Below are positions 1 through 64,000 of a stretch of 64,000 bases of DNA, piece after piece. The stretch lies in NCBI RefSeq assembly GCF_947501785.1, contig NZ_CANMXB010000001.1:1569048-1633047 (forward strand). Direction: 5' to 3'. How positions within the stretch are numbered: position 1 is the stretch's first letter; every line of letters begins with the position of its first letter. The translations under genes were made by a program, and so were the position numbers. The stretch is from an uncultured Litoreibacter sp. (lineage in GTDB: Bacteria; Pseudomonadota; Alphaproteobacteria; Rhodobacterales; Rhodobacteraceae). The notes beneath the pieces were generated by a model. The model was not told where the DNA came from. It did no database searches and was given only the letters and a program-made list of their open reading frames with translations.

Positions 1-796
1 CCAGGGCGGGTTCGAGGCCGCAACCCTTTCGGCAGGTTTGGCCAAAGGCGCGTTGTTTGATGTCCTGAAGGGCCGCGTCGACAACGCCTACGCCCTGTCC
101 CGCCCGCCCGGCCATCACTGCCTGCCGGACTTCCCCAACGGTTTCTGCCTGCTCGCCAATATCGCAATCGCGGTCGAGGCCGCTTTGGCCGAGGGCCTGA
201 CCGAACGCGTCGCCGTCATCGATTGGGACGTGCACCATGGCAACGGGACGGAGGCGATATTCTACGACCGGGACGACGTGCTGACGATCTCGCTGCATCA
301 GGAACATAACTATCCTGTAGATACCGGCGACGCGGAAGATCGTGGGGTTGGCGCAGGCGAAGGCTACAACATGAACATCCCGCTGCCGCCGGGCGGCGGG
401 CATGCGCTGTACCTCGACGCCATGGACCGCTTGGTGCTGCCGGCGCTCGCCCAATATCAGCCCGATGTCATCATCATCGCCTGCGGCTATGACGCGGCGG
501 CCATCGACCCGTTGTCACGCATGCTGGCCACGGCAGAGACCTTCCGCGCCATGACCGAACAGGTGATGGAGGCCGCGGACAACCTGTGCGACGGGCGTCT
601 CGTGCAGGTGCACGAGGGCGGCTATTCCGAGGTCTACGTCCCCTTCTGCGGCCACGCCGTGCTGCAACAAATGTCGGGCAGCGGCATTGCCGCCCCCGAC
701 CCGCTGGCCGAAACGTTTGAGGCCCGCCAACCCTCCCAACGGCTACAACGCTTGCACAGCGGCTTCATAGACGATCTGGAGGGTCTATTTTTCTGA
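1..796 (+). CDS. Histone deacetylase-family amidohydrolase (3' part)
   Basis: The reading frame is open from the window edge, so the 5' end lies outside; the first in-frame start codon seen (TTG at 38) is probably internal. The protein carries class II HDAC/acetylpolyamine amidohydrolase motifs: RPPGHH near the front, the zinc-site DVHHGNGT, and EGGYSE near the end, which holds the conserved tyrosine. Bacterial members deacetylate small acetylated amines such as acetylpolyamines; the substrate cannot be told from sequence. The last 12 bases overlap the 3' end of the convergent rhodanese gene. Confidence 0.9.
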   Translation, partial: QGGFEAATLSAGLAKGALFDVLKGRVDNAYALSRPPGHHCLPDFPNGFCLLANIAIAVEAALAEGLTERVAVIDWDVHHGNGTEAIFYDRDDVLTISLHQEHNYPVDTGDAEDRGVGAGEGYNMNIPLPPGGGHALYLDAMDRLVLPALAQYQPDVIIIACGYDAAAIDPLSRMLATAETFRAMTEQVMEAADNLCDGRLVQVHEGGYSEVYVPFCGHAVLQQMSGSGIAAPDPLAETFEARQPSQRLQRLHSGFIDDLEGLFF

Positions 797-1189
797 CTTG
801 GCCACCCGCTCCACCGGCCCGCCCTGCTCTTCCCAGGTGGAAAACCCTTCCCGGATATGCGCGGCCTCAAACCCCATATCCTGCAATGTCGCCACGCTTA
901 GCGCGGACCGCCAACCTGACGCGCAGTGGAAGACGAATTTCTTGTCTTGCCCGAACACCTCTTTGAAATAGGGGCTGTCGGGGTCCACCCAAAACTCCAC
1001 CATCCCGCGCGGGCAGTGAAAGCTGCCGGGGATGAAACCGCCCCGCTCCCGTTCGCGCACGTCGCGGATGTCGACGATAACCACCTCCGGGTCGCCCACC
1101 ATTTTGATCGCGTCCGCCGTCTCGACTTCTTCGATCCGCGCCCTTGCCGCCGCCACCATCTCGGCAGCCGATGTTTTCAGTTTAGCCAT
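785..1189 (-). CDS. Rhodanese-like domain protein
   Basis: A 134-residue single-domain rhodanese. The active-site loop is HCASGWRS with the candidate catalytic Cys at residue 89, preceded by the VIVDIRDVRER segment typical of the family fold. Such proteins transfer sulfane sulfur to thiophilic acceptors, probably in the cytoplasm because no signal peptide is present. The ATG start is preceded by a GGGTGG-type ribosome site. It is convergent with the deacetylase gene, with a 12-base overlap. Confidence 0.88.
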   Translation of the reverse strand: MAKLKTSAAEMVAAARARIEEVETADAIKMVGDPEVVIVDIRDVRERERGGFIPGSFHCPRGMVEFWVDPDSPYFKEVFGQDKKFVFHCASGWRSALSVATLQDMGFEAAHIREGFSTWEEQGGPVERVAKSEK

Positions 1190-1268
1190 GGGTCCACCCT
1201 TTGTTGACCGCTGCAGGGTTACACGCCTTGACCTGACATGGAAATGCGGGGGTTAGCGCTACCGTTTT

Positions 1269-1284
1269 TTGCAACCGGTTGCAA
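1269..1284. promoter_or_regulatory. Perfect 16-bp palindrome upstream of the CoA-transferase genes
   Basis: TTGCAACCGGTTGCAA is a perfect inverted repeat with a central CCGG, flanked by T runs, about 95 bases before the CoA-transferase start. A central CG inside an even palindrome is the layout of LacI-family operators. No LacI-family gene is visible in the window, so the assignment is inference. Confidence 0.5.
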
Positions 1285-1377
1285 TTTTTTCCGCATCGCA
1301 GCAATCTCGTTGACTCTGCTGAAAGCAACGTCACAATGCCGCGAAATTCATCAGACATTCGGGAGACGCGACGTCAC

Positions 1378-2073
1378 ATGAAAAAAGTCTACAACTCCGC
1401 AGCCGAGGCCCTGGACGGCCTGCTGCATGACGGGATGTTTATCGCTGCTGGCGGCTTTGGCCTTTGCGGCATTCCCGAGCTGCTGCTCGACGCCATCAAG
1501 GACGCGGGCACCAAGGATCTGACCTTTGCCTCCAACAACGCAGGCGTGGATGACTTCGGCATCGGCATCCTGCTGCAAACGCGGCAAGTGAAGAAGATGA
1601 TCTCTTCTTACGTCGGTGAAAACGCGGAATTCATGCGCCAGTACCTCTCGGGCGAGCTGGAGCTGGAATTCAACCCGCAGGGCACCTTGGCCGAACGCAT
1701 GCGCGCAGGCGGTTGCGGCATCCCGGGCTTCTACACCAAGACCGGCGTCGGCACCGTGATTGCCGAGGGCAAGGAGCACAAGGACTTCAACGGCGAAACC
1801 TACATCATGGAGGAAGGCATCTTCGCCGACCTGTCCATCGTGAAGGCGTGGAAAGCGGATGCCACCGGCAACCTCGTGTTCCGCAAAACCGCCCGCAATT
1901 TCAACCCGCCCGCCGCGATGTGCGGCAAAACCTGCGTGGTCGAGGTGGAGGAAATCGTGGAAACCGGATCGCTCGACCCTGACAGCATCCACCTGCCCGG
2001 CATCTACGTGCACCGCATCATCCAGGGCGAGCACGAAAAACGCATCGAACAACGCACGACGAGGGCAGCATAA
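1378..2073 (+). CDS. scoA: CoA transferase subunit A (3-oxoacid/acetoacetate type)
   Basis: Alpha subunit of a family I CoA transferase (succinyl-CoA:3-oxoacid, AtoD/PcaI-like), 231 residues. The N-terminal [12 protein letters not shown] segment and the later [13 protein letters not shown] segment are typical. The ATG at 1378 is chosen over the frame's upstream start because [12 protein letters not shown] is the usual family N-terminus and a GGGAG lies just upstream. It is translationally coupled to the beta subunit. Acetoacetate is a plausible substrate because the BKACE enzyme encoded at 9317-10225 would release it from dehydrocarnitine; a beta-ketoadipate role cannot be excluded. Confidence 0.9.
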
Positions 2074-2696
2074 TGTGGGATCGCAACCAAATGGCCGCAC
2101 GCGCCGCGCAGGAACTGCAAGACGGCTGGTACGTCAACCTCGGCATCGGCATCCCGACGCTGGTGTCCAACTACATCCCCGACGGCGTCGAGGTGACGCT
2201 GCAATCGGAAAACGGGATGCTGGGCATGGGCCCGTTCCCGACCGAGGACGAAATAGACGCCGACCTGATCAATGCGGGCAAGCAGACCATCACCGAGCTG
2301 CCGCAAACCGCCTATTTCGACAGCGCCCAAAGCTTCGGCATGATCCGCGGCGGCAAGATCGCCATGGCGATCCTGGGCGCCATGGAAGTCGCCGAAAACG
2401 GTGATCTCGCCAACTGGATGATCCCCGGCAAGCTGGTCAAAGGCATGGGCGGCGCGATGGATCTGGTCGCGGGCGTCGGCCGCGTGGTGGTGGTCATGGA
2501 CCACACCAACAAGCACGGCGACAGCAAGGTGCTGACCGAATGCACCCTGCCGCTGACAGGCCAGAAGGTCGTGGACCGCATCATCACCAATCTGGGCGTG
2601 CTCGATGTGGTCGAAGGCGGCCTCAGCATCGTCGAAACCGCCGACGGCGTGACGGAAGACGAGCTGCGCGCCGCAACCGAGGCCACGATTGTCTGA
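2073..2696 (+). CDS. scoB: CoA transferase subunit B (3-oxoacid/acetoacetate type)
   Basis: Beta subunit of the same enzyme, 207 residues. The [10 protein letters not shown] segment holds the glutamate that forms the glutamyl-CoA thioester in family I transferases. The start codon overlaps the last base of the subunit A stop (TAATG), so the two are coupled and presumably made in equal amounts. A C-terminal SxxRGG-like region ([15 protein letters not shown]) is also family-typical. Succinyl-CoA would be the usual CoA donor. Confidence 0.92.
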
Positions 2697-2973
2697 GGTC
2701 ACCAAGACACTGGATGGCGGCCACGGCCGCTATTCTCTTCCCACCGACAAGGGGGAGGCCGTGATGACTTTTTCGATCACCTCTCCCACACTCGTCATTG
2801 TCGACCACACCGAGGTTCCAATTGGGGCCGAAGGTCAGGGCCATGCGGGCCAGCTGGCGCGGTTCCTTGTCGAAGACGCCCGCGCAGGCGGGTTTCAGGT
2901 GGTTCCGCTGTGCCCGTTTTTGAACATGTGGCGGCGCAAACACCCTGAAGCAACGGACATTTTTCAGGTTTAA
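2689..2973 (+). CDS. Small GNAT-related acetyltransferase (YjdJ-like)
   Basis: A 94-residue protein resembling the minimal Gcn5-related fold (Acetyltransf_CG/YjdJ type): an N-terminal strand pair, then the [29 protein letters not shown] segment containing a QGHAGQL acetyl-CoA loop, then a [17 protein letters not shown] tail typical of the family. The reading frame begins at TTG 2689, inside the end of subunit B; an ATG at 2764 would remove part of the domain. Translational coupling to the CoA-transferase operon is likely. Substrate unknown. Confidence 0.65.
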
Positions 2974-3041
2974 CTCCAAATCGGGGCCGCACAGCCGTCC
3001 AATCTCGGCCACATTTGCGGTGTAGTTTTTCGCGACTGCAA

Positions 3042-3455
3042 ATGCGGGAAATGTACCAAGTGATCCGAATTTTGTTCAAATGCGCCATTGCCACCTTCAG
3101 CATCACCATGATGCTGTTGGCGTTGTCCTATACGGTGCAGTCGCGCGAAACGCGCGAGAAGACACCCACCCAAATCGGGCAAGGCACGACCGAAAAGCCC
3201 TTCCTTGTGGAGTTCACCGAAACCCGCCAGGAGCTGATCATCGGCTACCTGAGGGAAACCTTCCCGACCCTGCATTTGCCCGGACCCAAGGCCGAGCCGG
3301 TCAACCCGTTGGGCCTCCAGGCGTTGCAGGAACGGGCCCGGATCAGCCGCGCGCGGCAAGCCGCCCAAAAACCTAAAGTGCGACGACCAAACACAAGATC
3401 GACGCAACGATCAGAAGAACGCCCAAAACTTCGCGTGTTGAAGACCTCTCCTTGA
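3042..3455 (+). CDS. Hypothetical small single-pass membrane protein
   Basis: I do not recognise a family. One hydrophobic segment follows a short basic N-terminus (IRILFKCAIATFSITMMLLAL), then a soluble, Arg/Lys-rich and Pro-containing tail of about 100 residues. Starts are possible at 3015 (TTG), 3042 and 3051 (ATG), none with a strong ribosome site; 3042 is used. The last 83 bases overlap the convergent transporter gene, and the basic C-terminal residues come from that overlap, so the true end or even the gene is uncertain. Confidence 0.4.
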   Translation: MREMYQVIRILFKCAIATFSITMMLLALSYTVQSRETREKTPTQIGQGTTEKPFLVEFTETRQELIIGYLRETFPTLHLPGPKAEPVNPLGLQALQERARISRARQAAQKPKVRRPNTRSTQRSEERPKLRVLKTSP

Positions 3456-4281
3456 AGACGAAGTAGGAGCCGATGAAGGTGAAGATCAGCTCCACCTGAC
3501 CCAACGCTTTCACATAGGCCGCATTTTGCAGGGTGAAGGCGATGAACCACCCCAACGAGCCCAGCATCGACGTCACCCCGATCAGGGATGACACCCGCCA
3601 GCTGGCGAGCACCCGGCCAATCTCGTCGCGCTCGCGCCATGCCATGTAGGCGGTCATCACCAGCACCTGCACCGCAATCGCCACGGCCAATGTCGACATC
3701 GCCCGCAGGAACGGATCGTCCGAGGCGATCTCCAATGTCGCGCCGCGATAGCCCACGGCGGAAAAGCCAAACAACAACCCTGACCCCAAACCGTAGCCGG
3801 AGGCCTTGTTGAAAAGCCGGTCGGCCCAGCGCAGTTTAACATCCGTCTTGGGCGGGTCCGACAGTAGGATCACCCCGGCAAAGCCGATGGCAATGGCCAC
3901 CAGCCCCATCGCCGTGACCGCCTCGCCCAGCACCAGCAGGCCGACAATGGCCGTCAGGATGACTTCCGATTTCTTCAGCGCGATGCCCACCGTAAAGTTG
4001 CGCTCGGCAAAAAGCGCGACCACGAAGGAGGTCGCCAGAATTTGGCAGACAGAGCCAATCACGATGAACGTCCAAAACCGGCCCGTCAGGTCGGGGAAGC
4101 CGTGGCCCGTCACCATAAGGTAGCCCGCAACCACCGCCGCAATCAGCGGCAGCGAGAACAGGAACCGCGAATAGGTGGCCCCCGCCGTCGACAAAGAGGT
4201 GGTTTTGAGATGCCTTTGCAGCATGAACCGCAGGTTCTGCATGAAAGCGGCCAGCAATGTGACGGGTATCCAAAGGCTCAT
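3373..4281 (-). CDS. DMT-superfamily (EamA-like) permease
   Basis: A 302-residue integral membrane protein with about ten hydrophobic segments in two halves, as in EamA/RhaT-type drug/metabolite transporters. The segment ALKKSEVILTAIVGLLVLGEAVT in the first half and VELIFTFIGSYFVFKERSSTREVLGVLLIV in the second are the duplicated helix-loop-helix regions with a conserved glutamate. The transported compound cannot be inferred. Its end overlaps the small membrane protein on the other strand, and a desaturase gene follows just upstream on the same strand. Confidence 0.85.
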   Translation of the reverse strand: MSLWIPVTLLAAFMQNLRFMLQRHLKTTSLSTAGATYSRFLFSLPLIAAVVAGYLMVTGHGFPDLTGRFWTFIVIGSVCQILATSFVVALFAERNFTVGIALKKSEVILTAIVGLLVLGEAVTAMGLVAIAIGFAGVILLSDPPKTDVKLRWADRLFNKASGYGLGSGLLFGFSAVGYRGATLEIASDDPFLRAMSTLAVAIAVQVLVMTAYMAWRERDEIGRVLASWRVSSLIGVTSMLGSLGWFIAFTLQNAAYVKALGQVELIFTFIGSYFVFKERSSTREVLGVLLIVASILCLVVAL

Positions 4282-4302
4282 GCCGCCTTCTGTGGCACGG
4301 TG

Positions 4303-5259
4303 TCAGTCGCGATGCCAGAGCGGATGCGCCACCTCGTCCTTGGCGGTCAGGAAATAGCTGCGGAAGATGTCGCGGTATGACTTGAAAACATAACCGTCAT
4401 TGCACCGCAGGAACCGCTCGCGGCCGCGGGCATACAGCGCGGGCAGCCGGTACCACGCCACACCGGGATACATGTGATGCACCGCGTGGAAGTTGTTGTT
4501 GAGAAACAGGAACGCCAGCGGACCGCGGTCTTCAATGATAACGGTGCGCCCGCGCGCCTTCTCATGGGCCTGATGTTCCAGAAAGGTGCGTATCTTGACG
4601 ATGGACAGCGACACATAGGCCGCCGCCGCGTAGGCCCACAGGGGCAACGAGGCAAACACCAAAAGCCACACCAGCACCATACCCGCCCCTGCGGCATGCA
4701 GCACCCAACCCCGGATCACCGCCCGCTCACCCGCCCGGGCGCGGCGCCATTCCTGCTGCGTGAACACCACCTGCGCCACAACCGGGCCGATGGTCAGCCG
4801 CCCCAGCAGCGTGTTGTTGAACCGCAGGGCCGCGCGCACCCATCGCGGCAGGGCCCGCAAATCCGACAGGGCCCAAAAATTGCTTTCCGGGTCGTCATAG
4901 GGGTCGGTCAGATCGGCGTCTTTGTGATGCGCCAGATGGGTGTCGCGGAAACGCGTGTAGGGAATGACAAGGTTGAGCGCCGGAAACACCAGCGCCTCGT
5001 TCACCCAACGCCATCTGAACGGGTGGCCGTGGATCACCTCATGCTGCAATGACGAATATAACGCAATCGCCAGGGCCGTCGCCACAATGCCCAACCCCAC
5101 ATGCCATTGCGCCATCAGGCCGGTGCCCAGCAGCCAGACCCCGTAGCACAGCCCGATCAGGGCCACGGTCGGCCATTCGATCCCGCGACGGCGCATCGCG
5201 CCGTACCGAAGGGCGGTCTGACGCGTGGCTTTCAAGATGCTGCGGGGATTGCTGTTCAT
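4303..5259 (-). CDS. Fatty acid desaturase-family membrane protein
   Basis: A 318-residue diiron membrane desaturase/hydroxylase. The three histidine clusters are present: HEVIHGH (His73, His77), HLAHH (His108, 111, 112) and HAVHH near the C-terminus. Hydrophobic pairs flank them. The frame extends 170 codons upstream without a stop, but that part is antisense to the divergent regulator; the ATG at 5259 (MNSNPRS) gives a normal family length. It diverges from the XRE regulator across a 75-base region with a palindrome. A lipid or carotenoid substrate is possible. Confidence 0.87.
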   Translation of the reverse strand: MNSNPRSILKATRQTALRYGAMRRRGIEWPTVALIGLCYGVWLLGTGLMAQWHVGLGIVATALAIALYSSLQHEVIHGHPFRWRWVNEALVFPALNLVIPYTRFRDTHLAHHKDADLTDPYDDPESNFWALSDLRALPRWVRAALRFNNTLLGRLTIGPVVAQVVFTQQEWRRARAGERAVIRGWVLHAAGAGMVLVWLLVFASLPLWAYAAAAYVSLSIVKIRTFLEHQAHEKARGRTVIIEDRGPLAFLFLNNNFHAVHHMYPGVAWYRLPALYARGRERFLRCNDGYVFKSYRDIFRSYFLTAKDEVAHPLWHRD

Positions 5260-5308
5260 GCAATGACTGTGCCTGCTGACAGCGTGGTGCCACAATTCCG
5301 CGAATAGT

Positions 5309-5330
5309 TCACATTTTCCAGCATATGTGA
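5309..5330. promoter_or_regulatory. Inverted repeat between desaturase and XRE regulator
   Basis: TCACAT and ATGTGA are separated by 10 bases in the short divergent intergenic region and end five bases before the regulator start. A second CATATG lies just inside the regulator gene. The position suits autoregulation plus control of the desaturase. Binding by the neighbouring XRE protein is inference. Confidence 0.5.
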
Positions 5331-5334
5331 TTTT

Positions 5335-6204
5335 ATGCGACATATGGTGACAAATACGGACAAACGCGACCGCTCCACCCTGTTTCGGGCCCGGCTGGCG
5401 CAGGCGATGGACCTGGCAGGTGCTACGCAAAGCGGGCTGGCCCGCGCGGCAAATGTCGACCGGTCCACGATCTCCCAGCTGCTCAAAGGGGATACGGCGC
5501 GGCTGCCCAACGCCCAGCTGGTGGCGGAATGCGCCGCTGCGCTGGGGGTCTCCGCCGATTGGCTGCTGGGCCTGACCGAGCGTCCGGAACAGGCGGCAGA
5601 GCTGCTGGCCTCCGCCCTCAGCATGACCGAGGCGCCGCGCGCCTTGGTCGACGAACAAATCTTCGCATGGCACCAGGAGGCTGCGGGCTACAAGGTCCGC
5701 CACGTCCCCGCAGGCCTGCCCGACATGATGAAAACCCGCGCCATTCTGCAATGGGAATACGAGCCGCATCTCGGCCGCACCACCGATCAGGCCATCGGCG
5801 CCTCGGAGGACCGGCTGGACTGGATGCGGGCCTCAGGTTCGGACTATGAAATAGCCCTGCCGATCCATGACCTGCGCGCCTTCGCGCGCGCGGAAGGCTA
5901 CTATGACGGCCTGTCCGCCGATCTGCGCCGCGACCAGCTCCGCCATATGATCGAGCTGCACACCCAGCTTTACCCCAGCCTGCGGCTGCATCCCTTTGAC
6001 GCCCGCAAGCTCTACTCCGCGCCGGTGACAATTTTCGGGCCTTTGCTGGCGGTGATTTATCTGGGGCGCAACTATCTGGCCTTCCGCGACACTGAACGGG
6101 TGCAGGCCATCACCCTGCATTTCGACGGGTTGATCCGGGAGGCCGAACTGTCATCCCGTGACGTGCCCGCCTTCCTGCGCGCCCTGCATGACGAGATCAC
6201 CTGA
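5335..6204 (+). CDS. XRE-family transcriptional regulator
   Basis: 289 residues. An N-terminal helix-turn-helix (about residues 18-75) contains TQSGLARAANVDRSTISQLL and ends in the ADWLLGL motif typical of XRE repressors. The remaining 200 residues form an unrecognised C-terminal domain rich in aromatic residues. That part lacks cupin or peptidase motifs, so it may sense a small molecule. Starts at 5335 and 5344 are both plausible. It is divergent from the desaturase and probably controls it. Confidence 0.85.
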   Translation: MRHMVTNTDKRDRSTLFRARLAQAMDLAGATQSGLARAANVDRSTISQLLKGDTARLPNAQLVAECAAALGVSADWLLGLTERPEQAAELLASALSMTEAPRALVDEQIFAWHQEAAGYKVRHVPAGLPDMMKTRAILQWEYEPHLGRTTDQAIGASEDRLDWMRASGSDYEIALPIHDLRAFARAEGYYDGLSADLRRDQLRHMIELHTQLYPSLRLHPFDARKLYSAPVTIFGPLLAVIYLGRNYLAFRDTERVQAITLHFDGLIREAELSSRDVPAFLRALHDEIT

Positions 6205-6208
6205 TCCT

Positions 6209-6266
6209 ATCATTGTTTCAAAAATACCTTGGGGTTTTAGCCCGCGTGGCCCGGGGCAAAGCCCCG
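6209..6266 (+). repeat. Intergenic repeat with hairpin, copy 1
   Basis: ATCATTGTTTCAAAAATACC followed by T and a G/T-rich stretch, then CGGGGC-AAA-GCCCCG. The same order recurs at 44965-45009 behind another plus-strand gene, with the first 21 bases identical. Each copy begins within a few bases of a stop codon, so it may act as a 3'-end or termination element. Confidence 0.6.
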
Positions 6267-6326
6267 AAAGAACGCGAAACATCACGCGCGCCGCAGGCGC
6301 ACAATCAGGTCACAGCTTTGGGCAGC

Positions 6327-7082
6327 TCACAGCTTCGGGTCAGGGTTCACCGTATGGCCATCCACGGCCATCACCTGCCCCGACACCATCCGCGCCTGTT
6401 TTGAGGCCAGAAACACGGCCATATCGGCAATGTCTGACGCCTCCACCAGCGATCCCAATGACGTCCCGGACGCGTAGCCCTGATAGACCTGGTCGTAGCT
6501 CATCCCCTTGGCCGCCGCCTCGCGCTCCATGACGCCGGTCATGCGCGGGCCCTCAACGGCGCCCGGGCAGATTGCATTGGCCCGGATGCCAAAGGGCCCC
6601 AGCTCCATCGCCAGCGTTTTCATCAACCCGATCACCGCCCATTTGGCCGCGGCATAGGGCGCGCGGTTGGGAAAGCCGTGCTGCCCTGCGGTTGACGAGG
6701 TCACGATGATGCTGCCCGCCCCGGCCTTTTTCATCATCGGGGCCGCATATTTCGCGGCCAGAAACGCGCCCTCAAGATTGACCTGCAGGCAGCGCCGGAA
6801 GTCCGCCAATGCGATGTCTTCGACCAATGCTGTGGGACCCGCAATGCCTGCATTGGCGCACAGCACATCCAGCCCGCCCCATTCGGCGTCAATCTCGGCA
6901 AAAAGCGCGGCCATCCCCGCCTCGTCGCTGGCATCCACCTCGCGCCCCGTCCAGCCCTCCGGCAACGCGTCCAGTGCGGCGCCGTCCACATCCGTCACCC
7001 AGACCTGCGCACCGGCCTGCTCAAATGCCTGCCCCATCGCGCGCCCTATGCCGGAGGCCCCTGCCGTGATCAAAACCCTCAT
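6327..7082 (-). CDS. SDR-family oxidoreductase (carnitine operon)
   Basis: A 251-residue classical short-chain dehydrogenase: TAGASGIG cofactor loop, CANAG, and the Ser-Tyr-Lys triad in TSSTAG...YAAAKWA. It is the last of five minus-strand genes that overlap each other by 4 bases, after the carnitine dehydrogenase/thioesterase fusion. A role in oxidising a carnitine-derived or related hydroxy compound follows from context only. The end lies about 60 bases from the hairpin repeat behind the regulator gene. Confidence 0.88.
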   Translation of the reverse strand: MRVLITAGASGIGRAMGQAFEQAGAQVWVTDVDGAALDALPEGWTGREVDASDEAGMAALFAEIDAEWGGLDVLCANAGIAGPTALVEDIALADFRRCLQVNLEGAFLAAKYAAPMMKKAGAGSIIVTSSTAGQHGFPNRAPYAAAKWAVIGLMKTLAMELGPFGIRANAICPGAVEGPRMTGVMEREAAAKGMSYDQVYQGYASGTSLGSLVEASDIADMAVFLASKQARMVSGQVMAVDGHTVNPDPKL

Positions 7083-8518
7083 CGTTTACCCACGGCGGCA
7101 CCCGCGCCCTCAGGCAGGCTCAACGCGGCATGTGCCGCCGCAATCTCCCCCAGACGCGCCGCAATATGATCTGCAGGCACCGACGCTTTGCGGGTCTCCA
7201 AAGACACATGGATCAGCATATGCTCCCCGGTCGCCGACAACCGGTCGCCCTCAAACATCCGGTGGAACAGGTGCATCTTCTTGCCTTCGCCCAGCAGCAC
7301 TTGCGTCTCCACCGAAATCCGCGCGCCGGCATGGACCTCGTCAAGATGCCGGATATGCGTCTCCGCCGTGAAATAGCTGCCGCCCGAGGCGATATACTCA
7401 GCGTCGCAACCCACAATCTCCATGAACCGGTCGGTCGCGTCGCCAAAGGCCTGCAAATACCGCGCCTCGTTCATATGGCCGTTGTAATCCGTCCAATCGA
7501 GCGGCACGGCGCGGGCCACGGTGACAATCGGCCCGCTGATATCTTCCGGCTCCACGGGCGCCGGCTCGGCGGCGTTCAGCAACGCCCCCGCCCCAAAATC
7601 CTGCGCCTTCAGCGCGCGCATCATTGCGACCAGATTATTGTCGCGCAGGCGTTCCAGATCGCGGATCGAATGCATGCCAGATTGCGCATCCGACTGGTCC
7701 GCAATCGTCTGCACCAGCTCGTCTGTCAGCTCCGGCACGTCCATCAGCTTGGTCCAGGGCCAGGCGAGGCACGGCCCGAACTGCTCGATGAAATGCGCCA
7801 TCCCGGCCTCGCCACCCGCGATGCGGTAGGTCTCGAACAGCCCCATCTGCCCCCAGCGCAGGCCAAAGCCGTAGCGGATCGCGTTGTCGATCTCCTCCGT
7901 CGTGGCCACCCCGTCCTTGATCAGCCACAACGCCTCCCGCCAGACAGCTTCCAGAAAGCGGTCGGCAATATGGGCGTCAATCTCTTTGCGGACATGCAGC
8001 GGGAACATCCCGATCCCGGCCAGTATCTCCTTGGCGGCGTCTATCACCGCAGAGGAATTCGCCTCTGACGGCACCAGCTCCACCAAAGGCAGCAGGTAGA
8101 CCGGGTTGAAAGGATGCGCCACGACGATCTGCCCCGGGGTCGCGGCCCCCTCCTGCAACTCGGACGGCTTGAACCCGGAGGTCGAGGACCCGATCACCGC
8201 ACCTTCATCGCAGGCCTCCTGCAGCGCGGCATAGACTTTGTGCTTCAGCTCCAACCGCTCCGGCACGCTCTCTTGTATCCAGGACGCGCCTGCCACGGCG
8301 TCGGCCATCTCCACATGAAAGCTGAGCGCGCCCTCTGCGGGCATGGCGCGATCCGACAGCCCCGGCAAGGACCGCCGCGCATTGGCCAGCACCTCGTCAA
8401 TCTTGCGCTCCGCCTCGGGGTCGGGGTCAAACACCCGCACGTTCCACCCCATCAGCAGGAACCGCGCGGCCCAGCCGCCGCCGATCACCCCGCCGCCAAT
8501 GATCGCCGCTGTCTTCAT
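7079..8518 (-). CDS. lcdH: L-carnitine 3-dehydrogenase fused to a thioesterase
   Basis: 479 residues, two domains. Residues 1 to about 320 are a 3-hydroxyacyl-CoA-dehydrogenase-like NAD enzyme (GGGVIGGGWAARF Rossmann loop, then SSTSGFKPSELQ and HPFNPVYLLPLVE), which in this family oxidises L-carnitine to 3-dehydrocarnitine. Residues about 335-470 are a hotdog thioesterase (PLDWTDYNGHMNEARYL, with a catalytic-type Asp). Fusions of this kind are known from bacterial carnitine catabolism, where the thioesterase releases glycine betaine from betainyl-CoA. The co-transcribed BKACE gene makes the product assignment strong. Confidence 0.93.
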   Translation of the reverse strand: MKTAAIIGGGVIGGGWAARFLLMGWNVRVFDPDPEAERKIDEVLANARRSLPGLSDRAMPAEGALSFHVEMADAVAGASWIQESVPERLELKHKVYAALQEACDEGAVIGSSTSGFKPSELQEGAATPGQIVVAHPFNPVYLLPLVELVPSEANSSAVIDAAKEILAGIGMFPLHVRKEIDAHIADRFLEAVWREALWLIKDGVATTEEIDNAIRYGFGLRWGQMGLFETYRIAGGEAGMAHFIEQFGPCLAWPWTKLMDVPELTDELVQTIADQSDAQSGMHSIRDLERLRDNNLVAMMRALKAQDFGAGALLNAAEPAPVEPEDISGPIVTVARAVPLDWTDYNGHMNEARYLQAFGDATDRFMEIVGCDAEYIASGGSYFTAETHIRHLDEVHAGARISVETQVLLGEGKKMHLFHRMFEGDRLSATGEHMLIHVSLETRKASVPADHIAARLGEIAAAHAALSLPEGAGAAVGKR

Positions 8519-8814
8519 GGGCTATGCTCCTTGTAAAATCCGGTCCATTTGCGATGCGCGAACAGCACCGCCAGCACCAAAAGGCCAAGCACCGCGATCA
8601 GCGTCATCAGCACGCCCAACGTGGCGTAGATCGGCACCAACCCCGCCTCCACGTCCTCTATCGAGGTTTGCGACATGCCGACCATGCTGCTGATCGCGCC
8701 GCATAGCCCAAGCAGGAAAAACGCAATTGCAGGCCGTTTCAACCCAAAGCGCGGCTTGAACGCGGCAATCGCGCCGGCCATGACAACGGCAAGAATGGCC
8801 AGAATGAAGATCAC
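8515..8814 (-). CDS. Small three-helix membrane protein in the carnitine operon
   Basis: 99 residues with three hydrophobic segments (about 2-18, 27-47 and 62-87) and a short charged C-terminal tail. I do not recognise a named family. It overlaps the lipocalin gene upstream and the carnitine dehydrogenase gene downstream by 4 bases each, so it is translated as part of the carnitine operon. A membrane accessory role with the adjacent lipoprotein is possible but unsupported by motifs. Confidence 0.75.
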   Translation of the reverse strand: MIFILAILAVVMAGAIAAFKPRFGLKRPAIAFFLLGLCGAISSMVGMSQTSIEDVEAGLVPIYATLGVLMTLIAVLGLLVLAVLFAHRKWTGFYKEHSP

Positions 8815-9320
8815 GGGGTCACCGCCTTCAGCTCGCGCAGGTCGTAGCCGTTGAACTTCAGCACTTCCGCCGCCGCGCGAAACCGGTCGGCGCGCAGCGC
8901 CGGGGTGCGGTTGATGATCTGCCCAAAGCTACCCTGCGGGTTGCCGATCACGGCCGTGCGATGATCCTCATCCACCCACAAGACCCAAATGGGCAGCGCC
9001 GCGCCAAGCGCGGTCATCTGTCCCGGTCCCGAAAGGCGATAGGGGACGGGCCGCCCGTCAAGATCGGCAGTATCCCCTTCTGCAGGCAGAGTTTGCACTG
9101 AAATGCGCTCCATGCCGTCAAAGCTGAAACGGGTCACGCCAGCAGGCACCGCAAACGGGGAAATCGCCGCGACCAGATGCCAATCCCCGGCAAATCGCGC
9201 CGCATCAAAGCGCGTGCTGGAGGTGATCGGAACCGATACGTCCCGCAAGGTTGAGGACACCTCGCCGCTCGGTGCGCAGGCCGCTATCGCCAGCAATAAG
9301 GCGGCGGCAACCCGTTTCAC
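8811..9320 (-). CDS. Lipocalin-like lipoprotein
   Basis: 169 residues. The N-terminus is a lipoprotein signal with the acylated residue probably Cys15 (LLLAIAAC). The body matches bacterial lipocalins of the Blc type: an early RFAGDWHLVA strand holding the family's G-x-W, and a later WVLWVDEDHRTAVIGNPQG segment. Such proteins bind hydrophobic ligands at the outer membrane. Placement inside a carnitine operon between BKACE and the dehydrogenase, with 4-base overlaps on both sides, is unusual and suggests co-expression. Confidence 0.8.
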   Translation of the reverse strand: MKRVAAALLLAIAACAPSGEVSSTLRDVSVPITSSTRFDAARFAGDWHLVAAISPFAVPAGVTRFSFDGMERISVQTLPAEGDTADLDGRPVPYRLSGPGQMTALGAALPIWVLWVDEDHRTAVIGNPQGSFGQIINRTPALRADRFRAAAEVLKFNGYDLRELKAVTP

Positions 9321-10225
9321 GGCCTTGCCCGCTTGACCAGCCCCAGCTTCTCGCGCACCTCGCCAGGCCCGATCACCGATGCACCAAGCCGTTCAATAAT
9401 CTCGACCGCCCGGCCCACCAGGGCCTCGTTGGTGGCCAGCACGCCCCGGTCCAGCATCAGGTTGTCCTCCAACCCGACCCGCACATTGCCACCTGCCAGC
9501 ACCGAGGCCGCCACATACGGCATCTGATGACGCCCCAGCCCGAAGGCCGAGAAGGCCCAGTCATCCGGCACGTTGTTGACCATCGCCATGAAGGTGTTCA
9601 GATCATCGGGCGCGCCCCACGGCACGCCCATGCAGAACTGCACCAAGGCGGGGCTGTCCAGCACGCCGTCTTTGACCAATTGCTTGGCATACCACAGATG
9701 GCCAGTGTCAAAGGCCTCGATCTCGGGCTTCACGCCCAGCTCGGTCATCATGCGGCCCATGGCGGTCAACATGCCGGGCGTGTTGGTCATCACGTAATCG
9801 GCCTCGGCAAAATTCATCGTGCCGCAATCCAGCGTGCAAATCTCGGGCAGGCATTCGGCGATATGCGCCACCCGCTCACTCGCGCCCACCATGTCAGTGC
9901 CAGCGATGGGTGGCAGCGGTGTCTCGACCCCGCCAAACATAATATCCCCGCCCATGCCGGCGGTCAGGTTCAACACCACGTCAACCTCGGCGTCGCGAAT
10001 GCGGTCGGTCACCTCGCGGTACAAGGCCAGATCGCGCGCGGGCGTGCCTGTCTCAGGGTCGCGCACATGGCAATGCACCACGGCGGCCCCGGCCTTGGCG
10101 GCGGCAATCGCGCTGTCGGCAATCTGTTTGGGCGAGCGCGGCACATGCGGGCTGCGATCCTGCGTCCCGCCGCTTCCGGTTACGGCGCAGGTGATAAAGA
10201 CCTCACGGTTCATCTCAAGTGGCAT
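9317..10225 (-). CDS. BKACE (DUF849): 3-dehydrocarnitine cleavage enzyme
   Basis: 302 residues, beta-keto acid cleavage family. VVHCHVRDPETG supplies the metal-binding His51 and His53, and NLTAGMGGD is the conserved active-site loop. BKACE enzymes react a beta-keto acid with acetyl-CoA; with 3-dehydrocarnitine the products are acetoacetate and betainyl-CoA. The neighbouring dehydrogenase/thioesterase fusion makes this substrate likely. The ATG at 10225 is chosen because AAGGGAGGA sits five bases before it; the frame's earlier start has no such site. It is the first gene of the operon. Confidence 0.92.
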   Translation of the reverse strand: MPLEMNREVFITCAVTGSGGTQDRSPHVPRSPKQIADSAIAAAKAGAAVVHCHVRDPETGTPARDLALYREVTDRIRDAEVDVVLNLTAGMGGDIMFGGVETPLPPIAGTDMVGASERVAHIAECLPEICTLDCGTMNFAEADYVMTNTPGMLTAMGRMMTELGVKPEIEAFDTGHLWYAKQLVKDGVLDSPALVQFCMGVPWGAPDDLNTFMAMVNNVPDDWAFSAFGLGRHQMPYVAASVLAGGNVRVGLEDNLMLDRGVLATNEALVGRAVEIIERLGASVIGPGEVREKLGLVKRARP

Positions 10226-10275
10226 CGCGTTCCTCCCTTTTGTCGGAGGTGACGCTTTTTGCACCCGTCAGGCAA

Positions 10276-10335
10276 GCATATTTTTAGCAGAAAGAAGCCA
10301 ATATTGTCCCAAGCTTCTTTCTGCCCCAAATATGC
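10276..10335. repeat. Inverted 23-base repeat forming a long hairpin
   Basis: Two 23-base arms (10276-10298 and 10313-10335) pair at 20 positions around a 14-base loop. The right arm begins GCTTCTTTCTGC and ends AAATATGC. The same sequence occurs behind methionyl-tRNA synthetase at 15410. It lies between the BKACE promoter side and the end of the aldo/keto reductase gene, so it may act as a terminator for the latter. Confidence 0.6.
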
Positions 10336-10472
10336 AAAATACCGGGCGGGCTCAGAGGCACATCGCCGTTCAAACGGGGTCGGCCGGCACTCCCGCTCCC
10401 CTCCCCCGGGGGGAGGGCCAGGGTGGGGGCCGCGTCTGTCACGCGCGTCAGCCCATTTGGATCACGCGGGGC

Positions 10473-11513
10473 TCAGTAGGGCATCGGGTTTGCGCGGTGC
10501 GCGGCGTCGAGCTCGGTCATGATCTCGGCGTCCAGCACCAGATCCTTGCCGTCCAGGATGATCTGCAGCTGCTCCATATCGGTGGCGCCAAAGATTGGCG
10601 ACACCGGGAATGGCCGCTGGCAGCACCACGCCAACGCCATATGCACCGGGTGCAACCCGTGTTTGGCGGCGATGTCCAGATAGGCCTGGGTCACACCCAG
10701 CACGCGGTCCGACATGCGCCCGCCCATGCCGGCGTTGATCGACATGCGCGACGCATCGGGTACCGCGCCCCCTTGATATTTGCCGGTCAAAAATCCCGCG
10801 GCCAAAGGGGAGAAGGCCAGCAACGTGACCTGCTCGTTATGGCTCAGCTCTGCCATGTCAGTGTCGTAGAGGCGGCACAGCAGCGAATATTCGTTCTGCA
10901 TGGTCTCAACGCGGGGCGCGTCCATGCGCTCGGCAACCTTTAGCCATTGCGCGGTGCCCCAGGCGCTTTCATTCGACAGGCCAAAGTGCCGGATCTTGCC
11001 CTCGGCGACCAACGCCTTCAGCGCGCCCAGCACGTCTTCCATATGCGCAATCGTGGCGGATTTGTCCTGCCCGGAGGGGTCATATGTCCAGTTCTGGCGG
11101 AACATGTAGCTGCCCCGGTTGGGCCAGTGCAGCTGGTAAAGGTCGATATAGTCGGTCTGCATCCGCTTGAGCGAGCCTTCAACGGCTTCCCGGATGGTTT
11201 TCGACGAAATCGCCTCCCCGTCCCGAATGTAGTTGCCCGCGCCCGCGCATTTGGTGGCGATCACCACCGCGTCGCGCCGCCCGCGCGCGGCCAGCCAGGT
11301 GCCGATGATCGCTTCGGTCTTGCCCGCGTTTTCCTTGTTCATCGGGTTGACCGGGTAGGCCTCGGCGGTGTCGATGAAGTTGATGCCTGCGTCCAGCGCC
11401 GCGTCGATCTGCGCGTGCCCGCCCGCCTCCGAGGTTTGGGTGCCCCATGTCATGGAGCCCAGGCACAGCTGGGAAACGGAAATGTCGGTCGCGCCAAGGG
11501 GGATGGTTTTCAT
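10473..11513 (-). CDS. Aldo/keto reductase (Tas-like)
   Basis: 346 residues with the complete AKR catalytic set: Asp48 and Tyr53 in INFIDTAEAY, Lys88 in VIATK, and His129 in LYQLHWP. The C-terminal part keeps the NADPH-binding region (PIFGATDMEQL). The insert around YMFRQNWTYDPSG is like that in E. coli Tas. Substrate unknown. The end is followed by the 23-base inverted repeat, and the start has its own upstream region facing the YceI gene. Confidence 0.9.
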   Translation of the reverse strand: MKTIPLGATDISVSQLCLGSMTWGTQTSEAGGHAQIDAALDAGINFIDTAEAYPVNPMNKENAGKTEAIIGTWLAARGRRDAVVIATKCAGAGNYIRDGEAISSKTIREAVEGSLKRMQTDYIDLYQLHWPNRGSYMFRQNWTYDPSGQDKSATIAHMEDVLGALKALVAEGKIRHFGLSNESAWGTAQWLKVAERMDAPRVETMQNEYSLLCRLYDTDMAELSHNEQVTLLAFSPLAAGFLTGKYQGGAVPDASRMSINAGMGGRMSDRVLGVTQAYLDIAAKHGLHPVHMALAWCCQRPFPVSPIFGATDMEQLQIILDGKDLVLDAEIMTELDAAHRANPMPY

Positions 11514-11690
11514 CTGAAAATGCCTCTCAATTCGGGGGAAACTGTTGCCCGTAAGCTAACGCGTTGACCGACGGGGGCAAGCACACACTGGGGCAATCAC
11601 ACACAGGGAGGTGAAACGCCGTGATCGCATATTTCGGCCCGCTCGCGTGTTTTCAAGCTACGATGCCCACAACCCCGAAGGATATTCCCC

Positions 11691-12266
11691 ATGATCAAAG
11701 CACTTCTGACCGCCCTCGCCCTGACCCTGCCCGCCACGGTCATCGCCGCCCCCGTGGCCTACGCGCTGGAGGCCGCCAAGTCGCAGGTGGGCTTCGTGTT
11801 CAAGCTCAACAATGCGGACGCCAAAGGCAGCATGCCGATCAAATCGTCCAACATCACCATCGACACCGCGGCGCTGCAGCGCTCATCGGTGGATGTCACG
11901 GTGGATGTGCGCCGCGCGCGCACCGGCTTCATCTTCGCCACCGAGGCCCTGAAAGGGGCCAGCGTGCTCAACGCCCGGAAATTCGGCACCATCCGGTTTG
12001 TGTCGACCCGCATCCGGCTGAACGGGGCGGGCAACCTGGCCGATGGAGCCAAGATTGACGGCAACCTGACCATCCGCGGCGTCACCCGGCCGGTGACGCT
12101 GAACGCCGCCCTCTTCCGGCAACGCGGCACCGAGGCGGGCGACCTGTCCAAACTCAGCTTCCGGCTGAACGGCACCGTCAGCCGCAGCGCCTTCGGGGCG
12201 ACGGGCTACGGCGACCTGGTTGATGACACGATCCGGCTCGATATCGTGGCCCGGGTCAAAAGCTGA
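11691..12266 (+). CDS. YceI-family periplasmic protein
   Basis: 191 residues beginning with a Sec signal peptide (hydrophobic core LLTALALTLPATVIAAP). The mature part shows the YceI lipocalin-like barrel: KSQVGFVFKLNNADAKG, NARKFGTIRFVSTRI and the GNLTIRGVTRPVTL segment. Family members bind polyisoprenoid-like lipids in the periplasm. A GAAGGAT ribosome site precedes the ATG. It is divergent from the aldo/keto reductase and is followed by an MFS gene. Confidence 0.9.
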   Translation: MIKALLTALALTLPATVIAAPVAYALEAAKSQVGFVFKLNNADAKGSMPIKSSNITIDTAALQRSSVDVTVDVRRARTGFIFATEALKGASVLNARKFGTIRFVSTRIRLNGAGNLADGAKIDGNLTIRGVTRPVTLNAALFRQRGTEAGDLSKLSFRLNGTVSRSAFGATGYGDLVDDTIRLDIVARVKS

Positions 12267-12381
12267 GCGGGTCAAAAGCCAGAAACGACGCCCGCCGTCG
12301 AAAAACCGCTAGCGGCCCCGTGCGGGCCGTGATCTAGCTGGGGCGAACCAAACCCGCATCACAACCGGATCCAGCACCCCC

Positions 12382-13605
12382 ATGCGCTTGCTCATCTCCT
12401 TCGCCGCGCTGTTTGTGTCCGTGATCTTGCTGCAGCTCAGCTCCGGCGCGGTAGGCCCGCTGGACGCGTTGTCCGGCCTCTCGCTCGACTTTTCCACGCA
12501 GCAGGTGGGGCTTCTGGGCTCGGCGCATTTTGTGGGCTTTTTCGTCGGCTGCTGGTGGGCGCCGCGCCTGATGGGGTCGGTCGGCCATTCCCGCGCATTT
12601 GCGGCCTTCACCGCCGCGGGGGCTATCGGCCTTTTGGCGCATATGCTGGTCATCGACCCCTATGCCTGGGCCCTGATGCGCGTCGCGTCGGGCATTTGCG
12701 TGGCGGGGTGCTACACGGTGATCGAGGCCTGGCTGAACGCAAAGGTCACCAACACGACACGCGGCCGGGCCATGGGCACCTACCGCATCGTTGACATGGG
12801 TGGGTCGCTGGTGGCGCAGCTGATGATCGGGGTGCTGGAGCCCGCCTCCTACGTGTCCTACAACCTGCTGGCGCTCTTGTGCTGCGCCGCGATCCTGCCC
12901 CTGACGCTGACCAAGGCCAGCCAGCCCGACACGCCCGAGGCCCCGCGTTTGCGCCCGAAACTGGCCTGGGCAATGTCGCCGCTGGCCGTGGCGGGGGTGA
13001 TGGTCGCGGGCCTGACTTCGGCGGCGTTCCGGATGGTCGGGCCGATCTATGGCCAGGAGGTGGGCCTTGGCGCCGAACAAATCGGCTATTTCCTGGCCGC
13101 CTTCGTGCTGGGCGGGGCCATGGCGCAATACCCGGCCGGCTGGGCGGCCGATAAATATGACCGCCGCTGGGTGCTGATCTGGTTGTCGGGGGTGTCGATG
13201 CTGGCATGCGGGGCAACGGTGGGCCTTGCGGGCGGCGGCACGCAGGCCGTGATGTTTTCCGCGTTCCTGTTCGGTTTCACGACCTTCCCCATCTTCTCGG
13301 TGGCCGCGGCGCACGCGCATGACTTCGCGACCTCCGAGCAACGGGTAGAACTCTCCGCCGCGCTGATGTTCTTCTACGCCATCGGCGCGATTGCCTCGCC
13401 GCTGGTCGCCTCCAGCCTGATCGACGCGTTCGGCCCGGAGGCGCTGTTCATTCTGATCTCCGCGGGCCACGGGCTGTTGATCGTCTTCGGCCTCAGCCGC
13501 ATGAAGGTGCGCCGGACCGTCGATGACCGCACCCCCTACGCCTACACCCCGCGCACCTCCTTCACCATTGGCCGCTTGCTCAGGCGTCACCGCGACGGCG
13601 CCTAG
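12382..13605 (+). CDS. MFS transporter
   Basis: 407 residues with about twelve hydrophobic segments in two six-helix halves. The loop between helices 8 and 9 carries GWAADKYDRRWVL, the usual MFS G-x-x-x-D-R/K signature, and the first half has WWAPRLMGSVGHSRAF at the matching position. It resembles YcaD-type permeases of unknown substrate. A long antisense frame over the gene is an artefact of GC-rich codons. Confidence 0.88.
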   Translation: MRLLISFAALFVSVILLQLSSGAVGPLDALSGLSLDFSTQQVGLLGSAHFVGFFVGCWWAPRLMGSVGHSRAFAAFTAAGAIGLLAHMLVIDPYAWALMRVASGICVAGCYTVIEAWLNAKVTNTTRGRAMGTYRIVDMGGSLVAQLMIGVLEPASYVSYNLLALLCCAAILPLTLTKASQPDTPEAPRLRPKLAWAMSPLAVAGVMVAGLTSAAFRMVGPIYGQEVGLGAEQIGYFLAAFVLGGAMAQYPAGWAADKYDRRWVLIWLSGVSMLACGATVGLAGGGTQAVMFSAFLFGFTTFPIFSVAAAHAHDFATSEQRVELSAALMFFYAIGAIASPLVASSLIDAFGPEALFILISAGHGLLIVFGLSRMKVRRTVDDRTPYAYTPRTSFTIGRLLRRHRDGA

Positions 13606-13610
13606 TTTCA

Positions 13611-13628
13611 TCTTGGCAAAAATATGCA
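13611..13628 (+). repeat. Partial copy of the AAATATGCAA intergenic element
   Basis: TCTTGGCAAAAATATGCAA lies right behind the MFS stop codon and shares its right half with the 23-base elements at 10313 and 15410. It is a degenerate match, without an inverted partner nearby. Confidence 0.35.
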
Positions 13629-13697
13629 AGGGCCCCGCTGGAAAGCCGCGCGGCCTTGCGGTACATGGGCCGGACCTGAACCAAGAAGGCGCGTCTC

Positions 13698-15407
13698 ATG
13701 GCTCGTATCCTCATCACCTCGGCGATCCCCTATATCAACGGGATCAAGCATCTGGGCAACCTGGTGGGCTCGCAGCTGCCCGCCGATCTCTATGCCCGCT
13801 ACATGCGCGCGCGCGGCCATGAGGTGATGTTCATCTGCGCCACGGACGAGCATGGCACCCCAGCCGAGCTTGCCGCCAAGAAGGCCGGCAAACCGGTGGC
13901 CGAATTCTGCGCCGAGATGCATGAGGTGCAGGCCAAAATCGGCGCGGGCTTCGGGCTGTCCTTTGACCATTTCGGCCGCTCGTCCTCGCCGCAAAACCAT
14001 GCGCTGACCCAAGCCTTTGCTGGGCAGTTGGCGGATGAGGGATTGATCGAGGAAGTGTCCGAACAACAGGTCTACTCCAACGCCGACGGCCGTTTCCTGC
14101 CGGATCGCTACATTGAAGGCACCTGCCCCAATTGCGGCTACGACAAAGCCCGCGGCGACCAATGCGAGAACTGCACCAAGCAGCTGGACCCCACTGATCT
14201 GATCGAGCCACGCTCCGCCATCTCCGGCTCCACCGATCTGGAGGTGCGCGACACCAAGCACCTGTATCTCAAGCAGTCCCAGCTGAAGGACAAGCTGTCG
14301 GCATGGATCGACAGCAAGACGGATTGGCCCGTTCTCACCACGTCGATCGCCAAGAAGTGGCTGCATGACGGCGACGGGCTGCAAGACCGCGGCATCACCC
14401 GCGATCTGGACTGGGGCGTGCCGGTCAAACGCGGCACCGAGGACTGGCCCGGCATGGAAGGCAAGGTTTTCTACGTCTGGTTCGACGCGCCCATCGAATA
14501 CATCGCGGCCACCCATGAATGGGCCGACAAAACCGGCGGCGACTGGGAACGCTGGTGGCGCACCGACAAGGGCGCGGATGACGTGAAATACGTGCAATTC
14601 ATGGGCAAGGACAACGTGCCATTCCACACGCTCAGCTTCCCCGCCACGATCATGGGGTCGAATCAGCCATGGAAGCTGGTCGATTACATCAAATCGTTCA
14701 ACTACCTCAATTATGATGGCGGGCAGTTCTCCACCTCCCAAGGGCGCGGCATCTTCCAGGATCAGGCGCTTGAGATTTTGCCCGCGGATTATTGGCGCTG
14801 GTGGCTGCTCAGCCACGCGCCGGAAAACTCCGACGCCGAATTCACCTGGGAGGCGTTCCAGACGGATGCCAACAAGGACCTCGCCGACGTGCTGGGCAAT
14901 TTCGTCTCGCGCGTTACCAAGTTCTGCCGCTCCAAATTCTCAGAGGCCCTGCCCGAGGGCGGCGCGTATGGCGAGGCCGAAACCAGGCTCATCGCCGATC
15001 TCACCACCAAAATCCGCGCCTACGAGACCCATATGGCCGACATGGACGTGCGCAAGGCGGCAAACGAGCTGCGCGGCATCTGGGTGGCGGGCAACGAATA
15101 CCTGCAGGCCGAGGCGCCGTGGACCGTCTTCAAAACCGACCCCGAGCGCGCCGCGATGCAAATCCGCCTCGCCCTCAACCTGATCCGCGTCTACGCCGTG
15201 CTGTCCGCGCCCTTCATCCCGGACGCCGCCGCCAAAATGCTGTCGGGGATGAACACGCTCGACACCAGCTGGCCTGACGACGTGAACGTCGCGCTAACGG
15301 CGCTGCCCGCTGGACATGCATTCACCGTGCCCGAGGTGCTGTTTGCCAAAATCACCGACGATGAGCGCGAGGAATGGGCCCAACGTTTCGCAGGCACGCG
15401 GGACTGA
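13698..15407 (+). CDS. metG: Methionyl-tRNA synthetase
   Basis: 569 residues, class I synthetase charging tRNA-Met. The HIGH-type motif is HLGN (residues 18-21) after PYINGIK. A zinc knuckle uses Cys143, 146, 156 and 159. The KMSKS-type loop reads QFSTS (residues 343-347, in [11 protein letters not shown]), so the usual first lysine is Gln. The C-terminal helical anticodon-binding domain is present, and there is no extra C-terminal tRNA-binding domain. Everything else is intact, so it is probably functional. AAGAAGG precedes the ATG. Confidence 0.95.
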
Positions 15408-15736
15408 TCGCTTCTTTCTGCTCTAAATATGCAAAAGCGTTGCGCCAACCCCAGGCGCTGCGCCCGCATGGTTAACCATCCGCTCATTCCAACGCGCTAA
15501 ACCCGCTCTCGGATCCAGCGGGGCCTCTCACGCCGCGCAAAGACAGAACGGGACTGCGGCAGTTCGTTTGGGCTGCCTTGCACCCTCCGGAGACAGGCAA
15601 GGCCGGTCGGGGCCAAAACCCCGGCGGGAACCGCGCCCCCCCATGTCGATCAGGGTGGCGCCACCTTTCTTCCTTCACTGCACGAGACAACGACCCCACC
15701 GCCCAGCCCCAAGGCTGGCGCGGCGCAAGGTGTGCC
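15408..15736. other. Gene-free stretch with one repeat copy
   Basis: About 330 bases between metG and the minus-strand exported protein. It holds the 23-base element at 15410 and a few GC-rich inverted patches. Short open frames on both strands have no ribosome site, start context or recognisable protein features, so none is called. Confidence 0.6.
15410..15432 (+). repeat. 23-base intergenic repeat behind metG
   Basis: GCTTCTTTCTGC followed by TCTAAATATGC, nearly identical to the right arm at 10313-10335 (two differing bases in the middle). It starts three bases after the metG stop codon. Confidence 0.6.
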
Positions 15737-16345
15737 TCAGCCTTTCAGGCGGGTGACGGTGCCGCGATAGGCGCGGCAAACCGGCTCTCCAAGCTTGGCC
15801 GGACGCCCCTTGTCCCCCGCCAACCCTTGCGCCCGCTGGCGCACGAAGATGTGGCGCAGCGCCGGCCCGTCCTTTGACCCCGCAAGCGCCCATGCGCCGC
15901 TGTTGCACATCGCAAACACCACCGGACGGCCACGGTCGAACCATTTCGCGTGGCGCACATCGCTCATCGACTGCCGCCCGGTCAGACCGGGCCGGTCGGG
16001 GTCATAATTGGCGGGCACGACGATGGCGTAGGCGGTGCAGTCCCCCGGCCCCTCCTGCTCGCAATACGCGCGGGCCTCGGTATGGGCCTCCGCCAGGGAA
16101 TGGCGGCCAGCGGCCCAGCCGAAATGGCCCGATTTGCCCACGTAAAACGCCCCGAAAAATGTCTGGCGCTGAAAGTTACCGTTGAAGACGCGGCCTGCCT
16201 TGGGGCTTAGATGGCCGTCCCCCACCCGTTCCAAAACCGCGTCCGCGTCATATAGCGTCAGGTCGGCCTGTTCCGGCCCGGTGGCAACCCAAAGGAGAAC
16301 CAGCGCGAAAAACACCGACGCAATCCATGTCCCGAACCGTCTCAT
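15737..16345 (-). CDS. Hypothetical membrane-anchored or exported protein
   Basis: 202 residues. A hydrophobic N-terminal segment (about residues 7-22) is either a signal peptide or an anchor. The mature part has FGWAAGRHSLAEAHTEARAYCEQ followed by GDCTAYAIVVPANYDP, reminiscent of DUF4189-type repeats where an aromatic-Gly pair and a Cys pair are conserved. I cannot name a function. An isolated gene, divergent from the TPR protein. Confidence 0.7.
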   Translation of the reverse strand: MRRFGTWIASVFFALVLLWVATGPEQADLTLYDADAVLERVGDGHLSPKAGRVFNGNFQRQTFFGAFYVGKSGHFGWAAGRHSLAEAHTEARAYCEQEGPGDCTAYAIVVPANYDPDRPGLTGRQSMSDVRHAKWFDRGRPVVFAMCNSGAWALAGSKDGPALRHIFVRQRAQGLAGDKGRPAKLGEPVCRAYRGTVTRLKG

Positions 16346-16465
16346 AAAATGCTGCGCCCACCTCTCAATGCCCGTGCAGCAAACGACGAAGCTGGCCCGA
16401 AGTCCAGCGCTACACTGGCGGCAACGTGACTTGACCCCGGCGCGCCCGCGACATTTGGTGGCGGT

Positions 16466-17026
16466 ATGAGACTGCTCGCCCTCGCCCTGATCTGCGCTCC
16501 GTCATTGGCCGCGGCCACTTGCCCGCCCCTTCCCGCGCGCAGCGCCGCGCAGGACCAGCTGATGGAACAGGTCCGCGCCGCCGGCACCGAGACGCTGGCG
16601 CAAGAGCTGAACACCAGGCTCTGGGAGATTTGGACCACCGCGCCCGACGCTGCGGCGCAGGAGATGCTGGACAGCGGCATGTCACGCCGCGCCTCCTTTG
16701 ACTTTCTCGGCGCCAAGGCGTCGTTCGACGCGCTGATCGCTTATTGCCCGCATTACGCCGAGGGCTACAACCAACGCGCCTTTGTCAGCTTCCTGCGGGA
16801 GGATTACCCCGCCGCGCTGGTTGATCTGGACAAAACGCTGGAGATCACGCCCGACCATATCGGAGCGGCCTCCGGCAAGGCGCTGACGTTGCTCAGGATG
16901 GGCCGCGACGTGGAAGGCCAGCTGGCGCTGCGCCACGCGCTGACCATGAACCCCTGGCTGCCGGAGCGGTTTCAGCTCAAGGCCATGGAAGACGTGCGGG
17001 GCGCGGGTTCCGACACCGACCTGTGA
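16466..17026 (+). CDS. Exported TPR-repeat protein
   Basis: 186 residues with a Sec-type signal peptide (cleavage probably near AAATC). The second half holds two to three tetratricopeptide-like helix pairs: AKASFDALIAYCPHYAEGYNQRAFVSFL, then YPAALVDLDKTLEITPDHIGAASGKALTLL. These make a protein-binding scaffold, probably periplasmic. The partner is unknown. It ends about 65 bases before tRNA-Leu. Confidence 0.82.
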   Translation: MRLLALALICAPSLAAATCPPLPARSAAQDQLMEQVRAAGTETLAQELNTRLWEIWTTAPDAAAQEMLDSGMSRRASFDFLGAKASFDALIAYCPHYAEGYNQRAFVSFLREDYPAALVDLDKTLEITPDHIGAASGKALTLLRMGRDVEGQLALRHALTMNPWLPERFQLKAMEDVRGAGSDTDL

Positions 17027-17092
17027 GGCCGCTCCAAGTCACGGGCGCTCTTGCCAATCCGACAGGGCATGATACTCCATCCGCAAACCATC

Positions 17093-17177
17093 GCGGGCGT
17101 GATGGAATGGTAGACATAGCAGACTTAAAATCTGTGGGGCATAGCCCGTGGGGGTTCAAGTCCCCCCGCCCGCACCA
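17093..17177 (+). tRNA. tRNA-Leu (anticodon TAA)
   Basis: Acceptor strands GCGGGCG and CGCCCGC pair fully. The anticodon stem GCAGA/TCTGT encloses the loop CTTAAAA, giving anticodon TAA for UUA codons. A long variable arm (GGGGCATAGCCCGT) is typical of leucine tRNAs, and GTTCAAGTC forms the T loop region. CCA is encoded at 17175-17177. Confidence 0.95.
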
Positions 17178-17275
17178 CCTTTTATTGTGCTACCGCGCGG
17201 AGCGCCACTTGAGCACTGGTTTGGTTCGAGGTTTGTCCTCTCACCTGCACCAACCTGCCCAATAGGGCACCCCCG

Positions 17276-18421
17276 TCACAGGCAGGCCAGCAGCAGCTTG
17301 GTCGTGTTTTCCCTGGTCATTTCAACCGGGTTGCCGCCGGTGCTGGGGTCGGCCAATGCGCCCGCGACGATGCGGTCGATATCAGGGTTTTCCACGCCAA
17401 GACCGGCCAACGTCTTTGGAATGCCAAGCGAGGCATTCAGCGCGTCAACATAGGCGCAAAACCCGTCAAATCCGCCCGCGATCCCGAGGTAGTTTGCCGC
17501 CTGCCCTAGACGGTCCGCAATCTCGGGTTTGTTGAACTGCAGCACCGCCGGCATGCACACCGCATTCGTGGTGCCGTGATGGGTGTGATACATCGCCCCG
17601 ATCGGGTGGGACAGCGCGTGAATGGCGCCCAGCCCCTTTTGGAACGCCGTGGCCCCCATCGCGGCGGCGGACATCATATGGGCGCGGGCCTCGATATCGG
17701 CGCCGTCCGCATAGGCGCGGGGCAGATATTCCTTGACCAGCCGCATGCCCTCAAGCGCCATGCCTTGCGACATGGGGTGGTAATGGGGCGAGCAGAACGC
17801 CTCCACGCAATGGGCGAACGCGTCAAGGCCGGTCCCGGCGGTGATGAATGCGGGCATGCCGACGGTCAGTTCGGGGTCGCAAATCACCACGCTGGGCAGA
17901 AATTTCGGGTGGAAGATGATCTTCTTCTCCTCGGTCACCGAGTTGGTGATGACCGAGGCGCGCCCCACCTCTGACCCGGTTCCCGCCGTCGTTGGCACGG
18001 CCACAATCGGGGCAATGGCATCGGCGTCGGCGCGGGTCCACCAGTCGCCGATATCCTCGAAATCCCAAAGCGGGCGGGTCTGGCCCGCCAGAAACGCCAC
18101 CAGCTTGCCAAGGTCCAGTCCGGAGCCGCCGCCAAAGGCAACCACCCCGTCATGGCCGCCAGCTTTGAAGGCCTCCACACCGGCGGCGGCGTTCTTTTCA
18201 TTGGGGTTCGGGTCCACATCGGCAAAGATCGCGCGGCTCAGCCCGGCGGCCTCCAGCAGGTCCAGCGTCCGGGTGGTGATGTCCATGTTGGCAAGCCCGC
18301 GATCCGTGACCAGCAGCGGCCTTGTGATCCCGGCGGCCGCGCAGGCATCGGCAATTTCGCTGATACGGCCTGCGCCAAAGCGGATGGCGGTGGGGTATGA
18401 CCAGTTGGCGGTGATGCTCAT
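17276..18421 (-). CDS. Iron-containing alcohol dehydrogenase
   Basis: 381 residues, group III alcohol dehydrogenase. GGGSGLDLGK and the preceding VAFG form the nucleotide-binding region; AFAHCVEAFCSPHYHPMSQG and HALSHPIGAMYHTHHGTTNA contain the iron-binding histidines. The start at 18421 (MSITANWSYPTAIRFG) is the family N-terminus; the frame upstream of it is inside the aldehyde dehydrogenase gene end. It is the last gene of the TRAP/GS-like operon. Oxidation of an alcohol group on an imported, perhaps gamma-glutamylated, compound is inferred. Confidence 0.92.
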   Translation of the reverse strand: MSITANWSYPTAIRFGAGRISEIADACAAAGITRPLLVTDRGLANMDITTRTLDLLEAAGLSRAIFADVDPNPNEKNAAAGVEAFKAGGHDGVVAFGGGSGLDLGKLVAFLAGQTRPLWDFEDIGDWWTRADADAIAPIVAVPTTAGTGSEVGRASVITNSVTEEKKIIFHPKFLPSVVICDPELTVGMPAFITAGTGLDAFAHCVEAFCSPHYHPMSQGMALEGMRLVKEYLPRAYADGADIEARAHMMSAAAMGATAFQKGLGAIHALSHPIGAMYHTHHGTTNAVCMPAVLQFNKPEIADRLGQAANYLGIAGGFDGFCAYVDALNASLGIPKTLAGLGVENPDIDRIVAGALADPSTGGNPVEMTRENTTKLLLACL

Positions 18422-18426
18422 GTCTT

Positions 18427-19800
18427 TCAGGCTCTCTTCAGGTGGTATGATTTTGGGCGGGTCAGGTTGTGATAGCCGATGACGGACAGCCCGCCGCCGC
18501 GGCCGGTATCCTTGCAGCCGGTCCAGCACAGCCCGGGATCAAGGTAGTCGGCGCGGTTCATGAACACGGTGCCGGTATCGATCTGATCGGCAATGGCCTC
18601 CGCCCGCGCCGCGTCCTGCGTCCACAGCGACGCCGTCAGCCCGAAGTCGCTGTCATTCATCAGCGCGATCGCCTCGGCATCGTCCTTGACGGGCATGATG
18701 CCCACAACGGGGCCGAAGCTTTCTTCGTGCATCACGCGCATATCGTGGGTCACGCCGGTCAGGATTTGCGGCATCAGATACGCGCCGCCATCCTGCGGGA
18801 AGGTCGCCGGGTCGACATGCACCGTCGCCCCGTCTGCTACCGCGTCGGCTACCTGCCCGCGCACCGCATCGGCGAAGCGGACATGCGCCATCGGCCCCAG
18901 CGTTGTGGCCGGGTCCAGCGGATTGCCAAGCGTATAGCCGTTCACAATGGCCACGGCCTTGTCGACGAACTCCGCAAACAGGCTGTCTTGCACGTAGATG
19001 CGTTCGATCCCGCAGCAGCATTGGCCCGAGTTGAACATCGCCCCGTCAATCAGCGTGTCGACCGCCGCGTCAAGGTTTGCGTCCTCCATCACGTAGCCGG
19101 GGTCCTTGCCGCCAAGCTCAAGCCCGAGGCCGGTAAACGTGCCGCTGGCCGCGGCCTCCATCGCTTTGCCGCCCCCGACTGAGCCGGTGAAATTCACGAA
19201 GCCGAACGCGCGCCCCGCAATCAGCGCCGAGGTGGTCTGGTGGTCAAGAAACACGTTTTGAAAGACGTCTTCGGGGATGCCTGCCGCGTGAAAGGCCCGC
19301 GCCATGCGTTCCCCCACCAGCGGGGTCTGCGACGCGTGTTTCAGCATCACCGCATTGCCCGCGATCAACGCGGGCGCGACGGTGTTGATCGCCGTCATGT
19401 AGGGGTAGTTCCAAGGTGCGACGACCAGAACCAGCCCATGCGGCACCCGTTTGATCACCCGGCGGAAGGCGTCGCTGTCTTCGACCTCGATCGGGGCGAG
19501 CGCGTCTTGCGCAATTTGCGCCATGTAGCTTGCCCGCTCGTCAAAGCCGCCGAATTCGCCGCCATAGCGGATCGGGCGGCCCATTTGCCATGCCAGCTCG
19601 GGCACGATCTCGTCATTCATCTCGCCCACGGCGGCGACGCCCGCCTGAACCAATGCGATGCGCTCGGCCAGAGGGCGCGCCGCCCATGCGGTTTGCGCCG
19701 CTTTGGCCCGCGCGACGGCGCGTTCGGCATCTGCCTGCCCCAGCGTTTCGCGTGTCGCATAAACCGACCCGTCAATCGGCGAGATACATTCCAAACTCAT
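18427..19800 (-). CDS. NAD(P)-dependent aldehyde dehydrogenase
   Basis: 457 residues. The general base is in LELGGKDPGYV and the nucleophile in NSGQCCCGIERI, where three consecutive cysteines occur; WNYPY marks the cofactor site. The ATG at 19800 (MSLECISPIDGSVYATR) is chosen because the upstream frame runs into the glutamine-synthetase-like gene. It sits five bases before the alcohol dehydrogenase, so the pair can carry alcohol to acid in two steps. Confidence 0.92.
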   Translation of the reverse strand: MSLECISPIDGSVYATRETLGQADAERAVARAKAAQTAWAARPLAERIALVQAGVAAVGEMNDEIVPELAWQMGRPIRYGGEFGGFDERASYMAQIAQDALAPIEVEDSDAFRRVIKRVPHGLVLVVAPWNYPYMTAINTVAPALIAGNAVMLKHASQTPLVGERMARAFHAAGIPEDVFQNVFLDHQTTSALIAGRAFGFVNFTGSVGGGKAMEAAASGTFTGLGLELGGKDPGYVMEDANLDAAVDTLIDGAMFNSGQCCCGIERIYVQDSLFAEFVDKAVAIVNGYTLGNPLDPATTLGPMAHVRFADAVRGQVADAVADGATVHVDPATFPQDGGAYLMPQILTGVTHDMRVMHEESFGPVVGIMPVKDDAEAIALMNDSDFGLTASLWTQDAARAEAIADQIDTGTVFMNRADYLDPGLCWTGCKDTGRGGGLSVIGYHNLTRPKSYHLKRA

Positions 19801-19804
19801 CAGC

Positions 19805-21169
19805 CTAAGCCCTTTCAAAGCCGCGCGCGATTTCCCAATCGGTGACGACGCGGTCAAATTCTTCCTGCTCCCATTCGGCGGCGCGGGTGTAGTGGTCCAC
19901 CACGTCATCGCCCAGCGCCTCGCGCAAAAAGCCCGAGCCGCGCAGCGTTTGCGTGGCCGCACGCAGCGTCTGCGGAATGTCCGCCGCCTTTTGGTCCTCG
20001 TAGACGTCGCCGGTCGTGGCGGGCGCCAGGTCCAGCTTGTCCTCGATGCCTTTGATGCCGGCGGCCAGCATGACGGCCTGCGCCAGATAGGGGTTCAGGT
20101 CCGAGCCGCCGATACGGCATTCCACCCGCACCCCTTTGGTGCCCTCGCCGCACAGGCGGAAGCCGGCGGTGCGGTTGTCAACCGACCAGACGGTTTTCGT
20201 GGGCGCAAAAGTGCCCTTCGCGAAACGTTTGTAGCTGTTGACATAGGGGGCCAGAAAATAGGTGTAATCAGGCGCGTATTTGATCAGCCCCGCCATGTAG
20301 TGGCCCATCACATCCGACATGCCGTGCTTGGCGGAGGCCTCAAAAAACGCGGGCTTGCCGTCCGTCCAGAGCGACTGGTGCACGTGGCTGGAGGACCCGA
20401 CGCGGTCCTTGTGCCATTTGGGCAGGAAGGTCGCGGCGCGCCCCTGCTGCCATGCAATTTCCTTGATCGCGTGTTTCGCGATGGAATGGTGGTCGGCGCA
20501 ATCGAGCGCGGGGGCGTAGCGGATGTTCAGCTCTTCCTGCCCGGCCTCGGCCTCCCCCTTGGAATTCTCGATGGGCAGCCCCGCGGCGTAGAGGTGGTTG
20601 CGCACCGGCCGCATCACGCCCTCTTCCTTGGTGGTCTGCAGAATGTGGTAATCTTCGTTATAGCCGCTGATCGGCTCAAGAACTCGGTAACCGCCCTTGC
20701 GGATGTCGTCAAAGCTCTGCTCGAACAGGAAGAATTCAAGTTCGGTCGCCATCATGGCCTCAAAGCCCAGCGCCTCCAACCGGGCAATCTGGCGTTTGAG
20801 GATCGCGCGGGGCGCGTGTGGCACGTCCGCATGCGTGTGGTGATCAAGTATGTCGCACAGCACCATCGCGGTGCCCTCCAGCCACGGCACGGGGCGAATG
20901 GTCGCCAGATCGGGCTTCATGACATAGTCGCCATACCCAGATTGCCAGCTGGTCGAGGCGTAGCCGTCGGGCGTCGCCATCTCGAGATCGGTGGCCAGCA
21001 GGTAGTTGCAGCAATGGGTTTCCTCAAACGAGGTCTCCACAAAATTCGCGCCGTGAAAGCGTTTGCCCATCAGGCGGCCCTGCATATCCACGAAACAGGC
21101 GAGAACGGTGTCGATGGCCCCGTCCGCAACGCTGGCCTTCAGCTCGTCAAATGTCATCAATCCGGGCAT
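19805..21169 (-). CDS. Glutamine-synthetase-family gamma-glutamyl ligase
   Basis: 454 residues, GS catalytic fold but of the PuuA/GlnA-like branch. Features are ATELEFFLFE (metal-binding glutamates), GQEELNIRYAPAL, GSSSHVHQSLW, and NRTAGFRLCGEGTKGVRVECRIGGSD. The context has no nitrogen-regulation genes but has a transporter, alcohol and aldehyde dehydrogenases and an amidohydrolase. This suggests ligation of glutamate to an amine or amino alcohol rather than ammonia. ATG at 21169, with a second ATG four codons later. Confidence 0.85.
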   Translation of the reverse strand: MPGLMTFDELKASVADGAIDTVLACFVDMQGRLMGKRFHGANFVETSFEETHCCNYLLATDLEMATPDGYASTSWQSGYGDYVMKPDLATIRPVPWLEGTAMVLCDILDHHTHADVPHAPRAILKRQIARLEALGFEAMMATELEFFLFEQSFDDIRKGGYRVLEPISGYNEDYHILQTTKEEGVMRPVRNHLYAAGLPIENSKGEAEAGQEELNIRYAPALDCADHHSIAKHAIKEIAWQQGRAATFLPKWHKDRVGSSSHVHQSLWTDGKPAFFEASAKHGMSDVMGHYMAGLIKYAPDYTYFLAPYVNSYKRFAKGTFAPTKTVWSVDNRTAGFRLCGEGTKGVRVECRIGGSDLNPYLAQAVMLAAGIKGIEDKLDLAPATTGDVYEDQKAADIPQTLRAATQTLRGSGFLREALGDDVVDHYTRAAEWEQEEFDRVVTDWEIARGFERA

Positions 21170-21196
21170 GTCTGTTCAACTTTCTATCGGGGGATA

Positions 21197-21218
21197 GGGG
21201 CGACGGGTCGGTCGCCCC
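21197..21218 (-). promoter_or_regulatory. Hairpin between dctP and the GS-like gene
   Basis: GGGGCGAC and GTCGCCCC enclose a six-base loop in the 67-base gap behind the TRAP binding protein gene. No T run follows on the minus strand. It may stabilise the dctP mRNA end or attenuate the enzyme genes downstream. Confidence 0.45.
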
Positions 21219-21236
21219 CATGATGCGCAGTCAGGA

Positions 21237-22268
21237 TCAGCCGTAGCGATACGGGCGGCCCGCTTTGATCATATCTGCATTATACTTCTTGAAGATATCA
21301 ACCACGCGGCGCTTCACGTCGGATTCTGCCGCGATTTCCTCCCAGAACTCCTGAGCCGCGGCTTCAACCGTCGCCCATTCCTCGTCGGGGATGGTGGTCA
21401 GCTCCATCTTGGTGCCGTTCACGCGCAGGTTGGCCTCGCCGCCCCAGTACCACCACTGGCGGTAGTAATGCGACTGGTCGCAGCAGACGCGGAACAGGGT
21501 TTGCAGGTTCTCCGGCAGCTCGTTCCAGCGGTCCATATTGGCAAAGAATGACCCCGCCCAGGCGCCCGAGATGTTGTTGGTCAGGAAGTAGTTGGTCACG
21601 TCGGCCCAGCCGACGGTGTAATCCTCGGTGATGCCCGACCACGCGATGCCGTCAAGCTCACCGGTTTGCACCGCCACCTCGATGTCTTCCCATGGCAGGT
21701 TCACCGGCACGACGCCAAACTGGCTCATGAAACGGCCGGCGGTCGGGAAGGTGAAGATGCGTTTGCCTTTGAGATCTTCGAGCGAGCGGATCGGGTCCTT
21801 GGTGGCAAAGTGGCACGGGTCCCACGCGCCGGCAGAGATATGTTTGACCCCGACCTTGGAGTATTCCTCGTCCCAGATCTCGTTCAGGCCGTATTGGTTG
21901 AACAGCACTGGCACGTCGAGCGAGTAGCGCGACCCGAACGGGAAATACCCGCCGAACACGGTCACGTCGGTGGGCGAGGCCATCGAGTCGTCATCGGATT
22001 GAACCGCGTCAATCGTGCCGCGCTGCATGGCCTGAAACAGCTCGCCCGTCGGCACCAGCTGGTCGGCAAAGAACAGCTCGATCTGCATGCGGTCGCCCGC
22101 GATCTTGTTGAACATCTCAACTGCCGGAACGATCACTTCGGCGGCCAGTGAGGCCCCCGCATAGGTCTGCATCCGCCATTTGATCGTGCTTTGCGCAAGC
22201 GCCGGTGTCGCGAGCGCCGCTGCGGGCGCAATCGCCGCCCCTTGGATAAACTTACGTCTTGAAGTCAT
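21237..22268 (-). CDS. dctP: TRAP transporter solute-binding protein (DctP family)
   Basis: 343 residues. The N-terminus TSRRKFIQGAA is twin-arginine-like, with a likely cleavage after ATPALA. The mature protein shows the DctP fold: QIELFFADQLVPTGELFQAMQRGTIDAV, the RSLEDLKGKRIFT segment, and the long YYRQWWYWGGEANL region. TRAP binding proteins capture organic acids and related solutes in the periplasm. It is separated from the permease genes by 141 bases and from the ligase gene by a hairpin. Confidence 0.92.
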   Translation of the reverse strand: MTSRRKFIQGAAIAPAAALATPALAQSTIKWRMQTYAGASLAAEVIVPAVEMFNKIAGDRMQIELFFADQLVPTGELFQAMQRGTIDAVQSDDDSMASPTDVTVFGGYFPFGSRYSLDVPVLFNQYGLNEIWDEEYSKVGVKHISAGAWDPCHFATKDPIRSLEDLKGKRIFTFPTAGRFMSQFGVVPVNLPWEDIEVAVQTGELDGIAWSGITEDYTVGWADVTNYFLTNNISGAWAGSFFANMDRWNELPENLQTLFRVCCDQSHYYRQWWYWGGEANLRVNGTKMELTTIPDEEWATVEAAAQEFWEEIAAESDVKRRVVDIFKKYNADMIKAGRPYRYG

Positions 22269-22409
22269 AGCTTTTCTCCTTCGTTGAAATTGGCGTCCGC
22301 TTTGGTTGCGGCTCTGGTTAAATTGAATTGGAATTACGGCTCCATCTTTTGGCCTCGGTCATTCGAAAAACGTGGCAGTTCCGGTCGGCGGAGTTAGCCC
22401 CCATGGCGG

Positions 22410-23735
22410 TCATCTCCCGTACACATATTCAGGCAACCACAGCGCGATGCCGGGGAAGGCCATGACCAGCGCCAGGGCCGCCACCATGATCAGAACAAAG
22501 GGCGTGATTGACGCGTATATGTCGCGCAGCGAAATTTCGGGCGGGGCCATGGCGCGCATCAGGAACAGGTTGTAGCCAAAGGGCGGCGTCATATACGCGA
22601 TCTGCGTGGTGATGGTGTACAGGATGCCGTACCAGATCAGGTCGAACCCAAGCGCGCCGACCAGCGGCACATAGAGCGGCGCCACAATCACCAGCATCGC
22701 CGTGTCGTCCAGGAACGTGCCCATCAGGATGAAGCTCAGCTGCATCAGGATCAGGATCATCCACGGGCTGAGATTCAACCGCTCGGTGAAGACGCTTTCA
22801 ATCGCCTTGACCGCGCCCAGCCCGTCAAACACCGCCCCAAAGGCGAGCGCCGCCAGGATGATCCACATGAACATGCAGGTGATCCCAAGGGTGTTGCGCA
22901 CCGAGTTCTCGAATACCTCTCTGGTCATCCGGCCCTTCAGCACCGCCGCAGTGAACGCCGCGAGCGCCCCGATGGCGGAGCTTTCCACCAGCGACGTCCA
23001 GCCGTTCACGAAAGGCACCATCATGGTTGCGAAGATGACCACCGGCAGCAGCCCCGCGCGCAGCAGGCGCAGCTTCTCGGCGCGGGGTATGGAGCGCTCC
23101 TCCTCGTCCAGCACCGGCCCCAACACCGGGTTCACCCGGCAGCGCACCGCAATGTAGATGACAAAGAGCGCGGCCATCATCAGCCCCGGGACAACCCCGG
23201 CCAGCCACAGCTGCCCCACCGGCTGGCGCGCGATCATTGCGTATAGCACCAGCACCACCGAGGGCGGCACCAGGATGCCCAGGCTGGACCCCGCCTGGAT
23301 CACCCCCGTCACCATCCGCTTGTCATACCCGCGCTTCAACAGCTCAGGCAGCGCAATGGTGGCCCCAATGGCCATGCCCGCCACGCTCAGCCCGTTCATC
23401 GCCGAGATCAGAACCATCAGGCCAATCGTGCCGATGGCCAACCCGCCCCGCAGGCCGCCCATCCAGACATGAAACATCCGGTAGAGATCATCGGCGATCT
23501 TGCTCTCGGACAACACGTAGCCCATGAAAATGAACATCGGCAGCGTCAGCAGCGGGTACCACTTCATCAGCTTCATGGCGGCGGCGAAGCCAATGTCAAA
23601 CCCGCCCCGATCGCCCCACAGCAAAAGCGCCGCCACAACGGCGACGAAGCCAATGGCCCCAAAGACCCGCTGCCCGGTCAGCAGCATCAGCATCATGGAC
23701 GAAAACATCAAGGTGGCGATCAATTCGTAGCTCAT
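22410..23735 (-). CDS. dctM: TRAP transporter large permease (DctM)
   Basis: 441 residues with about twelve hydrophobic segments. GLSVAGMAIGATIALPELLKRGYDKRMVTGVIQAGSSLGILVPPS is the family core, with the PPS motif near the first re-entrant loop, and YMTPPFGYNLFLMR is the second. The ATG at 23735 overlaps the last base of the dctQ stop. The longer frame upstream is antisense-type read-through and is not used. Confidence 0.93.
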   Translation of the reverse strand: MSYELIATLMFSSMMLMLLTGQRVFGAIGFVAVVAALLLWGDRGGFDIGFAAAMKLMKWYPLLTLPMFIFMGYVLSESKIADDLYRMFHVWMGGLRGGLAIGTIGLMVLISAMNGLSVAGMAIGATIALPELLKRGYDKRMVTGVIQAGSSLGILVPPSVVLVLYAMIARQPVGQLWLAGVVPGLMMAALFVIYIAVRCRVNPVLGPVLDEEERSIPRAEKLRLLRAGLLPVVIFATMMVPFVNGWTSLVESSAIGALAAFTAAVLKGRMTREVFENSVRNTLGITCMFMWIILAALAFGAVFDGLGAVKAIESVFTERLNLSPWMILILMQLSFILMGTFLDDTAMLVIVAPLYVPLVGALGFDLIWYGILYTITTQIAYMTPPFGYNLFLMRAMAPPEISLRDIYASITPFVLIMVAALALVMAFPGIALWLPEYVYGR

Positions 23736-24304
23736 CAGATCGCCTCGCCCCGCAACCGCAGCACGTCCTTCAACAGCTCCGAGATGCATTGCAGCAGCAT
23801 CAGAAACATCCCCAGGATCATGATCGACTTGACCGGCCACAGATATGGCCGCCACGCCGTTGACGAACGCTCCATCCGGCCGAGTTCTTCTGAGCCGGTC
23901 AACAGCCCGCCGAAGTAAGAGAACGGCTCGGTCCCCCAATAACCCAGCGAATAGGCGGTTGAGCTGATCGCCCCGTAGAGCAGCACCGCGAGGTAGAAGA
24001 TCAGGAACAGCACGGTGACCAGATCGAACCACGCCTTCTTGCGCGGCGACCACTCCCCGTAGAGCAGGTCCATGCGCACGTTGGAGCCAAGCTGCAACGA
24101 GTACGGGCCCCCAAGGATGTAGTAGGCCACCATCACAAATTGCGCCATTTCCAACGTCCAGAGCGACGGCAGGAAGAAGGTCTTGCTGATCGACGACCAC
24201 AGCAAAATCCCCATCAGCACAAAGATGAAATACATCATCAGCCGCCCGACGCGGTAGTTTGCGGCGTCAACGGCCCGGATATAGCCCCGCATCACGCCCG
24301 ACAT
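23735..24304 (-). CDS. dctQ: TRAP transporter small permease (DctQ)
   Basis: 189 residues with four hydrophobic segments as expected for DctQ (YFIFVLMGILLWSSI, WTLEMAQFVMVAYYILGGPY, ALFDLVTVLFLIFYLAVLL and the last near the C-terminus). The WTLEMAQFVMVAYYILGG segment is the conserved helix 2. MSGVMRGYIR at 24304 is taken as start; the gene then overlaps the amidohydrolase by 13 bases and the large permease by one. Confidence 0.88.
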   Translation of the reverse strand: MSGVMRGYIRAVDAANYRVGRLMMYFIFVLMGILLWSSISKTFFLPSLWTLEMAQFVMVAYYILGGPYSLQLGSNVRMDLLYGEWSPRKKAWFDLVTVLFLIFYLAVLLYGAISSTAYSLGYWGTEPFSYFGGLLTGSEELGRMERSSTAWRPYLWPVKSIMILGMFLMLLQCISELLKDVLRLRGEAI

Positions 24305-25071
24305 TGCACACCCCCCGCGGCCCCGACATGGGCGCATGCCGCTGCAATCCATGACGCCAACATGTCAGCCATGGCGTCCTGCTGCGCGGCGGTCTCGATC
24401 AGGTCATTGCGCATCTCCAACATGACGTTGAGATGCCCCTGCCCTATCGCGTGTTCCTTGAGCGTGTGGGTCACGCCATGCTCCGGCCCGTAGGGCGCGT
24501 TGCGCTGCACATTGGCTTGCGTGTAGGCGGCGGCGGTGTGCAGCATCGCATCCGCCAACCGGGTGTCGCTGTCATGCAGGACGCCAATTTCAACCGCCCT
24601 GCGCGCGCCGTGGTAGACCGGCGTAAAGCTGTGGATGGTGATCAGGATCGGGTCCGTGACCCGCGCGATCTGCGCCCGCAGGGCGGAATGGAACGGGTGG
24701 TAAAAATCTGCCGCGCGCGCGGCGCGCTGGGACTGGGTCAGGTCCGCATTGCCGGGCACATCGACCACCTCGCTGCGGGCGGGCATCGCGTCGGGCGCGC
24801 TGGGCGGGCGGTTGCAATCATAGACCAGCCGCGACACGCCACCGGCGATCAACGCCGCATCCAGCCGGTCTGCAAGGCGGCTGGCCACCCCCATCGCGCC
24901 GGGATCCCATGCGGCATGGCTTTGGCGTTGCTCGGGCGACAGCCCCAGCGCATCAAAGGACGCCGGAATATGGTTGGAGGCATGTTCGCACACAAGCACA
25001 ACGCAGGACGACCCGTCCGGGTTTATCGGCACAACATAGCCCTGCAATGCATCGATGTGGTTCAGTGACAT
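24292..25071 (-). CDS. N-formylglutamate amidohydrolase-family protein
   Basis: 259 residues. The zinc-site pieces are visible: VLVCEHASNHIP at the front, WDPGAMGVASRLADRL, then TIHSFTPVYHG and LEMRNDLIE. Characterised members remove a formyl group from N-formylglutamate or act on other N-acyl glutamates. It is the first gene of the operon read away from the RpiR regulator, with GGGGGA before the ATG. Hydrolysis of a gamma-glutamyl or acylated intermediate is inferred from the GS-like gene downstream. Confidence 0.87.
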   Translation of the reverse strand: MSLNHIDALQGYVVPINPDGSSCVVLVCEHASNHIPASFDALGLSPEQRQSHAAWDPGAMGVASRLADRLDAALIAGGVSRLVYDCNRPPSAPDAMPARSEVVDVPGNADLTQSQRAARAADFYHPFHSALRAQIARVTDPILITIHSFTPVYHGARRAVEIGVLHDSDTRLADAMLHTAAAYTQANVQRNAPYGPEHGVTHTLKEHAIGQGHLNVMLEMRNDLIETAAQQDAMADMLASWIAAACAHVGAAGGVQCRA

Positions 25072-25124
25072 GCGTCCCCCGTGCCGGTAAACGTCTTGCC
25101 AAATGGCGTATCTGTCAACATATT

Positions 25125-25142
25125 TGTGAAAAATTTATCACA
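25125..25142. promoter_or_regulatory. Palindromic operator in the RpiR/amidohydrolase divergent region
   Basis: TGTGAAAAATTTATCACA is a near-perfect AT-centred inverted repeat with 5-base arms and an AT-only core. It lies in the 115-base divergent gap, 54 bases from one start and 45 from the other. RpiR-family regulators bind such AT-centred palindromes; binding here is inference. Confidence 0.6.
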
Positions 25143-25186
25143 TAATCTGCCGTGTTGTTATTTTTTCGATCAAAAGCGAGGCATCT

Positions 25187-26062
25187 TTGATGAGCGAAGC
25201 CAGTCTGACGATCTCGGATCGCATCCAGAACCAGTTTGACGACCTCACCCGGGCGGAGCGGCAGCTGGCGCATTCCATTCTGGAAAATTACCCCGCCTCC
25301 GGCCTGGGGCCGCTGAGCGCATTGGCCAAAGACGCCAAAGTCTCGGTGCCCACGGTCGCGCGGATGGTGCAGAAACTGGGCTTCAACGGCTACCCCGAAT
25401 TCCAGACCGAGCTGCGCGAAGAGCTGAAAGCCAAGGCCAAAGGCCCGATCGCCAAGCATGACACCTGGGCGGGCGGCGCCCCGTCCGAGCATATCCTGAA
25501 CCGCTTTACCGACGCCGTGATCGACAACATCCGGCATACGCTGGGACAAATCGACCCCGACGATTTCGACGCCGCCTGCGCGATGTGCGCCGACCCCGAC
25601 CGCCATCTCTACATCGTGGGGGGCCGCATCACCCACACGCTGGCGGAGTATCTGTTTCTGCATATGCAGGTCATCCGGCCGCAGATCACCCATATCCAGT
25701 CGACCTCGAACGCGTGGCCGCATTATCTGCTGGACGTCAAGGAGGGCGACGTGTTCATCATTTTCGACATGCGCCGCTACGAGAACAACACCCTGAAGCT
25801 GGCCGAGATGGCCCATGCCAAAGGCGCGAAACTGATCCTGTTCACGGACCAATGGCGATCCCCGGTGCATCAATTGGCCGATATCAGCCTCAGCAGCCGC
25901 ATCGTGGCCCCCTCCGCCTGGGATTCCGCCGCCACGCCGCTGCTGCTGGTGGAGGCGATGATTTCAGCGGTGCAAAACCTGACCTGGGGCGACACCAAAG
26001 ACCGGATGGAGGCGCTGGAGGACATGTTCGACCAGACAAAACTGTTCCGCAAATTCACCTAA
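25187..26062 (+). CDS. MurR/RpiR-family transcriptional regulator
   Basis: 291 residues. The N-terminal HTH_6 domain (about 8-80) has LTRAERQLAHSILENYP and the recognition segment VSVPTVARMVQKLGFNGYPEFQ. The C-terminal SIS domain (about 120-270) has LYIVGGRITHTLAEYLFLHMQ and DVFIIFDMRRYENNTLKLAEMAHAKGAKLILFTD. SIS domains usually bind phosphosugars, but RpiR proteins also regulate other catabolic loci. It is divergent from the TRAP operon and so is likely its regulator. Confidence 0.92.
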   Translation: MMSEASLTISDRIQNQFDDLTRAERQLAHSILENYPASGLGPLSALAKDAKVSVPTVARMVQKLGFNGYPEFQTELREELKAKAKGPIAKHDTWAGGAPSEHILNRFTDAVIDNIRHTLGQIDPDDFDAACAMCADPDRHLYIVGGRITHTLAEYLFLHMQVIRPQITHIQSTSNAWPHYLLDVKEGDVFIIFDMRRYENNTLKLAEMAHAKGAKLILFTDQWRSPVHQLADISLSSRIVAPSAWDSAATPLLLVEAMISAVQNLTWGDTKDRMEALEDMFDQTKLFRKFT

Positions 26063-26086
26063 GGGTGCCCCACCAAGGCGCGACCG

Positions 26087-27070
26087 CTACAGCCGCGCAG
26101 CTTTCCGCGCCTGCAGGGCGGCATGGCTTCGCACCGCTGAATAGCGGTCAATGGCAACCGCCGCCAACAGGACTGAGCCGCGCACCACGTCGTAGATATA
26201 GGGCGACGCGTTCATCAGGTTCAGGCCGTTGTCGATCAGCACCAGAAACACCGCGCCGATCACTGATCCGATCACCGTGCCCGACCCGCCCGTAAGCTTC
26301 GTGCCGCCAAGGATCACCGCCGCAATGACCGTGAACTCTATCCCGATGCCGATGCCCGATTGCAGCCCGCCGACGCGCGCCAGCAAGATCAGCGCCGCAA
26401 TGCCCGTCACCAACCCGCTGAACGCGTAGACCGCAACGGTCACGCGGCCCACCGGCAGGTTGGTTTCCATGGCTGAGCGTTCCGAGTTTCCGATTGCGCG
26501 GGCGTAGACGCCAAGCCGCGTACGGCTCAGCACATAGACGCCCACGATCACCACAACCGCCAGGATCAGAATAGGCACAGGAATGTTCAGAATGCGCCCA
26601 TTGCCCAGGAAACCCATCTCGCGCGGGACGGGGATGTTTTGCGCCCCCGTCAGGTGGATCGCCGCGCCGCGATAAATCGAGTAGGTGGCCAGCGTTGTGA
26701 TCAAGGGCGACACCCGGAACCTTATGATGAGCCACCCGTTCAGCGCGCCAAGCCCCGTCGCGCATAGGATGGTCACGAAGAACGACAGAAAGTAGTTTTC
26801 GGTGTCGAGCATCAGTTGTGCAAACAAGGCCGACGTCAAAAAGAGGATCGCCCCGACCGAAATGTCGATGCCCGCGGTCAAGATGATGAAGGTCATGCCC
26901 ACAGCCATGATGGCGGTGACGCTTGACTGCATGAGGATGGCCTGAAAATTCGACAAGGTCAGAAACACCGGCGAGGCCACCGACAAGACGCCCGCCAGCA
27001 CAATGGTGGCCAACGCAACCGCGACCCATTTTTGGCGCGACATCAGGGATTTCAGGGCATCAAGCGTCAT
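26087..27070 (-). CDS. CUT2 ABC transporter permease (RbsC-like), second copy
   Basis: 327 residues with 8-10 hydrophobic segments. The family core is visible: AVGMTFIILTAGIDISVGAILFL, FRVSPLITTLATYSIYRGAAI, and FTVIAAVILGGTKLTGGSGTVIGSVIGAVFL. The ATG at 27070 overlaps the ATPase gene by 11 bases. It is the last gene of the transporter operon and pairs with the permease at 28556-29497 as a heterodimer. Confidence 0.9.
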   Translation of the reverse strand: MTLDALKSLMSRQKWVAVALATIVLAGVLSVASPVFLTLSNFQAILMQSSVTAIMAVGMTFIILTAGIDISVGAILFLTSALFAQLMLDTENYFLSFFVTILCATGLGALNGWLIIRFRVSPLITTLATYSIYRGAAIHLTGAQNIPVPREMGFLGNGRILNIPVPILILAVVVIVGVYVLSRTRLGVYARAIGNSERSAMETNLPVGRVTVAVYAFSGLVTGIAALILLARVGGLQSGIGIGIEFTVIAAVILGGTKLTGGSGTVIGSVIGAVFLVLIDNGLNLMNASPYIYDVVRGSVLLAAVAIDRYSAVRSHAALQARKAARL

Positions 27071-28559
27071 GGCTGCTTCCTTCGCGCGAACTTGCCGCCA
27101 TCGAGATAATGGCCACGCTGTCGTAGTTCTCGCGCTGCACCTCCCCCACGATCCACCCCTTGCGCATGACAAGCAACCGGTGCGTGATATGCAGCAGCTC
27201 AGGCAAATCCGAGGACACGATCAGGATGGCTTTTCCCGACCGGGCCAGATCGGCAATTGCTTCGTGAATGTCGAACTTGGCGCCGATATCGACGCCCTTT
27301 GTCGGCTCGTCAAAGATCAGGATGTCCGGGTTCATCGACAGCCAGCGGCCCAGCAACACCTTCTGCTGGTTGCCCCCCGATAGGTCACTGACGTGGTTTT
27401 CGATATGCGGGACCGAGATGTTCATGTCCTCGACCATGCCGGCCGCCTTGGCCTTTTCGCCCCGGAAACCGATGCCGCGCATGGCGCGCTTGACGTAATT
27501 TGCAATCGCGGAGGCCGACAGGTTTTCGCGCACGGGGCGGTTGAGGAACAATCCGTTGGTGCGGCGGTCCTCAGTGACATAGCACAGGCCCTGCGCCTTC
27601 ATCCCCGCCACAGTGCGTGGCACAACTTCCCCGTCGATCAGCACGTCGCCCGTTGCCTGCCGCAGGCCAAAAATGGCCTCGGCGATCTCGGTGCGCCCTG
27701 CCCCCATCAGCCCCGCGATGCCCAGAATTTCGCCGCGGTTCACGGTGAAACTGACATCGCGGAAATCCGGCGAGGACAGCCCCCGCACCTCCAGCGCCGG
27801 TGTTTGCGTGGGCGCGGCCAATGCGACCTGCGCGTCCTCGATGGTGCGGCCCACCATCATTTCTTCCAACGCCCGTTGGGTGACATCTTCCAACCTGCCG
27901 TGGCCCACCTGCTGGCCATCGCGCAACACGACGAAGCTGTCGCAGACGCGGTAGATCTCCTCCATGAAATGCGAGATGAAGATGATCGACAGCCCGCGCT
28001 CCTTCAACTTATCGATGATCGCGAACAGCTTTTCGCGTTCGACCGCCGTCAGGGAGGTCGTCGGTTCATCGAGGATCAGCACGTTATCGGCATGCAGCAG
28101 CGCCTTGGCGATTTCCACCACCTGCTGCTTGCCCGCGCCCAGCGTTTCGACCAGGGCCCGCGGGTCGATGTCGATCCCTAGAAAATTGATCTGTTCCTGG
28201 GCAATACGTCCCGCCTGTGACCAGTCCACCCGCGCGGCGGAGCCCGGCAGATCGGAGACGCAGATATTTTCAGCGACGCTGAGCGATCCGAACAAGGACA
28301 GCTCCTGGTGAACCGCAGAAATGCCGTGTTCAGACGCGGTGACTTTCGCCACCTGCTGCCCGGCGATGGTGATCTGGCCGCCGGTCGGTTGCAGCAATCC
28401 GCATAGCATGTTCTTGGTCGTGGACTTCCCAGCGCCGTTTTCGCCCACCAGCGCCAGAACCTCGCCCGGCCTGAGGTCAAAGGCGACGTCGGCGACGACC
28501 GTTTTGTCCCCGAAGGTTTTCGTCAGCCCGCGCACGGACAAGGTCGGCGCGCCGGTCAT
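27060..28559 (-). CDS. CUT2 ABC transporter ATPase (RbsA-like)
   Basis: 499 residues with two nucleotide-binding domains. Domain 1 has Walker A GENGAGKST, a degenerate signature LGAGKQQ and Walker B VLILDEPT. Domain 2 has the degenerate Walker A GLMGAGRTE, signature LSGGNQQK and ILIFDEPTKGVD. This asymmetry is normal for RbsA/MglA. The ATG at 28559 (MTGAPTLSVRGL) overlaps the upstream permease gene by 4 bases. Confidence 0.93.
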   Translation of the reverse strand: MTGAPTLSVRGLTKTFGDKTVVADVAFDLRPGEVLALVGENGAGKSTTKNMLCGLLQPTGGQITIAGQQVAKVTASEHGISAVHQELSLFGSLSVAENICVSDLPGSAARVDWSQAGRIAQEQINFLGIDIDPRALVETLGAGKQQVVEIAKALLHADNVLILDEPTTSLTAVEREKLFAIIDKLKERGLSIIFISHFMEEIYRVCDSFVVLRDGQQVGHGRLEDVTQRALEEMMVGRTIEDAQVALAAPTQTPALEVRGLSSPDFRDVSFTVNRGEILGIAGLMGAGRTEIAEAIFGLRQATGDVLIDGEVVPRTVAGMKAQGLCYVTEDRRTNGLFLNRPVRENLSASAIANYVKRAMRGIGFRGEKAKAAGMVEDMNISVPHIENHVSDLSGGNQQKVLLGRWLSMNPDILIFDEPTKGVDIGAKFDIHEAIADLARSGKAILIVSSDLPELLHITHRLLVMRKGWIVGEVQRENYDSVAIISMAASSREGSSHDA

Positions 28560-29497
28560 TGCTGCCTCCGCGCGCCAAGCTTCATCGCCATCCATGTGCC
28601 CAGAAAGATCAGCACCCCTTGAATGATCAGTTGGTCATAGAACGGGATGCCCAGCAGGTTCAGCCCGTTCGTCAGCATGGCCAGGATCGCGACGCCCAAT
28701 ATGGTGCGCTCCACCGAACCTTCGCCGCCGGTCATGCCGGTGCCGCCCAGCACAACCGCGCCAATGATGATCAGCAGCAACGTGTCCCCCACCCCCGGGA
28801 TCGCGTTGCCCAGATTGGCGATGGAGATAAAGCCCGCAACGCCCCCCAGCGTTCCGGCAAAGAGATAGGCGCTGAATGTCGTGAAGCGCACATTTATGCC
28901 CGAAAACCGCGCCGCCTCGGCGTTGGACCCGACAAGCATGATGTGCCGCCCCCACGTCGTGTGCGCCATGGCCAAGCCGGACACCAGCACCACGGCCAAG
29001 GCGATCACCATAACGGCGGGAATGCCGAGCCAGAGCACGAAGCCGAAATCGAGCATCCAATAGGGCGTTCCCCGCACCGCGATGCCGGAGCTGAACACAA
29101 AGGCCAGCCCCCGCGCGATCAGCCCGGTGGCCATGGTCGTGATAAACGGCGTCATCTGGAAATAGCCGATCAACACCCCATTCAGGACCCCGAACGCAAA
29201 TCCGACGGCGACGGCCGTGACCGCCCCCAGCGCCACGTTTCCCGTCGCGGCCATTGCCAGCCCGGAGACGACCGCGCTGACGCTGATCACCGTCGAGATC
29301 GACAAATCGATGCCGCCTGTCAGAAACACAACCGTCATGCCCACGGCGGCGATCAAAACCACCGCATTGGCGCCGAGCATCGCCTCGACATTCCCTGCGG
29401 TGAGGAAGAAGGGCGACAGCAACGAAAACCCCGTCAACAGCACAGCAATGATTGCAAGTGCCGGGTAGAATTTCAGAAATTTTAGTGCGGATGTCAC
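28556..29497 (-). CDS. CUT2 ABC transporter permease (RbsC-like), first copy
   Basis: 313 residues, GTG start. The core motifs match RbsC: AAVGMTVVFLTGGIDLSISTVISVSA, FQMTPFITTMATGLIARGLAFVF and LLLIIIGAVVLGGTGMTGGEGSVERTILGVAILAML. About eight to ten hydrophobic helices. It follows the binding-protein gene after a 69-base gap that holds a strong hairpin, and precedes the ATPase with a 4-base overlap. Confidence 0.9.
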   Translation of the reverse strand: MTSALKFLKFYPALAIIAVLLTGFSLLSPFFLTAGNVEAMLGANAVVLIAAVGMTVVFLTGGIDLSISTVISVSAVVSGLAMAATGNVALGAVTAVAVGFAFGVLNGVLIGYFQMTPFITTMATGLIARGLAFVFSSGIAVRGTPYWMLDFGFVLWLGIPAVMVIALAVVLVSGLAMAHTTWGRHIMLVGSNAEAARFSGINVRFTTFSAYLFAGTLGGVAGFISIANLGNAIPGVGDTLLLIIIGAVVLGGTGMTGGEGSVERTILGVAILAMLTNGLNLLGIPFYDQLIIQGVLIFLGTWMAMKLGARRQQ

Positions 29498-29521
29498 GCG
29501 CTGGGCCCCGGAATTCTATAT

Positions 29522-29549
29522 GCGATGTGCCACCATAGCGGCACATCGC
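29522..29549 (-). promoter_or_regulatory. Strong hairpin between binding protein and permease genes
   Basis: GCGATGTGCC and GGCACATCGC form a perfect 10-bp stem around an 8-base loop. No T run follows, so it is more like an mRNA-stabilising or attenuating stem, the usual way a binding-protein message outnumbers its permease message. Confidence 0.55.
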
Positions 29550-29566
29550 GGCTTACTTCGGGCCCT

Positions 29567-30520
29567 TTACTTCGGCGCGCCCCAGATTTTGGCAGCGTTC
29601 GCCTCGGTGTTTTCGGCGGTGTAGAGATTGCCACCGACATAGTTCAGCCGCTCAACGGTTTCGCCTGCCAGAATGCTGCTCACCAGATCAACCGCCTTGC
29701 GGCCCGTCGCGTCTGTTCCCATCACCACAAACGCATCCGCGGTGCCAGACATGACCGCGTCATAGCCGTCGCGCGACCCGTTCACACCGGTGATGACCAC
29801 ATGGCCGTCTTCGCCCATTGGCACCAGCTTGCCGGTATCGGCCAGAACGGTTTCAACCGCCGGAATATGGGTATCGGTGGCCGCAAAGACCGCCGCCACG
29901 TCGGGGTTCGCCTGAATGGCGTTCTGGGTACCGGACAAGGCGCGCGCCGAGTCCCAATCGGTCGGAACCTCGATCAGCTTGACGTTTTTGAGCGCGGCAA
30001 TGCCTTCGCGGAAGCCCGCAGAGCGGTCGATCCCATTCTGGTCATTCAATGCGCCGATCAGCTCGACGATCACAATCTCGCCCTCGCGGCCCGCAAGCGC
30101 CTGCGCGGTGTAGTCACCTGCCAAACGGCCATCAATCAGCGAGTCCGGCCCGACAAATGCCTGCACAACCTGGCTGTCTGGCAGGTCGCGATCATAGGCC
30201 ACAACAGGAATACCGGCCCGTTTCGCGGCGATCAGCGCCCGCTCGATCGTGTTTTGGTCCACGGCGCAGACGAGGATCGCGTCCACCCCTTGGGCAATCA
30301 GAGATTGGATCTGCGCGTTTTGCTGCTGGGCGTCGCCGTCCGCGACAACTTCGACAACCGCGTAGCCCTTGTCGGCCGCGCCTGCCTTGATCCCGTTATT
30401 CACCGCAACACGGCTTTCAAACAGCTGATCAACCGACAGCCCGATGGTGATGTCTTGCGCAAACACGGCGTTGGCCATCGACATCGCGGCCGCAGCAATC
30501 GCTCCAAATAGCATCTTCAT
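29567..30520 (-). CDS. CUT2 sugar-type periplasmic binding protein
   Basis: 317 residues, RbsB-like. A Sec signal peptide (MKMLFGAIAAAAMSMANAVFA) precedes QDITIGLSVDQLFESRVAVNNGI. The QQNAQIQSLIAQGVDAILV and IPVVAYDRDLPD segments are family-typical. The start at 30520 is picked for GAGGAGGA seven bases upstream. It heads the transporter operon. Ligand unknown; the locus enzymes suggest a polyol or aldose-like compound. Confidence 0.92.
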   Translation of the reverse strand: MKMLFGAIAAAAMSMANAVFAQDITIGLSVDQLFESRVAVNNGIKAGAADKGYAVVEVVADGDAQQQNAQIQSLIAQGVDAILVCAVDQNTIERALIAAKRAGIPVVAYDRDLPDSQVVQAFVGPDSLIDGRLAGDYTAQALAGREGEIVIVELIGALNDQNGIDRSAGFREGIAALKNVKLIEVPTDWDSARALSGTQNAIQANPDVAAVFAATDTHIPAVETVLADTGKLVPMGEDGHVVITGVNGSRDGYDAVMSGTADAFVVMGTDATGRKAVDLVSSILAGETVERLNYVGGNLYTAENTEANAAKIWGAPK

Positions 30521-30679
30521 TTCTGATTTCCTCCTCAAATTTCCCGACTGAATGCCGGACCGCGAAGCGCAGTCACGAAAGGCGTTCAGTTACTCCACTT
30601 TCATTTAAGCAAGTCGCTTTTATATTTGCAACAACTATAAACCGATCTCGGAGCGCCCCGGAATCGCAAGGGCCATGTC

Positions 30680-32113
30680 CTAGAATTTTTGATAAACCGT
30701 GCGCTTTTGCAGGTATCCTTCGATCCCGTGCATACCGTCCTCGCCACCCACACCGCTCAGCTTGTGGCCGTTGTGATAGCCTTGAATATAGCCAACAATT
30801 CCCGAGTTCAGAAAAATCGTGCCCGTTTCAAGGCGCTGAATTGCGTCCATGTAGATTGACGGGTTTTGGGTCCACAAATAGGCAGACAGCCCATCCGGCC
30901 TGGCATTTGCGACAGACAGCGCCTCTTCGTAATCGGCGACCCGCACGATGGGCAGCACGGGGCCGAAAATCTCTTCCTGAACAGCCGCCGAGGCGGGCGT
31001 CGCGCCGACCAAAACCGTAGGCTCATACCAATTCCCGGACTGAAACGCAGGCTCATTGGGCCGTTTGCCGCCAAGCGCAATTTTGGCGCCCTGCGCCACG
31101 GTGTCCGCGACGATCCTTTCCACGCGCTCAAGCGCCTCCGGCGTGGTTATTGGGCCCATCCCGCCATTTGACGTGGGGTCGCAGAGTTTGACCTTGGCCG
31201 CACGCTTCAGCAGTTTTTCGGTGAATTCGTCGGCGATGCTGTCCTCGACCAGCACGGTTTCATTGCAGATGCAGACCTGCCCGGCATTGGCAAATCGCGC
31301 GACAACTGCGGCCTCGACGGCGGCATCGATATCGGCGTCCTTGAGAACGATGAACGGCGCACTGCCGCCGAGCTCCAGCGACAGGGCGGTGATGTTTTTC
31401 GACGAGGCTTCGGCCACCATCTGACCCGCGCGGATTGAGCCGGTCAGCGTGATCATGCGCACGATGGGGCTGGTGGTCAGCGGCGCGCCGACATCCACGC
31501 CGGTGCCCGTAACCATGTTGATCACGCCGGGCGGGACCCCTGCCTCTTGCACGATGCGGCAAAAGACTGACGCGGTGACCGGCGTCGCCTCATGCGGCTT
31601 GATGATCATTGTGTTGCCGGTGACTAGCGCCGGTCCGACTTTGCGCCCGATTAGCGCCAACGGATAATTGTATGCGCAAAGCGCAAGCGTGACGCCATAG
31701 GGCACTTTGTAGATGAACAGCTGCTCGCGCGGGTTGTCGGAGGGCAATATGTCGCCGCGCAACCGCCTTGCGGCCTCGGCCGAATAAGTGAGGTACCGGA
31801 TTGTGTCTGTGACCTCACCCGCGGCCTCGGTGCGGGTCTTGCCCTGTTCTTGTACCAGCAATTCCTCAAACAGCTCGCGCTCGTTTTCGACGCCTTTGGC
31901 GATTGCGTAGATGTGCTGCGCGCGTTCAACCGGGGGCAGCAATTGCCAGCGGCGCTGCGCCTTTTGCGAGCTGTCCAGCGCGCGCGCCACGTCATCTGGC
32001 GTGCATGAAGGCACCTCGGCCCATTGCTTGCCGGTTGAGGGGTTGAACACAGGCATGCGGGCACCGTTAGACGCGCCGATCCATTCATTATCGATCATGC
32101 ATTTATAGAACAT
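30680..32113 (-). CDS. Aldehyde dehydrogenase (AldA-like)
   Basis: 477 residues. Nucleophile Cys lies in [11 protein letters not shown], the base Glu in [11 protein letters not shown], and the cofactor segment is CAYNYPLAL. The C-terminal stretch [28 protein letters not shown] resembles E. coli AldA (lactaldehyde/glycolaldehyde dehydrogenase), an inference from recall. It follows the zinc alcohol dehydrogenase by four bases, so alcohol to aldehyde to acid is a plausible pair. Confidence 0.9.
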
Positions 32114-32117
32114 TCGT

Positions 32118-33146
32118 CTAGCTCCCCTGCCCCAATAGAATGATTTTCCCGAAGGCCCCGCCCGAGGCCATGAGTTGCAAAGCCTGATCTATTTGCCCCA
32201 GCGGGAAGGCCTGCGCCGTCAGGGCGTCAAAATCGACCGCACCGGATTCGATCAGCTGAACCGCCTCTTCAAATTCGCGGTTGAATTGGAAGGAGCCGAC
32301 AAGTTCGATCTCCTTGAGCATGATCAGGTGCAGCGCCACTTCGGCGGAGCGCAATTGAATGTTGCTGAGGATAGAAATGCGGCCCTTTTGCCGAACCGCC
32401 TTCAGGGCCGTGTTGAAGGCGGCAATTGCGCCGCTGGCCTCGATCACGACATCAAATCGTTTCTCGATCTCGGCGTCCTTGAACGTGCCAGGGACAAGCC
32501 CGGTCGACGCGCCTGCCCGTTTTGCGACCTCGACAGCCGGGGCGCGCAGATCAAGTGCCGTGACATCGGCGCCCCGTGCGACCGCACCGGCAACCGCCAA
32601 AAGCCCCATCGGGCCGCAGCCCGTCACCAGTACCTTTTGACCCGCCTGCACCTCGCCCTTGTTGAGCGCGTGTAGTGCGCAGGCCATCGGCTCCGCGAAT
32701 GTCAGGTGACGCGGGCTGACGCTACCGGCCACCGGGCGGCAACACCGTGCGGGGTGATCAATGACGTCGCGAAAGAAACCGTCCAGATGCGGCACCGTGG
32801 TCGCCGACCCCGGGAATTTCTTTGCCGTGCACAGGTTCATCTCGCCGCGTTTGCACGGGTCGCAGATCTGGCAATTCATGATGGGGTTCAGCGCCACCAA
32901 CTGACCAGTCTCAAGCCCGGACCCATTGGCGTCCACCACGTATCCGCAGGCCTCGTGCCCCAGCGTGACCGGGTTTTGCAGAACGAACCCGGCGTTGGAG
33001 AATTGCGAATAGTAATGCAGATCGGTGCCGCACAGGCTGGCCGCTGCAAGCTGCACCCGCACATGGCCCACCGGCAAGACGTTGCTGGCCTGCGTGGCGG
33101 TCGTCACCTCGCGGGCCGCGACCAATTTCGTTTCAATCATCGACAT
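32118..33146 (-). CDS. Zinc-dependent alcohol dehydrogenase (idonate dehydrogenase-like)
   Basis: 342 residues, medium-chain family. Catalytic-zinc residues lie in [10 protein letters not shown] and LGHEACGY; the structural zinc uses [15 protein letters not shown]. The Rossmann loop is [14 protein letters not shown]. The CGTDLHYY motif is seen in L-idonate 5-dehydrogenase and related polyol dehydrogenases, so a polyol or hydroxy acid is a likely substrate class. Part of the minus-strand catabolic operon. Confidence 0.9.
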
Positions 33147-33158
33147 GTCATTCGCCCC

Positions 33159-33875
33159 TCAAAAACCAATGGCGTAGCCGCCGTCGACGGGCAGATTGAC
33201 CCCGTTGACATATCCGGCCTGATCGGACGCCAAATAATAGATGGTGTTGGCCACATCCTCGGGGGTGCCGAAACGGTGGCTCGGAATGCGCCCCTCTATC
33301 TTGTCCCGGCGCGCCGGATCTTTGGCGAGCACGGCTCTGGTCATGTCCGTGTCGATGAAGCCGGGGCTGACCGCATTGCAGCGGATGCCAAACAGCGCCG
33401 CGTCCACCGCGACGGAGCGGGTCAGCCCAACCACGGCCGTTTTCGCGGTGACATAAGCAGCCGCCGATGGCAGCGCCATGATGCCGCCCATCGACGCCAC
33501 GTTGACGATCGCCCCGCCTGTCGTGCGATGCAGCTTCACATACCGCCCACAGGCCGCAAACATCGCGCGCACATTGATATCGAGCACCATGTCCAGCTCG
33601 TCAGCGCTGACGTCCCACACCGGCTTTTTCAGATGCACGCCAGCATTGTTGATCAACGCGTCGATCGGGCCCGCGGTCTGATAAATGTCGTCCAGCCAAG
33701 TCGCGTCGCGGTCTTGGGCGATGTCGTATTCATGAAAGACGCAGTGCGCGCCAAGCGCATCTGTGCCGCCTTGGCTGCGCGCCACGACATGCACGTCGAA
33801 CCCCGCCCCTAGAAAGCGTTTGGTCTGGCTGAGGCCGAGGCCCTTGTTTCCACCTGTGATGACGGCGACGGGCAT
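33159..33875 (-). CDS. SDR-family oxidoreductase
   Basis: 238 residues. TGGNKGLG cofactor loop, INNAG, and the catalytic Ser/Tyr/Lys in VASMGGI...AAAYVTAK. GGGAGGT precedes the ATG. It begins three bases after the preceding gene and is followed by the zinc alcohol dehydrogenase, so one operon contains two alcohol-oxidising enzymes of different folds. Confidence 0.9.
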   Translation of the reverse strand: MPVAVITGGNKGLGLSQTKRFLGAGFDVHVVARSQGGTDALGAHCVFHEYDIAQDRDATWLDDIYQTAGPIDALINNAGVHLKKPVWDVSADELDMVLDINVRAMFAACGRYVKLHRTTGGAIVNVASMGGIMALPSAAAYVTAKTAVVGLTRSVAVDAALFGIRCNAVSPGFIDTDMTRAVLAKDPARRDKIEGRIPSHRFGTPEDVANTIYYLASDQAGYVNGVNLPVDGGYAIGF

Positions 33876-33878
33876 GGG

Positions 33879-34991
33879 TCAGTACCTCCCTGCGTGATGG
33901 CGATAAAGCGTGTTAATGGTGGCGAGAAAGGTCTCAGACGCGACGCCGGTGGTGAAGAAACCGGGCATAATCTCGCAAGCGGCGTCGACGAAACCCAGAA
34001 ACCAAGGCGCGCGGGGCCTGGTCCATGCCGCGTCAATGGTGCGCAGGCCGCCTTTGAAAAATCCCGCAACATCCGCGTCTTCCTGATGGTCGAGCCACGT
34101 GTGCCGGTTGGCGGGCTGGCCGTTGTTGGACAGGTAAACGCCCGACTGCACCTCGCGCGATGTGATCCAGCGCGCAAACCGGGTGGCGGTGTCCGGATGC
34201 GTCGTTTTGGCAGAGACCCCAATCCCCGCGCCCCCCAGGATCGCACGTGGCAGGGACTGCCCGGCGCAGAGCGGCAAATCAAAATAGGCGACCCGGTTTC
34301 GGCGAAACCCCGGCCTTGCGTAGTTCACGTAGCCAAACAGGCAGGGCGCGCAGGAGAACTCGTCCGTCTCGCAAAGCGTGTCCAACACGGCTATGGGGTT
34401 CATCTTGATCTGGTCGCCCGGCCCGAGGCGATAGAGCGCGCGCAGGACCTGCAGCGCGTATATCCCATTGTCGTCACTGACGAACCTGTCAGCATCCACC
34501 GGCATGTCGGCGCCGCCCCGACCGGCAACCAGCGTCATGAACATATCAAACGCATCAACCGGCAAGAGCGGGGTCAGCGGCCGGTACTGCGCGGCCTCTT
34601 CGCTCAAAAAGTCTTCCCACCTCTTTGGCAGCGGCGGGGCCAGATCAGGCCGATAGGCCGCCATCTGGCAGGCCGCATCCAAGGCGTAGGCCCAGCACTG
34701 CCCGTTCCAATTGTAGCTTTCGGCGGACCCACCTAAGGAAGCATCCGGATCATCTGGGGGCTCAAGCGGCAACAACGCCCCCGACTCGGCGATTTGTCCG
34801 ACATGCGGGTGATCCAGCACGATAAGGTCGTAGGTTTCGGCCAAGCCCAGAATCGGCGCGTCCGCAAAGGCCTGAAGCGACCGCTTGTCCCACTCAATGC
34901 GCACACCGGTCTGCAGCGCGAACCGCTCAGACGCCGCCAGAACGGGATCGTAGCCACGCGGGTGGTCCCAGGTCATTCCTTTGAGTGTCAT
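33879..34991 (-). CDS. Solute-binding-protein homologue without signal peptide
   Basis: 370 residues from MTLKGMTWDHPRGYDP. The body looks like a family 1 extracellular solute-binding protein: YDLIVLDHPHVGQIAESGALLPLEP, NWNGQCWAYALDAACQMAAYRPD, and AKTTHPDTATRFARWITSREVQSGVYLSNNGQPANR. No signal peptide or lipobox is present from this start, nor from the earlier frame start at 35039. No cognate ABC1 permease genes are adjacent. A cytoplasmic ligand-binding role is therefore possible. It is the first gene of the minus-strand arm. Confidence 0.8.
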   Translation of the reverse strand: MTLKGMTWDHPRGYDPVLAASERFALQTGVRIEWDKRSLQAFADAPILGLAETYDLIVLDHPHVGQIAESGALLPLEPPDDPDASLGGSAESYNWNGQCWAYALDAACQMAAYRPDLAPPLPKRWEDFLSEEAAQYRPLTPLLPVDAFDMFMTLVAGRGGADMPVDADRFVSDDNGIYALQVLRALYRLGPGDQIKMNPIAVLDTLCETDEFSCAPCLFGYVNYARPGFRRNRVAYFDLPLCAGQSLPRAILGGAGIGVSAKTTHPDTATRFARWITSREVQSGVYLSNNGQPANRHTWLDHQEDADVAGFFKGGLRTIDAAWTRPRAPWFLGFVDAACEIMPGFFTTGVASETFLATINTLYRHHAGRY

Positions 34992-35040
34992 CGTTGCCGC
35001 CTTGCAAATCCTGCCATCGATTATGGCGCGGCGCGGCAAT

Positions 35041-35080
35041 CACTTGCAAGTGTCAAAATGATTTTGATATTTGCAAGTGA
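35041..35080. promoter_or_regulatory. Operator cluster in the divergent control region
   Basis: CACTTGCAAGTG (35041-35052) is a perfect palindrome. Directly after it TCAAAA and TTTTGA flank TGA (35053-35067). The half TTTGCAAGTGA repeats at 35070-35080. It lies between the divergent minus-strand operon and the hydratase/IclR operon and is a natural binding region for the IclR protein encoded nearby. Confidence 0.6.
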
Positions 35081-35167
35081 CGTGGTATTACGATGAGCGG
35101 AAAATGTGGTCACTAACATTTGCGGACTTCCCCGCGACGACAGACATCCGGGCGACCCGAGGAGCAT

Positions 35168-35938
35168 ATGGCGGACAAAACGGACGGCGACGTGCGGCTA
35201 GACGTCGACAATCACATCGGCGAAATCATCCTTGACCGCCCCTCAAAACACAATGCGTTGACGCCGGACATGTACCGCAAGATTGCGACCTGCTGCGCCG
35301 ACGCCAATGAAACATCCGCCGTCCATGTGGTGATCATCCGCGGCGCCGGTGAACGCGCGTTTTGCGCCGGCTCCGACATCAAGGCGCTGGAGGGGTACGA
35401 AGACTTCTGGGCCTGGCGCAACAGGTTCGACTACATCCCGCCAATCCTAGGCCTGCGCAAACCGTCCATCGCCGCGATCAAAGGCTGGGCGCTTGGCGGC
35501 GGGCTTGAAATCGCGCTTGCCTGCGACATGAGGGTGGTGGCGCGGTCTGCGGTGTTTTCGGCCCCAGAGGTTCGGCTGGGATGGAACGGAGCCGGCGGGG
35601 CGGCCCAGCACCTGACCCAAATGTGCGGCTACGGGCAGGCCATGAAGCTGCTGCTGACAGGCGACCGGTTCAGCGCCGAGGAGGCGGACGCAATGGGCAT
35701 GGTGGAATGGCTTGTTCAGGACGAGCCTGAGGCGGAGCTTGCCAAGGCGCGCGAGATAGCCGCGCAAATCGCCGAATATTCCAGCGTTGCGACTCAATCG
35801 GTGAAGGCCGCCGTGCGTGGCGCGATGGATTTATCCACCGAACAGGGGCTGCGGCATGAGAATGATCTGATGTCACTTTGCTTTGCCAAGGCCGAACACG
35901 CTAAGCTGCGCGCTGAGAAAAACGGAGAACACTCATGA
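35168..35938 (+). CDS. Enoyl-CoA hydratase/isomerase-family protein
   Basis: 256 residues, crotonase fold. The oxyanion-hole segments are AFCAGSDIKALEGYEDF and the IKGWALGGGLEIALACDMRV region. APEVRLGWNGAGGAAQHLTQMCG covers the position of the second catalytic site and does not show the usual paired glutamates. The ATG at 35168 has GAGGAG before it at short spacing. It overlaps the IclR gene by 4 bases. Hydration, dehydration or CoA hydrolysis are all possible. Confidence 0.88.
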   Translation: MADKTDGDVRLDVDNHIGEIILDRPSKHNALTPDMYRKIATCCADANETSAVHVVIIRGAGERAFCAGSDIKALEGYEDFWAWRNRFDYIPPILGLRKPSIAAIKGWALGGGLEIALACDMRVVARSAVFSAPEVRLGWNGAGGAAQHLTQMCGYGQAMKLLLTGDRFSAEEADAMGMVEWLVQDEPEAELAKAREIAAQIAEYSSVATQSVKAAVRGAMDLSTEQGLRHENDLMSLCFAKAEHAKLRAEKNGEHS

Positions 35939-36744
35939 CGCGACAGGGCAAAAGCATTTCCGCCACGGACAGGAAGTCCAAAGTGGCGGTTCCCGCCGTT
36001 GAAAAGGCGCTGGACGTCCTGGAGCTGCTGGCCAGATCCCCGGACGGTTTGACGATGAACGAAATCGTTGACGCGCTGGGGCGGACGATGGGCGAGCTGT
36101 ACCGCGTTGTCGTTTACCTGGCGGAGCGCGGCTTTTTGCAGCAAAGCAGCGACACCAGCCGCTACGCGCTGACCCTCAAACTGTTTGAGCTGGCCCATAC
36201 CCACGACCCGACCGAACGGCTGATCGCCGCCGGGGTCCCCTTGCTGGAACGCATCGCGGCGGCGACGCGGCAATCTTGTCATCTGGGCGTTCTCAACCGC
36301 ACCAATGTGCTTGTGCTGGCATCCGTGCCAAGCCCCCTGCCCGCCGGGTATTCCGTGCGCACGGGCGCGTTGTTTCCGGTCGATCAGACCAGTTCTGGCC
36401 ATGTCATCCTGGCGTTTTCAACGGCAGACATCCAAGAGCGGTATATCGGGCGGCTGCCCAAGAAGGAGCAATCCGCCGTGAAGGCCCGTCTTGAGCGCAT
36501 CCGCCTGAACGGGTTTGAGGACACGCCCAGCACCATGATCCACGGCGTTCGAAACCTCTGCGTCCCGGTCTTTGACACGCGCGGCGTCGCCGCGGCGATC
36601 ACGTCCGGCTTTATCGAGCAACGCGACGCCAATACCGATGCCGACGCCGCGCTCGCAACAATCCGGATGACGGCGCTGGAGCTGTCGCAGTCATTGGGCT
36701 TCTTGCTGGAGACCAGCCCGTTTGAGACCCCGCTCACCCAATAA
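35935..36744 (+). CDS. IclR-family transcriptional regulator
   Basis: 269 residues. An N-terminal winged helix (about 20-85) has VEKALDVLELLARSPDGLTMNEIVDALG. The C-terminal effector domain has ATRQSCHLGVLNRTNVLVLASVPSP, TSSGHVILAFS and IHGVRNLCVPVFD. IclR proteins bind aromatic or small carboxylic acids. The gene lies inside the operon it is likely to regulate, next to the divergent operator cluster. Confidence 0.92.
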   Translation: MTRQGKSISATDRKSKVAVPAVEKALDVLELLARSPDGLTMNEIVDALGRTMGELYRVVVYLAERGFLQQSSDTSRYALTLKLFELAHTHDPTERLIAAGVPLLERIAAATRQSCHLGVLNRTNVLVLASVPSPLPAGYSVRTGALFPVDQTSSGHVILAFSTADIQERYIGRLPKKEQSAVKARLERIRLNGFEDTPSTMIHGVRNLCVPVFDTRGVAAAITSGFIEQRDANTDADAALATIRMTALELSQSLGFLLETSPFETPLTQ

Positions 36745-36753
36745 GGACCCCCT

Positions 36754-37914
36754 GTGAAGATGACCCAGACCGCCGTTGAGTTGCCCTTGCAAGGGCTGCG
36801 CGTATTGGACTTCGCTCAATTCCTTGCTGGACCGGTGGCTGCGCTGAGGCTTTGCGATCTGGGCGCTGAGGTTATCAAAATCGAACGACCGCAAGGCGGC
36901 GACCTGTGCCGGTCCATGGTCGTCAACGATCAGAGGCTGGACGAGGACAGCCTTGTTTTTCATACATTCAACCGCGGCAAGAAGAGCGTCACCGCGGATC
37001 TGAAGGACCCCGGCGACCTTGCCGCCGTCAAACGCCTGATCAAAACCGCCGACGTGATGATCCACAACTTTCGCCCCGGTGTTATGGACCGTGTCGGGCT
37101 CGGATATGAGACGGTGCGTAGCCTCAACCCGCGTATCGTCTATGGCGCAGTGTCAGGCTACGGCACCGTGGGCCCCTGGAGCAACAAACCGGGGCAAGAT
37201 TTGCTGGCCCAATCCCTGTCAGGCATTGCCTGGCTGAACGGCAACGCGCAGGACGGGCCGGTGCCGACGGGCTATGCGATGCTTGACGTGGCGACCGCAG
37301 GCAACCTGGTGCAGGGCATACTGGCCTGTCTGGTCCGCCGCGGGATCACCAACGAGGGCGGTCTGGTCGAGGTGGACCTGCTATCTGCCGCGCTCGACAT
37401 GACATTTGAGCAATTCACCTGCTTTCTGAACGACCATCTGACCCAACCAAAGCGCCACGCGCTGGGCAACGCCAACCCTTACCAACCGGCCCCTTACGGC
37501 GTGTACAAAACGGCGGACGGCTATCTGGCCTTCGCGATGACCCCGCTTGAAAAAGTTGCGGATCTGTTGGGCTCGCCCGAGGTCGCAACCTTTTCGCAAG
37601 ACCAGTCCTTTTCCCACCTCAACGAGATCAAGGCGATTATCGCCGACGTGTTTTTGACCCAACCCACCCAGCATTGGCTTGACCTGTTGGAGCCCGCCGG
37701 CGTCTGGTGCGCGCCGGTGCTGAATTGGCCGGACTTTGTCAAAACGGACGGCTTCAAGGCACTTGACGCGGTTCAGACCATTCGGTCGACCTCTGGTGCA
37801 GAGGCGCGCACCACGACCAGCCCGATCCGGATTGACGGCAAGCAGCTGAGATCAGAGCAAGGCGCGCCGAGGCTTGGCGCAGATACCGCGGACATATTTG
37901 CAGAAAGGGTCTAG
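36754..37914 (+). CDS. Class III CoA transferase (CaiB/BaiF), first copy
   Basis: 386 residues. LRVLDFAQFLAGPVAALRLCDLGAEVIKIERPQGGDLCR is the N-terminal CoA-binding motif. NFRPGVMDRVGLGYE and PGQDLLAQSLSGIAWLNG follow, the latter holding the Asp that carries the acyl/CoA intermediate. GTG at 36754 or ATG at 36760 may start it. The next gene is a paralogue, so a heterodimer as in BbsEF-type transferases is possible. Confidence 0.9.
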   Translation: MKMTQTAVELPLQGLRVLDFAQFLAGPVAALRLCDLGAEVIKIERPQGGDLCRSMVVNDQRLDEDSLVFHTFNRGKKSVTADLKDPGDLAAVKRLIKTADVMIHNFRPGVMDRVGLGYETVRSLNPRIVYGAVSGYGTVGPWSNKPGQDLLAQSLSGIAWLNGNAQDGPVPTGYAMLDVATAGNLVQGILACLVRRGITNEGGLVEVDLLSAALDMTFEQFTCFLNDHLTQPKRHALGNANPYQPAPYGVYKTADGYLAFAMTPLEKVADLLGSPEVATFSQDQSFSHLNEIKAIIADVFLTQPTQHWLDLLEPAGVWCAPVLNWPDFVKTDGFKALDAVQTIRSTSGAEARTTTSPIRIDGKQLRSEQGAPRLGADTADIFAERV

Positions 37915-37917
37915 CGC

Positions 37918-39069
37918 ATGGAGTTGCCTCTGGACGGCGTTCTTGTCGTCGATTTCAGCCAGTTCCTTGCCGGCCCATACGCATCATTGCGGCTGCTGGA
38001 CATGGGCGCGCGGGTTATCAAGGTTGAAAACCCGGATGGCGGCGACCTGTGCCGGAGCCATTACCTGAGCGAAACCGAGGTTGACGGCGATTCCACCCTT
38101 TTTCACGCGATAAACCGCGGCAAACAAAGCATCGCGCTGAACCTGAAAACCGCTGAAGGCCTTGAAAGCGCGCGGAAATTGATGGCGCAGGCCGACATCG
38201 TAATCCAGAACTTTCGGCCCGGCGTCATGGACAGGTTGGGTGTGGGATATGCCACTGCGGCGGCCATAAAACCCGACATTATCTACGGCTCAATTTCAGG
38301 CTACGGAGCCGCTGACGCCTGGGCCGACGCGCCAGGTCAGGACCTTCTGGCCCAAGCGCGATCCGGCATCATGTGGCTCAGCGGAAACTCCGATGACGGC
38401 CCCGTCCCGCTCGGCCTTCCGATTGCCGACATTGCCGCAGGGGCCGCACTGGCACAGGGGCTGTTGGGCGCACTTTTCCGGCACGCAAGGACCGGGCGCG
38501 GCGCGCATGTCGAAACCAGCTTGCTTGAGGCCCTGATCGACCTGCAATTCGAGTTCCTGACGACCTATCGCAATAACGGGTTGGTCCCCCCGGAGCGGCT
38601 GCAGCGCGGATCGGCGCATGGCTACCTTGCCGCGCCATATGGCGTATACCCGACGTCAGACGGTTTTCTGGCCATTGCCATGACCCCGCTCCCCGCTTTG
38701 GCCAAAGCGCTTGGTGACGCGGACCTCTTTGCTGATCTTCGGGAGCCGCATGCGGCGTTCCAGTCCCGCGACGAAGTATACCGCCGCATTGAACGTCACC
38801 TTCGCACGCGACCAGCGCGCGACTGGGAAGCCGACTTGTCCGCAAAGCAGGTCTGGTGCGCCGAGGTGGTCGGGTGGGACGAGCTTACCGCGATGGGGGC
38901 GTTTGACCGTCTGGGCATTCATTCCGTCATCGGCCACGCGTCGTCATCCAAGCTTGAAACGATGCGAAGCCCCATTCGGTTGGACGGCCAAAGACCGTCG
39001 GCCACGGTAGGCGCGCCGCTGCTGAACGCCCATGCCACAGAAATACGTAAGGAATTCGATCTGCACTAG
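37918..39069 (+). CDS. Class III CoA transferase (CaiB/BaiF), second copy
   Basis: 383 residues and clearly related to the preceding protein. Shared motifs are DFSQFLAGPYASLRLLDMGARVIKVENP, NFRPGVMDRLGVGY and PGQDLLAQARSGIMWLSG with the same catalytic-type Asp. C-terminal WCAEVVGWDELTAMGAF also matches. Both copies keep the active-site residue, so neither looks like a non-catalytic subunit by that test. Confidence 0.9.
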   Translation: MELPLDGVLVVDFSQFLAGPYASLRLLDMGARVIKVENPDGGDLCRSHYLSETEVDGDSTLFHAINRGKQSIALNLKTAEGLESARKLMAQADIVIQNFRPGVMDRLGVGYATAAAIKPDIIYGSISGYGAADAWADAPGQDLLAQARSGIMWLSGNSDDGPVPLGLPIADIAAGAALAQGLLGALFRHARTGRGAHVETSLLEALIDLQFEFLTTYRNNGLVPPERLQRGSAHGYLAAPYGVYPTSDGFLAIAMTPLPALAKALGDADLFADLREPHAAFQSRDEVYRRIERHLRTRPARDWEADLSAKQVWCAEVVGWDELTAMGAFDRLGIHSVIGHASSSKLETMRSPIRLDGQRPSATVGAPLLNAHATEIRKEFDLH

Positions 39070-39088
39070 GTCGCGATGCGCCGGGGCT

Positions 39089-39122
39089 GACCCCCTGCCC
39101 CATTCCAGTGGGGCAAGGGGTC
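39089..39122. terminator. Hairpin between convergent genes
   Basis: Arms GACCCCCTGCCCCA and TGGGGCAAGGGGTC pair with one mismatch around TTCCAG. It sits in the 63-base gap between convergent genes and can act in both directions. There is no clear T run. Confidence 0.6.
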
Positions 39123-39132
39123 GTTCGTAACA

Positions 39133-39972
39133 TCAGGTTGCGGCCTGGATTTGTGCAACCGCCTCTTCGGTGCTCCAGACGGCATTCGCCATGTAGCGGA
39201 AATTGATCAAGGCGGCGAGGTAGCCGTCCCCTTCCGGCAGCATTGCAGCAGCGGTTGCGTCGCGCACAACGGCAACCTCGAACCCGTCTTCAAGCAGTTC
39301 GCGCATGTGGCTTTCGGTGCAAAGATTGGCCGACATACCCGCCAGAATGACCTGATCCACCCCTTGCTTGCGCAGCTGCAGCGACAGGTCGTTCGTGTCA
39401 TTGCCGTAGACCTTGTGCGGCGACGTCACGATGGTTTTTCCGTCCTCGATATATTGCTTGTACTGAGGCATCCAATCAGCGCCGGACCCTTCAAACCCGT
39501 CGAGGTTCAAAGCGCCTTTGCGGTCAAACATGCCGATCTTGTGCATCAGCTTTTCCAGCGCGCCTTCGAATTTCCAGCCGTGATCCGTCGGGTAGTAGTA
39601 ATGCGGCGAGACGGCGGTGGTGATGTCAGCAGCCTTCGCTGCTTTGAACAGCGTTTCGATGTTTTCGACGGTGTTATGCTCGGTCACGCTGGCGCCGATG
39701 ACGCCCCAGGTCACGCCCTCGGGGTGCAGAAAATCAACCTGCGGGTCGGTCACCACCAACGCGGCGCGGGACAGGTCCAGCTTCATGTTGGATGGCGGCA
39801 ACGCGGGTTCGGCGGGGTCAGCATAGGGGCTGGCCGCCTGCGCCTGCGCCGATTGGCTACCGGCAACAACAGCTGCAGCGGCGGCGGAGGCCGCGATGCC
39901 GCCCCGCAGCGCCGCGCGGCGGGTCAACTCGGGGCCTTTGTGGTTGTGGTCTGGATTGTCGCAATTACACAT
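39133..39972 (-). CDS. Exported isochorismatase-family cysteine hydrolase
   Basis: 279 residues. The twin-arginine signal (TRRAALRGGIAASAAAAAVVAG) is preceded by a Cys/His-rich MCNCDNPDHNHKGP. The mature domain has DLSRAALVVTDPQVDF (Asp of the triad), and the SANLCTESHMRELL segment with the nucleophile Cys after ILAGM. AAGGA sits eight bases before the ATG at 39972. Divergent from the AraC regulator, which may control it. Substrate unknown. Confidence 0.87.
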   Translation of the reverse strand: MCNCDNPDHNHKGPELTRRAALRGGIAASAAAAAVVAGSQSAQAQAASPYADPAEPALPPSNMKLDLSRAALVVTDPQVDFLHPEGVTWGVIGASVTEHNTVENIETLFKAAKAADITTAVSPHYYYPTDHGWKFEGALEKLMHKIGMFDRKGALNLDGFEGSGADWMPQYKQYIEDGKTIVTSPHKVYGNDTNDLSLQLRKQGVDQVILAGMSANLCTESHMRELLEDGFEVAVVRDATAAAMLPEGDGYLAALINFRYMANAVWSTEEAVAQIQAAT

Positions 39973-40100
39973 TTCTTGGATCCTTTTCTTTGCGGTATGC
40001 GAAATATGCCTAGAACCTCGCATGTGCCTTTCCGTCCGATACTTGTGCCCAATCTATTTCAAAGGTGCCTTTCCGTCTAAAATCGCGTTACGCAGAAGCC

Positions 40101-41006
40101 ATGAACTACGAGCACATCTTCGAAGAGCTGGAAATTGAGACCAACCCGTTTGCGCTTTGCGAACTGAAGGGGACCTGTGACCTTGGCCTGGGCCGCGACG
40201 CATCCGCCACCTTGCACTACGTCTTGTCAGGTGAGGGGGAAATCAGGCTGCGGTCCAAGCCCCCGCTTAAGGTATCGCGCGGCACTCTGGTCCTTATCCC
40301 GGCGCTGCAAAGCCACGCCCTGCACAGCTTTGGAACCACCCGCGACCCGGTGCCGAGCTGCAAACCTGCCGCGCTGAAGCTGGCCAGCTTGATGGCCGGC
40401 AGCCGACAGAGCGACAATGGCCAACTCACCGCCCTTTGCGCCCATGTCAGCGTTGGATTGCGCGGCATCACGGACGTTATCGACCTCATTCGCGAGCCGC
40501 TGATCGAAAACGTGTCCTCTTCCAGCCAGTTGCGACCCGCGCTTCAGGCTTTGTTGGTCGAGGTGTCCAACCCCGGTCTGGGCAGCCGCGCGATGATCCG
40601 CGCCCTTCTGATGCAATGCATGATTGAGATGTTGCGGACCAGGCTGACGACAAATGACCGCGCCCTGCATTGGATGGCCGCCCTGGCCGACCCGTCGGTG
40701 TGGAACGCCCTGCGGTCCATGCTGGATGCGCCCGGCGACAAACATACGGTCGAAAGCCTGGCCGACAGCGTCGGCATGAGCAGGGCTTCCTTTGCGAAAC
40801 GCTTTGCCGACGCCTATGGGTCCGGCCCGATGGAGCTGCTGCGCGATTTGCGCATGCTCCGCGCTGGGTCGCTGCTGCGTGAAACGGACTTGCCGGTGAA
40901 ACGCGTCGCCGAGCTGGTCGGATTTGCGTCGCGCAGCGCCTTTACCCGGTCATTTGAGGCAAAAACCGGACAATCGCCCCGCGCCTTCCGCGCCTCGTCG
41001 CAATAG
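40101..41006 (+). CDS. AraC-family transcriptional regulator
   Basis: 301 residues. An N-terminal cupin-like sensor half (LHYVLSGEGEIRLRSKPPLKVSRGTLVLIPALQSHAL) of the Cupin_6/AraC-binding type is followed by a C-terminal two-HTH domain (ESLADSVGMSRASFAKRFADAYG and LPVKRVAELVGFASRSAFTRSFEAKTGQSPRAFR). ATG 40101 is taken; the frame is open to 40065. Divergent from the exported hydrolase. Confidence 0.9.
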   Translation: MNYEHIFEELEIETNPFALCELKGTCDLGLGRDASATLHYVLSGEGEIRLRSKPPLKVSRGTLVLIPALQSHALHSFGTTRDPVPSCKPAALKLASLMAGSRQSDNGQLTALCAHVSVGLRGITDVIDLIREPLIENVSSSSQLRPALQALLVEVSNPGLGSRAMIRALLMQCMIEMLRTRLTTNDRALHWMAALADPSVWNALRSMLDAPGDKHTVESLADSVGMSRASFAKRFADAYGSGPMELLRDLRMLRAGSLLRETDLPVKRVAELVGFASRSAFTRSFEAKTGQSPRAFRASSQ

Positions 41007-41127
41007 CCAAGCCCCTGCGTCACTTTGCGCCCCCCAATGGGGCTGACTGCGACAGTTAGGAACCTGTCGCGCCCCAAATGCCACCCTATGTGTTAGACAA
41101 AGAAAACTCGGATGAAGGCATTTTCCC

Positions 41128-42543
41128 ATGCTTGACGGATTTACAGCAGAGACACTGGCCCGGTTCCAATTCGCGTTTACCGTGTCGTTCCATATCATTT
41201 TCCCGTCCTTCTCGATCGGGTTGGCCTCCTATCTGGCGGTTTTGAACGCGCTTTGGCTCAAAACCCGCGACGAGACCTATCTGACCCTGTTCAACTACTG
41301 GAAGAAAATCTTCGCCGTGGCCTTCGGCATGGGCGTCGTGTCCGGCATCGTGATGTCGTATCAGTTCGGCACCAATTGGTCGGTCTTCTCCGACCGCACG
41401 GGGCCGATCCTTGGACCGCTCATGGCCTACGAAATCCTGTCGGCCTTCTTCCTGGAGGCCGGATTCCTGGGCATCATGCTCTTTGGCCGCAACCGCGTGG
41501 GCGACAAGCTGCATATGTTTGCCACCGGCATGGTGGCCTTCGGCACGCTGATGTCGGCCACGTGGATTTTGTCGGTAAACTCTTGGATGCAGACCCCCGC
41601 GGGCTATTCCATCAACGAAGTTGGCCAGTTCGTACCGGAAGACTGGTGGGAGATCGTCTTCAACCCGTCCTTCCCCTACCGCCTGACCCATATGGTGCTG
41701 GCCGCCTACCTGACCACTGCGCTGGTGGTGGCGGGGGCCGGGGCGTATCACTTCCTCAAGGGCGACGCCGACAAACCCAGCCGCAAGATGTTTTCCATGG
41801 GCATGTGGATGCTGGTCATCGTGACCCCGCTGCAAATCTTTGCCGGCGATCTGCACGGGCTGAACACCTACGAGCACCAACCGCAAAAGGTCATGGCGAT
41901 GGAGGGGCATTACGACAGCTACCCCGAGGGCGCCCCGCTGATCCTGTTTGGCATCCCCAATGAGGAGGAGAAGCGGATCGACTACGCCATCGAATTCCCC
42001 AAACTGTCCTCCCTGATCCTCAAGCACGACCTGAACGCGCCGCTGGATGGGCTGGACACGATTGCCGACGAGGACGAGCCGCCCGTAACAATCGTCTTCT
42101 TCTCCTTCCGCATCATGATCGGCATCGGCTTTGCGATGCTGGGGCTGGGTCTGTGGTCGCTTTGGTCCCGCTGGAGCGGCACGCTCTACACATCCAAATG
42201 GCTGCACAGGGCGTCCTTCGCGATGGGGCCAATGGGGTTTGTCGCCGTGCTGGCGGGTTGGGTCACCACGGAAGTGGGCCGTCAACCCTTCACTGTCTAC
42301 GGGCTGATGCGTACTTCCGAGAGCCTTGCGCCGGTGGCGGCCCCGGCCGTGGCGGCCTCGCTGATTGCCTTCATCGTGGTCTATTTCTTCGTCTTCGGCG
42401 CGGGCACTTTCTACCTGCTGCGCATGATGGGCGTGCCACCCACCGACCAAAAGAAAATCGGCCTGCGCGAGGGCCCGATGCGCGGCACCGGATTGCACCC
42501 GGCTGGCCCCCGCACCAGCCAACCGGCGGAGCAAGTGACATGA
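41128..42543 (+). CDS. cydA: Cytochrome bd-type ubiquinol oxidase subunit I
   Basis: 471 residues with about nine hydrophobic helices. His22 in FTVSFHIIFPSFSIG is the candidate high-spin haem ligand, and LTHMVLAAYLT holds another conserved His. GWVTTEVGRQPFTVYG is the family signature. The quinol-binding Q loop is short, as in cyanide-insensitive (Cio) type enzymes. The stop overlaps subunit II by 4 bases. It uses quinol to reduce oxygen in the inner membrane. Confidence 0.95.
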   Translation: MLDGFTAETLARFQFAFTVSFHIIFPSFSIGLASYLAVLNALWLKTRDETYLTLFNYWKKIFAVAFGMGVVSGIVMSYQFGTNWSVFSDRTGPILGPLMAYEILSAFFLEAGFLGIMLFGRNRVGDKLHMFATGMVAFGTLMSATWILSVNSWMQTPAGYSINEVGQFVPEDWWEIVFNPSFPYRLTHMVLAAYLTTALVVAGAGAYHFLKGDADKPSRKMFSMGMWMLVIVTPLQIFAGDLHGLNTYEHQPQKVMAMEGHYDSYPEGAPLILFGIPNEEEKRIDYAIEFPKLSSLILKHDLNAPLDGLDTIADEDEPPVTIVFFSFRIMIGIGFAMLGLGLWSLWSRWSGTLYTSKWLHRASFAMGPMGFVAVLAGWVTTEVGRQPFTVYGLMRTSESLAPVAAPAVAASLIAFIVVYFFVFGAGTFYLLRMMGVPPTDQKKIGLREGPMRGTGLHPAGPRTSQPAEQVT

Positions 42544-43550
42544 TCTTTGGACTGGAACTTTCTTTCATCTGGGCCGGCATCATCGCCTTCGCGGTGCTGA
42601 CCTATGTGATCCTCGACGGGTTCGATCTTGGCGTCGGCATGCTCTTCCCCTTCACCAAGAAGGAGAAGGAGCGGGATATGATGATGAACTCGGTCGCCCC
42701 CGTCTGGGACGGCAATGAGACGTGGCTGGTCATGGGCGGCGGCGGGTTATTTGCGGTGTTCCCGCTGGCCTACGCGGTTGTGTTGCCCGCGCTTTATATG
42801 CCGATCACCTTGATGCTGCTGGCGCTGGTGTTCAGGGGCGTGGCCTTTGAATACCGCTGGCGTACTGAGCGCTGGAAATGGGTCTGGGACATGTCCTTTG
42901 CGGGCGGGTCTTACATGGCGGGTTTCATGCAGGGTATCGCGCTTGGCGCGTTGGTGCAGGGCATCGAGGTCGCGGACCGCGCCTACGCGGGCGGCTGGTG
43001 GGATTGGCTGACGCCGTTCTCGATCCTGACCGGGGTGGCCGTCACCGTGGGCTACATGATGCTGGGGGCCACATGGCTGAATATGAAGCTGGAGGGTCGC
43101 ATTCAATCCCATATGCGCGATCTTGCATGGCCCGCCGCCATTGCCACCGTGGTGTTCATGGGGGCGGTCAGTTTCGCGACCCCGTTCCTTGATCCGGTCT
43201 ATTTCGACCGCTGGTTTGCTTGGCCCAGCATCGCATTTGCCGCCCTCATCCCGCTGCTGCTGGCCTTCTGCATCTGGCGGCTGTTCTTCGGGCTGTCGCG
43301 GCATCACGACACCGCGCCGTTCCTGTGCGCCGTGGGCATGTTCGTGCTGGGCTTCGTCGGCATCGGCATCAGCTTCTACCCGCATATCGTGCCGCCCGGC
43401 ATGACCATCGCGGAAGCCGCAGCCCCCGACAGCAGCCTTGCCTTCGCGCTGGTGGGCGCGGTGATCCTGATCCCGATCATTCTGGCCTACACCGCTTATT
43501 CCTACTGGGTGTTCCGCGGCAAGATCGACCCGAATGAGGGGTACCACTGA
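42540..43550 (+). CDS. cydB: Cytochrome bd-type ubiquinol oxidase subunit II
   Basis: 336 residues with about eight to nine hydrophobic segments. FAVLTYVILDGFDLGVGMLFPF and WDGNETWLVMGGGGLFAVFPLAYAV are diagnostic of CydB/CioB. The ATGA overlap with cydA couples translation; the stop overlaps the 30-residue peptide start by one base. The three genes plus the kinase form one operon. Confidence 0.95.
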   Translation: MIFGLELSFIWAGIIAFAVLTYVILDGFDLGVGMLFPFTKKEKERDMMMNSVAPVWDGNETWLVMGGGGLFAVFPLAYAVVLPALYMPITLMLLALVFRGVAFEYRWRTERWKWVWDMSFAGGSYMAGFMQGIALGALVQGIEVADRAYAGGWWDWLTPFSILTGVAVTVGYMMLGATWLNMKLEGRIQSHMRDLAWPAAIATVVFMGAVSFATPFLDPVYFDRWFAWPSIAFAALIPLLLAFCIWRLFFGLSRHHDTAPFLCAVGMFVLGFVGIGISFYPHIVPPGMTIAEAAAPDSSLAFALVGAVILIPIILAYTAYSYWVFRGKIDPNEGYH

Positions 43551-43642
43551 TGTCAAAGGTGGCGTGGTTCGTGGGCCTTTGGTTCGCTGGCGTCGCGGTG
43601 CTGAGCGTTGTGGCGTACCTGATCAAGCTCGCTATCTTGTGA
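43550..43642 (+). CDS. 30-residue membrane peptide of the bd-oxidase operon (CydX/DUF2474-like)
   Basis: The ATG shares its A with the cydB stop codon. The product is a single helix with an N-terminal Lys, an aromatic WFVGLWFAGVAVLSVV core and a final LIKLAIL. Short peptides of this shape accompany bd oxidases (CydX, or DUF2474 in Cio operons) and stabilise haem binding in the E. coli enzyme. A GTGA overlap follows with the kinase gene. It is too short for most gene finders. Confidence 0.75.
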   Translation: MSKVAWFVGLWFAGVAVLSVVAYLIKLAIL

Positions 43643-44961
43643 GCCCGAAGCCGGACACAAGACGCGGCCTCGCCGTTCCCTCTGGTCGTATTTCCCGGCT
43701 GGCGCGGATGGGCGGGTTGGCGGCTTCGGTGGCAGGCAACGTCGCCCTTGCAGGCGGGCGGGAACTGGTGTCGGGCCGCAGGCCCGAGCTGCGCGATCTG
43801 GTGATGACGCCCTCCAACGCCGCGCGGCTGACCAAGCAGCTGTCGCAAATGCGCGGGGCGGCTATGAAGATGGGCCAGATGCTGTCGATGGAGGCCGCAG
43901 ACCTGATGCCGCCCGAACTTGCCGACATCCTGTCCGCGCTCCGCTCAGACGCGCATTTCATGCCGCCCAAGCAGCTGAAACAGGTGCTGACCGCTAACTT
44001 GGGCGCAGGCTTCATCAAGCGGTTCAAACGTTTCGACGTACACCCCATCGCCGCTGCCTCCATCGGGCAGGTTCACCGCGCAACAACGACGGATGGCCGC
44101 GACATCGCGCTGAAGGTGCAGTACCTGGGCGTGCGCGACAGTATCGACAGCGACCTGCGCAATGTGGCCTCGCTGATCGCCATGTCGGGCATGCTGCCCA
44201 AGGGCCTCGATATTGCGCCGATGCTCGAAGAAGCCCGCCTGCAGCTGCATGACGAGGCCGACTATGAACGGGAGGCAAATTTCCTGCTGAGATACCGCAA
44301 CCTGATGCAAGGGGCCGAGGGGTTCACCCTGCCCAGCTTGCAAGAGGATTTCGTCACCCCCGATATCCTGGGTATGTCCTTCGAGAAAGGCGTGGCAATT
44401 GAAGAGCTTGCCACGGCGGACCAACTCACCCGCGACCATGTCGCCACCGAGCTGATCAAGCTGGTGCTGCGCGAGCTGTTCGAATTTGGCGTGATGCAGA
44501 CCGACCCCAACTTCGCCAACTACCGCTACAATGCGGAGACGGGCAATATCGTGCTGCTCGATTTCGGCGCCACCCGCATCTTCGCACCCGAGATGGGCGG
44601 TCAATACAAGGCGGTTCTTCACGCGGGCATGGCCGCCGACAGCGAGGCGTTGCGCGCGGCCTTCATCGATATCGGCCTCTATGACGACCAGATCCCCGAA
44701 GGTATCGAGGCGGTCCTGATGCACGTTTTCGAGATGGCCATGGCCCCGCTGCGCTCCGGTGCCGTCTATGATTTCGGCAACACTGACCTCTTGGGCGAGC
44801 TGCGCGAGGCTGGCCTCGACATGGCTGACGACCGCTCCTACGTGCCCCTCCCCCCTGTCGACACGCTGTTTCTGCAACGCAAAGTCGGCGGCATCTACCT
44901 GCTCGCCACGCGTCTGAAAGCGCACGTCGATATGGGCGCAGTGCTCGCCCCTTACCTCTGA
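43639..44961 (+). CDS. ABC1/UbiB-family atypical kinase
   Basis: 440 residues from GTG 43639, whose GTGA overlaps the end of the peptide gene; an earlier frame start would fully overlap that gene. The family motif MRGAAMKMGQMLS (KxGQ) and AAASIGQVHRA lie in the first half, then IALKVQ, TDPNFANYRY and LLDFGATR. UbiB/COQ8 proteins support ubiquinone biosynthesis with ATPase-like activity. Coupling to a quinol oxidase operon fits that link. Confidence 0.88.
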   Translation: MSPKPDTRRGLAVPSGRISRLARMGGLAASVAGNVALAGGRELVSGRRPELRDLVMTPSNAARLTKQLSQMRGAAMKMGQMLSMEAADLMPPELADILSALRSDAHFMPPKQLKQVLTANLGAGFIKRFKRFDVHPIAAASIGQVHRATTTDGRDIALKVQYLGVRDSIDSDLRNVASLIAMSGMLPKGLDIAPMLEEARLQLHDEADYEREANFLLRYRNLMQGAEGFTLPSLQEDFVTPDILGMSFEKGVAIEELATADQLTRDHVATELIKLVLRELFEFGVMQTDPNFANYRYNAETGNIVLLDFGATRIFAPEMGGQYKAVLHAGMAADSEALRAAFIDIGLYDDQIPEGIEAVLMHVFEMAMAPLRSGAVYDFGNTDLLGELREAGLDMADDRSYVPLPPVDTLFLQRKVGGIYLLATRLKAHVDMGAVLAPYL

Positions 44962-44964
44962 CCC

Positions 44965-45009
44965 ATCATTGTTTCAAAAATACCTCGGGGGTTTGGGGGC
45001 AGAGCCCCC
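44965..45009 (+). repeat. Intergenic repeat with hairpin, copy 2
   Basis: ATCATTGTTTCAAAAATACC then TCGGGGGTTT, followed by GGGGGC-AGA-GCCCCC (44995-45009). It starts three bases behind the kinase stop codon and matches the copy at 6209-6266 in sequence order and placement. Confidence 0.65.
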
Positions 45010-45043
45010 ATGCATCGCGACGGGCAACGCCCGGCGCAAACCC

Positions 45044-45718
45044 TCATTCTCCAGACATATCCCGCCCTTCACGGCCCCGGTACGCAGGCAGTGACCAGTT
45101 GTAGCGCACGGCCAGAACCCGGATCACAAAGGCCAGCACAAAGCTGGCCCCCATGGCAACAACGCGGTCCACCCCGAACTGTACCATCACAACATAGGCG
45201 CAGGCGCCCGCGACGGCAGCCGCCACATAGATCTCGCGCCGCAGAATAATCGACGGCTCCTGCCCGAACGTGTCGCGGATGATGCCGCCCAAGGCGGCGG
45301 TCATCACGCCCATCATCACCGCCACCAGGGCGCTGGTGCCCGCATCCAGCCCCTTCGCCGTCCCGGCCACAGCCACCAAGGCCATGCCGAACGCGTCAAA
45401 GAACAGTATGAACCGATAACGTGATTCCAGAAGATGCGCGCCGAAATGCACCAACACGGCCGTCACCATGCAGGCGACCACAGGTGTCGGGTCCACCACC
45501 CAGAACACCGGCACACCCAAGACCAGATCCCGAACCGTGCCGCCGCCCACGCCGGTGATCACCGCCAGCCAGATGAAGCCCAGCACATCCAATTGCTTGC
45601 GCGACGCCACCAGCGCGCCGGTGATGGCAAAGGCCACGGCGGCGGCAAGGTCCAGAAACTGCAGGATGGGGGTGGGGCTGTCGAAGATCATGTCGGGCAC
45701 TTTATCAGGGGAAGACAT
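45044..45718 (-). CDS. TRIC/YadS-family membrane protein
   Basis: 224 residues with about seven hydrophobic helices in two repeats. The conserved loops are VGGGTVRDLVLG in the first half and LGGIIRDTFGQEPS in the second. Bacterial homologues are trimeric intracellular-cation-channel type proteins (older name UPF0126). The start at 45718 (MSSPDK) or 45691 (MIFDSP) is possible. A terminator lies just upstream on the same strand, belonging to the next gene. Confidence 0.88.
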   Translation of the reverse strand: MSSPDKVPDMIFDSPTPILQFLDLAAAVAFAITGALVASRKQLDVLGFIWLAVITGVGGGTVRDLVLGVPVFWVVDPTPVVACMVTAVLVHFGAHLLESRYRFILFFDAFGMALVAVAGTAKGLDAGTSALVAVMMGVMTAALGGIIRDTFGQEPSIILRREIYVAAAVAGACAYVVMVQFGVDRVVAMGASFVLAFVIRVLAVRYNWSLPAYRGREGRDMSGE

Positions 45719-45728
45719 AACCCCAACG

Positions 45729-45756
45729 AAAAAGCGCGCCCCCAAGGGGACGCGCT
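45729..45756 (-). terminator. Rho-independent terminator
   Basis: On the minus strand AGCGCG-TCCCC-TTG-GGGG-CGCGCT (one bulge) is followed directly by a T run. It lies 25 bases after the stop of the small conserved gene at 45782-46096. Confidence 0.75.
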
Positions 45757-45781
45757 ATCAGGTCGACCGATAAGGCGCGGA

Positions 45782-46096
45782 TTAAGCGGCTTCGGCCTGC
45801 GAGCGGCGTTCGCTCTCTTCGCGCGATAGCGCGACGGAGGTGCGCACACCATTGCCCACAAATTCCATCAGGCCCGACACAACCCGCTCGTTTGGGTCGA
45901 TGCCGGCGCAGCTCAGCACTTCGCGCCCATCGCGGGAGCGTGCCCAGCGCGCAATTTGCTCTGGTCCATTTCCATATTTCTTATCGTCGGCAATCGCATC
46001 ATCCAGCGCAGCCAGAACAACAGCCGCAAACAGCTTGCGGGAGCGTTGACCTTGCTCGAAGTTAAAAGCGGTACCGTCTACGAAATCAGCAGCCAT
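45782..46096 (-). CDS. Conserved small cytoplasmic protein (DUF6280-like)
   Basis: 104 residues from MAADFVDGTAFNFEQG with AAAGGACG before the ATG. The sequence is compact and mostly helical: QRSRKLFAAVVLAALDDAIADD, KYGNGPEQIARWARSRDGREVLSCAGIDPNERVVSGLMEFV. I recall such proteins in Rhodobacterales as DUF6280, but I cannot confirm it. Function unknown. It has its own terminator. Confidence 0.75.
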   Translation of the reverse strand: MAADFVDGTAFNFEQGQRSRKLFAAVVLAALDDAIADDKKYGNGPEQIARWARSRDGREVLSCAGIDPNERVVSGLMEFVGNGVRTSVALSREESERRSQAEAA

Positions 46097-46312
46097 TTCG
46101 CGTCCTTTTGTTTTTGCTCTTGTATCTTGGGCGTGGCGCTCTTTATGACGCATCTCTACCGATTCGTCATTGCAATTCTTATATAGCAGCTATGCGCTCA
46201 ACGCATAACTTAAACCAAATTGTCACTGCATTTAGCTGTCTTGCCCCGGATTCATTACCAATATATAGGTCCGGCCAAAGTTCGATCAACCTTTTGTCAA
46301 GGAAATGCCACA

Positions 46313-46876
46313 ATGCCAAAGATCAACGGAAACGAGATTCGTGGGGGCAATATCCTGGAACATAATGACGGCCTGTGGATCGCCGTTAAGGTTGACCACG
46401 TAAAACCCGGCAAGGGTGGCGCATTTGCACAGGTCGAGATGAAGAACCTGCGCAACGGGTCGAAATTGAACGAACGCTTCCGGTCCGCCGACAAGGTCGA
46501 AAAGGTCCGCCTTGAGCAGAAAGACCAGCAATTTCTGTTTGAGACAGACGGCATGCTGACCTTCATGGACACCGAAACCTACGAACAGATCGAACTGCCC
46601 GCCGACCTTCTGGGCGAGCGCCGCCCCTTCCTGCAGGATGGCATGAACGCGCAGATCGAATATTACGAAAGCGAAGCGCTGAGCGTGTCGCTGCCGCAAA
46701 AAGTCACCTGCACGGTGACCGAGACGGAACCGGTGGTCAAAGGCCAGACGGCGTCGAAGTCTTTCAAGCCTGCGGTGCTGGATAACGGGTTCCGCATCAT
46801 GGTGCCGCCCTTCATCAACGTAGATGAGGCGATCATCGTCGACACGGAAAGCATGGAATATAGCGAGCGGGCCTGA
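46313..46876 (+). CDS. efp: Elongation factor P
   Basis: 187 residues with the three EF-P domains. The modification site is Lys34 in VKPGKGGAF, the position that carries beta-lysine or another group in other bacteria. [24 protein letters not shown] and the C-terminal TGSVxV-like [22 protein letters not shown] are typical. It relieves ribosome stalling at proline stretches. The ATG at 46313 has AAGGAAA upstream. Confidence 0.96.
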
Positions 46877-46890
46877 TAGGGCTGCCGCCT

Positions 46891-47616
46891 ATGAAACGGC
46901 GCATCAAGACATTCGGCAAATTGGTGTATCTCGCCCTGACGGGCGGGGCCTCCCGCACGCGATTCCCCATTCACGGCGTGACGGTGGACATTCCTGCGGA
47001 TGTGGACACACGCATCCGGTTTTTCATCGCCCGCAACCGGTACGAAAACACCGAGGCCGCCTTGATCCGCCAACATGTCGTCTCCGGCGAAACGGTGATT
47101 GAACTTGGCGGCGCGCTGGGCGTGATTTCCAAGGTGATCCGCGACCAGATTGGGCCGGAAGGGACCCATGTTGTGGTCGAACCCAACCCGGCCATCTTTG
47201 ACATTTGCACCAAAAATGCCGGCAGCGGGGAACGCACCCATATGCGCCGCGCCGCGATTGGCTATGGCGTGGATGAGGTGGTATTGCAGCAGGATGCCTC
47301 CTTGCTGGACAACCGCGTGGTGGAGGGTGCCGCCGCCGGTGCGAACAGCTTTTCGGTGCCGACCACGTCGCTAAAAGAGCTGCATCAGCTGGTCGGTGGC
47401 CGCTTCACCCTGATCTGCGACATCGAGGGCATGGAGGGCGACCTGGTGGCCCAAGACGCCGAGACTTTCGCCCATTGCGACAAGATCATCATGGAGGTCC
47501 ACCCGCAGTTCCTGGAACAGCGCGGCACCTCGCTGGAGACGATGATCGGGCAGCTTGAAGCCATGGGGTTCAAACAGGTCAGCCTTGAGAAATGGGCGCT
47601 CTACATGACGCGCTAG
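46891..47616 (+). CDS. FkbM-family methyltransferase
   Basis: 241 residues. The SAM-binding loop is ETVIELGGALGVISKVI followed by HVVVEPNPAIFD, and FTLICDIEGMEGDLV is the conserved FkbM segment. The N-terminal part IHGVTVDIPADVDTRIRFFIARNRYEN is also typical. Acts on an unknown hydroxyl acceptor, often in polysaccharide or lipid modification. It starts 14 bases after efp and overlaps the convergent GFA gene by 4. Confidence 0.88.
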   Translation: MKRRIKTFGKLVYLALTGGASRTRFPIHGVTVDIPADVDTRIRFFIARNRYENTEAALIRQHVVSGETVIELGGALGVISKVIRDQIGPEGTHVVVEPNPAIFDICTKNAGSGERTHMRRAAIGYGVDEVVLQQDASLLDNRVVEGAAAGANSFSVPTTSLKELHQLVGGRFTLICDIEGMEGDLVAQDAETFAHCDKIIMEVHPQFLEQRGTSLETMIGQLEAMGFKQVSLEKWALYMTR

Positions 47617-47981
47617 GCGTCGTTGGGGTGCACCACCCCGTCGACCCATCTGGCATCCCCCGCAATGCGTGGCGGCAGGCCCTCCACACAGGCAACATTG
47701 ACCCCTATTTCCAACGGGTTGGACCGCCGGTTGTGATAGACATGGATGCCACAGGTTTTGCAGAAATGATGCTTCGCGGTCATCGTGCCGAATTGGTAGG
47801 TGGACAGGTTCTCCGCCCCCTGCTCGATCACCACATCATCTCTGCGCCCCGACACGGCTGCGGGGTATTTGCGGCGGCAGATAGAGCAATCGCAGCGGCG
47901 CAGGCCGTCTAATCCGCCCTCCATCTCGAAGGAGATCTTCACCGCACCGCAATGGCAGGTGGCAATGGAACGTTCGGTCAT
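47613..47981 (-). CDS. GFA-family (Mss4-like) zinc protein
   Basis: 122 residues. Zinc ligands are in ATCHCGAVK, RCDCSICRR and FCKTCGIHVYH, the pattern of glutathione-dependent formaldehyde-activating (Gfa) proteins. Family members are small, often of unclear activity. It overlaps the rhomboid gene upstream and the FkbM gene downstream by 4 bases each. Confidence 0.88.
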   Translation of the reverse strand: MTERSIATCHCGAVKISFEMEGGLDGLRRCDCSICRRKYPAAVSGRRDDVVIEQGAENLSTYQFGTMTAKHHFCKTCGIHVYHNRRSNPLEIGVNVACVEGLPPRIAGDARWVDGVVHPNDA

Positions 47982-48721
47982 TTGCGCCTCGGGATAACGG
48001 GAATGGTGGAGGGTGAATACTTGGCGTCAGGATGTGGCGGGTGTCCCTCGGTCTGCTGCCAAAATGCTTGGCCGCCACGTCTGAGCCAAAACGGAATCAG
48101 GATCACGAAACCCGCAATGAACCCGCCCGCATGCGCCCAGTAGGCGACGCCGCCACCCGAAATATCCGCCGTGATCCCGTTAAACAGCTGAAACGCCATC
48201 CACAGGCCCAGCATCACCCAAGCCGGGATCGGGAAGATTTTGAAGAAGACGATAAAAATGATGATGATGTCCACCTTGGCCTTGGGGAAGAGCAGAAGGT
48301 ACCCCCCCATCACGCCCGCAATCGCGCCCGACGCGCCCACATTGGGGATCGGGCTATTGGGATCGGCCAGGATTTGCCCGAAATCCGCCAGCACCCCGCA
48401 GGCAAGATAGAACAGCAGGAACGGCACATGGCCCAGCTGATCCTCCAGATTGTCGCCAAAGATGTACAAAAACAGCATGTTACCGGCCAAATGCATCCAG
48501 CCGCCATGCAGGAACATGGAGGTTACCAACGTGTGCAGGTCGATGCCATTGCTGATCTCGACGGGGCGCATGGCCCAGGCGTCCCAGAAGGCCCCCAGGT
48601 CGTTCGGGTTGTTGGTTTGCAACGGCCAATAGCTGAGGAAAATCAGGATGTTGGCGGCCAGGAGCGCGTAGGTCACATAGGGCGTGCGCTCGGACGGGTT
48701 GTGGTCGCGAATTGGAAACAT
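47978..48721 (-). CDS. Rhomboid-family intramembrane serine protease
   Basis: 247 residues with about six hydrophobic segments. The catalytic Ser is in GASGAIAGVMGGY, and the catalytic His in VAYWAHAGGFIAGF. The HLAGNMLFLYIFG segment contributes the conserved N/H pair. The C-terminal tail is short and proline-rich. It cleaves transmembrane substrates within the inner membrane. Confidence 0.92.
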   Translation of the reverse strand: MFPIRDHNPSERTPYVTYALLAANILIFLSYWPLQTNNPNDLGAFWDAWAMRPVEISNGIDLHTLVTSMFLHGGWMHLAGNMLFLYIFGDNLEDQLGHVPFLLFYLACGVLADFGQILADPNSPIPNVGASGAIAGVMGGYLLLFPKAKVDIIIIFIVFFKIFPIPAWVMLGLWMAFQLFNGITADISGGGVAYWAHAGGFIAGFVILIPFWLRRGGQAFWQQTEGHPPHPDAKYSPSTIPVIPRRK

Positions 48722-48763
48722 GGGCGCGAGGCTGGCCTAGTCTGCCGCCAGAGGCAAGGGGGC

Positions 48764-48811
48764 GCAGAGTTTCACCGAAACTCTGCCTCCAAACTCTCGG
48801 GGAGAGTTTGG
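48764..48811. terminator. Two tandem hairpins with cross-complementary arms
   Basis: GCAGAGTTTC-ACC-GAAACTCTGC (48764-48786) and CCAAACTCTC-GGG-GAGAGTTTGG (48789-48811) lie two bases apart between putA and the rhomboid gene. The arms share AGAGTTT/AAACTCT, so alternative pairings across the two stems are possible. Likely ends putA transcription. Confidence 0.6.
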
Positions 48812-48820
48812 TGCCGCCCG

Positions 48821-51800
48821 TTACTGGCCGACCTCCGCCAGCAATTGCGCGTTGCCGCCCGAGGCTGTGGTGTCGATGCAGGTATGCCGCTCTGCGATGA
48901 CGTCTGCAGGGCTGGGCGTGCCTGTTATCATTGACAAAATCGGCCCGTCACGCGCAGAGAGCAGTTTGCGGATTTGCCGCATCACCGCGCCGTCTTTGCC
49001 CCAGTAAAGCACGCCGCCAATGTCTTCGAGCTTGGCAATGTCATCCATCTCGCCCTCAATCGGGCGGCCACCGGCCTTGTCCACGGCCGCCATCTGCTTG
49101 CCAATATCGGGCCCGATGCACAGCATCGGCGCGCGGGGGAGGATGGTCAGCTGATTGCTCTCTCCGGTGGGTCCGGGCAATGTCTTTGTTCCGTCTACTT
49201 TGCGTTTGGACTGCGTATAAACAAATTTTGCGAGGTAGTTCGGCCCGCCCGCCTTGGGGCCGGTGCCCGACAGCCCCTCCCCGCCAAAGGGCTGCGAGCC
49301 GACAATCGCCCCGATCTGGTTTCGATTGACATAGATATTGCCCGCATGGACCTGATCGACCACCTGCTGCACCCGGTCGTCGATGCGCGAGTGCAGGCCG
49401 AAGGTCAGCCCGTAGCCGGTGGCGTTGATGTCGGCGATGACCTGATCCAGTTCGTGCGACCTGAAGGTTGCGATGTGGAGGACAGGGCCAAAGATCTCTT
49501 CGCCCATATCGGCGATGCCGCCGAGTTTGATCATGGTTGGGGCGATGAAGTTGCCGGTCGCTTTGTGCGGCGTCTCAAAGACCACCCTGCCCTCGCCCCG
49601 CGCGGTTTCGATATGGGCGGCGATCTTGTCGCGGGCGGGGGCGTCGATGATCGGGCCGATATCGGTTTCCATGTCCCACGGGTCGCCGACCTTCAAAGCG
49701 GCCATGGCACCGGTCAGCATCTCGGTTAATCCTTCGGCAATATCCTCCTGTACGTAGAGGCAGCGCAGCGCAGAGCACCGTTGCCCTGCGGACTGAAAAG
49801 CCGACGCGATGATGTCCCGCGTCGCTTGTTCCGGCAGCGCAGTGCTGTCGACGATCATGGCGTTCAGGCCGCCGGTTTCCGCAATGAGCGGCGCTTGGCA
49901 ATTGCCTTTGGTGGCGAGGGTCTCGTGGATGCGTTTCGCTGTCGCCGTCGATCCGGTGAAGCACACACCGTCGATGGCGGGGCTGGCAGTCAATTCGGCC
50001 CCGACAGCGCCGCCGCCGGACAGTAATTGAAGGGCGGATTTGGGCACACCAGCTTTGTGCAGGAGTTTCGTGGCCAGTTCAGCGATGACCGGCGTTTGTT
50101 CGGCCGGTTTGGCCAGAACCGCGTTGCCGGTCGCCAAGGCGGCGGCGATTTGGCCGGTGAAAATGGCCAGCGGGAAGTTCCATGGCGAGATGCAGGTGAA
50201 GACGCCACGCGGCGCGCCTTTGTGATTTGCTGCCTCATCGGCGTAATAACGCAGGAAATCGACGGCCTCGCGGAGTTCTCCGATCACATCGATGGTGGTC
50301 TTTCCGGCCTCGCGGGCGAGCACGGCGAAGATTTGGCCGTAATTGTCCTCATAAAGGTCTGCGGCCTTGCGCAGCACGTCAGCGCGGGTTTTGACGTCGG
50401 CGTCCCACGGTTTGGCGGCTTTTAGCGCCTTGGCGGTATCGGCGGGTTTGAAGGTCAGCGGGGTGTCCGCGAACCTGGCGCGGGCCTTGGCGATGTTGGA
50501 CATGTGGACGGGGTCGTTCCAGTCCCAGCCTTTGGAATTGATACGCGGCGCAAAAAGGTCGCGCGGGTGGGTGACCGCGGGATATGTGGCGTCTTCAATG
50601 TCGGTGAACGGGTCGGAGGCGACCTCGGTTGGGGTCACGTCTTCGTCGACAATTTGGTTGACGAAAGAGGAGTTCGCCCCGTTTTCCAGCAGGCGGCGGA
50701 CGAGATAGGCCAAGAGGTCGCGATGCGCGCCGACGGGGGCGTAGATGCGGCAGCGGGTCTCGCCTTTGGCCATGACGAGGTCATGCAGGCGGTCGCCCAT
50801 GCCATGCAGGCGCTGGAATTCGAATGATTGTGTGTCCTCGGCCATGAACAGGATAGCGGCGACGGTGTGGGCGTTGTGAGTGGCGAATTGCGGGTAGATG
50901 CGGTCCGTCAGGCCCAGTAATTTGCGGGCATTGGCGATGTAGCTGATATCTGTCGCAGGCTTGTGGGTGAAGACGGGAAAGCCGTCCAGCCCCAGCACTT
51001 GAGAGCGCTTAATCTCAGTGTCCCAATAGGCGCCCTTGACGAGGCGGACCATGATTTTGCGGTCATGGGTGGTGGCAAGCGCGTGCAGCCAGTCGATCAC
51101 GAAGCTGGCGCGGTGTCCGTAGGCCTGCACCACGACGCCGAAACCGTCCCAGCCTTTAAGTGTTTCATCGCTCAGAGTTTTTTCGATGATATCGAGGGAG
51201 ATATCAAGGCGGTCAGCCTCTTCGGCGTCGATGTTGAGGCCCACTTGGGCTTTTGCTGCTTGTTGGCACAGCTCCAACAGGCGGGGTTGCAGGATCGCCA
51301 TGACGTCTTCTTTGTGGGGCGTCTCGTAGCGCGGATAGAGGGCGGACAGCTTGACCGAGATGCCGGGGTTTTCGCGGATATCTTGGTGGGTCGCGCCCTT
51401 GGCAATCTCGGTGATCGCGTCGCGGTAGGACTTGAGGTAGCCCAGCGCGTCGGAGTCGGTTTTGGCGGCCTCCCCAAGCATATCGTAGCTGTAGGTGAAG
51501 CCTTGGTCTTCCTCATCTTTGGCGCGTAGCATCGCGGTTTCGATGGTCTCCCCCAGCACGAATTGGCGGCCCATTTCTTTCATGGCGCGGGCGGTTGCGG
51601 CCCGGATCACCGGCTCCCCCAGCCGTTTGACCATGCCGCGCAGCTGGCCTGCGATGCCGGGTTCGTCGTCGGTCAACACCTTGCCCGTCAGCATCAGCCC
51701 CCAGGTGGAGGCGTTGACGAGGGAGGAGGAGGAATGGCCCAGATGCGTGCCCCAATCGGACGGGGCGATCTTGTCCTCGATCAGCGCGTCCATCGTGTCG

Positions 51801-52069
51801 GCGTCCGGCACCCGGAGCAAGGCTTCGGCCAGACACATCAGCGCCACGCCTTCATCGGTGTTGAGGCCGTATTCAGCGAGGAAGACCTCCATCAGACCGG
51901 GCTTGGCGGAGGTGCGGATGTCGGAGACCAGCTTGGCGCCGTCGACCACGATGCGAGCGCGTTCCTTGGCGGTAAGGTTGGCCATTTTGGTCAGACGGGC
52001 GACGGCCGCGCCCTCGTCAGGCATGGTGTGGGTGCGGATGGTTTTGCGAAGGCTTTCGAGGGATTTCAT
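48821..52069 (-). CDS. putA: Bifunctional proline dehydrogenase / glutamate-semialdehyde dehydrogenase
   Basis: 1082 residues. The N-terminal third holds the FAD proline dehydrogenase barrel (RLVKGAYWDTEIKRSQ, PQFATHNAHTVAAI, FEFQRLHGMGDRLHD). The central part is the P5C dehydrogenase with Glu in AETGGLNAMIVDST and Cys in SAGQRCSALRC. About 100 residues follow. There is no N-terminal ribbon-helix-helix domain, so it does not repress itself like E. coli PutA. The ATG at 52069 has AAAGGTG upstream. Confidence 0.96.
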   Translation of the reverse strand: MKSLESLRKTIRTHTMPDEGAAVARLTKMANLTAKERARIVVDGAKLVSDIRTSAKPGLMEVFLAEYGLNTDEGVALMCLAEALLRVPDADTMDALIEDKIAPSDWGTHLGHSSSSLVNASTWGLMLTGKVLTDDEPGIAGQLRGMVKRLGEPVIRAATARAMKEMGRQFVLGETIETAMLRAKDEEDQGFTYSYDMLGEAAKTDSDALGYLKSYRDAITEIAKGATHQDIRENPGISVKLSALYPRYETPHKEDVMAILQPRLLELCQQAAKAQVGLNIDAEEADRLDISLDIIEKTLSDETLKGWDGFGVVVQAYGHRASFVIDWLHALATTHDRKIMVRLVKGAYWDTEIKRSQVLGLDGFPVFTHKPATDISYIANARKLLGLTDRIYPQFATHNAHTVAAILFMAEDTQSFEFQRLHGMGDRLHDLVMAKGETRCRIYAPVGAHRDLLAYLVRRLLENGANSSFVNQIVDEDVTPTEVASDPFTDIEDATYPAVTHPRDLFAPRINSKGWDWNDPVHMSNIAKARARFADTPLTFKPADTAKALKAAKPWDADVKTRADVLRKAADLYEDNYGQIFAVLAREAGKTTIDVIGELREAVDFLRYYADEAANHKGAPRGVFTCISPWNFPLAIFTGQIAAALATGNAVLAKPAEQTPVIAELATKLLHKAGVPKSALQLLSGGGAVGAELTASPAIDGVCFTGSTATAKRIHETLATKGNCQAPLIAETGGLNAMIVDSTALPEQATRDIIASAFQSAGQRCSALRCLYVQEDIAEGLTEMLTGAMAALKVGDPWDMETDIGPIIDAPARDKIAAHIETARGEGRVVFETPHKATGNFIAPTMIKLGGIADMGEEIFGPVLHIATFRSHELDQVIADINATGYGLTFGLHSRIDDRVQQVVDQVHAGNIYVNRNQIGAIVGSQPFGGEGLSGTGPKAGGPNYLAKFVYTQSKRKVDGTKTLPGPTGESNQLTILPRAPMLCIGPDIGKQMAAVDKAGGRPIEGEMDDIAKLEDIGGVLYWGKDGAVMRQIRKLLSARDGPILSMITGTPSPADVIAERHTCIDTTASGGNAQLLAEVGQ

Positions 52070-52175
52070 AGCAGCACCTTTTGACATAGATTACATGCAG
52101 TTTAGCATATTTCTTGATTTACTCTCTCCATTTTTGATAGAAACGTGGTGAAATTCTCTGACGAACGGCAGATGC

Positions 52176-52631
52176 ATGGATAAGACCTTAGACGACTATG
52201 ACCAAGCTATTCTGCGGGTTCTGGCGGCGGAGGGGCGCATTTCGATCACCGATTTGGCGGGGCGGATCAACCTGTCGAACACGCCGACGCAGGCGCGGGT
52301 GAAACGGCTGGAGAAGGACGGGATCATCACGGGCTACAAGGCGATGCTGGACCCGGTGAAACTGGGGCTGGACCACATCGCCTTTGTCGAGGTGAAGCTG
52401 GACGACACGCGGGAGGCGGCTTTGAGCGCGTTTAACGCTGCCGTCATGGCGGTGCCAGAGGTGGAGGAATGCCACATGACGGCGTCGCGGTTTGACTACA
52501 TATTGAAGGTGCGCACGTCGTCGATGAAGGCGTATCGACAAGTCTTGGGGGAGCAAATCTCGTCACTGCCGCATGTGTCGAACACCTCGACCCATGTGGT
52601 GATGGAGGCGGTGAAGGAAGAGCTGATTTAG
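52176..52631 (+). CDS. putR: Lrp/AsnC-family regulator, probable putA activator
   Basis: 151 residues. The N-terminal HTH has LDDYDQAILRVLAAEGRISITDLAGRINLSNTPTQARVKRLEKDGIITGY, and the C-terminal RAM domain has VPEVEECHMTASRFDYILKVRTSSMKAYRQVLGEQISSLPHVSNTSTHVVMEAVK. Divergent from putA across about 105 bases, an arrangement in which such proteins (PutR) activate putA with proline. The stop overlaps the next minus-strand gene by 4 bases. Confidence 0.9.
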   Translation: MDKTLDDYDQAILRVLAAEGRISITDLAGRINLSNTPTQARVKRLEKDGIITGYKAMLDPVKLGLDHIAFVEVKLDDTREAALSAFNAAVMAVPEVEECHMTASRFDYILKVRTSSMKAYRQVLGEQISSLPHVSNTSTHVVMEAVKEELI

Positions 52632-53203
52632 CGGTCGAAGACGAAGACCCAGATGAAGACCGGAGCCAGCTGCATCAGCGCGGCCAATGTCAGGATGAGA
52701 CGCGGGATCAGGGTTTGGAACCTGCGCCAGAGGATAGCTAGGCAGGTGACGCTTGCGACCATCTCGATAGGTCCGACGACGCCTGCATAGTGGTTGCGAT
52801 CCCAATAACTGACGGGGCTGATGAATTTCCAATCGGTGGCGGGCCAGAAATGCGCGCGGGCGTCATCGTTGTGCAGCGGAAAATCAAGCGCCAAATGCAA
52901 CAGCCCCGCGCCTGCGAAGGCGATGAAGGCCGGGCTTTTGGCCCAAAGCGCAAAGCCCAGGAGCCCGCCCCAGACGAAGAAGGAGTTATCGACCGCGAAG
53001 ATCGCCTGCCATGTGTCGGAATAATAGAGGACGCGGAAGACGATCTCTGCGTCGGTTCCCATCAAGAACAGGTGCCAGCTGGCCATAAGATAGAGCGACA
53101 GATCGGGGGCAAGCGCGCCGAGCAATGCGGCGGTTGTGACGCGGGGCTGGCCTTCCTTCGCGAAGGCGGCGGCGCCGAAAATCAGATGAGTCGGGGTGTT
53201 CAT
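52628..53203 (-). CDS. YdjM-like membrane protein
   Basis: 191 residues with about five hydrophobic segments. THLIFGAAAF, GALAPDLSLYLMASW and HLALDFPLHNDDARAHFW contain the spaced His/Asp residues of the YdjM (PF04307) inner-membrane metal-dependent hydrolase-like family. The longer frame upstream is antisense to cobQ and rejected; ATG at 53203 gives a normal start. Function unknown; some genomes may label homologues as cobalamin-related only because of the neighbouring gene. Confidence 0.75.
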   Translation of the reverse strand: MNTPTHLIFGAAAFAKEGQPRVTTAALLGALAPDLSLYLMASWHLFLMGTDAEIVFRVLYYSDTWQAIFAVDNSFFVWGGLLGFALWAKSPAFIAFAGAGLLHLALDFPLHNDDARAHFWPATDWKFISPVSYWDRNHYAGVVGPIEMVASVTCLAILWRRFQTLIPRLILTLAALMQLAPVFIWVFVFDR

Positions 53204-53263
53204 GTGGTCTTTACTTTGGTGCCGCTTCTTGTCACCCCGAAACCGTAACGGCAGGAGCGTGAA

Positions 53264-54715
53264 ATGGCCAAGGCGATTATGATCCAAGGGGCGGGCTCGA
53301 ATGTGGGCAAGTCGGTGATCGTGGCGGGGCTGTGTCGGGTGTTTGCGCGGCGGGGCCTGCGCGTGCGCCCGTTTAAGCCGCAAAACATGTCGAATAACGC
53401 TGCCGTGACGAGCGACGGCGGGGAAATTGGCCGCGCGCAGGCCCTGCAGGCTTTGGCCTGCGGGGTACCCGCGGTGGTGGATATGAACCCTGTGTTGCTT
53501 AAGCCTGAAAGCGATGTAGGCGCGCAGGTGATCGTGCAGGGCAAACGGTTTGCCACGTTGAAGGCGCGGGATTACGCGAAGGCGAAGCCGGAGTTGTTGT
53601 CGAAGACGGTAGAAAGCTTTCAGCGTTTGGCGGCTGATGCGGATTTGGTAATTATCGAGGGCGCGGGCAGCCCGGCGGAGATCAACCTGCGGGCTGGTGA
53701 TATCGCCAATATGGGCTTTGCCGAAGCGGTCGGCGCGCCGGTGGTGTTGGTGGGTGACATCGACCGAGGCGGCGTAATTGCGCAGCTGGTGGGTACGCAT
53801 GCGGTGCTGCCGGCGGAGGATTGCGAGCGGATCGTGGGCTACTTGGTGAACAAGTTTCGCGGTGACGTGTCCTTGTTTGATGAGGGCGACGCGGCGATTG
53901 CCCAGCGCACGGGCTGGGCCGCGTTGGGCGTGCTGCCGTGGTTTACCGATGCGTGGAAGCTGCCCGCGGAAGACATCATGGATATTGCGTCCTCGAAGGG
54001 TGCGGGGATCAAAATCGCGGTGCCACGCCTGTCGCGGATTGCCAATTTCGACGATCTGGATCCGTTGAGCCAGGAACCCGGTGTGTCTGTCGAAATAATC
54101 GAAGCGGGACGTCCCCTGCCCGGCGACGCCGATCTGGTGCTGATCCCCGGATCGAAATCCACCATCGGAGATCTGGCGCATTTCAGAGCGCAAGGCTGGG
54201 ATATTGATCTGACCGCGCATGTCAGGCGCGGCGGGCATGTGTTGGGGATTTGCGGCGGCTATCAGATGTTGGGGCGGCGGATTGACGACCCGGAGGGCAT
54301 TGAGGGCGCGCCGGGCGCGGTCGAGGGGTTGGGTCTGCTCGACGTTGAAACCGTGATGTCGCCAGAAAAACAGCTGGCGCAGGTACGTGGTGAAACACGG
54401 CCCGGCGGCACAGAAGTGACGGGCTACGAGATCCATATCGGGCACACCACCGGGCCGGATTGCGCGCGCGCGTGGTTGGAGATTGCGGGCAAAGCCGCTG
54501 GCGCGGCTTCAGAAAATGGCCGGGTGCGCGGCTGCTATTTGCACGGGCTTTTTGGGTCGGATGCGTTTCGCGCGGGCTTCATCGCCGAGCTGGGCGGTAC
54601 TGCGCAGGTGGGCGACTATACCGCGTCCGTCGAAGACGCCCTAAACGCCCTAGCCGATCATATGGAGGCGCATGTCGACCTCCCTCGCCTACTTGCGCTT
54701 GCGACGAATGTTTAG
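53264..54715 (+). CDS. cobQ: Cobyric acid synthase
   Basis: 483 residues, glutamine-dependent amidotransferase that amidates cobyrinic acid a,c-diamide. The N-terminal dethiobiotin-synthetase-like domain has [12 protein letters not shown] and the FKPQNMSNN loop. The class I glutaminase domain has the nucleophile Cys330 in [10 protein letters not shown] and the downstream GYEIHIGHT and HGLFGSDAF segments. AGGAG precedes the ATG. No other cobalamin genes are in the window. Confidence 0.95.
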
Positions 54716-54731
54716 ATTTTAGATCAGACAG

Positions 54732-55892
54732 TTAGTCGAATTCCCGCGCAACCATCGCGCGGTGAATTTCGCGACGAACCAGCTTTCGCACATTACGGGT
54801 GATACGTTCACCCATGGCGCCGGTAAGCTCTTGACGCACGATGTCGGCGACCATGTCGCGCAACATATCCTCGTCAATCACGCCCTCGTCCAATTCTGAC
54901 AGGTCAATCGTTGGGCCGTCGTCGCTTAGATCGTCTTCCTCGTCGCTGTCGAACATGGTTGCGGGCTCTTCCTCTGTGTTGACTGCCTCCGCGATCTCGG
55001 CGGCCTCAACTTCTGAAACATCTGGCGCGGCGCGCACAAATGTGGCCATCTGCGGCGTATCGTTAGCCTCATCGCCCGCGTGTTCTGCGACGTCTTCCTC
55101 CGCGGCGACATCGACTGCCACATCTTCGGCTTCGGCTTCGCCTTCGTGCCACTGGTCCACGGCCTCTTCGGCTGTTGCGTCCTCGGGCGCCGCAAATTGG
55201 TGGATTTCGGCGCTGTCTACCTCGCCATTCTCTTCCTCGGTGATTTCATCCTCGACTTCGTCGGTCGCAGCGTCGAGCGTGTCTTCCTCAGCCTCCACCT
55301 CTTCCGGCGCAATGTCGGGCTTTTTGAAAACCCATGTCTCATCATCATCAGCGGCGGCGGCGATAGAGGCGTCTTCCTCCACCTCATCTTCGTAATAGTC
55401 TTCCGGCGGCTTCCCCGACCAGCTTGTCGGCTGCTGCTCTTCCTCGGCGGCGTTCTCAATGTCCTTGAAACTGGCCAAATGCAGGCGGCTTTCAGGCAGG
55501 TCCAGCTTGGTGACATCACCGGCAGTCGCCTCAGCCGCATCGTCCTCGGCCACCTCAGGCGCGTCATCCGTTTCGTCAGCATCGCCAAACGCGCCGGACA
55601 CGGCTTTGCGCAGGCTGTCCAGCTCGGACACGGTGTTGGCGGGGACCGGGGGCTCAGGCTCTTTGATGCGCAGGGCAGAGGTCAGGATCAGCGCATCTTG
55701 CGCCTGTGCCTCAGGTTCGACCTGCGTCGTGTCATCGGTAAGCATCTCAGATTCACCCTCGGCCGGCGTAGCCTCAGCTTCATCATCCGCGGGGCCGTCC
55801 GCGCGCGCGTCTGAGGATGTTTCGGACACAAGGCGACGGATCGAAGACAAAACGTCTTCGACATCTCCAACATTGGCTACAGGGTCAGACAT
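54732..55892 (-). CDS. Acidic PopZ-like protein
   Basis: 386 residues. An N-terminal helix VEDVLSSIRRLVSE is similar to the PopZ (DUF2497) N-terminal motif, followed by a long Glu/Asp/Ala-rich linker (about residues 25-310). A conserved-looking C-terminal helix block is DEDMLRDMVADIVRQELTGAMGERITRNVRKLVRREIHRAM. This is the domain plan of the pole-organising protein PopZ, but the sequence is divergent. GGAGG precedes the ATG at 55892. The antisense Ser-rich frames over it are artefacts. Confidence 0.6.
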   Translation of the reverse strand: MSDPVANVGDVEDVLSSIRRLVSETSSDARADGPADDEAEATPAEGESEMLTDDTTQVEPEAQAQDALILTSALRIKEPEPPVPANTVSELDSLRKAVSGAFGDADETDDAPEVAEDDAAEATAGDVTKLDLPESRLHLASFKDIENAAEEEQQPTSWSGKPPEDYYEDEVEEDASIAAAADDDETWVFKKPDIAPEEVEAEEDTLDAATDEVEDEITEEENGEVDSAEIHQFAAPEDATAEEAVDQWHEGEAEAEDVAVDVAAEEDVAEHAGDEANDTPQMATFVRAAPDVSEVEAAEIAEAVNTEEEPATMFDSDEEDDLSDDGPTIDLSELDEGVIDEDMLRDMVADIVRQELTGAMGERITRNVRKLVRREIHRAMVAREFD

Positions 55893-55966
55893 GCTCGTGC
55901 CTCCACACTTTTGGGCAAAGAATAACGTCTGGGCCCTGCCCTGACAACTCACGGATCAAATTGTCG

Positions 55967-57343
55967 CTACTTTTGATAGCGACCGAGGATACGATCGAGC
56001 TTGTCGCCCTGCTTGGTGCGACGTACCGGAGCGCCCTTGACGGCATCGAAATATTCGTTGGGATCGTATTGTTTTACAGGCAGTTTGAGGTCCGAGACCG
56101 TCAACAACCCCATGGACGACAAGAGCTGGTATGCGGCAGCGTAGACCTGTGTCTCGAACACCACGCGGTTGGTGCGGGCGTCAAACAGGGATTGCTCTGC
56201 ATCTAGCACGTCGAGGGTGGTCCGGGCCCCAAGTTTAGCCTCCTCACGCACCCCGTTGAATGCCACCTGCGCGGCGCGGATTTGGCGCTCAGACGCCTGC
56301 AGCTGCGCATTGGCGACGGCCAGCGTCGACCAGCTGTCCGACACATTCTGGCGCACGATCAGCACCGCCTGATTGAGGTTGGACCGCGACGCATGCACCT
56401 GCGCGAGCGCCTTGCGTTCCAATGCCTTTAGCTGCCCGCCTTGGTAGATCGGCACCGTCATTTGCAGCCCGATGGACGAGTTGTTGTCATTGCGGCGGCT
56501 GTGCCCAGCATTGGCGGTCAGCCCAATGGTGGGCCGGATTGCGGCGCGGGCGCGCGCGGCGTTCAGTTCGTTGGCCCGTATCTCGTGCTGGGCCTGGTCG
56601 ATGGAGGGGCTGTTACGCTCCCCCAGGGCGCGGGCATCGGCGACAGAGCCCGGCAGCGGCGGCAATGACGGGATCGCGCTCAGGTTCCCCGGGCGTTTGC
56701 CGACTGTGGCCACATAGAGTTCCTGCGAAATGGCCAAATTGCCTTGCGCCTGAGCAAGCGCGCCGCGGGCCTCAGCCAGCCGGGCCTCGGCCTGTGCCAC
56801 ATCCGTGCGGGTCACCTCACCCACGTCAAACCGATCCCGCGCGGCGCGCAGTTCCTGGGTAATCAGGCGCAGGTTGTTCTGGCGCAGCGACACCACGCGC
56901 GCGTCGCGCAGCACCCCCACATAAGCGTTGACCGCATTCAGCAGCACCTGCTGCTCGGCATTTACCAGCTGCGCACGGGTGGCGAGCACCGTCTCCTTGG
57001 CGGCCTCAACCCCCAGCTTGGTGCGCCCGGCATCATAGAGCAGCAGATCAAGGCCGACGCTGACCGTGGCCGAAAGATTGCCGCCGGCCGGGCCGGTGGC
57101 CTGATCGGCATGTCCAAACGTCGAGATGGCCGAGATTTGCGGCCGCAGGGCCGACAGCGCGACAGCCACGTCTTCATCGGTGGCGCGCAGCAAGGCACGG
57201 TTCTGCTCGAGCAGGTTGGAATTGAGATAGGCCGCCACCAACGCGTCTTGCAGGGTCTCGGACGAAGCGGCGGTCGGGGTGATAGCAAGCGTTGCAACTG
57301 TCGCGGCGGCACCAACCACCTTACGCCAAACTTTGGTTTTCAT
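55967..57343 (-). CDS. tolC: TolC-family outer membrane efflux protein
   Basis: 458 residues with a Sec signal peptide (start at 57343, cleavage near AAS/SE). Two OEP repeats are visible: LRATDEDVAVALSALRPQIS and later ARAAIRPTIGLTANAGHS, each with long helices and short strands. RFDVGEVTRTDVAQAEARLAEARG and EAKLGARTTLDVLDAEQSLFDARTNRV are the typical repeat segments. Forms the outer channel of export pumps. Lies 19 bases behind the Pcm-like gene. Confidence 0.9.
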   Translation of the reverse strand: MKTKVWRKVVGAAATVATLAITPTAASSETLQDALVAAYLNSNLLEQNRALLRATDEDVAVALSALRPQISAISTFGHADQATGPAGGNLSATVSVGLDLLLYDAGRTKLGVEAAKETVLATRAQLVNAEQQVLLNAVNAYVGVLRDARVVSLRQNNLRLITQELRAARDRFDVGEVTRTDVAQAEARLAEARGALAQAQGNLAISQELYVATVGKRPGNLSAIPSLPPLPGSVADARALGERNSPSIDQAQHEIRANELNAARARAAIRPTIGLTANAGHSRRNDNNSSIGLQMTVPIYQGGQLKALERKALAQVHASRSNLNQAVLIVRQNVSDSWSTLAVANAQLQASERQIRAAQVAFNGVREEAKLGARTTLDVLDAEQSLFDARTNRVVFETQVYAAAYQLLSSMGLLTVSDLKLPVKQYDPNEYFDAVKGAPVRRTKQGDKLDRILGRYQK

Positions 57344-57362
57344 CACGCCTCGCAATCCTGCT

Positions 57363-58016
57363 TTAAAGGGAAAATGCCTTTTCGGCTTCAAATCCGGGAA
57401 GAACCGGTGCCCCTGCGTTAAACGCCAGCCGCCAGCTGACATTGCCATCAATTTTGTAGCCAATGCGGCACTCGCCCAACGCGCCTTTCGCGAAAACGGC
57501 CGCAATGCGGCCACCATCTTTGAGCTGGTCAGTCAGAGCAGCCGGTACCATTTCGACGGCGCCCTCAATCAAAATGGCGTCGTACGGCCCGTGTTTGGCA
57601 GCGCCTTCAGCGAGCGGTGCCTCGATCACCACGACGTTGTCGGCGCCCTGCTCAATCAACGCGGCCTCTGCGTCTTTGGCGAGGGTTTCGTCCTGCTCAA
57701 CCGCTATCACGGCCTCCGCCATGCGCGACAGAACCGCCGCCGTGTAGCCAAGCCCTGCCCCGATGTTGAGCACCACGTCGGATTGCTCCACCTCCATCGC
57801 GTCCAGCATCTTGGCCAAGGTACGCGGCTCCAAGATGACACGGCCGGGTTGCAGCCCAATGTTTGCGTCCACATAAGCCACCTCGCGGCGCGCGGACGGT
57901 ACATAGGCCTCCCGCCTCACCGTCAACATGGCGTCGATGATAGGAAATTTGGTCACGTCAGACGGGCGGACCTGAGTGTCCACCATCATGGTGCGGTTTG
58001 CGGCAAAGTCAGTCAT
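57363..58016 (-). CDS. Protein-L-isoaspartate methyltransferase-like protein
   Basis: 217 residues. SAM loop VVLNIGAGLGYTAAVLSRMAEAVIAVEQDE. The N-terminus MVDTQVRPSDVTKFPIIDAML and the REAYVPSARREVAYVDANI segment are of the Pcm family. The last part is shorter and lower in similarity than E. coli Pcm. Pcm repairs isoaspartyl residues; some short alphaproteobacterial members next to tolC have no proven activity. Confidence 0.85.
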   Translation of the reverse strand: MTDFAANRTMMVDTQVRPSDVTKFPIIDAMLTVRREAYVPSARREVAYVDANIGLQPGRVILEPRTLAKMLDAMEVEQSDVVLNIGAGLGYTAAVLSRMAEAVIAVEQDETLAKDAEAALIEQGADNVVVIEAPLAEGAAKHGPYDAILIEGAVEMVPAALTDQLKDGGRIAAVFAKGALGECRIGYKIDGNVSWRLAFNAGAPVLPGFEAEKAFSL

Positions 58017-58148
58017 ACTAAACTCATCAGTCTAGTTTCGGTTATACTCGGTTTGCCACATAAAGAAAGGGGCGACAACAACCGATCAGCCGCTTTGCGC
58101 TCTTGCGCGGAAATTATGCCTAGGCTAGAGACATCCGGCACCATGTGA

Positions 58149-58222
58149 GGCGAGTTGGCGGAGTGGTGACGCAGCGGATTGCAAATCCGTGTACACCGGT
58201 TCGATTCCGGTACTCGCCTCCA
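58149..58222 (+). tRNA. tRNA-Cys (anticodon GCA)
   Basis: Acceptor strands GGCGAGT and ACTCGCC pair. The anticodon loop GATTGCAAATC gives GCA. The discriminator base is T (U73), an identity element of tRNA-Cys. GGTTCGATTCC forms the T arm, and CCA is encoded at 58220-58222. Confidence 0.95.
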
Positions 58223-58882
58223 CTAAAAATCAATAGTCACATTGATCTCGTTGAACAAATTCACCCGCAACGCTGCGGATGCGCGCCATTGTTGCGGCCC
58301 ACTCTACCGGCGTCTTGACCGCATCGACCCGAGCGAACGCGCCTGATTGCCCAGGCAGGCCAAAACCCATTGCATTCCAGATTTCTAATTTATTTTGACA
58401 AGGTGATCTGTCCTAGTGGGGTTTCGCGACTGATGGCGGCATCAGCCGGGGCGGTGTGTCGATCACCCGCAGCGGGGCTGCGGACGCTTATTCTAAACGT
58501 TCAGGGGCACAGAGGGGCCAGCAGCGATCAACGCCCACATGTGTCGTATCCTGAGATTCGCGCCGACCTCAACGGTCAATGAGGTCGAATTCGGATCCGC
58601 ACCGGATGGGGGATCTGCCACTCATTGGTGCCCAACATCTGCGGGACCTGACTTCAGACTGTCAGCTGCTTTCAAATGAGGATGCCCGGTCGGCAACCCC
58701 CATCTTGACCATCGATACATATTGGAATAGCCCAAGCGCAGGCCGTAGACGCCTGCCTCTCGCTGACACTTGTCATGGTGAAGTTCTGCAACACATATCT
58801 ACCTACCTCTTTCCGCATATCGCGCGGATGGTAATGCGGGTCCCATCTTATTCTGCGCGATCAGGCTAGAGAGATACGGGAT
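58223..58882. other. Gene-poor stretch behind tRNA-Cys
   Basis: 660 bases without a convincing gene. Several short frames exist on both strands. A 46-residue minus-strand frame (58230-58370) starts with ATG and reads smoothly (MGFGLPGQSGAFARVD...), but has no known motif and may be a gene remnant. The base mix looks less GC-rich than the neighbours in parts. No repeats of the tRNA end were found. Confidence 0.5.
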
Positions 58883-60274
58883 ATGGCTGTTACCCCCAGA
58901 AATACGTTTACCAACGGGCCCCTTGGGACCATTTACCTCAAAACCGCATTGCCGATCATTCTGGTGATGGGAATGAACGGGCTGTTGTCCGTCGCGGACG
59001 CGCTGTTTCTTGGCATTTACGTCGGTCCCGACGCATTGGCAGCCGTTACCTTGATGTTCCCGATCTATATGCTGATCGTGGCGCTTTCCACATTGGTGGC
59101 CAATGGCATGTCGAGCCTTCTCGCGCGGTCGCTCGGTGCCGCCGATATGGACGGAGCACGCGCCACATTTGCGGGCGCGCACGGTTTGGCCATTGCGTTG
59201 GGCGCTCTTTTGATCCTGTTGTTTGTCCTCATTGGGCAACCGGTTGCCCTGTTGGCAGCGGGAGGGACGGAATCACTGGCAGAGTTGGGCGTCGTCTATC
59301 TTCGGATCACGGTCTTTTTCTCACCACTGCTGTTCATGCTATCCGTCAACTCTGACGCCCTGCGCAACGAGGGGCGCGTCGGCTTCATGGCGGCGATGAG
59401 CCTTTTGGTCTCAATAGCAAACATCGCGTTCAACTTCGTCTTAATCGCTATGTTGGACATGGGCGTGGCCGGGTCTGCCTATGGCACCGCAGCGGCACAG
59501 GCGCTCGCCTTCCTGATCATTCTCGCATTTCGCTTCCGCGGCGAGACTTCCCTGCGACCCGCGACGCTGCTGTCCCATTCATTGAGCCGGAATTGGGGGG
59601 CAATCCTTGCATTGGGCGCACCTCAAAGCCTGGGCTTCATCGGGTTGGCGCTTGGATCGGCGGCGATTATCACAGCTTTGCAATGGGTTGGTCGGCCAGG
59701 TTATGCCGACACCATCACGGCCTATGGGATCATCACCCGCGTCATCACCTTTGCCTACCTGCCACTGCTGGGGCTATCCTTTGCCATGCAAACGATTGCG
59801 GGCAACAATTACGGCGCCTCGCTCTGGAGCAGGTCGGATGCCAGCTTGCGCATGGCGATATGGGGGGCATTTCTCTACTGCAGCATTGTGCAGATCGTTG
59901 TGATGAGCCTTCCCGCCCAAATCGCCAGCACCTTTGTCAACGATGTGGCAGTCATCGCCGAAGTGGCACGCATTTTGCCGCTGATGACCTGTGTGTTCTT
60001 CCTGATGGGGCCGTTGATGATGATTGCCGCCTATTTTCAGGCGATTGGGGCTGCCGGCAAAGCGGCCCTGTTGGGGTTGACCAAACCCTATGCCTTTGCA
60101 ATCCCACTAACGTTTTTGCTGCCTGTTTGGCTTGGGGAGATCGGAATTTGGGCTGCCGGCCCCGTTGCCGAGGCAATGTTGGCCGGTCTGACGGGATTGG
60201 TGCTTTGGAAAACGGCGCGAAAATCGACCCTGCATTGGGGCCTGTTTCATGCTCAGAAAGGAGCCGCGTCATGA
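58883..60274 (+). CDS. MATE-family efflux transporter
   Basis: 463 residues with about twelve hydrophobic helices. The first half shows ALPIILVMGMNGLLSVADALFLGIYVGPDALAAV and GMSSLLARSLGAADMDGARATFAGAHGL; the second half has SFAMQTIAGNNYGASLWSRSD. These are MATE signatures. It exports cationic drugs or metabolites with sodium or protons. It shares a 4-base overlap with the next gene. Confidence 0.9.
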   Translation: MAVTPRNTFTNGPLGTIYLKTALPIILVMGMNGLLSVADALFLGIYVGPDALAAVTLMFPIYMLIVALSTLVANGMSSLLARSLGAADMDGARATFAGAHGLAIALGALLILLFVLIGQPVALLAAGGTESLAELGVVYLRITVFFSPLLFMLSVNSDALRNEGRVGFMAAMSLLVSIANIAFNFVLIAMLDMGVAGSAYGTAAAQALAFLIILAFRFRGETSLRPATLLSHSLSRNWGAILALGAPQSLGFIGLALGSAAIITALQWVGRPGYADTITAYGIITRVITFAYLPLLGLSFAMQTIAGNNYGASLWSRSDASLRMAIWGAFLYCSIVQIVVMSLPAQIASTFVNDVAVIAEVARILPLMTCVFFLMGPLMMIAAYFQAIGAAGKAALLGLTKPYAFAIPLTFLLPVWLGEIGIWAAGPVAEAMLAGLTGLVLWKTARKSTLHWGLFHAQKGAAS

Positions 60275-60702
60275 GCCCGCAACTTCCGACAGCAGCGCAA
60301 GCGAAAGACCAAGCCCGACAATTGCGCACCAAGGCTGGCAGGGACGGCGCGCCTTTGGGTCATGCCAAGTCCCTTGAGATCGTTGCCCATCGGCACGGCT
60401 TTCGCGATTGGAACACGATGTCCGCCGCAATTGCCAATGGTCCTCCCCACGGGTGGACTGTTGGCAGCAAGGTGAAAGGCAGGTTCCTATCCAAACCGTT
60501 CACGGCGCATGTTGTGTCTGTGGCCAACGTCAAGCCGCAATGGTTCCGCTTGGAGCTGCAGCTGGAAGAGGCAATTGACGTCGTTACCTCCGACGGCTTC
60601 TCTAACTTCCGGTCGCGCATCAGCGGCGTTGTCGGCCCCAAGGGCCATTCGATGGAGCGAACAAGCAACGGCCATGCCCAACTTGAGGTCGATCTTTGGT
60701 GA
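60271..60702 (+). CDS. Glyoxalase-superfamily (Glyoxalase_8) protein
   Basis: 143 residues. The N-terminal block AAQAKDQARQLRTKAGRDGAPLGHAKSLEIVAHRHGFRDWNTMSAAIAN matches the helical region that precedes or belongs to Glyoxalase_8 proteins. The C-terminal part folds as strands (VKGRFLSKPFTAHVVSVANVKPQWFRLELQLEEAIDVVTS). AGAAAGGAG precedes the ATG, and the start overlaps the MATE stop. Activity unknown. Confidence 0.72.
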   Translation: MSPQLPTAAQAKDQARQLRTKAGRDGAPLGHAKSLEIVAHRHGFRDWNTMSAAIANGPPHGWTVGSKVKGRFLSKPFTAHVVSVANVKPQWFRLELQLEEAIDVVTSDGFSNFRSRISGVVGPKGHSMERTSNGHAQLEVDLW

Positions 60703-60756
60703 GGGCATCCCCGAAACGCTGATGTGCGATCCAACTGCAGGGCCCTGCTAAGCTGC

Positions 60757-61767
60757 CTATTGAATAAGCTCCGGCGCCCATTTGCGGATACGGGCCTCGC
60801 AGAGGGCTCCGGCGTGGCGGGTCAGCACCGTGAACTCGGCCTCGCTGAGCTTTTTGAGGTTGGTGCCGATGCTGGAGGCGAATTCAGAATCGCCCGGGTG
60901 AAGCTCCCCCTCCTTGCTGTCGATGGAGAACCAGACCGGGTGCGGGCCGGAACCGGCGGCATGCGCCAGGGCCATGCGTTGGAATTGCAGGCCGCGGACC
61001 TGTTCCATCAGGATGCCAATCGCCTCGATCAACACTTTTGAGCCGGACTGCGTGGGCGCATCATTGATCACGAACGGTTTGCCACCGTCGCTGACCAAAG
61101 CGTAGTCCAGCCGGTTGCGGTCCATCCGCATCAACGGATTGACCCCCAAATTGTCGTAGACGCCGCCGTCTGTCAGCGTGACAAATTCGGTCTCTTCATT
61201 CGGAAAATCGGTTTCAGATACCATAAGGGGCGGAAAGACCGGCGGGAAGGATGACGACGCAGCCACAGCATCGCTGATCTTCTGGTTGGACGCAGAGGAT
61301 TGGCCCAGCTCGTGTTCTCCCATCTCCTCAGGCAGCCCGCCGCCCGCAACGTAGAAGAACATGTTGCCGGTCGAGAGATTGGTCGAATTGAGGTAGATGC
61401 GCGGCCCGTTGGCGAGGCTAGACATGGTGGCCCCTTGAAACAGGTGCTTATCGTAAGATGCGGCCAATGCGTCGAGCCGCGTGATGAACGGGTTCAGCGC
61501 GCCGCCAAGGAAAGAAGAGACCGCTATCGAGCGGGTCCGCACATAGGTTTCCAAGGAATCCAACACATTCGGGTTGCCCCAGTGGGAGGCCAGAAACGCC
61601 CCGGCGATGCTGCCGCCGCTGACGCAGGACAAGAGATCGACCTTGTCGAGCAGCCCCAGGTCCTGAAGCTTGCGGAAGGTGCCAAGGTGGAAGGCTGCTG
61701 CGCGGAACCCGCCGCCAGACAACGCCAACCCGATCCGCTTTTCTTCGCCATTGATGGTGATGCTCAC
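60757..61767 (-). CDS. Patatin-like phospholipase
   Basis: 336 residues, GTG start with GAGGAG upstream. The oxyanion hole is LALSGGGFRAAAFH. The nucleophile segment reads CVSGGS (Ser50), so the usual first Gly of GxSxG is Cys. The catalytic Asp is in LTDGGVYDNLG. Probably a cytoplasmic or membrane-associated lipid acyl hydrolase. No signal peptide. An isolated gene. Confidence 0.87.
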   Translation of the reverse strand: MSITINGEEKRIGLALSGGGFRAAAFHLGTFRKLQDLGLLDKVDLLSCVSGGSIAGAFLASHWGNPNVLDSLETYVRTRSIAVSSFLGGALNPFITRLDALAASYDKHLFQGATMSSLANGPRIYLNSTNLSTGNMFFYVAGGGLPEEMGEHELGQSSASNQKISDAVAASSSFPPVFPPLMVSETDFPNEETEFVTLTDGGVYDNLGVNPLMRMDRNRLDYALVSDGGKPFVINDAPTQSGSKVLIEAIGILMEQVRGLQFQRMALAHAAGSGPHPVWFSIDSKEGELHPGDSEFASSIGTNLKKLSEAEFTVLTRHAGALCEARIRKWAPELIQ

Positions 61768-61959
61768 TGTAATATCTCCTCGTCAAAATGATGCCCGTAA
61801 AATCAGGCAATGGGCAGCATGAGCGAGGTTGGAACCGGGTTAGAAATGAACCCCAACACCGCGCGGGCGCTACACGTTTTAATAAATCTTGTCGCAATAA
61901 TGCCGGGCGAGCGTACCAAAACCCGGCTTGGCGAGCAAGAAAACCCGCCTTGGCCGCCG

Positions 61960-62358
61960 CTAGCTAGACTGCTCCGACGTCATTTCCTCAATCTCGAGGT
62001 CAGCCTCGGGCACGTTCAGGGTAGACCATGTGTCATCTTGCGGCGGCTCGGGCAGCGCGTCGCAGGCGCGGCGGTGGATGTTCACCTTGGCGATGAAATT
62101 GGCCGAGACCGGCGCGGTGACAAACAGGAAGGCCATGATCAAGAGCTCGTGCAGTGAGCCGTCCTGAAACGTGTAGGAATTGATTATCGACGCCATCAGG
62201 AACGCCCCCACCCCGACAGTGCCCGCTTTGGTTGGTGCGTGCAGCCGCGTCATGGAATCGTTCAGCTTCAACAGGCCAATCGCGGCCACCAACGTGAAGA
62301 TGATGCCAATCAGCAGTGACAGCGCAATTGCGAAGATGCCAACGGTTTCCAAGCTCAT
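61960..62358 (-). CDS. mnhG: Multisubunit cation/H+ antiporter subunit G
   Basis: 132 residues with three hydrophobic helices. LNDSMTRLHAPTKAGTVGVGAFLMASII is the typical MnhG/PhaG core. The C-terminal tail is longer than minimal MnhG and acidic (PQDDTWSTLNVPEADLEIEEM). The start overlaps the subunit F stop by 4 bases. Last gene of the operon. Confidence 0.9.
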   Translation of the reverse strand: MSLETVGIFAIALSLLIGIIFTLVAAIGLLKLNDSMTRLHAPTKAGTVGVGAFLMASIINSYTFQDGSLHELLIMAFLFVTAPVSANFIAKVNIHRRACDALPEPPQDDTWSTLNVPEADLEIEEMTSEQSS

Positions 62359-62642
62359 TCGATGATGTCCCCCCGCAGCACGAACCGGGCGTAGGCCACG
62401 GTTGAGACGAACCCCAGCATGGCGATAATCAGCGCGGCCTCAAAGTAAATCTGGGTGCCCTGGTGGATGCCCAACAGCACGATCAGCGCTATCGCGTTGA
62501 TGACCATGGTGTCGAGCGACAAAATGCGGTCACCGGTGCTTGGCCCAATCCACAATCGGATCATCGCCATGATCTGCGACCCCGCGACGATTATGAACGA
62601 CGCAGACAGCGCCCAATTCATCAGATCTGTGGCTAGGGTCAT
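62355..62642 (-). CDS. mnhF: Multisubunit cation/H+ antiporter subunit F
   Basis: 95 residues with three hydrophobic helices. RLWIGPSTGDRILSLDTMVINAIALIVLLGI is the core, including the conserved D and the P in GP. The gene overlaps both neighbours by 4 bases. Confidence 0.9.
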   Translation of the reverse strand: MTLATDLMNWALSASFIIVAGSQIMAMIRLWIGPSTGDRILSLDTMVINAIALIVLLGIHQGTQIYFEAALIIAMLGFVSTVAYARFVLRGDIIE

Positions 62643-63142
62643 TGGAAAATCTCCAGTAGGCGGCGTTCGTAGCGGTCCTTGATCTCGTCGCGTACGGCGT
62701 TTGCGTCCTCGGCATCAAGGGCGTGCACCAGCAGGCAATGACCCGCGTCAGAGAGGTCAGCCGACACAGTGCCCGGGGTCAGCGTGATGGTGCTGGCCAA
62801 AATGCTGATCGCCTCCGGCGAGCGCAGCTCCAGCGGGATGACCACCCATTTCGGTTGCATCTTGGAATTGGGCTTGGTCAGGACGATCCAAGCCACTTGC
62901 ACATTGGCGACCAGAATGTCCCAGATTACCAGCACGCAGTAGCGCAGCATCGGCCAGGTGCGGAATGACTTGGGGCGGTCGGGCCACCAGCGCGCAGTAG
63001 CGATGGGAATGACGATTCCAAGGATGATCCCGAACACCACCATCCCGGCAGAGAGCGAGTTTTGCAGCAGGCTCCAGGTGATGGCCAGGAGCACGGTCAA
63101 CGCAGGGTGCGGCAAGAGCCAGCGGACAGCTTTGGTGATCAT
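62639..63142 (-). CDS. mnhE: Multisubunit cation/H+ antiporter subunit E
   Basis: 167 residues. Two to three N-terminal hydrophobic helices precede a soluble domain (IPLELRSPEAISILASTITLTPGTVSADLSDAGHCLLVHALDAED), the pattern of MnhE/PhaE. It starts one base after the subunit D stop and overlaps subunit F by 4 bases. Confidence 0.9.
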   Translation of the reverse strand: MITKAVRWLLPHPALTVLLAITWSLLQNSLSAGMVVFGIILGIVIPIATARWWPDRPKSFRTWPMLRYCVLVIWDILVANVQVAWIVLTKPNSKMQPKWVVIPLELRSPEAISILASTITLTPGTVSADLSDAGHCLLVHALDAEDANAVRDEIKDRYERRLLEIFQ

Positions 63143-63143
63143 G

Positions 63144-64000
63144 TCAGTGCTCCTCCTTCACGGCCTTGTCGCCCGACAGCTTGCCAGGCGTGTCCAGAAC
63201 CGTCGAGATGTAGCCGTCTGGCGCGTATAGCTGGCCCGCGATTTCTGAGGTGTAGCGCGTCACAGGGCCTGCAAACACCGTGTGCGCAACCAGCAATGCA
63301 ATGAGACCACCAACGGCAACATAGGACAAGACGGATGGCGCTTCGGGGCGACCGGCTTCCTCTTCACCGTCGTCGGAAACCTCTTTGGCAAGCCCTTCGG
63401 CCTTCCAGAACAGCACGCTGCCCGCGCGGGCGAAGCCAACCACGCTGACCAGGCTGGAGCCCAGCACCACCGCCCAGACCCACGCCATGTAGGGCGTATC
63501 AAAGCCAGCATCGAGGACCAGCAGCTTGCCGACAAAGCCCGACAGCGGCGGCAGGCCCGCCATGGCAATGGCCGCCACAAAGAACAGCCCCGCCGTCAGC
63601 GCGGCGCCCTCCATAGGGGCCTGTGCGGTGAGGTGCAGGTTGTTGCGGCGTCCCGTGCGGACAAGGTCCGAGATCAAGAACAACGCACCCGCGGCCAACG
63701 TAGAATGCACGATGTAGTATAGCGCCGCCGCCGTGGCCGTCGGTGTGAAAAGCGAGATTGCCACCATCACCATGCCCATTGACCCAATGACTGAGAACGC
63801 CACCAGACGGTCCAGCTTGCGCGCGGCCAACACGCCGACCATACCAATCGCCAGCGACACCAACGCGGCAGGCAATAGCCACCAACCGTGCAGGCCCGCG
63901 GTGACCTCCAATTCTGGCGAGAAGATCAGCGTATATACCCGGATGATCGCATAGGCGCCCACCTTGGTCATGATCGCAAAGAGTGCGGCCACCGGACCCG
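63144..64000 (-). CDS. mnhD: Multisubunit cation/H+ antiporter subunit D (3' part)
   Basis: The frame is open to the window edge, so the N-terminal half lies outside. The visible 285 residues show a proton-pumping NADH dehydrogenase-like (NuoN/MrpD) helical core: LFAIMTKVGAYAIIRVYTLIF, AGMVGVLAARKLDRLVAFSVIGSMGM and AGLPPLSGFVGKLLVLDA. The lysine in TKVG is one of the residues typical of the family. The operon order D-E-F-G fits Mnh/Pha type antiporters. Confidence 0.9.
   Translation of the reverse strand, partial: GPVAALFAIMTKVGAYAIIRVYTLIFSPELEVTAGLHGWWLLPAALVSLAIGMVGVLAARKLDRLVAFSVIGSMGMVMVAISLFTPTATAAALYYIVHSTLAAGALFLISDLVRTGRRNNLHLTAQAPMEGAALTAGLFFVAAIAMAGLPPLSGFVGKLLVLDAGFDTPYMAWVWAVVLGSSLVSVVGFARAGSVLFWKAEGLAKEVSDDGEEEAGRPEAPSVLSYVAVGGLIALLVAHTVFAGPVTRYTSEIAGQLYAPDGYISTVLDTPGKLSGDKAVKEEH

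Follow-up and report, generated by a model that had tools for sequence, protein, structure and literature searches.

Twelve genes in the window, by which is meant the whole 64,000-nucleotide stretch of DNA that was analysed, may act as a single regulon serving an aldose of the agar type (L-galacto-configured) with which the ordinary sugar-acid dehydratases cannot deal, the sugar being degraded via an aldonyl-CoA and an elimination to 2-keto-3-deoxygluconate; we put the probability of this reading at roughly 45%. Gene content, conservation, the missing leader of a protein with a binding-protein fold (here called cSBP), a repeated operator, the retention of catalytic residues and the co-occurrence with agar genes are all computed results, and the set suggests an undescribed route of sugar breakdown. 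The first-pass annotation knew of no described pathway with exactly this set, and text searches of open-licence papers likewise gave no description of one, nor anything on a cSBP paired with a CoA-transferase in such a setting.

The genes form two divergent arms, eight on the minus and four on the plus strand, and the locus is conserved in relatives. The arms, the CUT2 transporter with its binding protein, ATPase and two permeases, the SDR, the zinc alcohol dehydrogenase, the AldA-like dehydrogenase, the IclR regulator, the enoyl-CoA hydratase-fold protein and the two class III CoA transferases are all found where the first-pass annotation had placed them. Its count of thirteen genes is not borne out, and it did not mention the gene at 33879-34991, which encodes cSBP and proved the best bait for the system. 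Nor did it foresee the connection with agar and porphyran or the exchange between crotonase- and MaoC-type hydratases. In the plus arm, the hydratase gene stands ahead of the regulator.

26087..27172, minus strand: CUT2 ABC permease 2 (PF02653, E 3.5e-36), its true start probably slightly downstream of the TTG
27060..28595, minus strand: CUT2 ABC ATPase with two nucleotide-binding halves (PF00005, E 7.3e-53, two stretches)
28556..29497, minus strand: CUT2 ABC permease 1 (PF02653, E 4.3e-31)
29567..30538, minus strand: CUT2 periplasmic binding protein (PF13407, E 1e-46)
30595..30635, no strand: putative operator, second and weaker copy, ahead of the CUT2 genes (13.8 bits)
30680..32113, minus strand: aldehyde dehydrogenase (ALDH), AldA/lactaldehyde-dehydrogenase-like (PF00171, E 7e-147; NF007497, 467 bits, cut-off 500)
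32118..33146, minus strand: zinc alcohol dehydrogenase (ADH), L-idonate-5-dehydrogenase-like (PF08240/PF00107; 6dkh, L-idonate 5-dehydrogenase, E 2.1e-47)
33159..33875, minus strand: SDR oxidoreductase (PF13561, E 3e-51)
33879..34991, minus strand: cSBP, MBP-type solute-binding fold without signal peptide, 370 aa (SBP_bac_8)
35040..35080, no strand: putative palindromic operator of the divergent control region (arms 35040-35059 and 35061-35080)
35168..35938, plus strand: crotonase-fold hydratase (ECH; PF00378, E 2.1e-44; ATG after AGGAG)
35935..36744, plus strand: IclR-family regulator (PF01614/PF09339)
36754..37914, plus strand: class III CoA-transferase 1 (CoAT1; PF02515, E 4.4e-98)
37918..39069, plus strand: class III CoA-transferase 2 (CoAT2; PF02515, E 6.3e-92)

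The transporter has the composition of a CUT2 system (Peripla_BP_4 binding protein, double ATPase, BPD_transp_2 permeases), and the solved structures nearest to its binding protein are ribose-binding proteins (E 2.8e-28). An Rfam scan of positions 24000-41500 returned 0 matches.

A class III CoA-transferase lies within 12 kb of cSBP in 72 of 78 neighbourhoods from several phyla, where about 2.5% would be expected by chance, as estimated from the four such genes in the window's own 3.89-Mb genome. The loci without one are L023, L026, L040, L046, L056 and L073, of which all except L026 and L073 lie on contigs under 8.1 kb; L080, in which no cSBP was called, is outside the 78. A hydratase-fold gene is present in 72 of the 78 loci (the others being L023, L026, L040, L046, L070 and L072), 51 times of crotonase type and 21 times of MaoC type, a family of hydratases and dehydratases, and by our own clustering the two types never share a locus. 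Gene clusters were labelled from Pfam/NCBIfam matches of representatives or by similarity to window genes, and the labels TRAP, TTT (Tct), MalF/MalG, LacI, GntR, LldD and UxaA-N were assigned by eye. The genes run contiguously as cSBP-CoAT-CoAT-ECH-ALDH in nine Bacteroidota loci and in Agaribacterium.

Both transferases of the window, which are 45% identical, belong to class III (CaiB/BaiF), with a CoA_transf_3 domain and an Asp that we take to be the catalytic one; this column is D in 111/111 sequences, two other transferases of the same genome included. CoAT1 groups with the two tandem transferases of Bacteroidota in a clade of 61 members (support 0.90), and CoAT2 belongs to an 18-member clade from relatives' loci (support 0.998). 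Outside the main clade are the transferase of L044, which groups with an unrelated transferase of the window's genome, and 11 transferases of metallo-beta-lactamase-type loci, which form a clade of their own. Neither window transferase reaches a curated NCBIfam equivalog (best 196.7 bits, cut-off 700); CoAT1 and CoAT2 score 76.4 and 85.7 bits with the carnitine model (cut-off 413) and 175.9 and 173.2 bits with the formyl-CoA model (cut-off 442). With these cut-offs missed, identity with the named class III transferases (carnitine, formyl-CoA/oxalate, mesaconate, glutarate) was rejected. In the hydratase, the two Glu columns that are presumably the catalytic pair are kept in 52/52 sequences, the window's included, and the window protein has 0 matches among PDB sequences at 1e-38. 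The retained Glu and Asp columns support the scheme put forward earlier, in which an imported solute is oxidised to an acid, linked to CoA and then subjected to dehydration-type chemistry.

To exemplify, consider an aldose on its way through the pathway; the order of the steps and the class of substrate are what we infer from the genes. The sugar would be imported by the CUT2 system, and its aldehyde oxidised to an aldonate by the AldA-like enzyme, here a proposed aldose dehydrogenase. One class III transferase would form the aldonyl-CoA, in which the C2 proton is acidified, so that the crotonase-fold hydratase could carry out an alpha,beta-elimination of the C3 oxygen, opening the 3,6-anhydro ring of any sugar that has one, and the second transferase would free the 2-keto-3-deoxy acid. 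Oxidation at position 5 by the zinc enzyme, a proposed 2-keto-3-deoxyaldonate 5-dehydrogenase, and reduction at the same position by the SDR, a proposed diketo-acid reductase, would give 2-keto-3-deoxygluconate. The IclR protein, by acting at both copies of the 41-bp palindrome, would couple the arms and the transporter.

The substrate had earlier been suggested to be a polyol or hydroxy compound. An aldose is likelier, because ALDH of the window shares 45% identity with the L065 ALDH that adjoins a cycloisomerase, and because mutarotase, lactonase and sugar-acid genes occur in relatives; the locus itself, with its 12 genes, has no lactonase, mutarotase or aldonate dehydratase. ALDH is found in 31/51 ECH-type versus 0/21 MaoC-type loci, and Gfo/Idh, RhaM or AmH2 lactonase in 0/51 versus 17/21. 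It thus seems that two oxidation modules, ALDH in one case and 1-dehydrogenase, mutarotase and lactonase in the other, lead into the same CoA step. The split is imperfect: 20 of the 51 ECH loci are without ALDH, 12 of these with a metallo-beta-lactamase gene, and in L152, a further locus of ECH type, a beta-propeller lactonase and a UxuA-family gene take its place. MaoC-type relatives carry RhaM, a fuconolactonase-like AmH2 and Gfo/Idh, sometimes with FAH and L-fuconate dehydratase, and a KDG-kinase-like PfkB stands beside cSBP-SDR-ADH in five loci. PdxA and SBD_N/NBD_C kinase genes lie alongside in L153, a single locus from which a 4-carbon acid could be read.

Several Bacteroidota cSBP loci sit among agar or porphyran genes, with beta-porphyranase domains in L066 and L044, an agarase CBM in L077 and a P450 in L076; in L155, cSBP is beside pectin genes. 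Among 149 genomes of Zobellia's family, cSBP and the 3,6-anhydro-L-galactonate cycloisomerase (ACI) are both found in 7, with about 1 expected (Fisher p 1.7e-6), and with the centre genome removed in 6/148 (p 1.3e-5); four of the 11 cSBP genomes of this family, L155 being one, are without ACI at 1e-80. The ACI query, from L065, matches PDB 5xd7 (E 1.2e-182). All 14 genomes with the CoA trio that were searched, the window's own included and L075 outside the search, have ACI at 48-100% identity, within the locus in L032 and about 17 kb off in G157. The idea that the CoA trio simply replaces ACI was therefore rejected, since genomes with the trio were then expected to be without ACI. In the window's genus, ACI occurs in 19/21 genomes, most without a full-length cSBP match, and the co-occurrence among alphaproteobacteria is therefore weak. 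The window's genome has ACI at C1:2445634-2446701, apart from the 12 locus genes, in a separate and apparently complete locus for 3,6-anhydro-L-galactose (AHG), so plain AHG needs no 12-gene set.

It is possible, if doubtful, that the same logic serves an ordinary L-galacto sugar or acid (L-galactose, L-galactonate or plain AHG), with CoA steps that run parallel to the known cycloisomerase or dehydratase. The agar, porphyran and L-fucose-type neighbours fit such a substrate, as do the ACI inside locus L032 and the L-galactose that porphyran includes according to passages of PMC5613140 and PMC8360166. However, known enzymes manage these steps without CoA, the ACI route is already present in the window's genome, and 0/51 ECH-type loci have the Gfo/RhaM/AmH2 module on which the use of free L-galactose would presumably depend. 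The passages found in the Zobellia expression paper (PMC5613140) hold none on coenzyme A.

A further reading, which we consider unlikely, is that the genes make up a CoA-dependent route for O-methylated sugars in several phyla, where cSBP would be a new enzyme that works with the transferase and the ECH or MaoC hydratase on 2-O-methyl aldonates. For the window as for agar degraders the substrate would be 2-O-methyl-3,6-anhydro-L-galactose, a unit that is major in some agars, and for the MaoC-type soil and pectin relatives a 2-O-methyl-6-deoxyhexose such as 2-O-methyl-fucose. Since a 2-O-methyl group blocks the cycloisomerases and dehydratases that form 2-keto products, the thioester would have to supply the acidity; cSBP might be, for example, an enol-ether hydrolase or an aldonyl-CoA processing enzyme, and methanol would be released. 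Quite improbable is a scheme in which the CoA thioester is cleaved, the crotonase-fold protein being a lyase that yields an aldehyde on which the AldA-like dehydrogenase acts last. Hydroxycinnamoyl-CoA hydratase-lyase is a precedent, AldA-like enzymes oxidise short aldehydes, and ALDH adjoins ECH in 10 contiguous operons; but MaoC-type genes can stand in for ECH, with ALDH then absent (0/21), and both hydratase Glu columns are invariant (52/52).

In the regulon reading, cSBP would be a cytosolic protein. Its structure model (pLDDT 93) has the MBP-type periplasmic-binding-protein fold, with SmoF as the nearest PDB fold at 16% identity. The window protein has no signal peptide or lipoprotein leader, and an in-frame stop lies 16 codons 5' of its ATG. 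A leader is present in 0/120 of the close homologues listed, which by eye all start directly on the fold's first strand or carry an extension that is no leader; leader scores were disregarded for L005, L024 and L032, where the cSBP reading frames are over-extended or mis-chosen. In the hydropathy control, cSBPs and periplasmic binding proteins separate only as overlapping distributions. The search itself gave 2725 matches at E <= 0.001 among 8000 scored candidates, a figure that includes ordinary binding proteins. No conserved cognate permease or ATPase accompanies cSBP: ABC clusters, of differing types, are found in 24/51 ECH-type and 15/21 MaoC-type loci and in the stretch of 0/14 Bacteroidota loci checked. 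Transporters differ between loci while cSBP and CoAT persist together. Near-invariant residues number 32 over 80 sequences, a set that omits L005, L024, L032, L046, L064 and L072. A second leaderless SBP_bac_1 protein adjoins the second CoAT in L149, L153, L155, L158 and L054, and in L150 such a protein follows a single CoAT. Transport as the function of cSBP was rejected because there is neither a leader nor a fixed transporter, and the protein seems, from its sequence, to remain intracellular. Its missing leader is computed, whereas its role is what we infer: most likely a binding protein of MBP type gave rise to it, and it works as an enzyme or as a partner that presents substrate to the CoA-transferase. 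That cSBP should be a normal binding protein for transport, or the relict of one, and the locus a standard cluster for sugar uptake in which the CoA genes are accidental, is very improbable in view of the leaderless homologues listed, the near-invariant residues, the 14 Bacteroidota loci without an ABC cluster, the constancy of cSBP-CoAT among variable transporters and the second leaderless protein beside CoAT in six loci.

The repeat-rich control region noted earlier is real and contains the near-perfect 41-bp palindrome, which was recovered in 21/21 relatives scanned; L005, outside that scan, was matched by the matrix. At <=3 mismatches, 35040-35080 is its sole site in the genome. With an operator matrix built from the 21 relatives, window excluded, the second copy scores 13.8 bits, compared with -7.5 for the next-best site in the 64-kb window and -4.5 for the best of 20 shuffled windows; at the separate AHG locus nothing good is found (best -4.8). 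A copy precedes the window-type CUT2 genes in five of six loci, the window included; in the sixth, L032, the sequence stops at that point. From the conserved divergent palindrome and the weaker copy before the CUT2 genes follows that the arms and the transporter are probably one regulon, and the shared operator thereby supports the earlier view of the arms as one functional unit. Conservation and position make the IclR protein the probable reader of the palindrome. The proposed test, whether the arms lie apart in relatives, gives a mixed answer: cSBP and the CoAT and hydratase genes stay together, but in only 5/79 loci do the 10-kb flanks hold a CUT2 binding protein of the window type; 14/79 have another CUT2 binding protein, and two of these carry both types. 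Although the CUT2 genes are thus often elsewhere or replaced, the divergent operator in 21/21 relatives, its copy before the CUT2 genes and the contiguous run in 10 loci make it hardly credible that the arms are separate catabolic loci, neighbours by chance.

If the regulon reading is true, a large family annotated 'extracellular solute-binding protein' consists of intracellular proteins of a metabolic route, and bacteria activate sugar acids with CoA and so break bonds beyond the ordinary dehydratases. Red-algal biomass is known to contain methylated agar sugars, and under this reading the route would be a concrete candidate for the way in which they return to the carbon cycle.

Enzymes derived from binding proteins include thiaminase I and MqnA/D. 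According to passages of PMC7683729, cyclohexadienyl dehydratase, too, evolved from a solute-binding protein. In all of these a binding-protein fold serves metabolism, and cSBP, if the proposal is true, adds a further example in which a binding protein has become an enzyme, or the partner of one, within the cell; it differs in being MBP/SmoF-type, leaderless and tied to CoA-transferases, a combination with no counterpart found in the open-licence literature. Class III CoA-transferases work with a crotonase or MaoC hydratase in the carnitine (CaiB/CaiD), itaconate and mesaconate pathways. These share the CoA transfer followed by a hydratase, whereas the window transferases reach no curated CoA-transferase model, and we know of no sugar oxidation genes or cSBP in those systems. 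The non-phosphorylative L-fucose and L-rhamnose pathways (mutarotase, 1-dehydrogenase, lactonase, dehydratase, FAH hydrolase) have their genes in MaoC-type relatives, whereas the window is without them, and the CoA trio is additional to the dehydratase or replaces it. In the carrageenan D-AHG cluster of Zobellia (dauA-dauB), as far as passages of PMC5698469 describe it, an annotated lactaldehyde dehydrogenase proved to be an AHG dehydrogenase and a DMT-type symporter is nearby; several Bacteroidota relatives similarly have ALDH and a RhaT-family symporter, whereas the cluster as described there has no CoA step and a cycloisomerase of the enolase superfamily. The L-AHG route, in the passages of PMC5943477, consists of AHG dehydrogenase, AHGA cycloisomerase, L-KDGal 5-dehydrogenase, DDGal 5-dehydrogenase and KDG kinase. 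Compared with the route so described, the locus is without a cycloisomerase and has in its place a pair of CoA-transferases, along with a hydratase and cSBP. Alike are the ALDH-type first oxidation, the pair of ADH and SDR, the agar gene neighbourhood, the KDG-kinase-like gene of some relatives and the ACI in the window's genome, and by sequence the window's L-idonate-5-dehydrogenase-like ADH and its SDR are candidates for L-KDGal 5-dehydrogenase and DDGal reductase.

The gene families named by the first-pass annotation are present where it had placed them, as judged by Pfam and NCBIfam models. It had claimed thirteen genes between 26087 and 39069, but the count here is 12, and the first minus-strand gene, which encodes an MBP-type solute-binding-fold protein without signal peptide (cSBP), is absent from its description. 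The two arms are arranged as follows.

33879-34991, minus strand: cSBP
Minus strand, following cSBP in order: short-chain oxidoreductase (SDR), zinc alcohol dehydrogenase (ADH), AldA-like aldehyde dehydrogenase (ALDH), CUT2 binding protein, permease, ATPase, permease
35168, plus strand: ATG start of the crotonase-fold hydratase (ECH), preceded by AGGAG
Plus strand, following ECH in order: IclR regulator, class III CoA-transferases CoAT1 and CoAT2

The minus-strand genes at 17276-25071 (Fe-ADH, aldehyde dehydrogenase, glutamine-synthetase-like ligase, TRAP binding protein DctP, DctM permease and an N-formylglutamate amidohydrolase-family protein) look like a separate gamma-glutamylation-type amine pathway. 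To the right of the locus, an isochorismatase-family hydrolase (39133-40023, minus strand), on which the biuret-hydrolase model scores far under its cut-off, is divergent from an AraC-type regulator (40065-41006, plus strand).

When the cSBP alignment (A1) was run against the genome collection, 308 relatives were obtained, of which the best 80, representing 79 distinct loci, were taken; because only these were used, the sample is tilted toward close relatives. The record titles assign them to Alphaproteobacteria (Rhodobacterales, Rhizobiales, a Sphingomonas), Gammaproteobacteria, Bacteroidota, Phycisphaerae, Bryobacteraceae, a Spirochaetales MAG and a Desulfovibrio MAG. ORF picking and clustering called cSBP in 78 loci, and in this set, drawn from the best 80 of 308, a class III CoA-transferase lies within 12 kb of cSBP in 72 of the 78 and a hydratase-fold gene is likewise present in 72. 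With four class III CoA-transferases in the 3.89 Mb of the window's own genome, the chance expectation is about 2.5%. The type of transporter varies by lineage (CUT1, CUT2, TRAP, TTT, RhaT-family or MFS, the TRAP and TTT labels being assigned by eye), and no ABC-transporter cluster was seen in any of the 14 Bacteroidota loci checked. The contiguous run cSBP-CoAT-CoAT-ECH-ALDH occurs in 10 loci, of which nine belong to Bacteroidota and the tenth to Agaribacterium; a GH2 gene is present in 11 loci and a RhaT-family symporter in five.

Beside the CoA-transferase, a second SBP_bac_1-type protein (Pfam assignment run for one of six) is encoded in five loci of Flavobacteria and one of Bryobacteraceae (L054 13956-15179; L149 5470-6702; L150, L153, L155, L158). 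All six N-termini are leaderless, as if each CoA-transferase had its own SBP-fold partner. cSBP is a candidate enzyme or a candidate partner of the transferase. Its near-invariant residues include W8, R12, R37, Q40, D60, D105, Q292 and R325. In L153, PdxA-family and SBD_N/NBD_C (four-carbon-acid kinase type) genes (7276-9461) lie directly 5' of the cSBP-CoAT-CoAT operon. On a Sinorhizobium meliloti plasmid (L115, 10838-13125), the CoA transferase adjoins a cSBP whose annotation reads 'carbohydrate ABC transporter substrate-binding protein', with an amidohydrolase/IclR pair about 10 kb away; we take this plasmid region to be that of the L-fucose genes.

The hydratase itself is exchangeable. By clustering of the loci from the best 80 of 308 relatives, it is of crotonase type in 51 and of the alternative MaoC type in 21, with no locus containing both; shared ancestry makes these loci non-independent, and Proteobacteria and Bacteroidota each have both types. 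ALDH is found in 31 of the 51 crotonase loci and in none of the 21 MaoC loci, while a Gfo/Idh, RhaM mutarotase or AmH2 lactonase gene occurs in none of the former and in 17 of the latter. The split into two modules is not clean: 12 crotonase loci without ALDH (L020-L022, L025, L027, L030, L033, L034, L036, L038, L039, L047) make up a third pattern, with a metallo-beta-lactamase-fold gene, mostly a 3HCDH-family gene, and cSBP-SDR-ADH with non-orthologous CoA-transferase and ECH. Eleven of their transferases form a separate clade (support 0.999), some of the loci are near sulfatase, FGE or Tct-like transporter genes, and a third substrate is possible for them. L152, a Flavobacteria locus fetched later, combines ECH with a PF10282 lactonase and a UxuA-family gene, without ALDH. 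Among the catalytic columns, both crotonase Glu columns are kept in 52 of 52 sequences and the transferase Asp column in 111 of 111. CoAT1 belongs to a 61-member clade (support 0.90) together with both tandem transferases of Bacteroidota, the deeper nodes being weaker.

The control region, previously described as repeat-rich, does contain a 41-bp palindrome at 35040-35080, with 20-nt arms that are 90% complementary. All 21 relatives scanned, every one window-type, have their top-scoring match 90 to 146 bases ahead of the WDH codon of cSBP (108 to 122 bases in 16 of them), and it scores higher than any of 100 shuffled versions of that stretch; this conservation may be partly inherited, the relatives being of shared descent. 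An operator matrix built from these 21 sites, window excluded, was run over the whole window and gave two sites, 35040-35080 (54.7 bits) and 30595-30635 (13.8 bits), against -7.5 for the next place and -4.5 for the best of 20 shuffled windows. The second site precedes the CUT2 binding-protein gene; a second site adjoins the orthologous gene in L013, L015, L019 and L045, and one is located elsewhere in L006 and L032. Since operator copies are found at both places, the two arms and the transporter are probably one regulon, of which the IclR protein is the putative reader.

As to the substrate, several Bacteroidota cSBP loci sit among red-algal galactan genes. Beta-porphyranase domains occur in L066, and the Sphingomonas locus L044 has them as well; L077 has an agarase CBM protein. 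L076 encodes a P450, and L158 a protein 73% identical to it, on which NCBIfam gave no match. L082 contains a KDPG aldolase and a PfkB kinase. L071 encodes S-(hydroxymethyl)glutathione dehydrogenase and S-formylglutathione hydrolase, each above its curated cut-off, some 2 kb upstream of cSBP; two minus-strand ORFs lie in between. The MaoC-type loci lean toward L-fucose-like sugars: they have a fuconolactonase-like AmH2 (below cut-off), a Roseibium plasmid locus has a mutarotase, an L-fuconate dehydratase and an FAH hydrolase, and L155 adjoins GH28, pectinesterase and GH88-family genes.

An enolase-superfamily gene lies less than 20 kb from cSBP in L065 and L157, and the L065 protein matches the 3,6-anhydro-alpha-L-galactonate cycloisomerase (ACI) structures 5xd7/5xd8 at E 1.2e-182. 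An ACI relative (48-100% identity) is present in all 14 genomes searched, 13 with cSBP loci plus the own genome, and L032 has an ACI orthologue, 74% identical to that of the own genome, inside its cSBP locus. Of 149 genomes from the Zobellia uliginosa family, 11 have cSBP, 13 ACI and 7 both, with 0.96 expected (Fisher p 1.7e-6; 6 of 148 and p 1.3e-5 without the centre genome), p values that ignore kinship. Against a link counts the own genus, where ACI occurs in 19 of 21 genomes but a cSBP match better than 1e-60 in only 4. Against it counts also that the own genome has a separate locus for 3,6-anhydro-galactose (AHG) at C1:2444567-2455662 (ADH, ACI, CUT2, ALDH, LacI-type, GMC), which looks complete. 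In the matrix search the operator was absent from this locus; its GMC is 64% identical to that of cSBP locus L043.

The locus is a probable sugar-catabolic regulon built on known enzyme families. In the open-access literature searched, no description of the cSBP/CoA-transferase pairing was found, nor a counterpart for the use of cSBP in such a regulon. The main reading is a general CoA-aldonate route, to which we give a probability of about 0.45. A CoA thioester would acidify the proton at C2 and thereby allow the hydratase to expel the C3 oxygen. On reasoning only, the expense of CoA would suit an acid with a substituted C2 oxygen, because a free 2-keto group is what enolase-type enzymes have to produce. 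The boldest reading, that this substrate is the 2-O-methyl-3,6-anhydrogalactose of agars, is unlikely; according to PMC4483632 and PMC7511586, that sugar is the major one of one Gracilaria agar, and G-LA2M a major repeat in some Curdiea species.

The known AHG route, as given in PMC5943477, consists of AHG dehydrogenase, a cycloisomerase that converts the acid to L-KDGal, two 5-dehydrogenases and KDG kinase; its first two steps also appear in PMC11219438. According to PMC5698469, a D-AHG dehydrogenase was initially annotated as lactaldehyde dehydrogenase, with a DMT symporter gene nearby. The window has end parts of the kinds found in this route, namely importer with AldA-like ALDH, and ADH with SDR, but has CoA-transferases, hydratase and cSBP where the cycloisomerase would stand.
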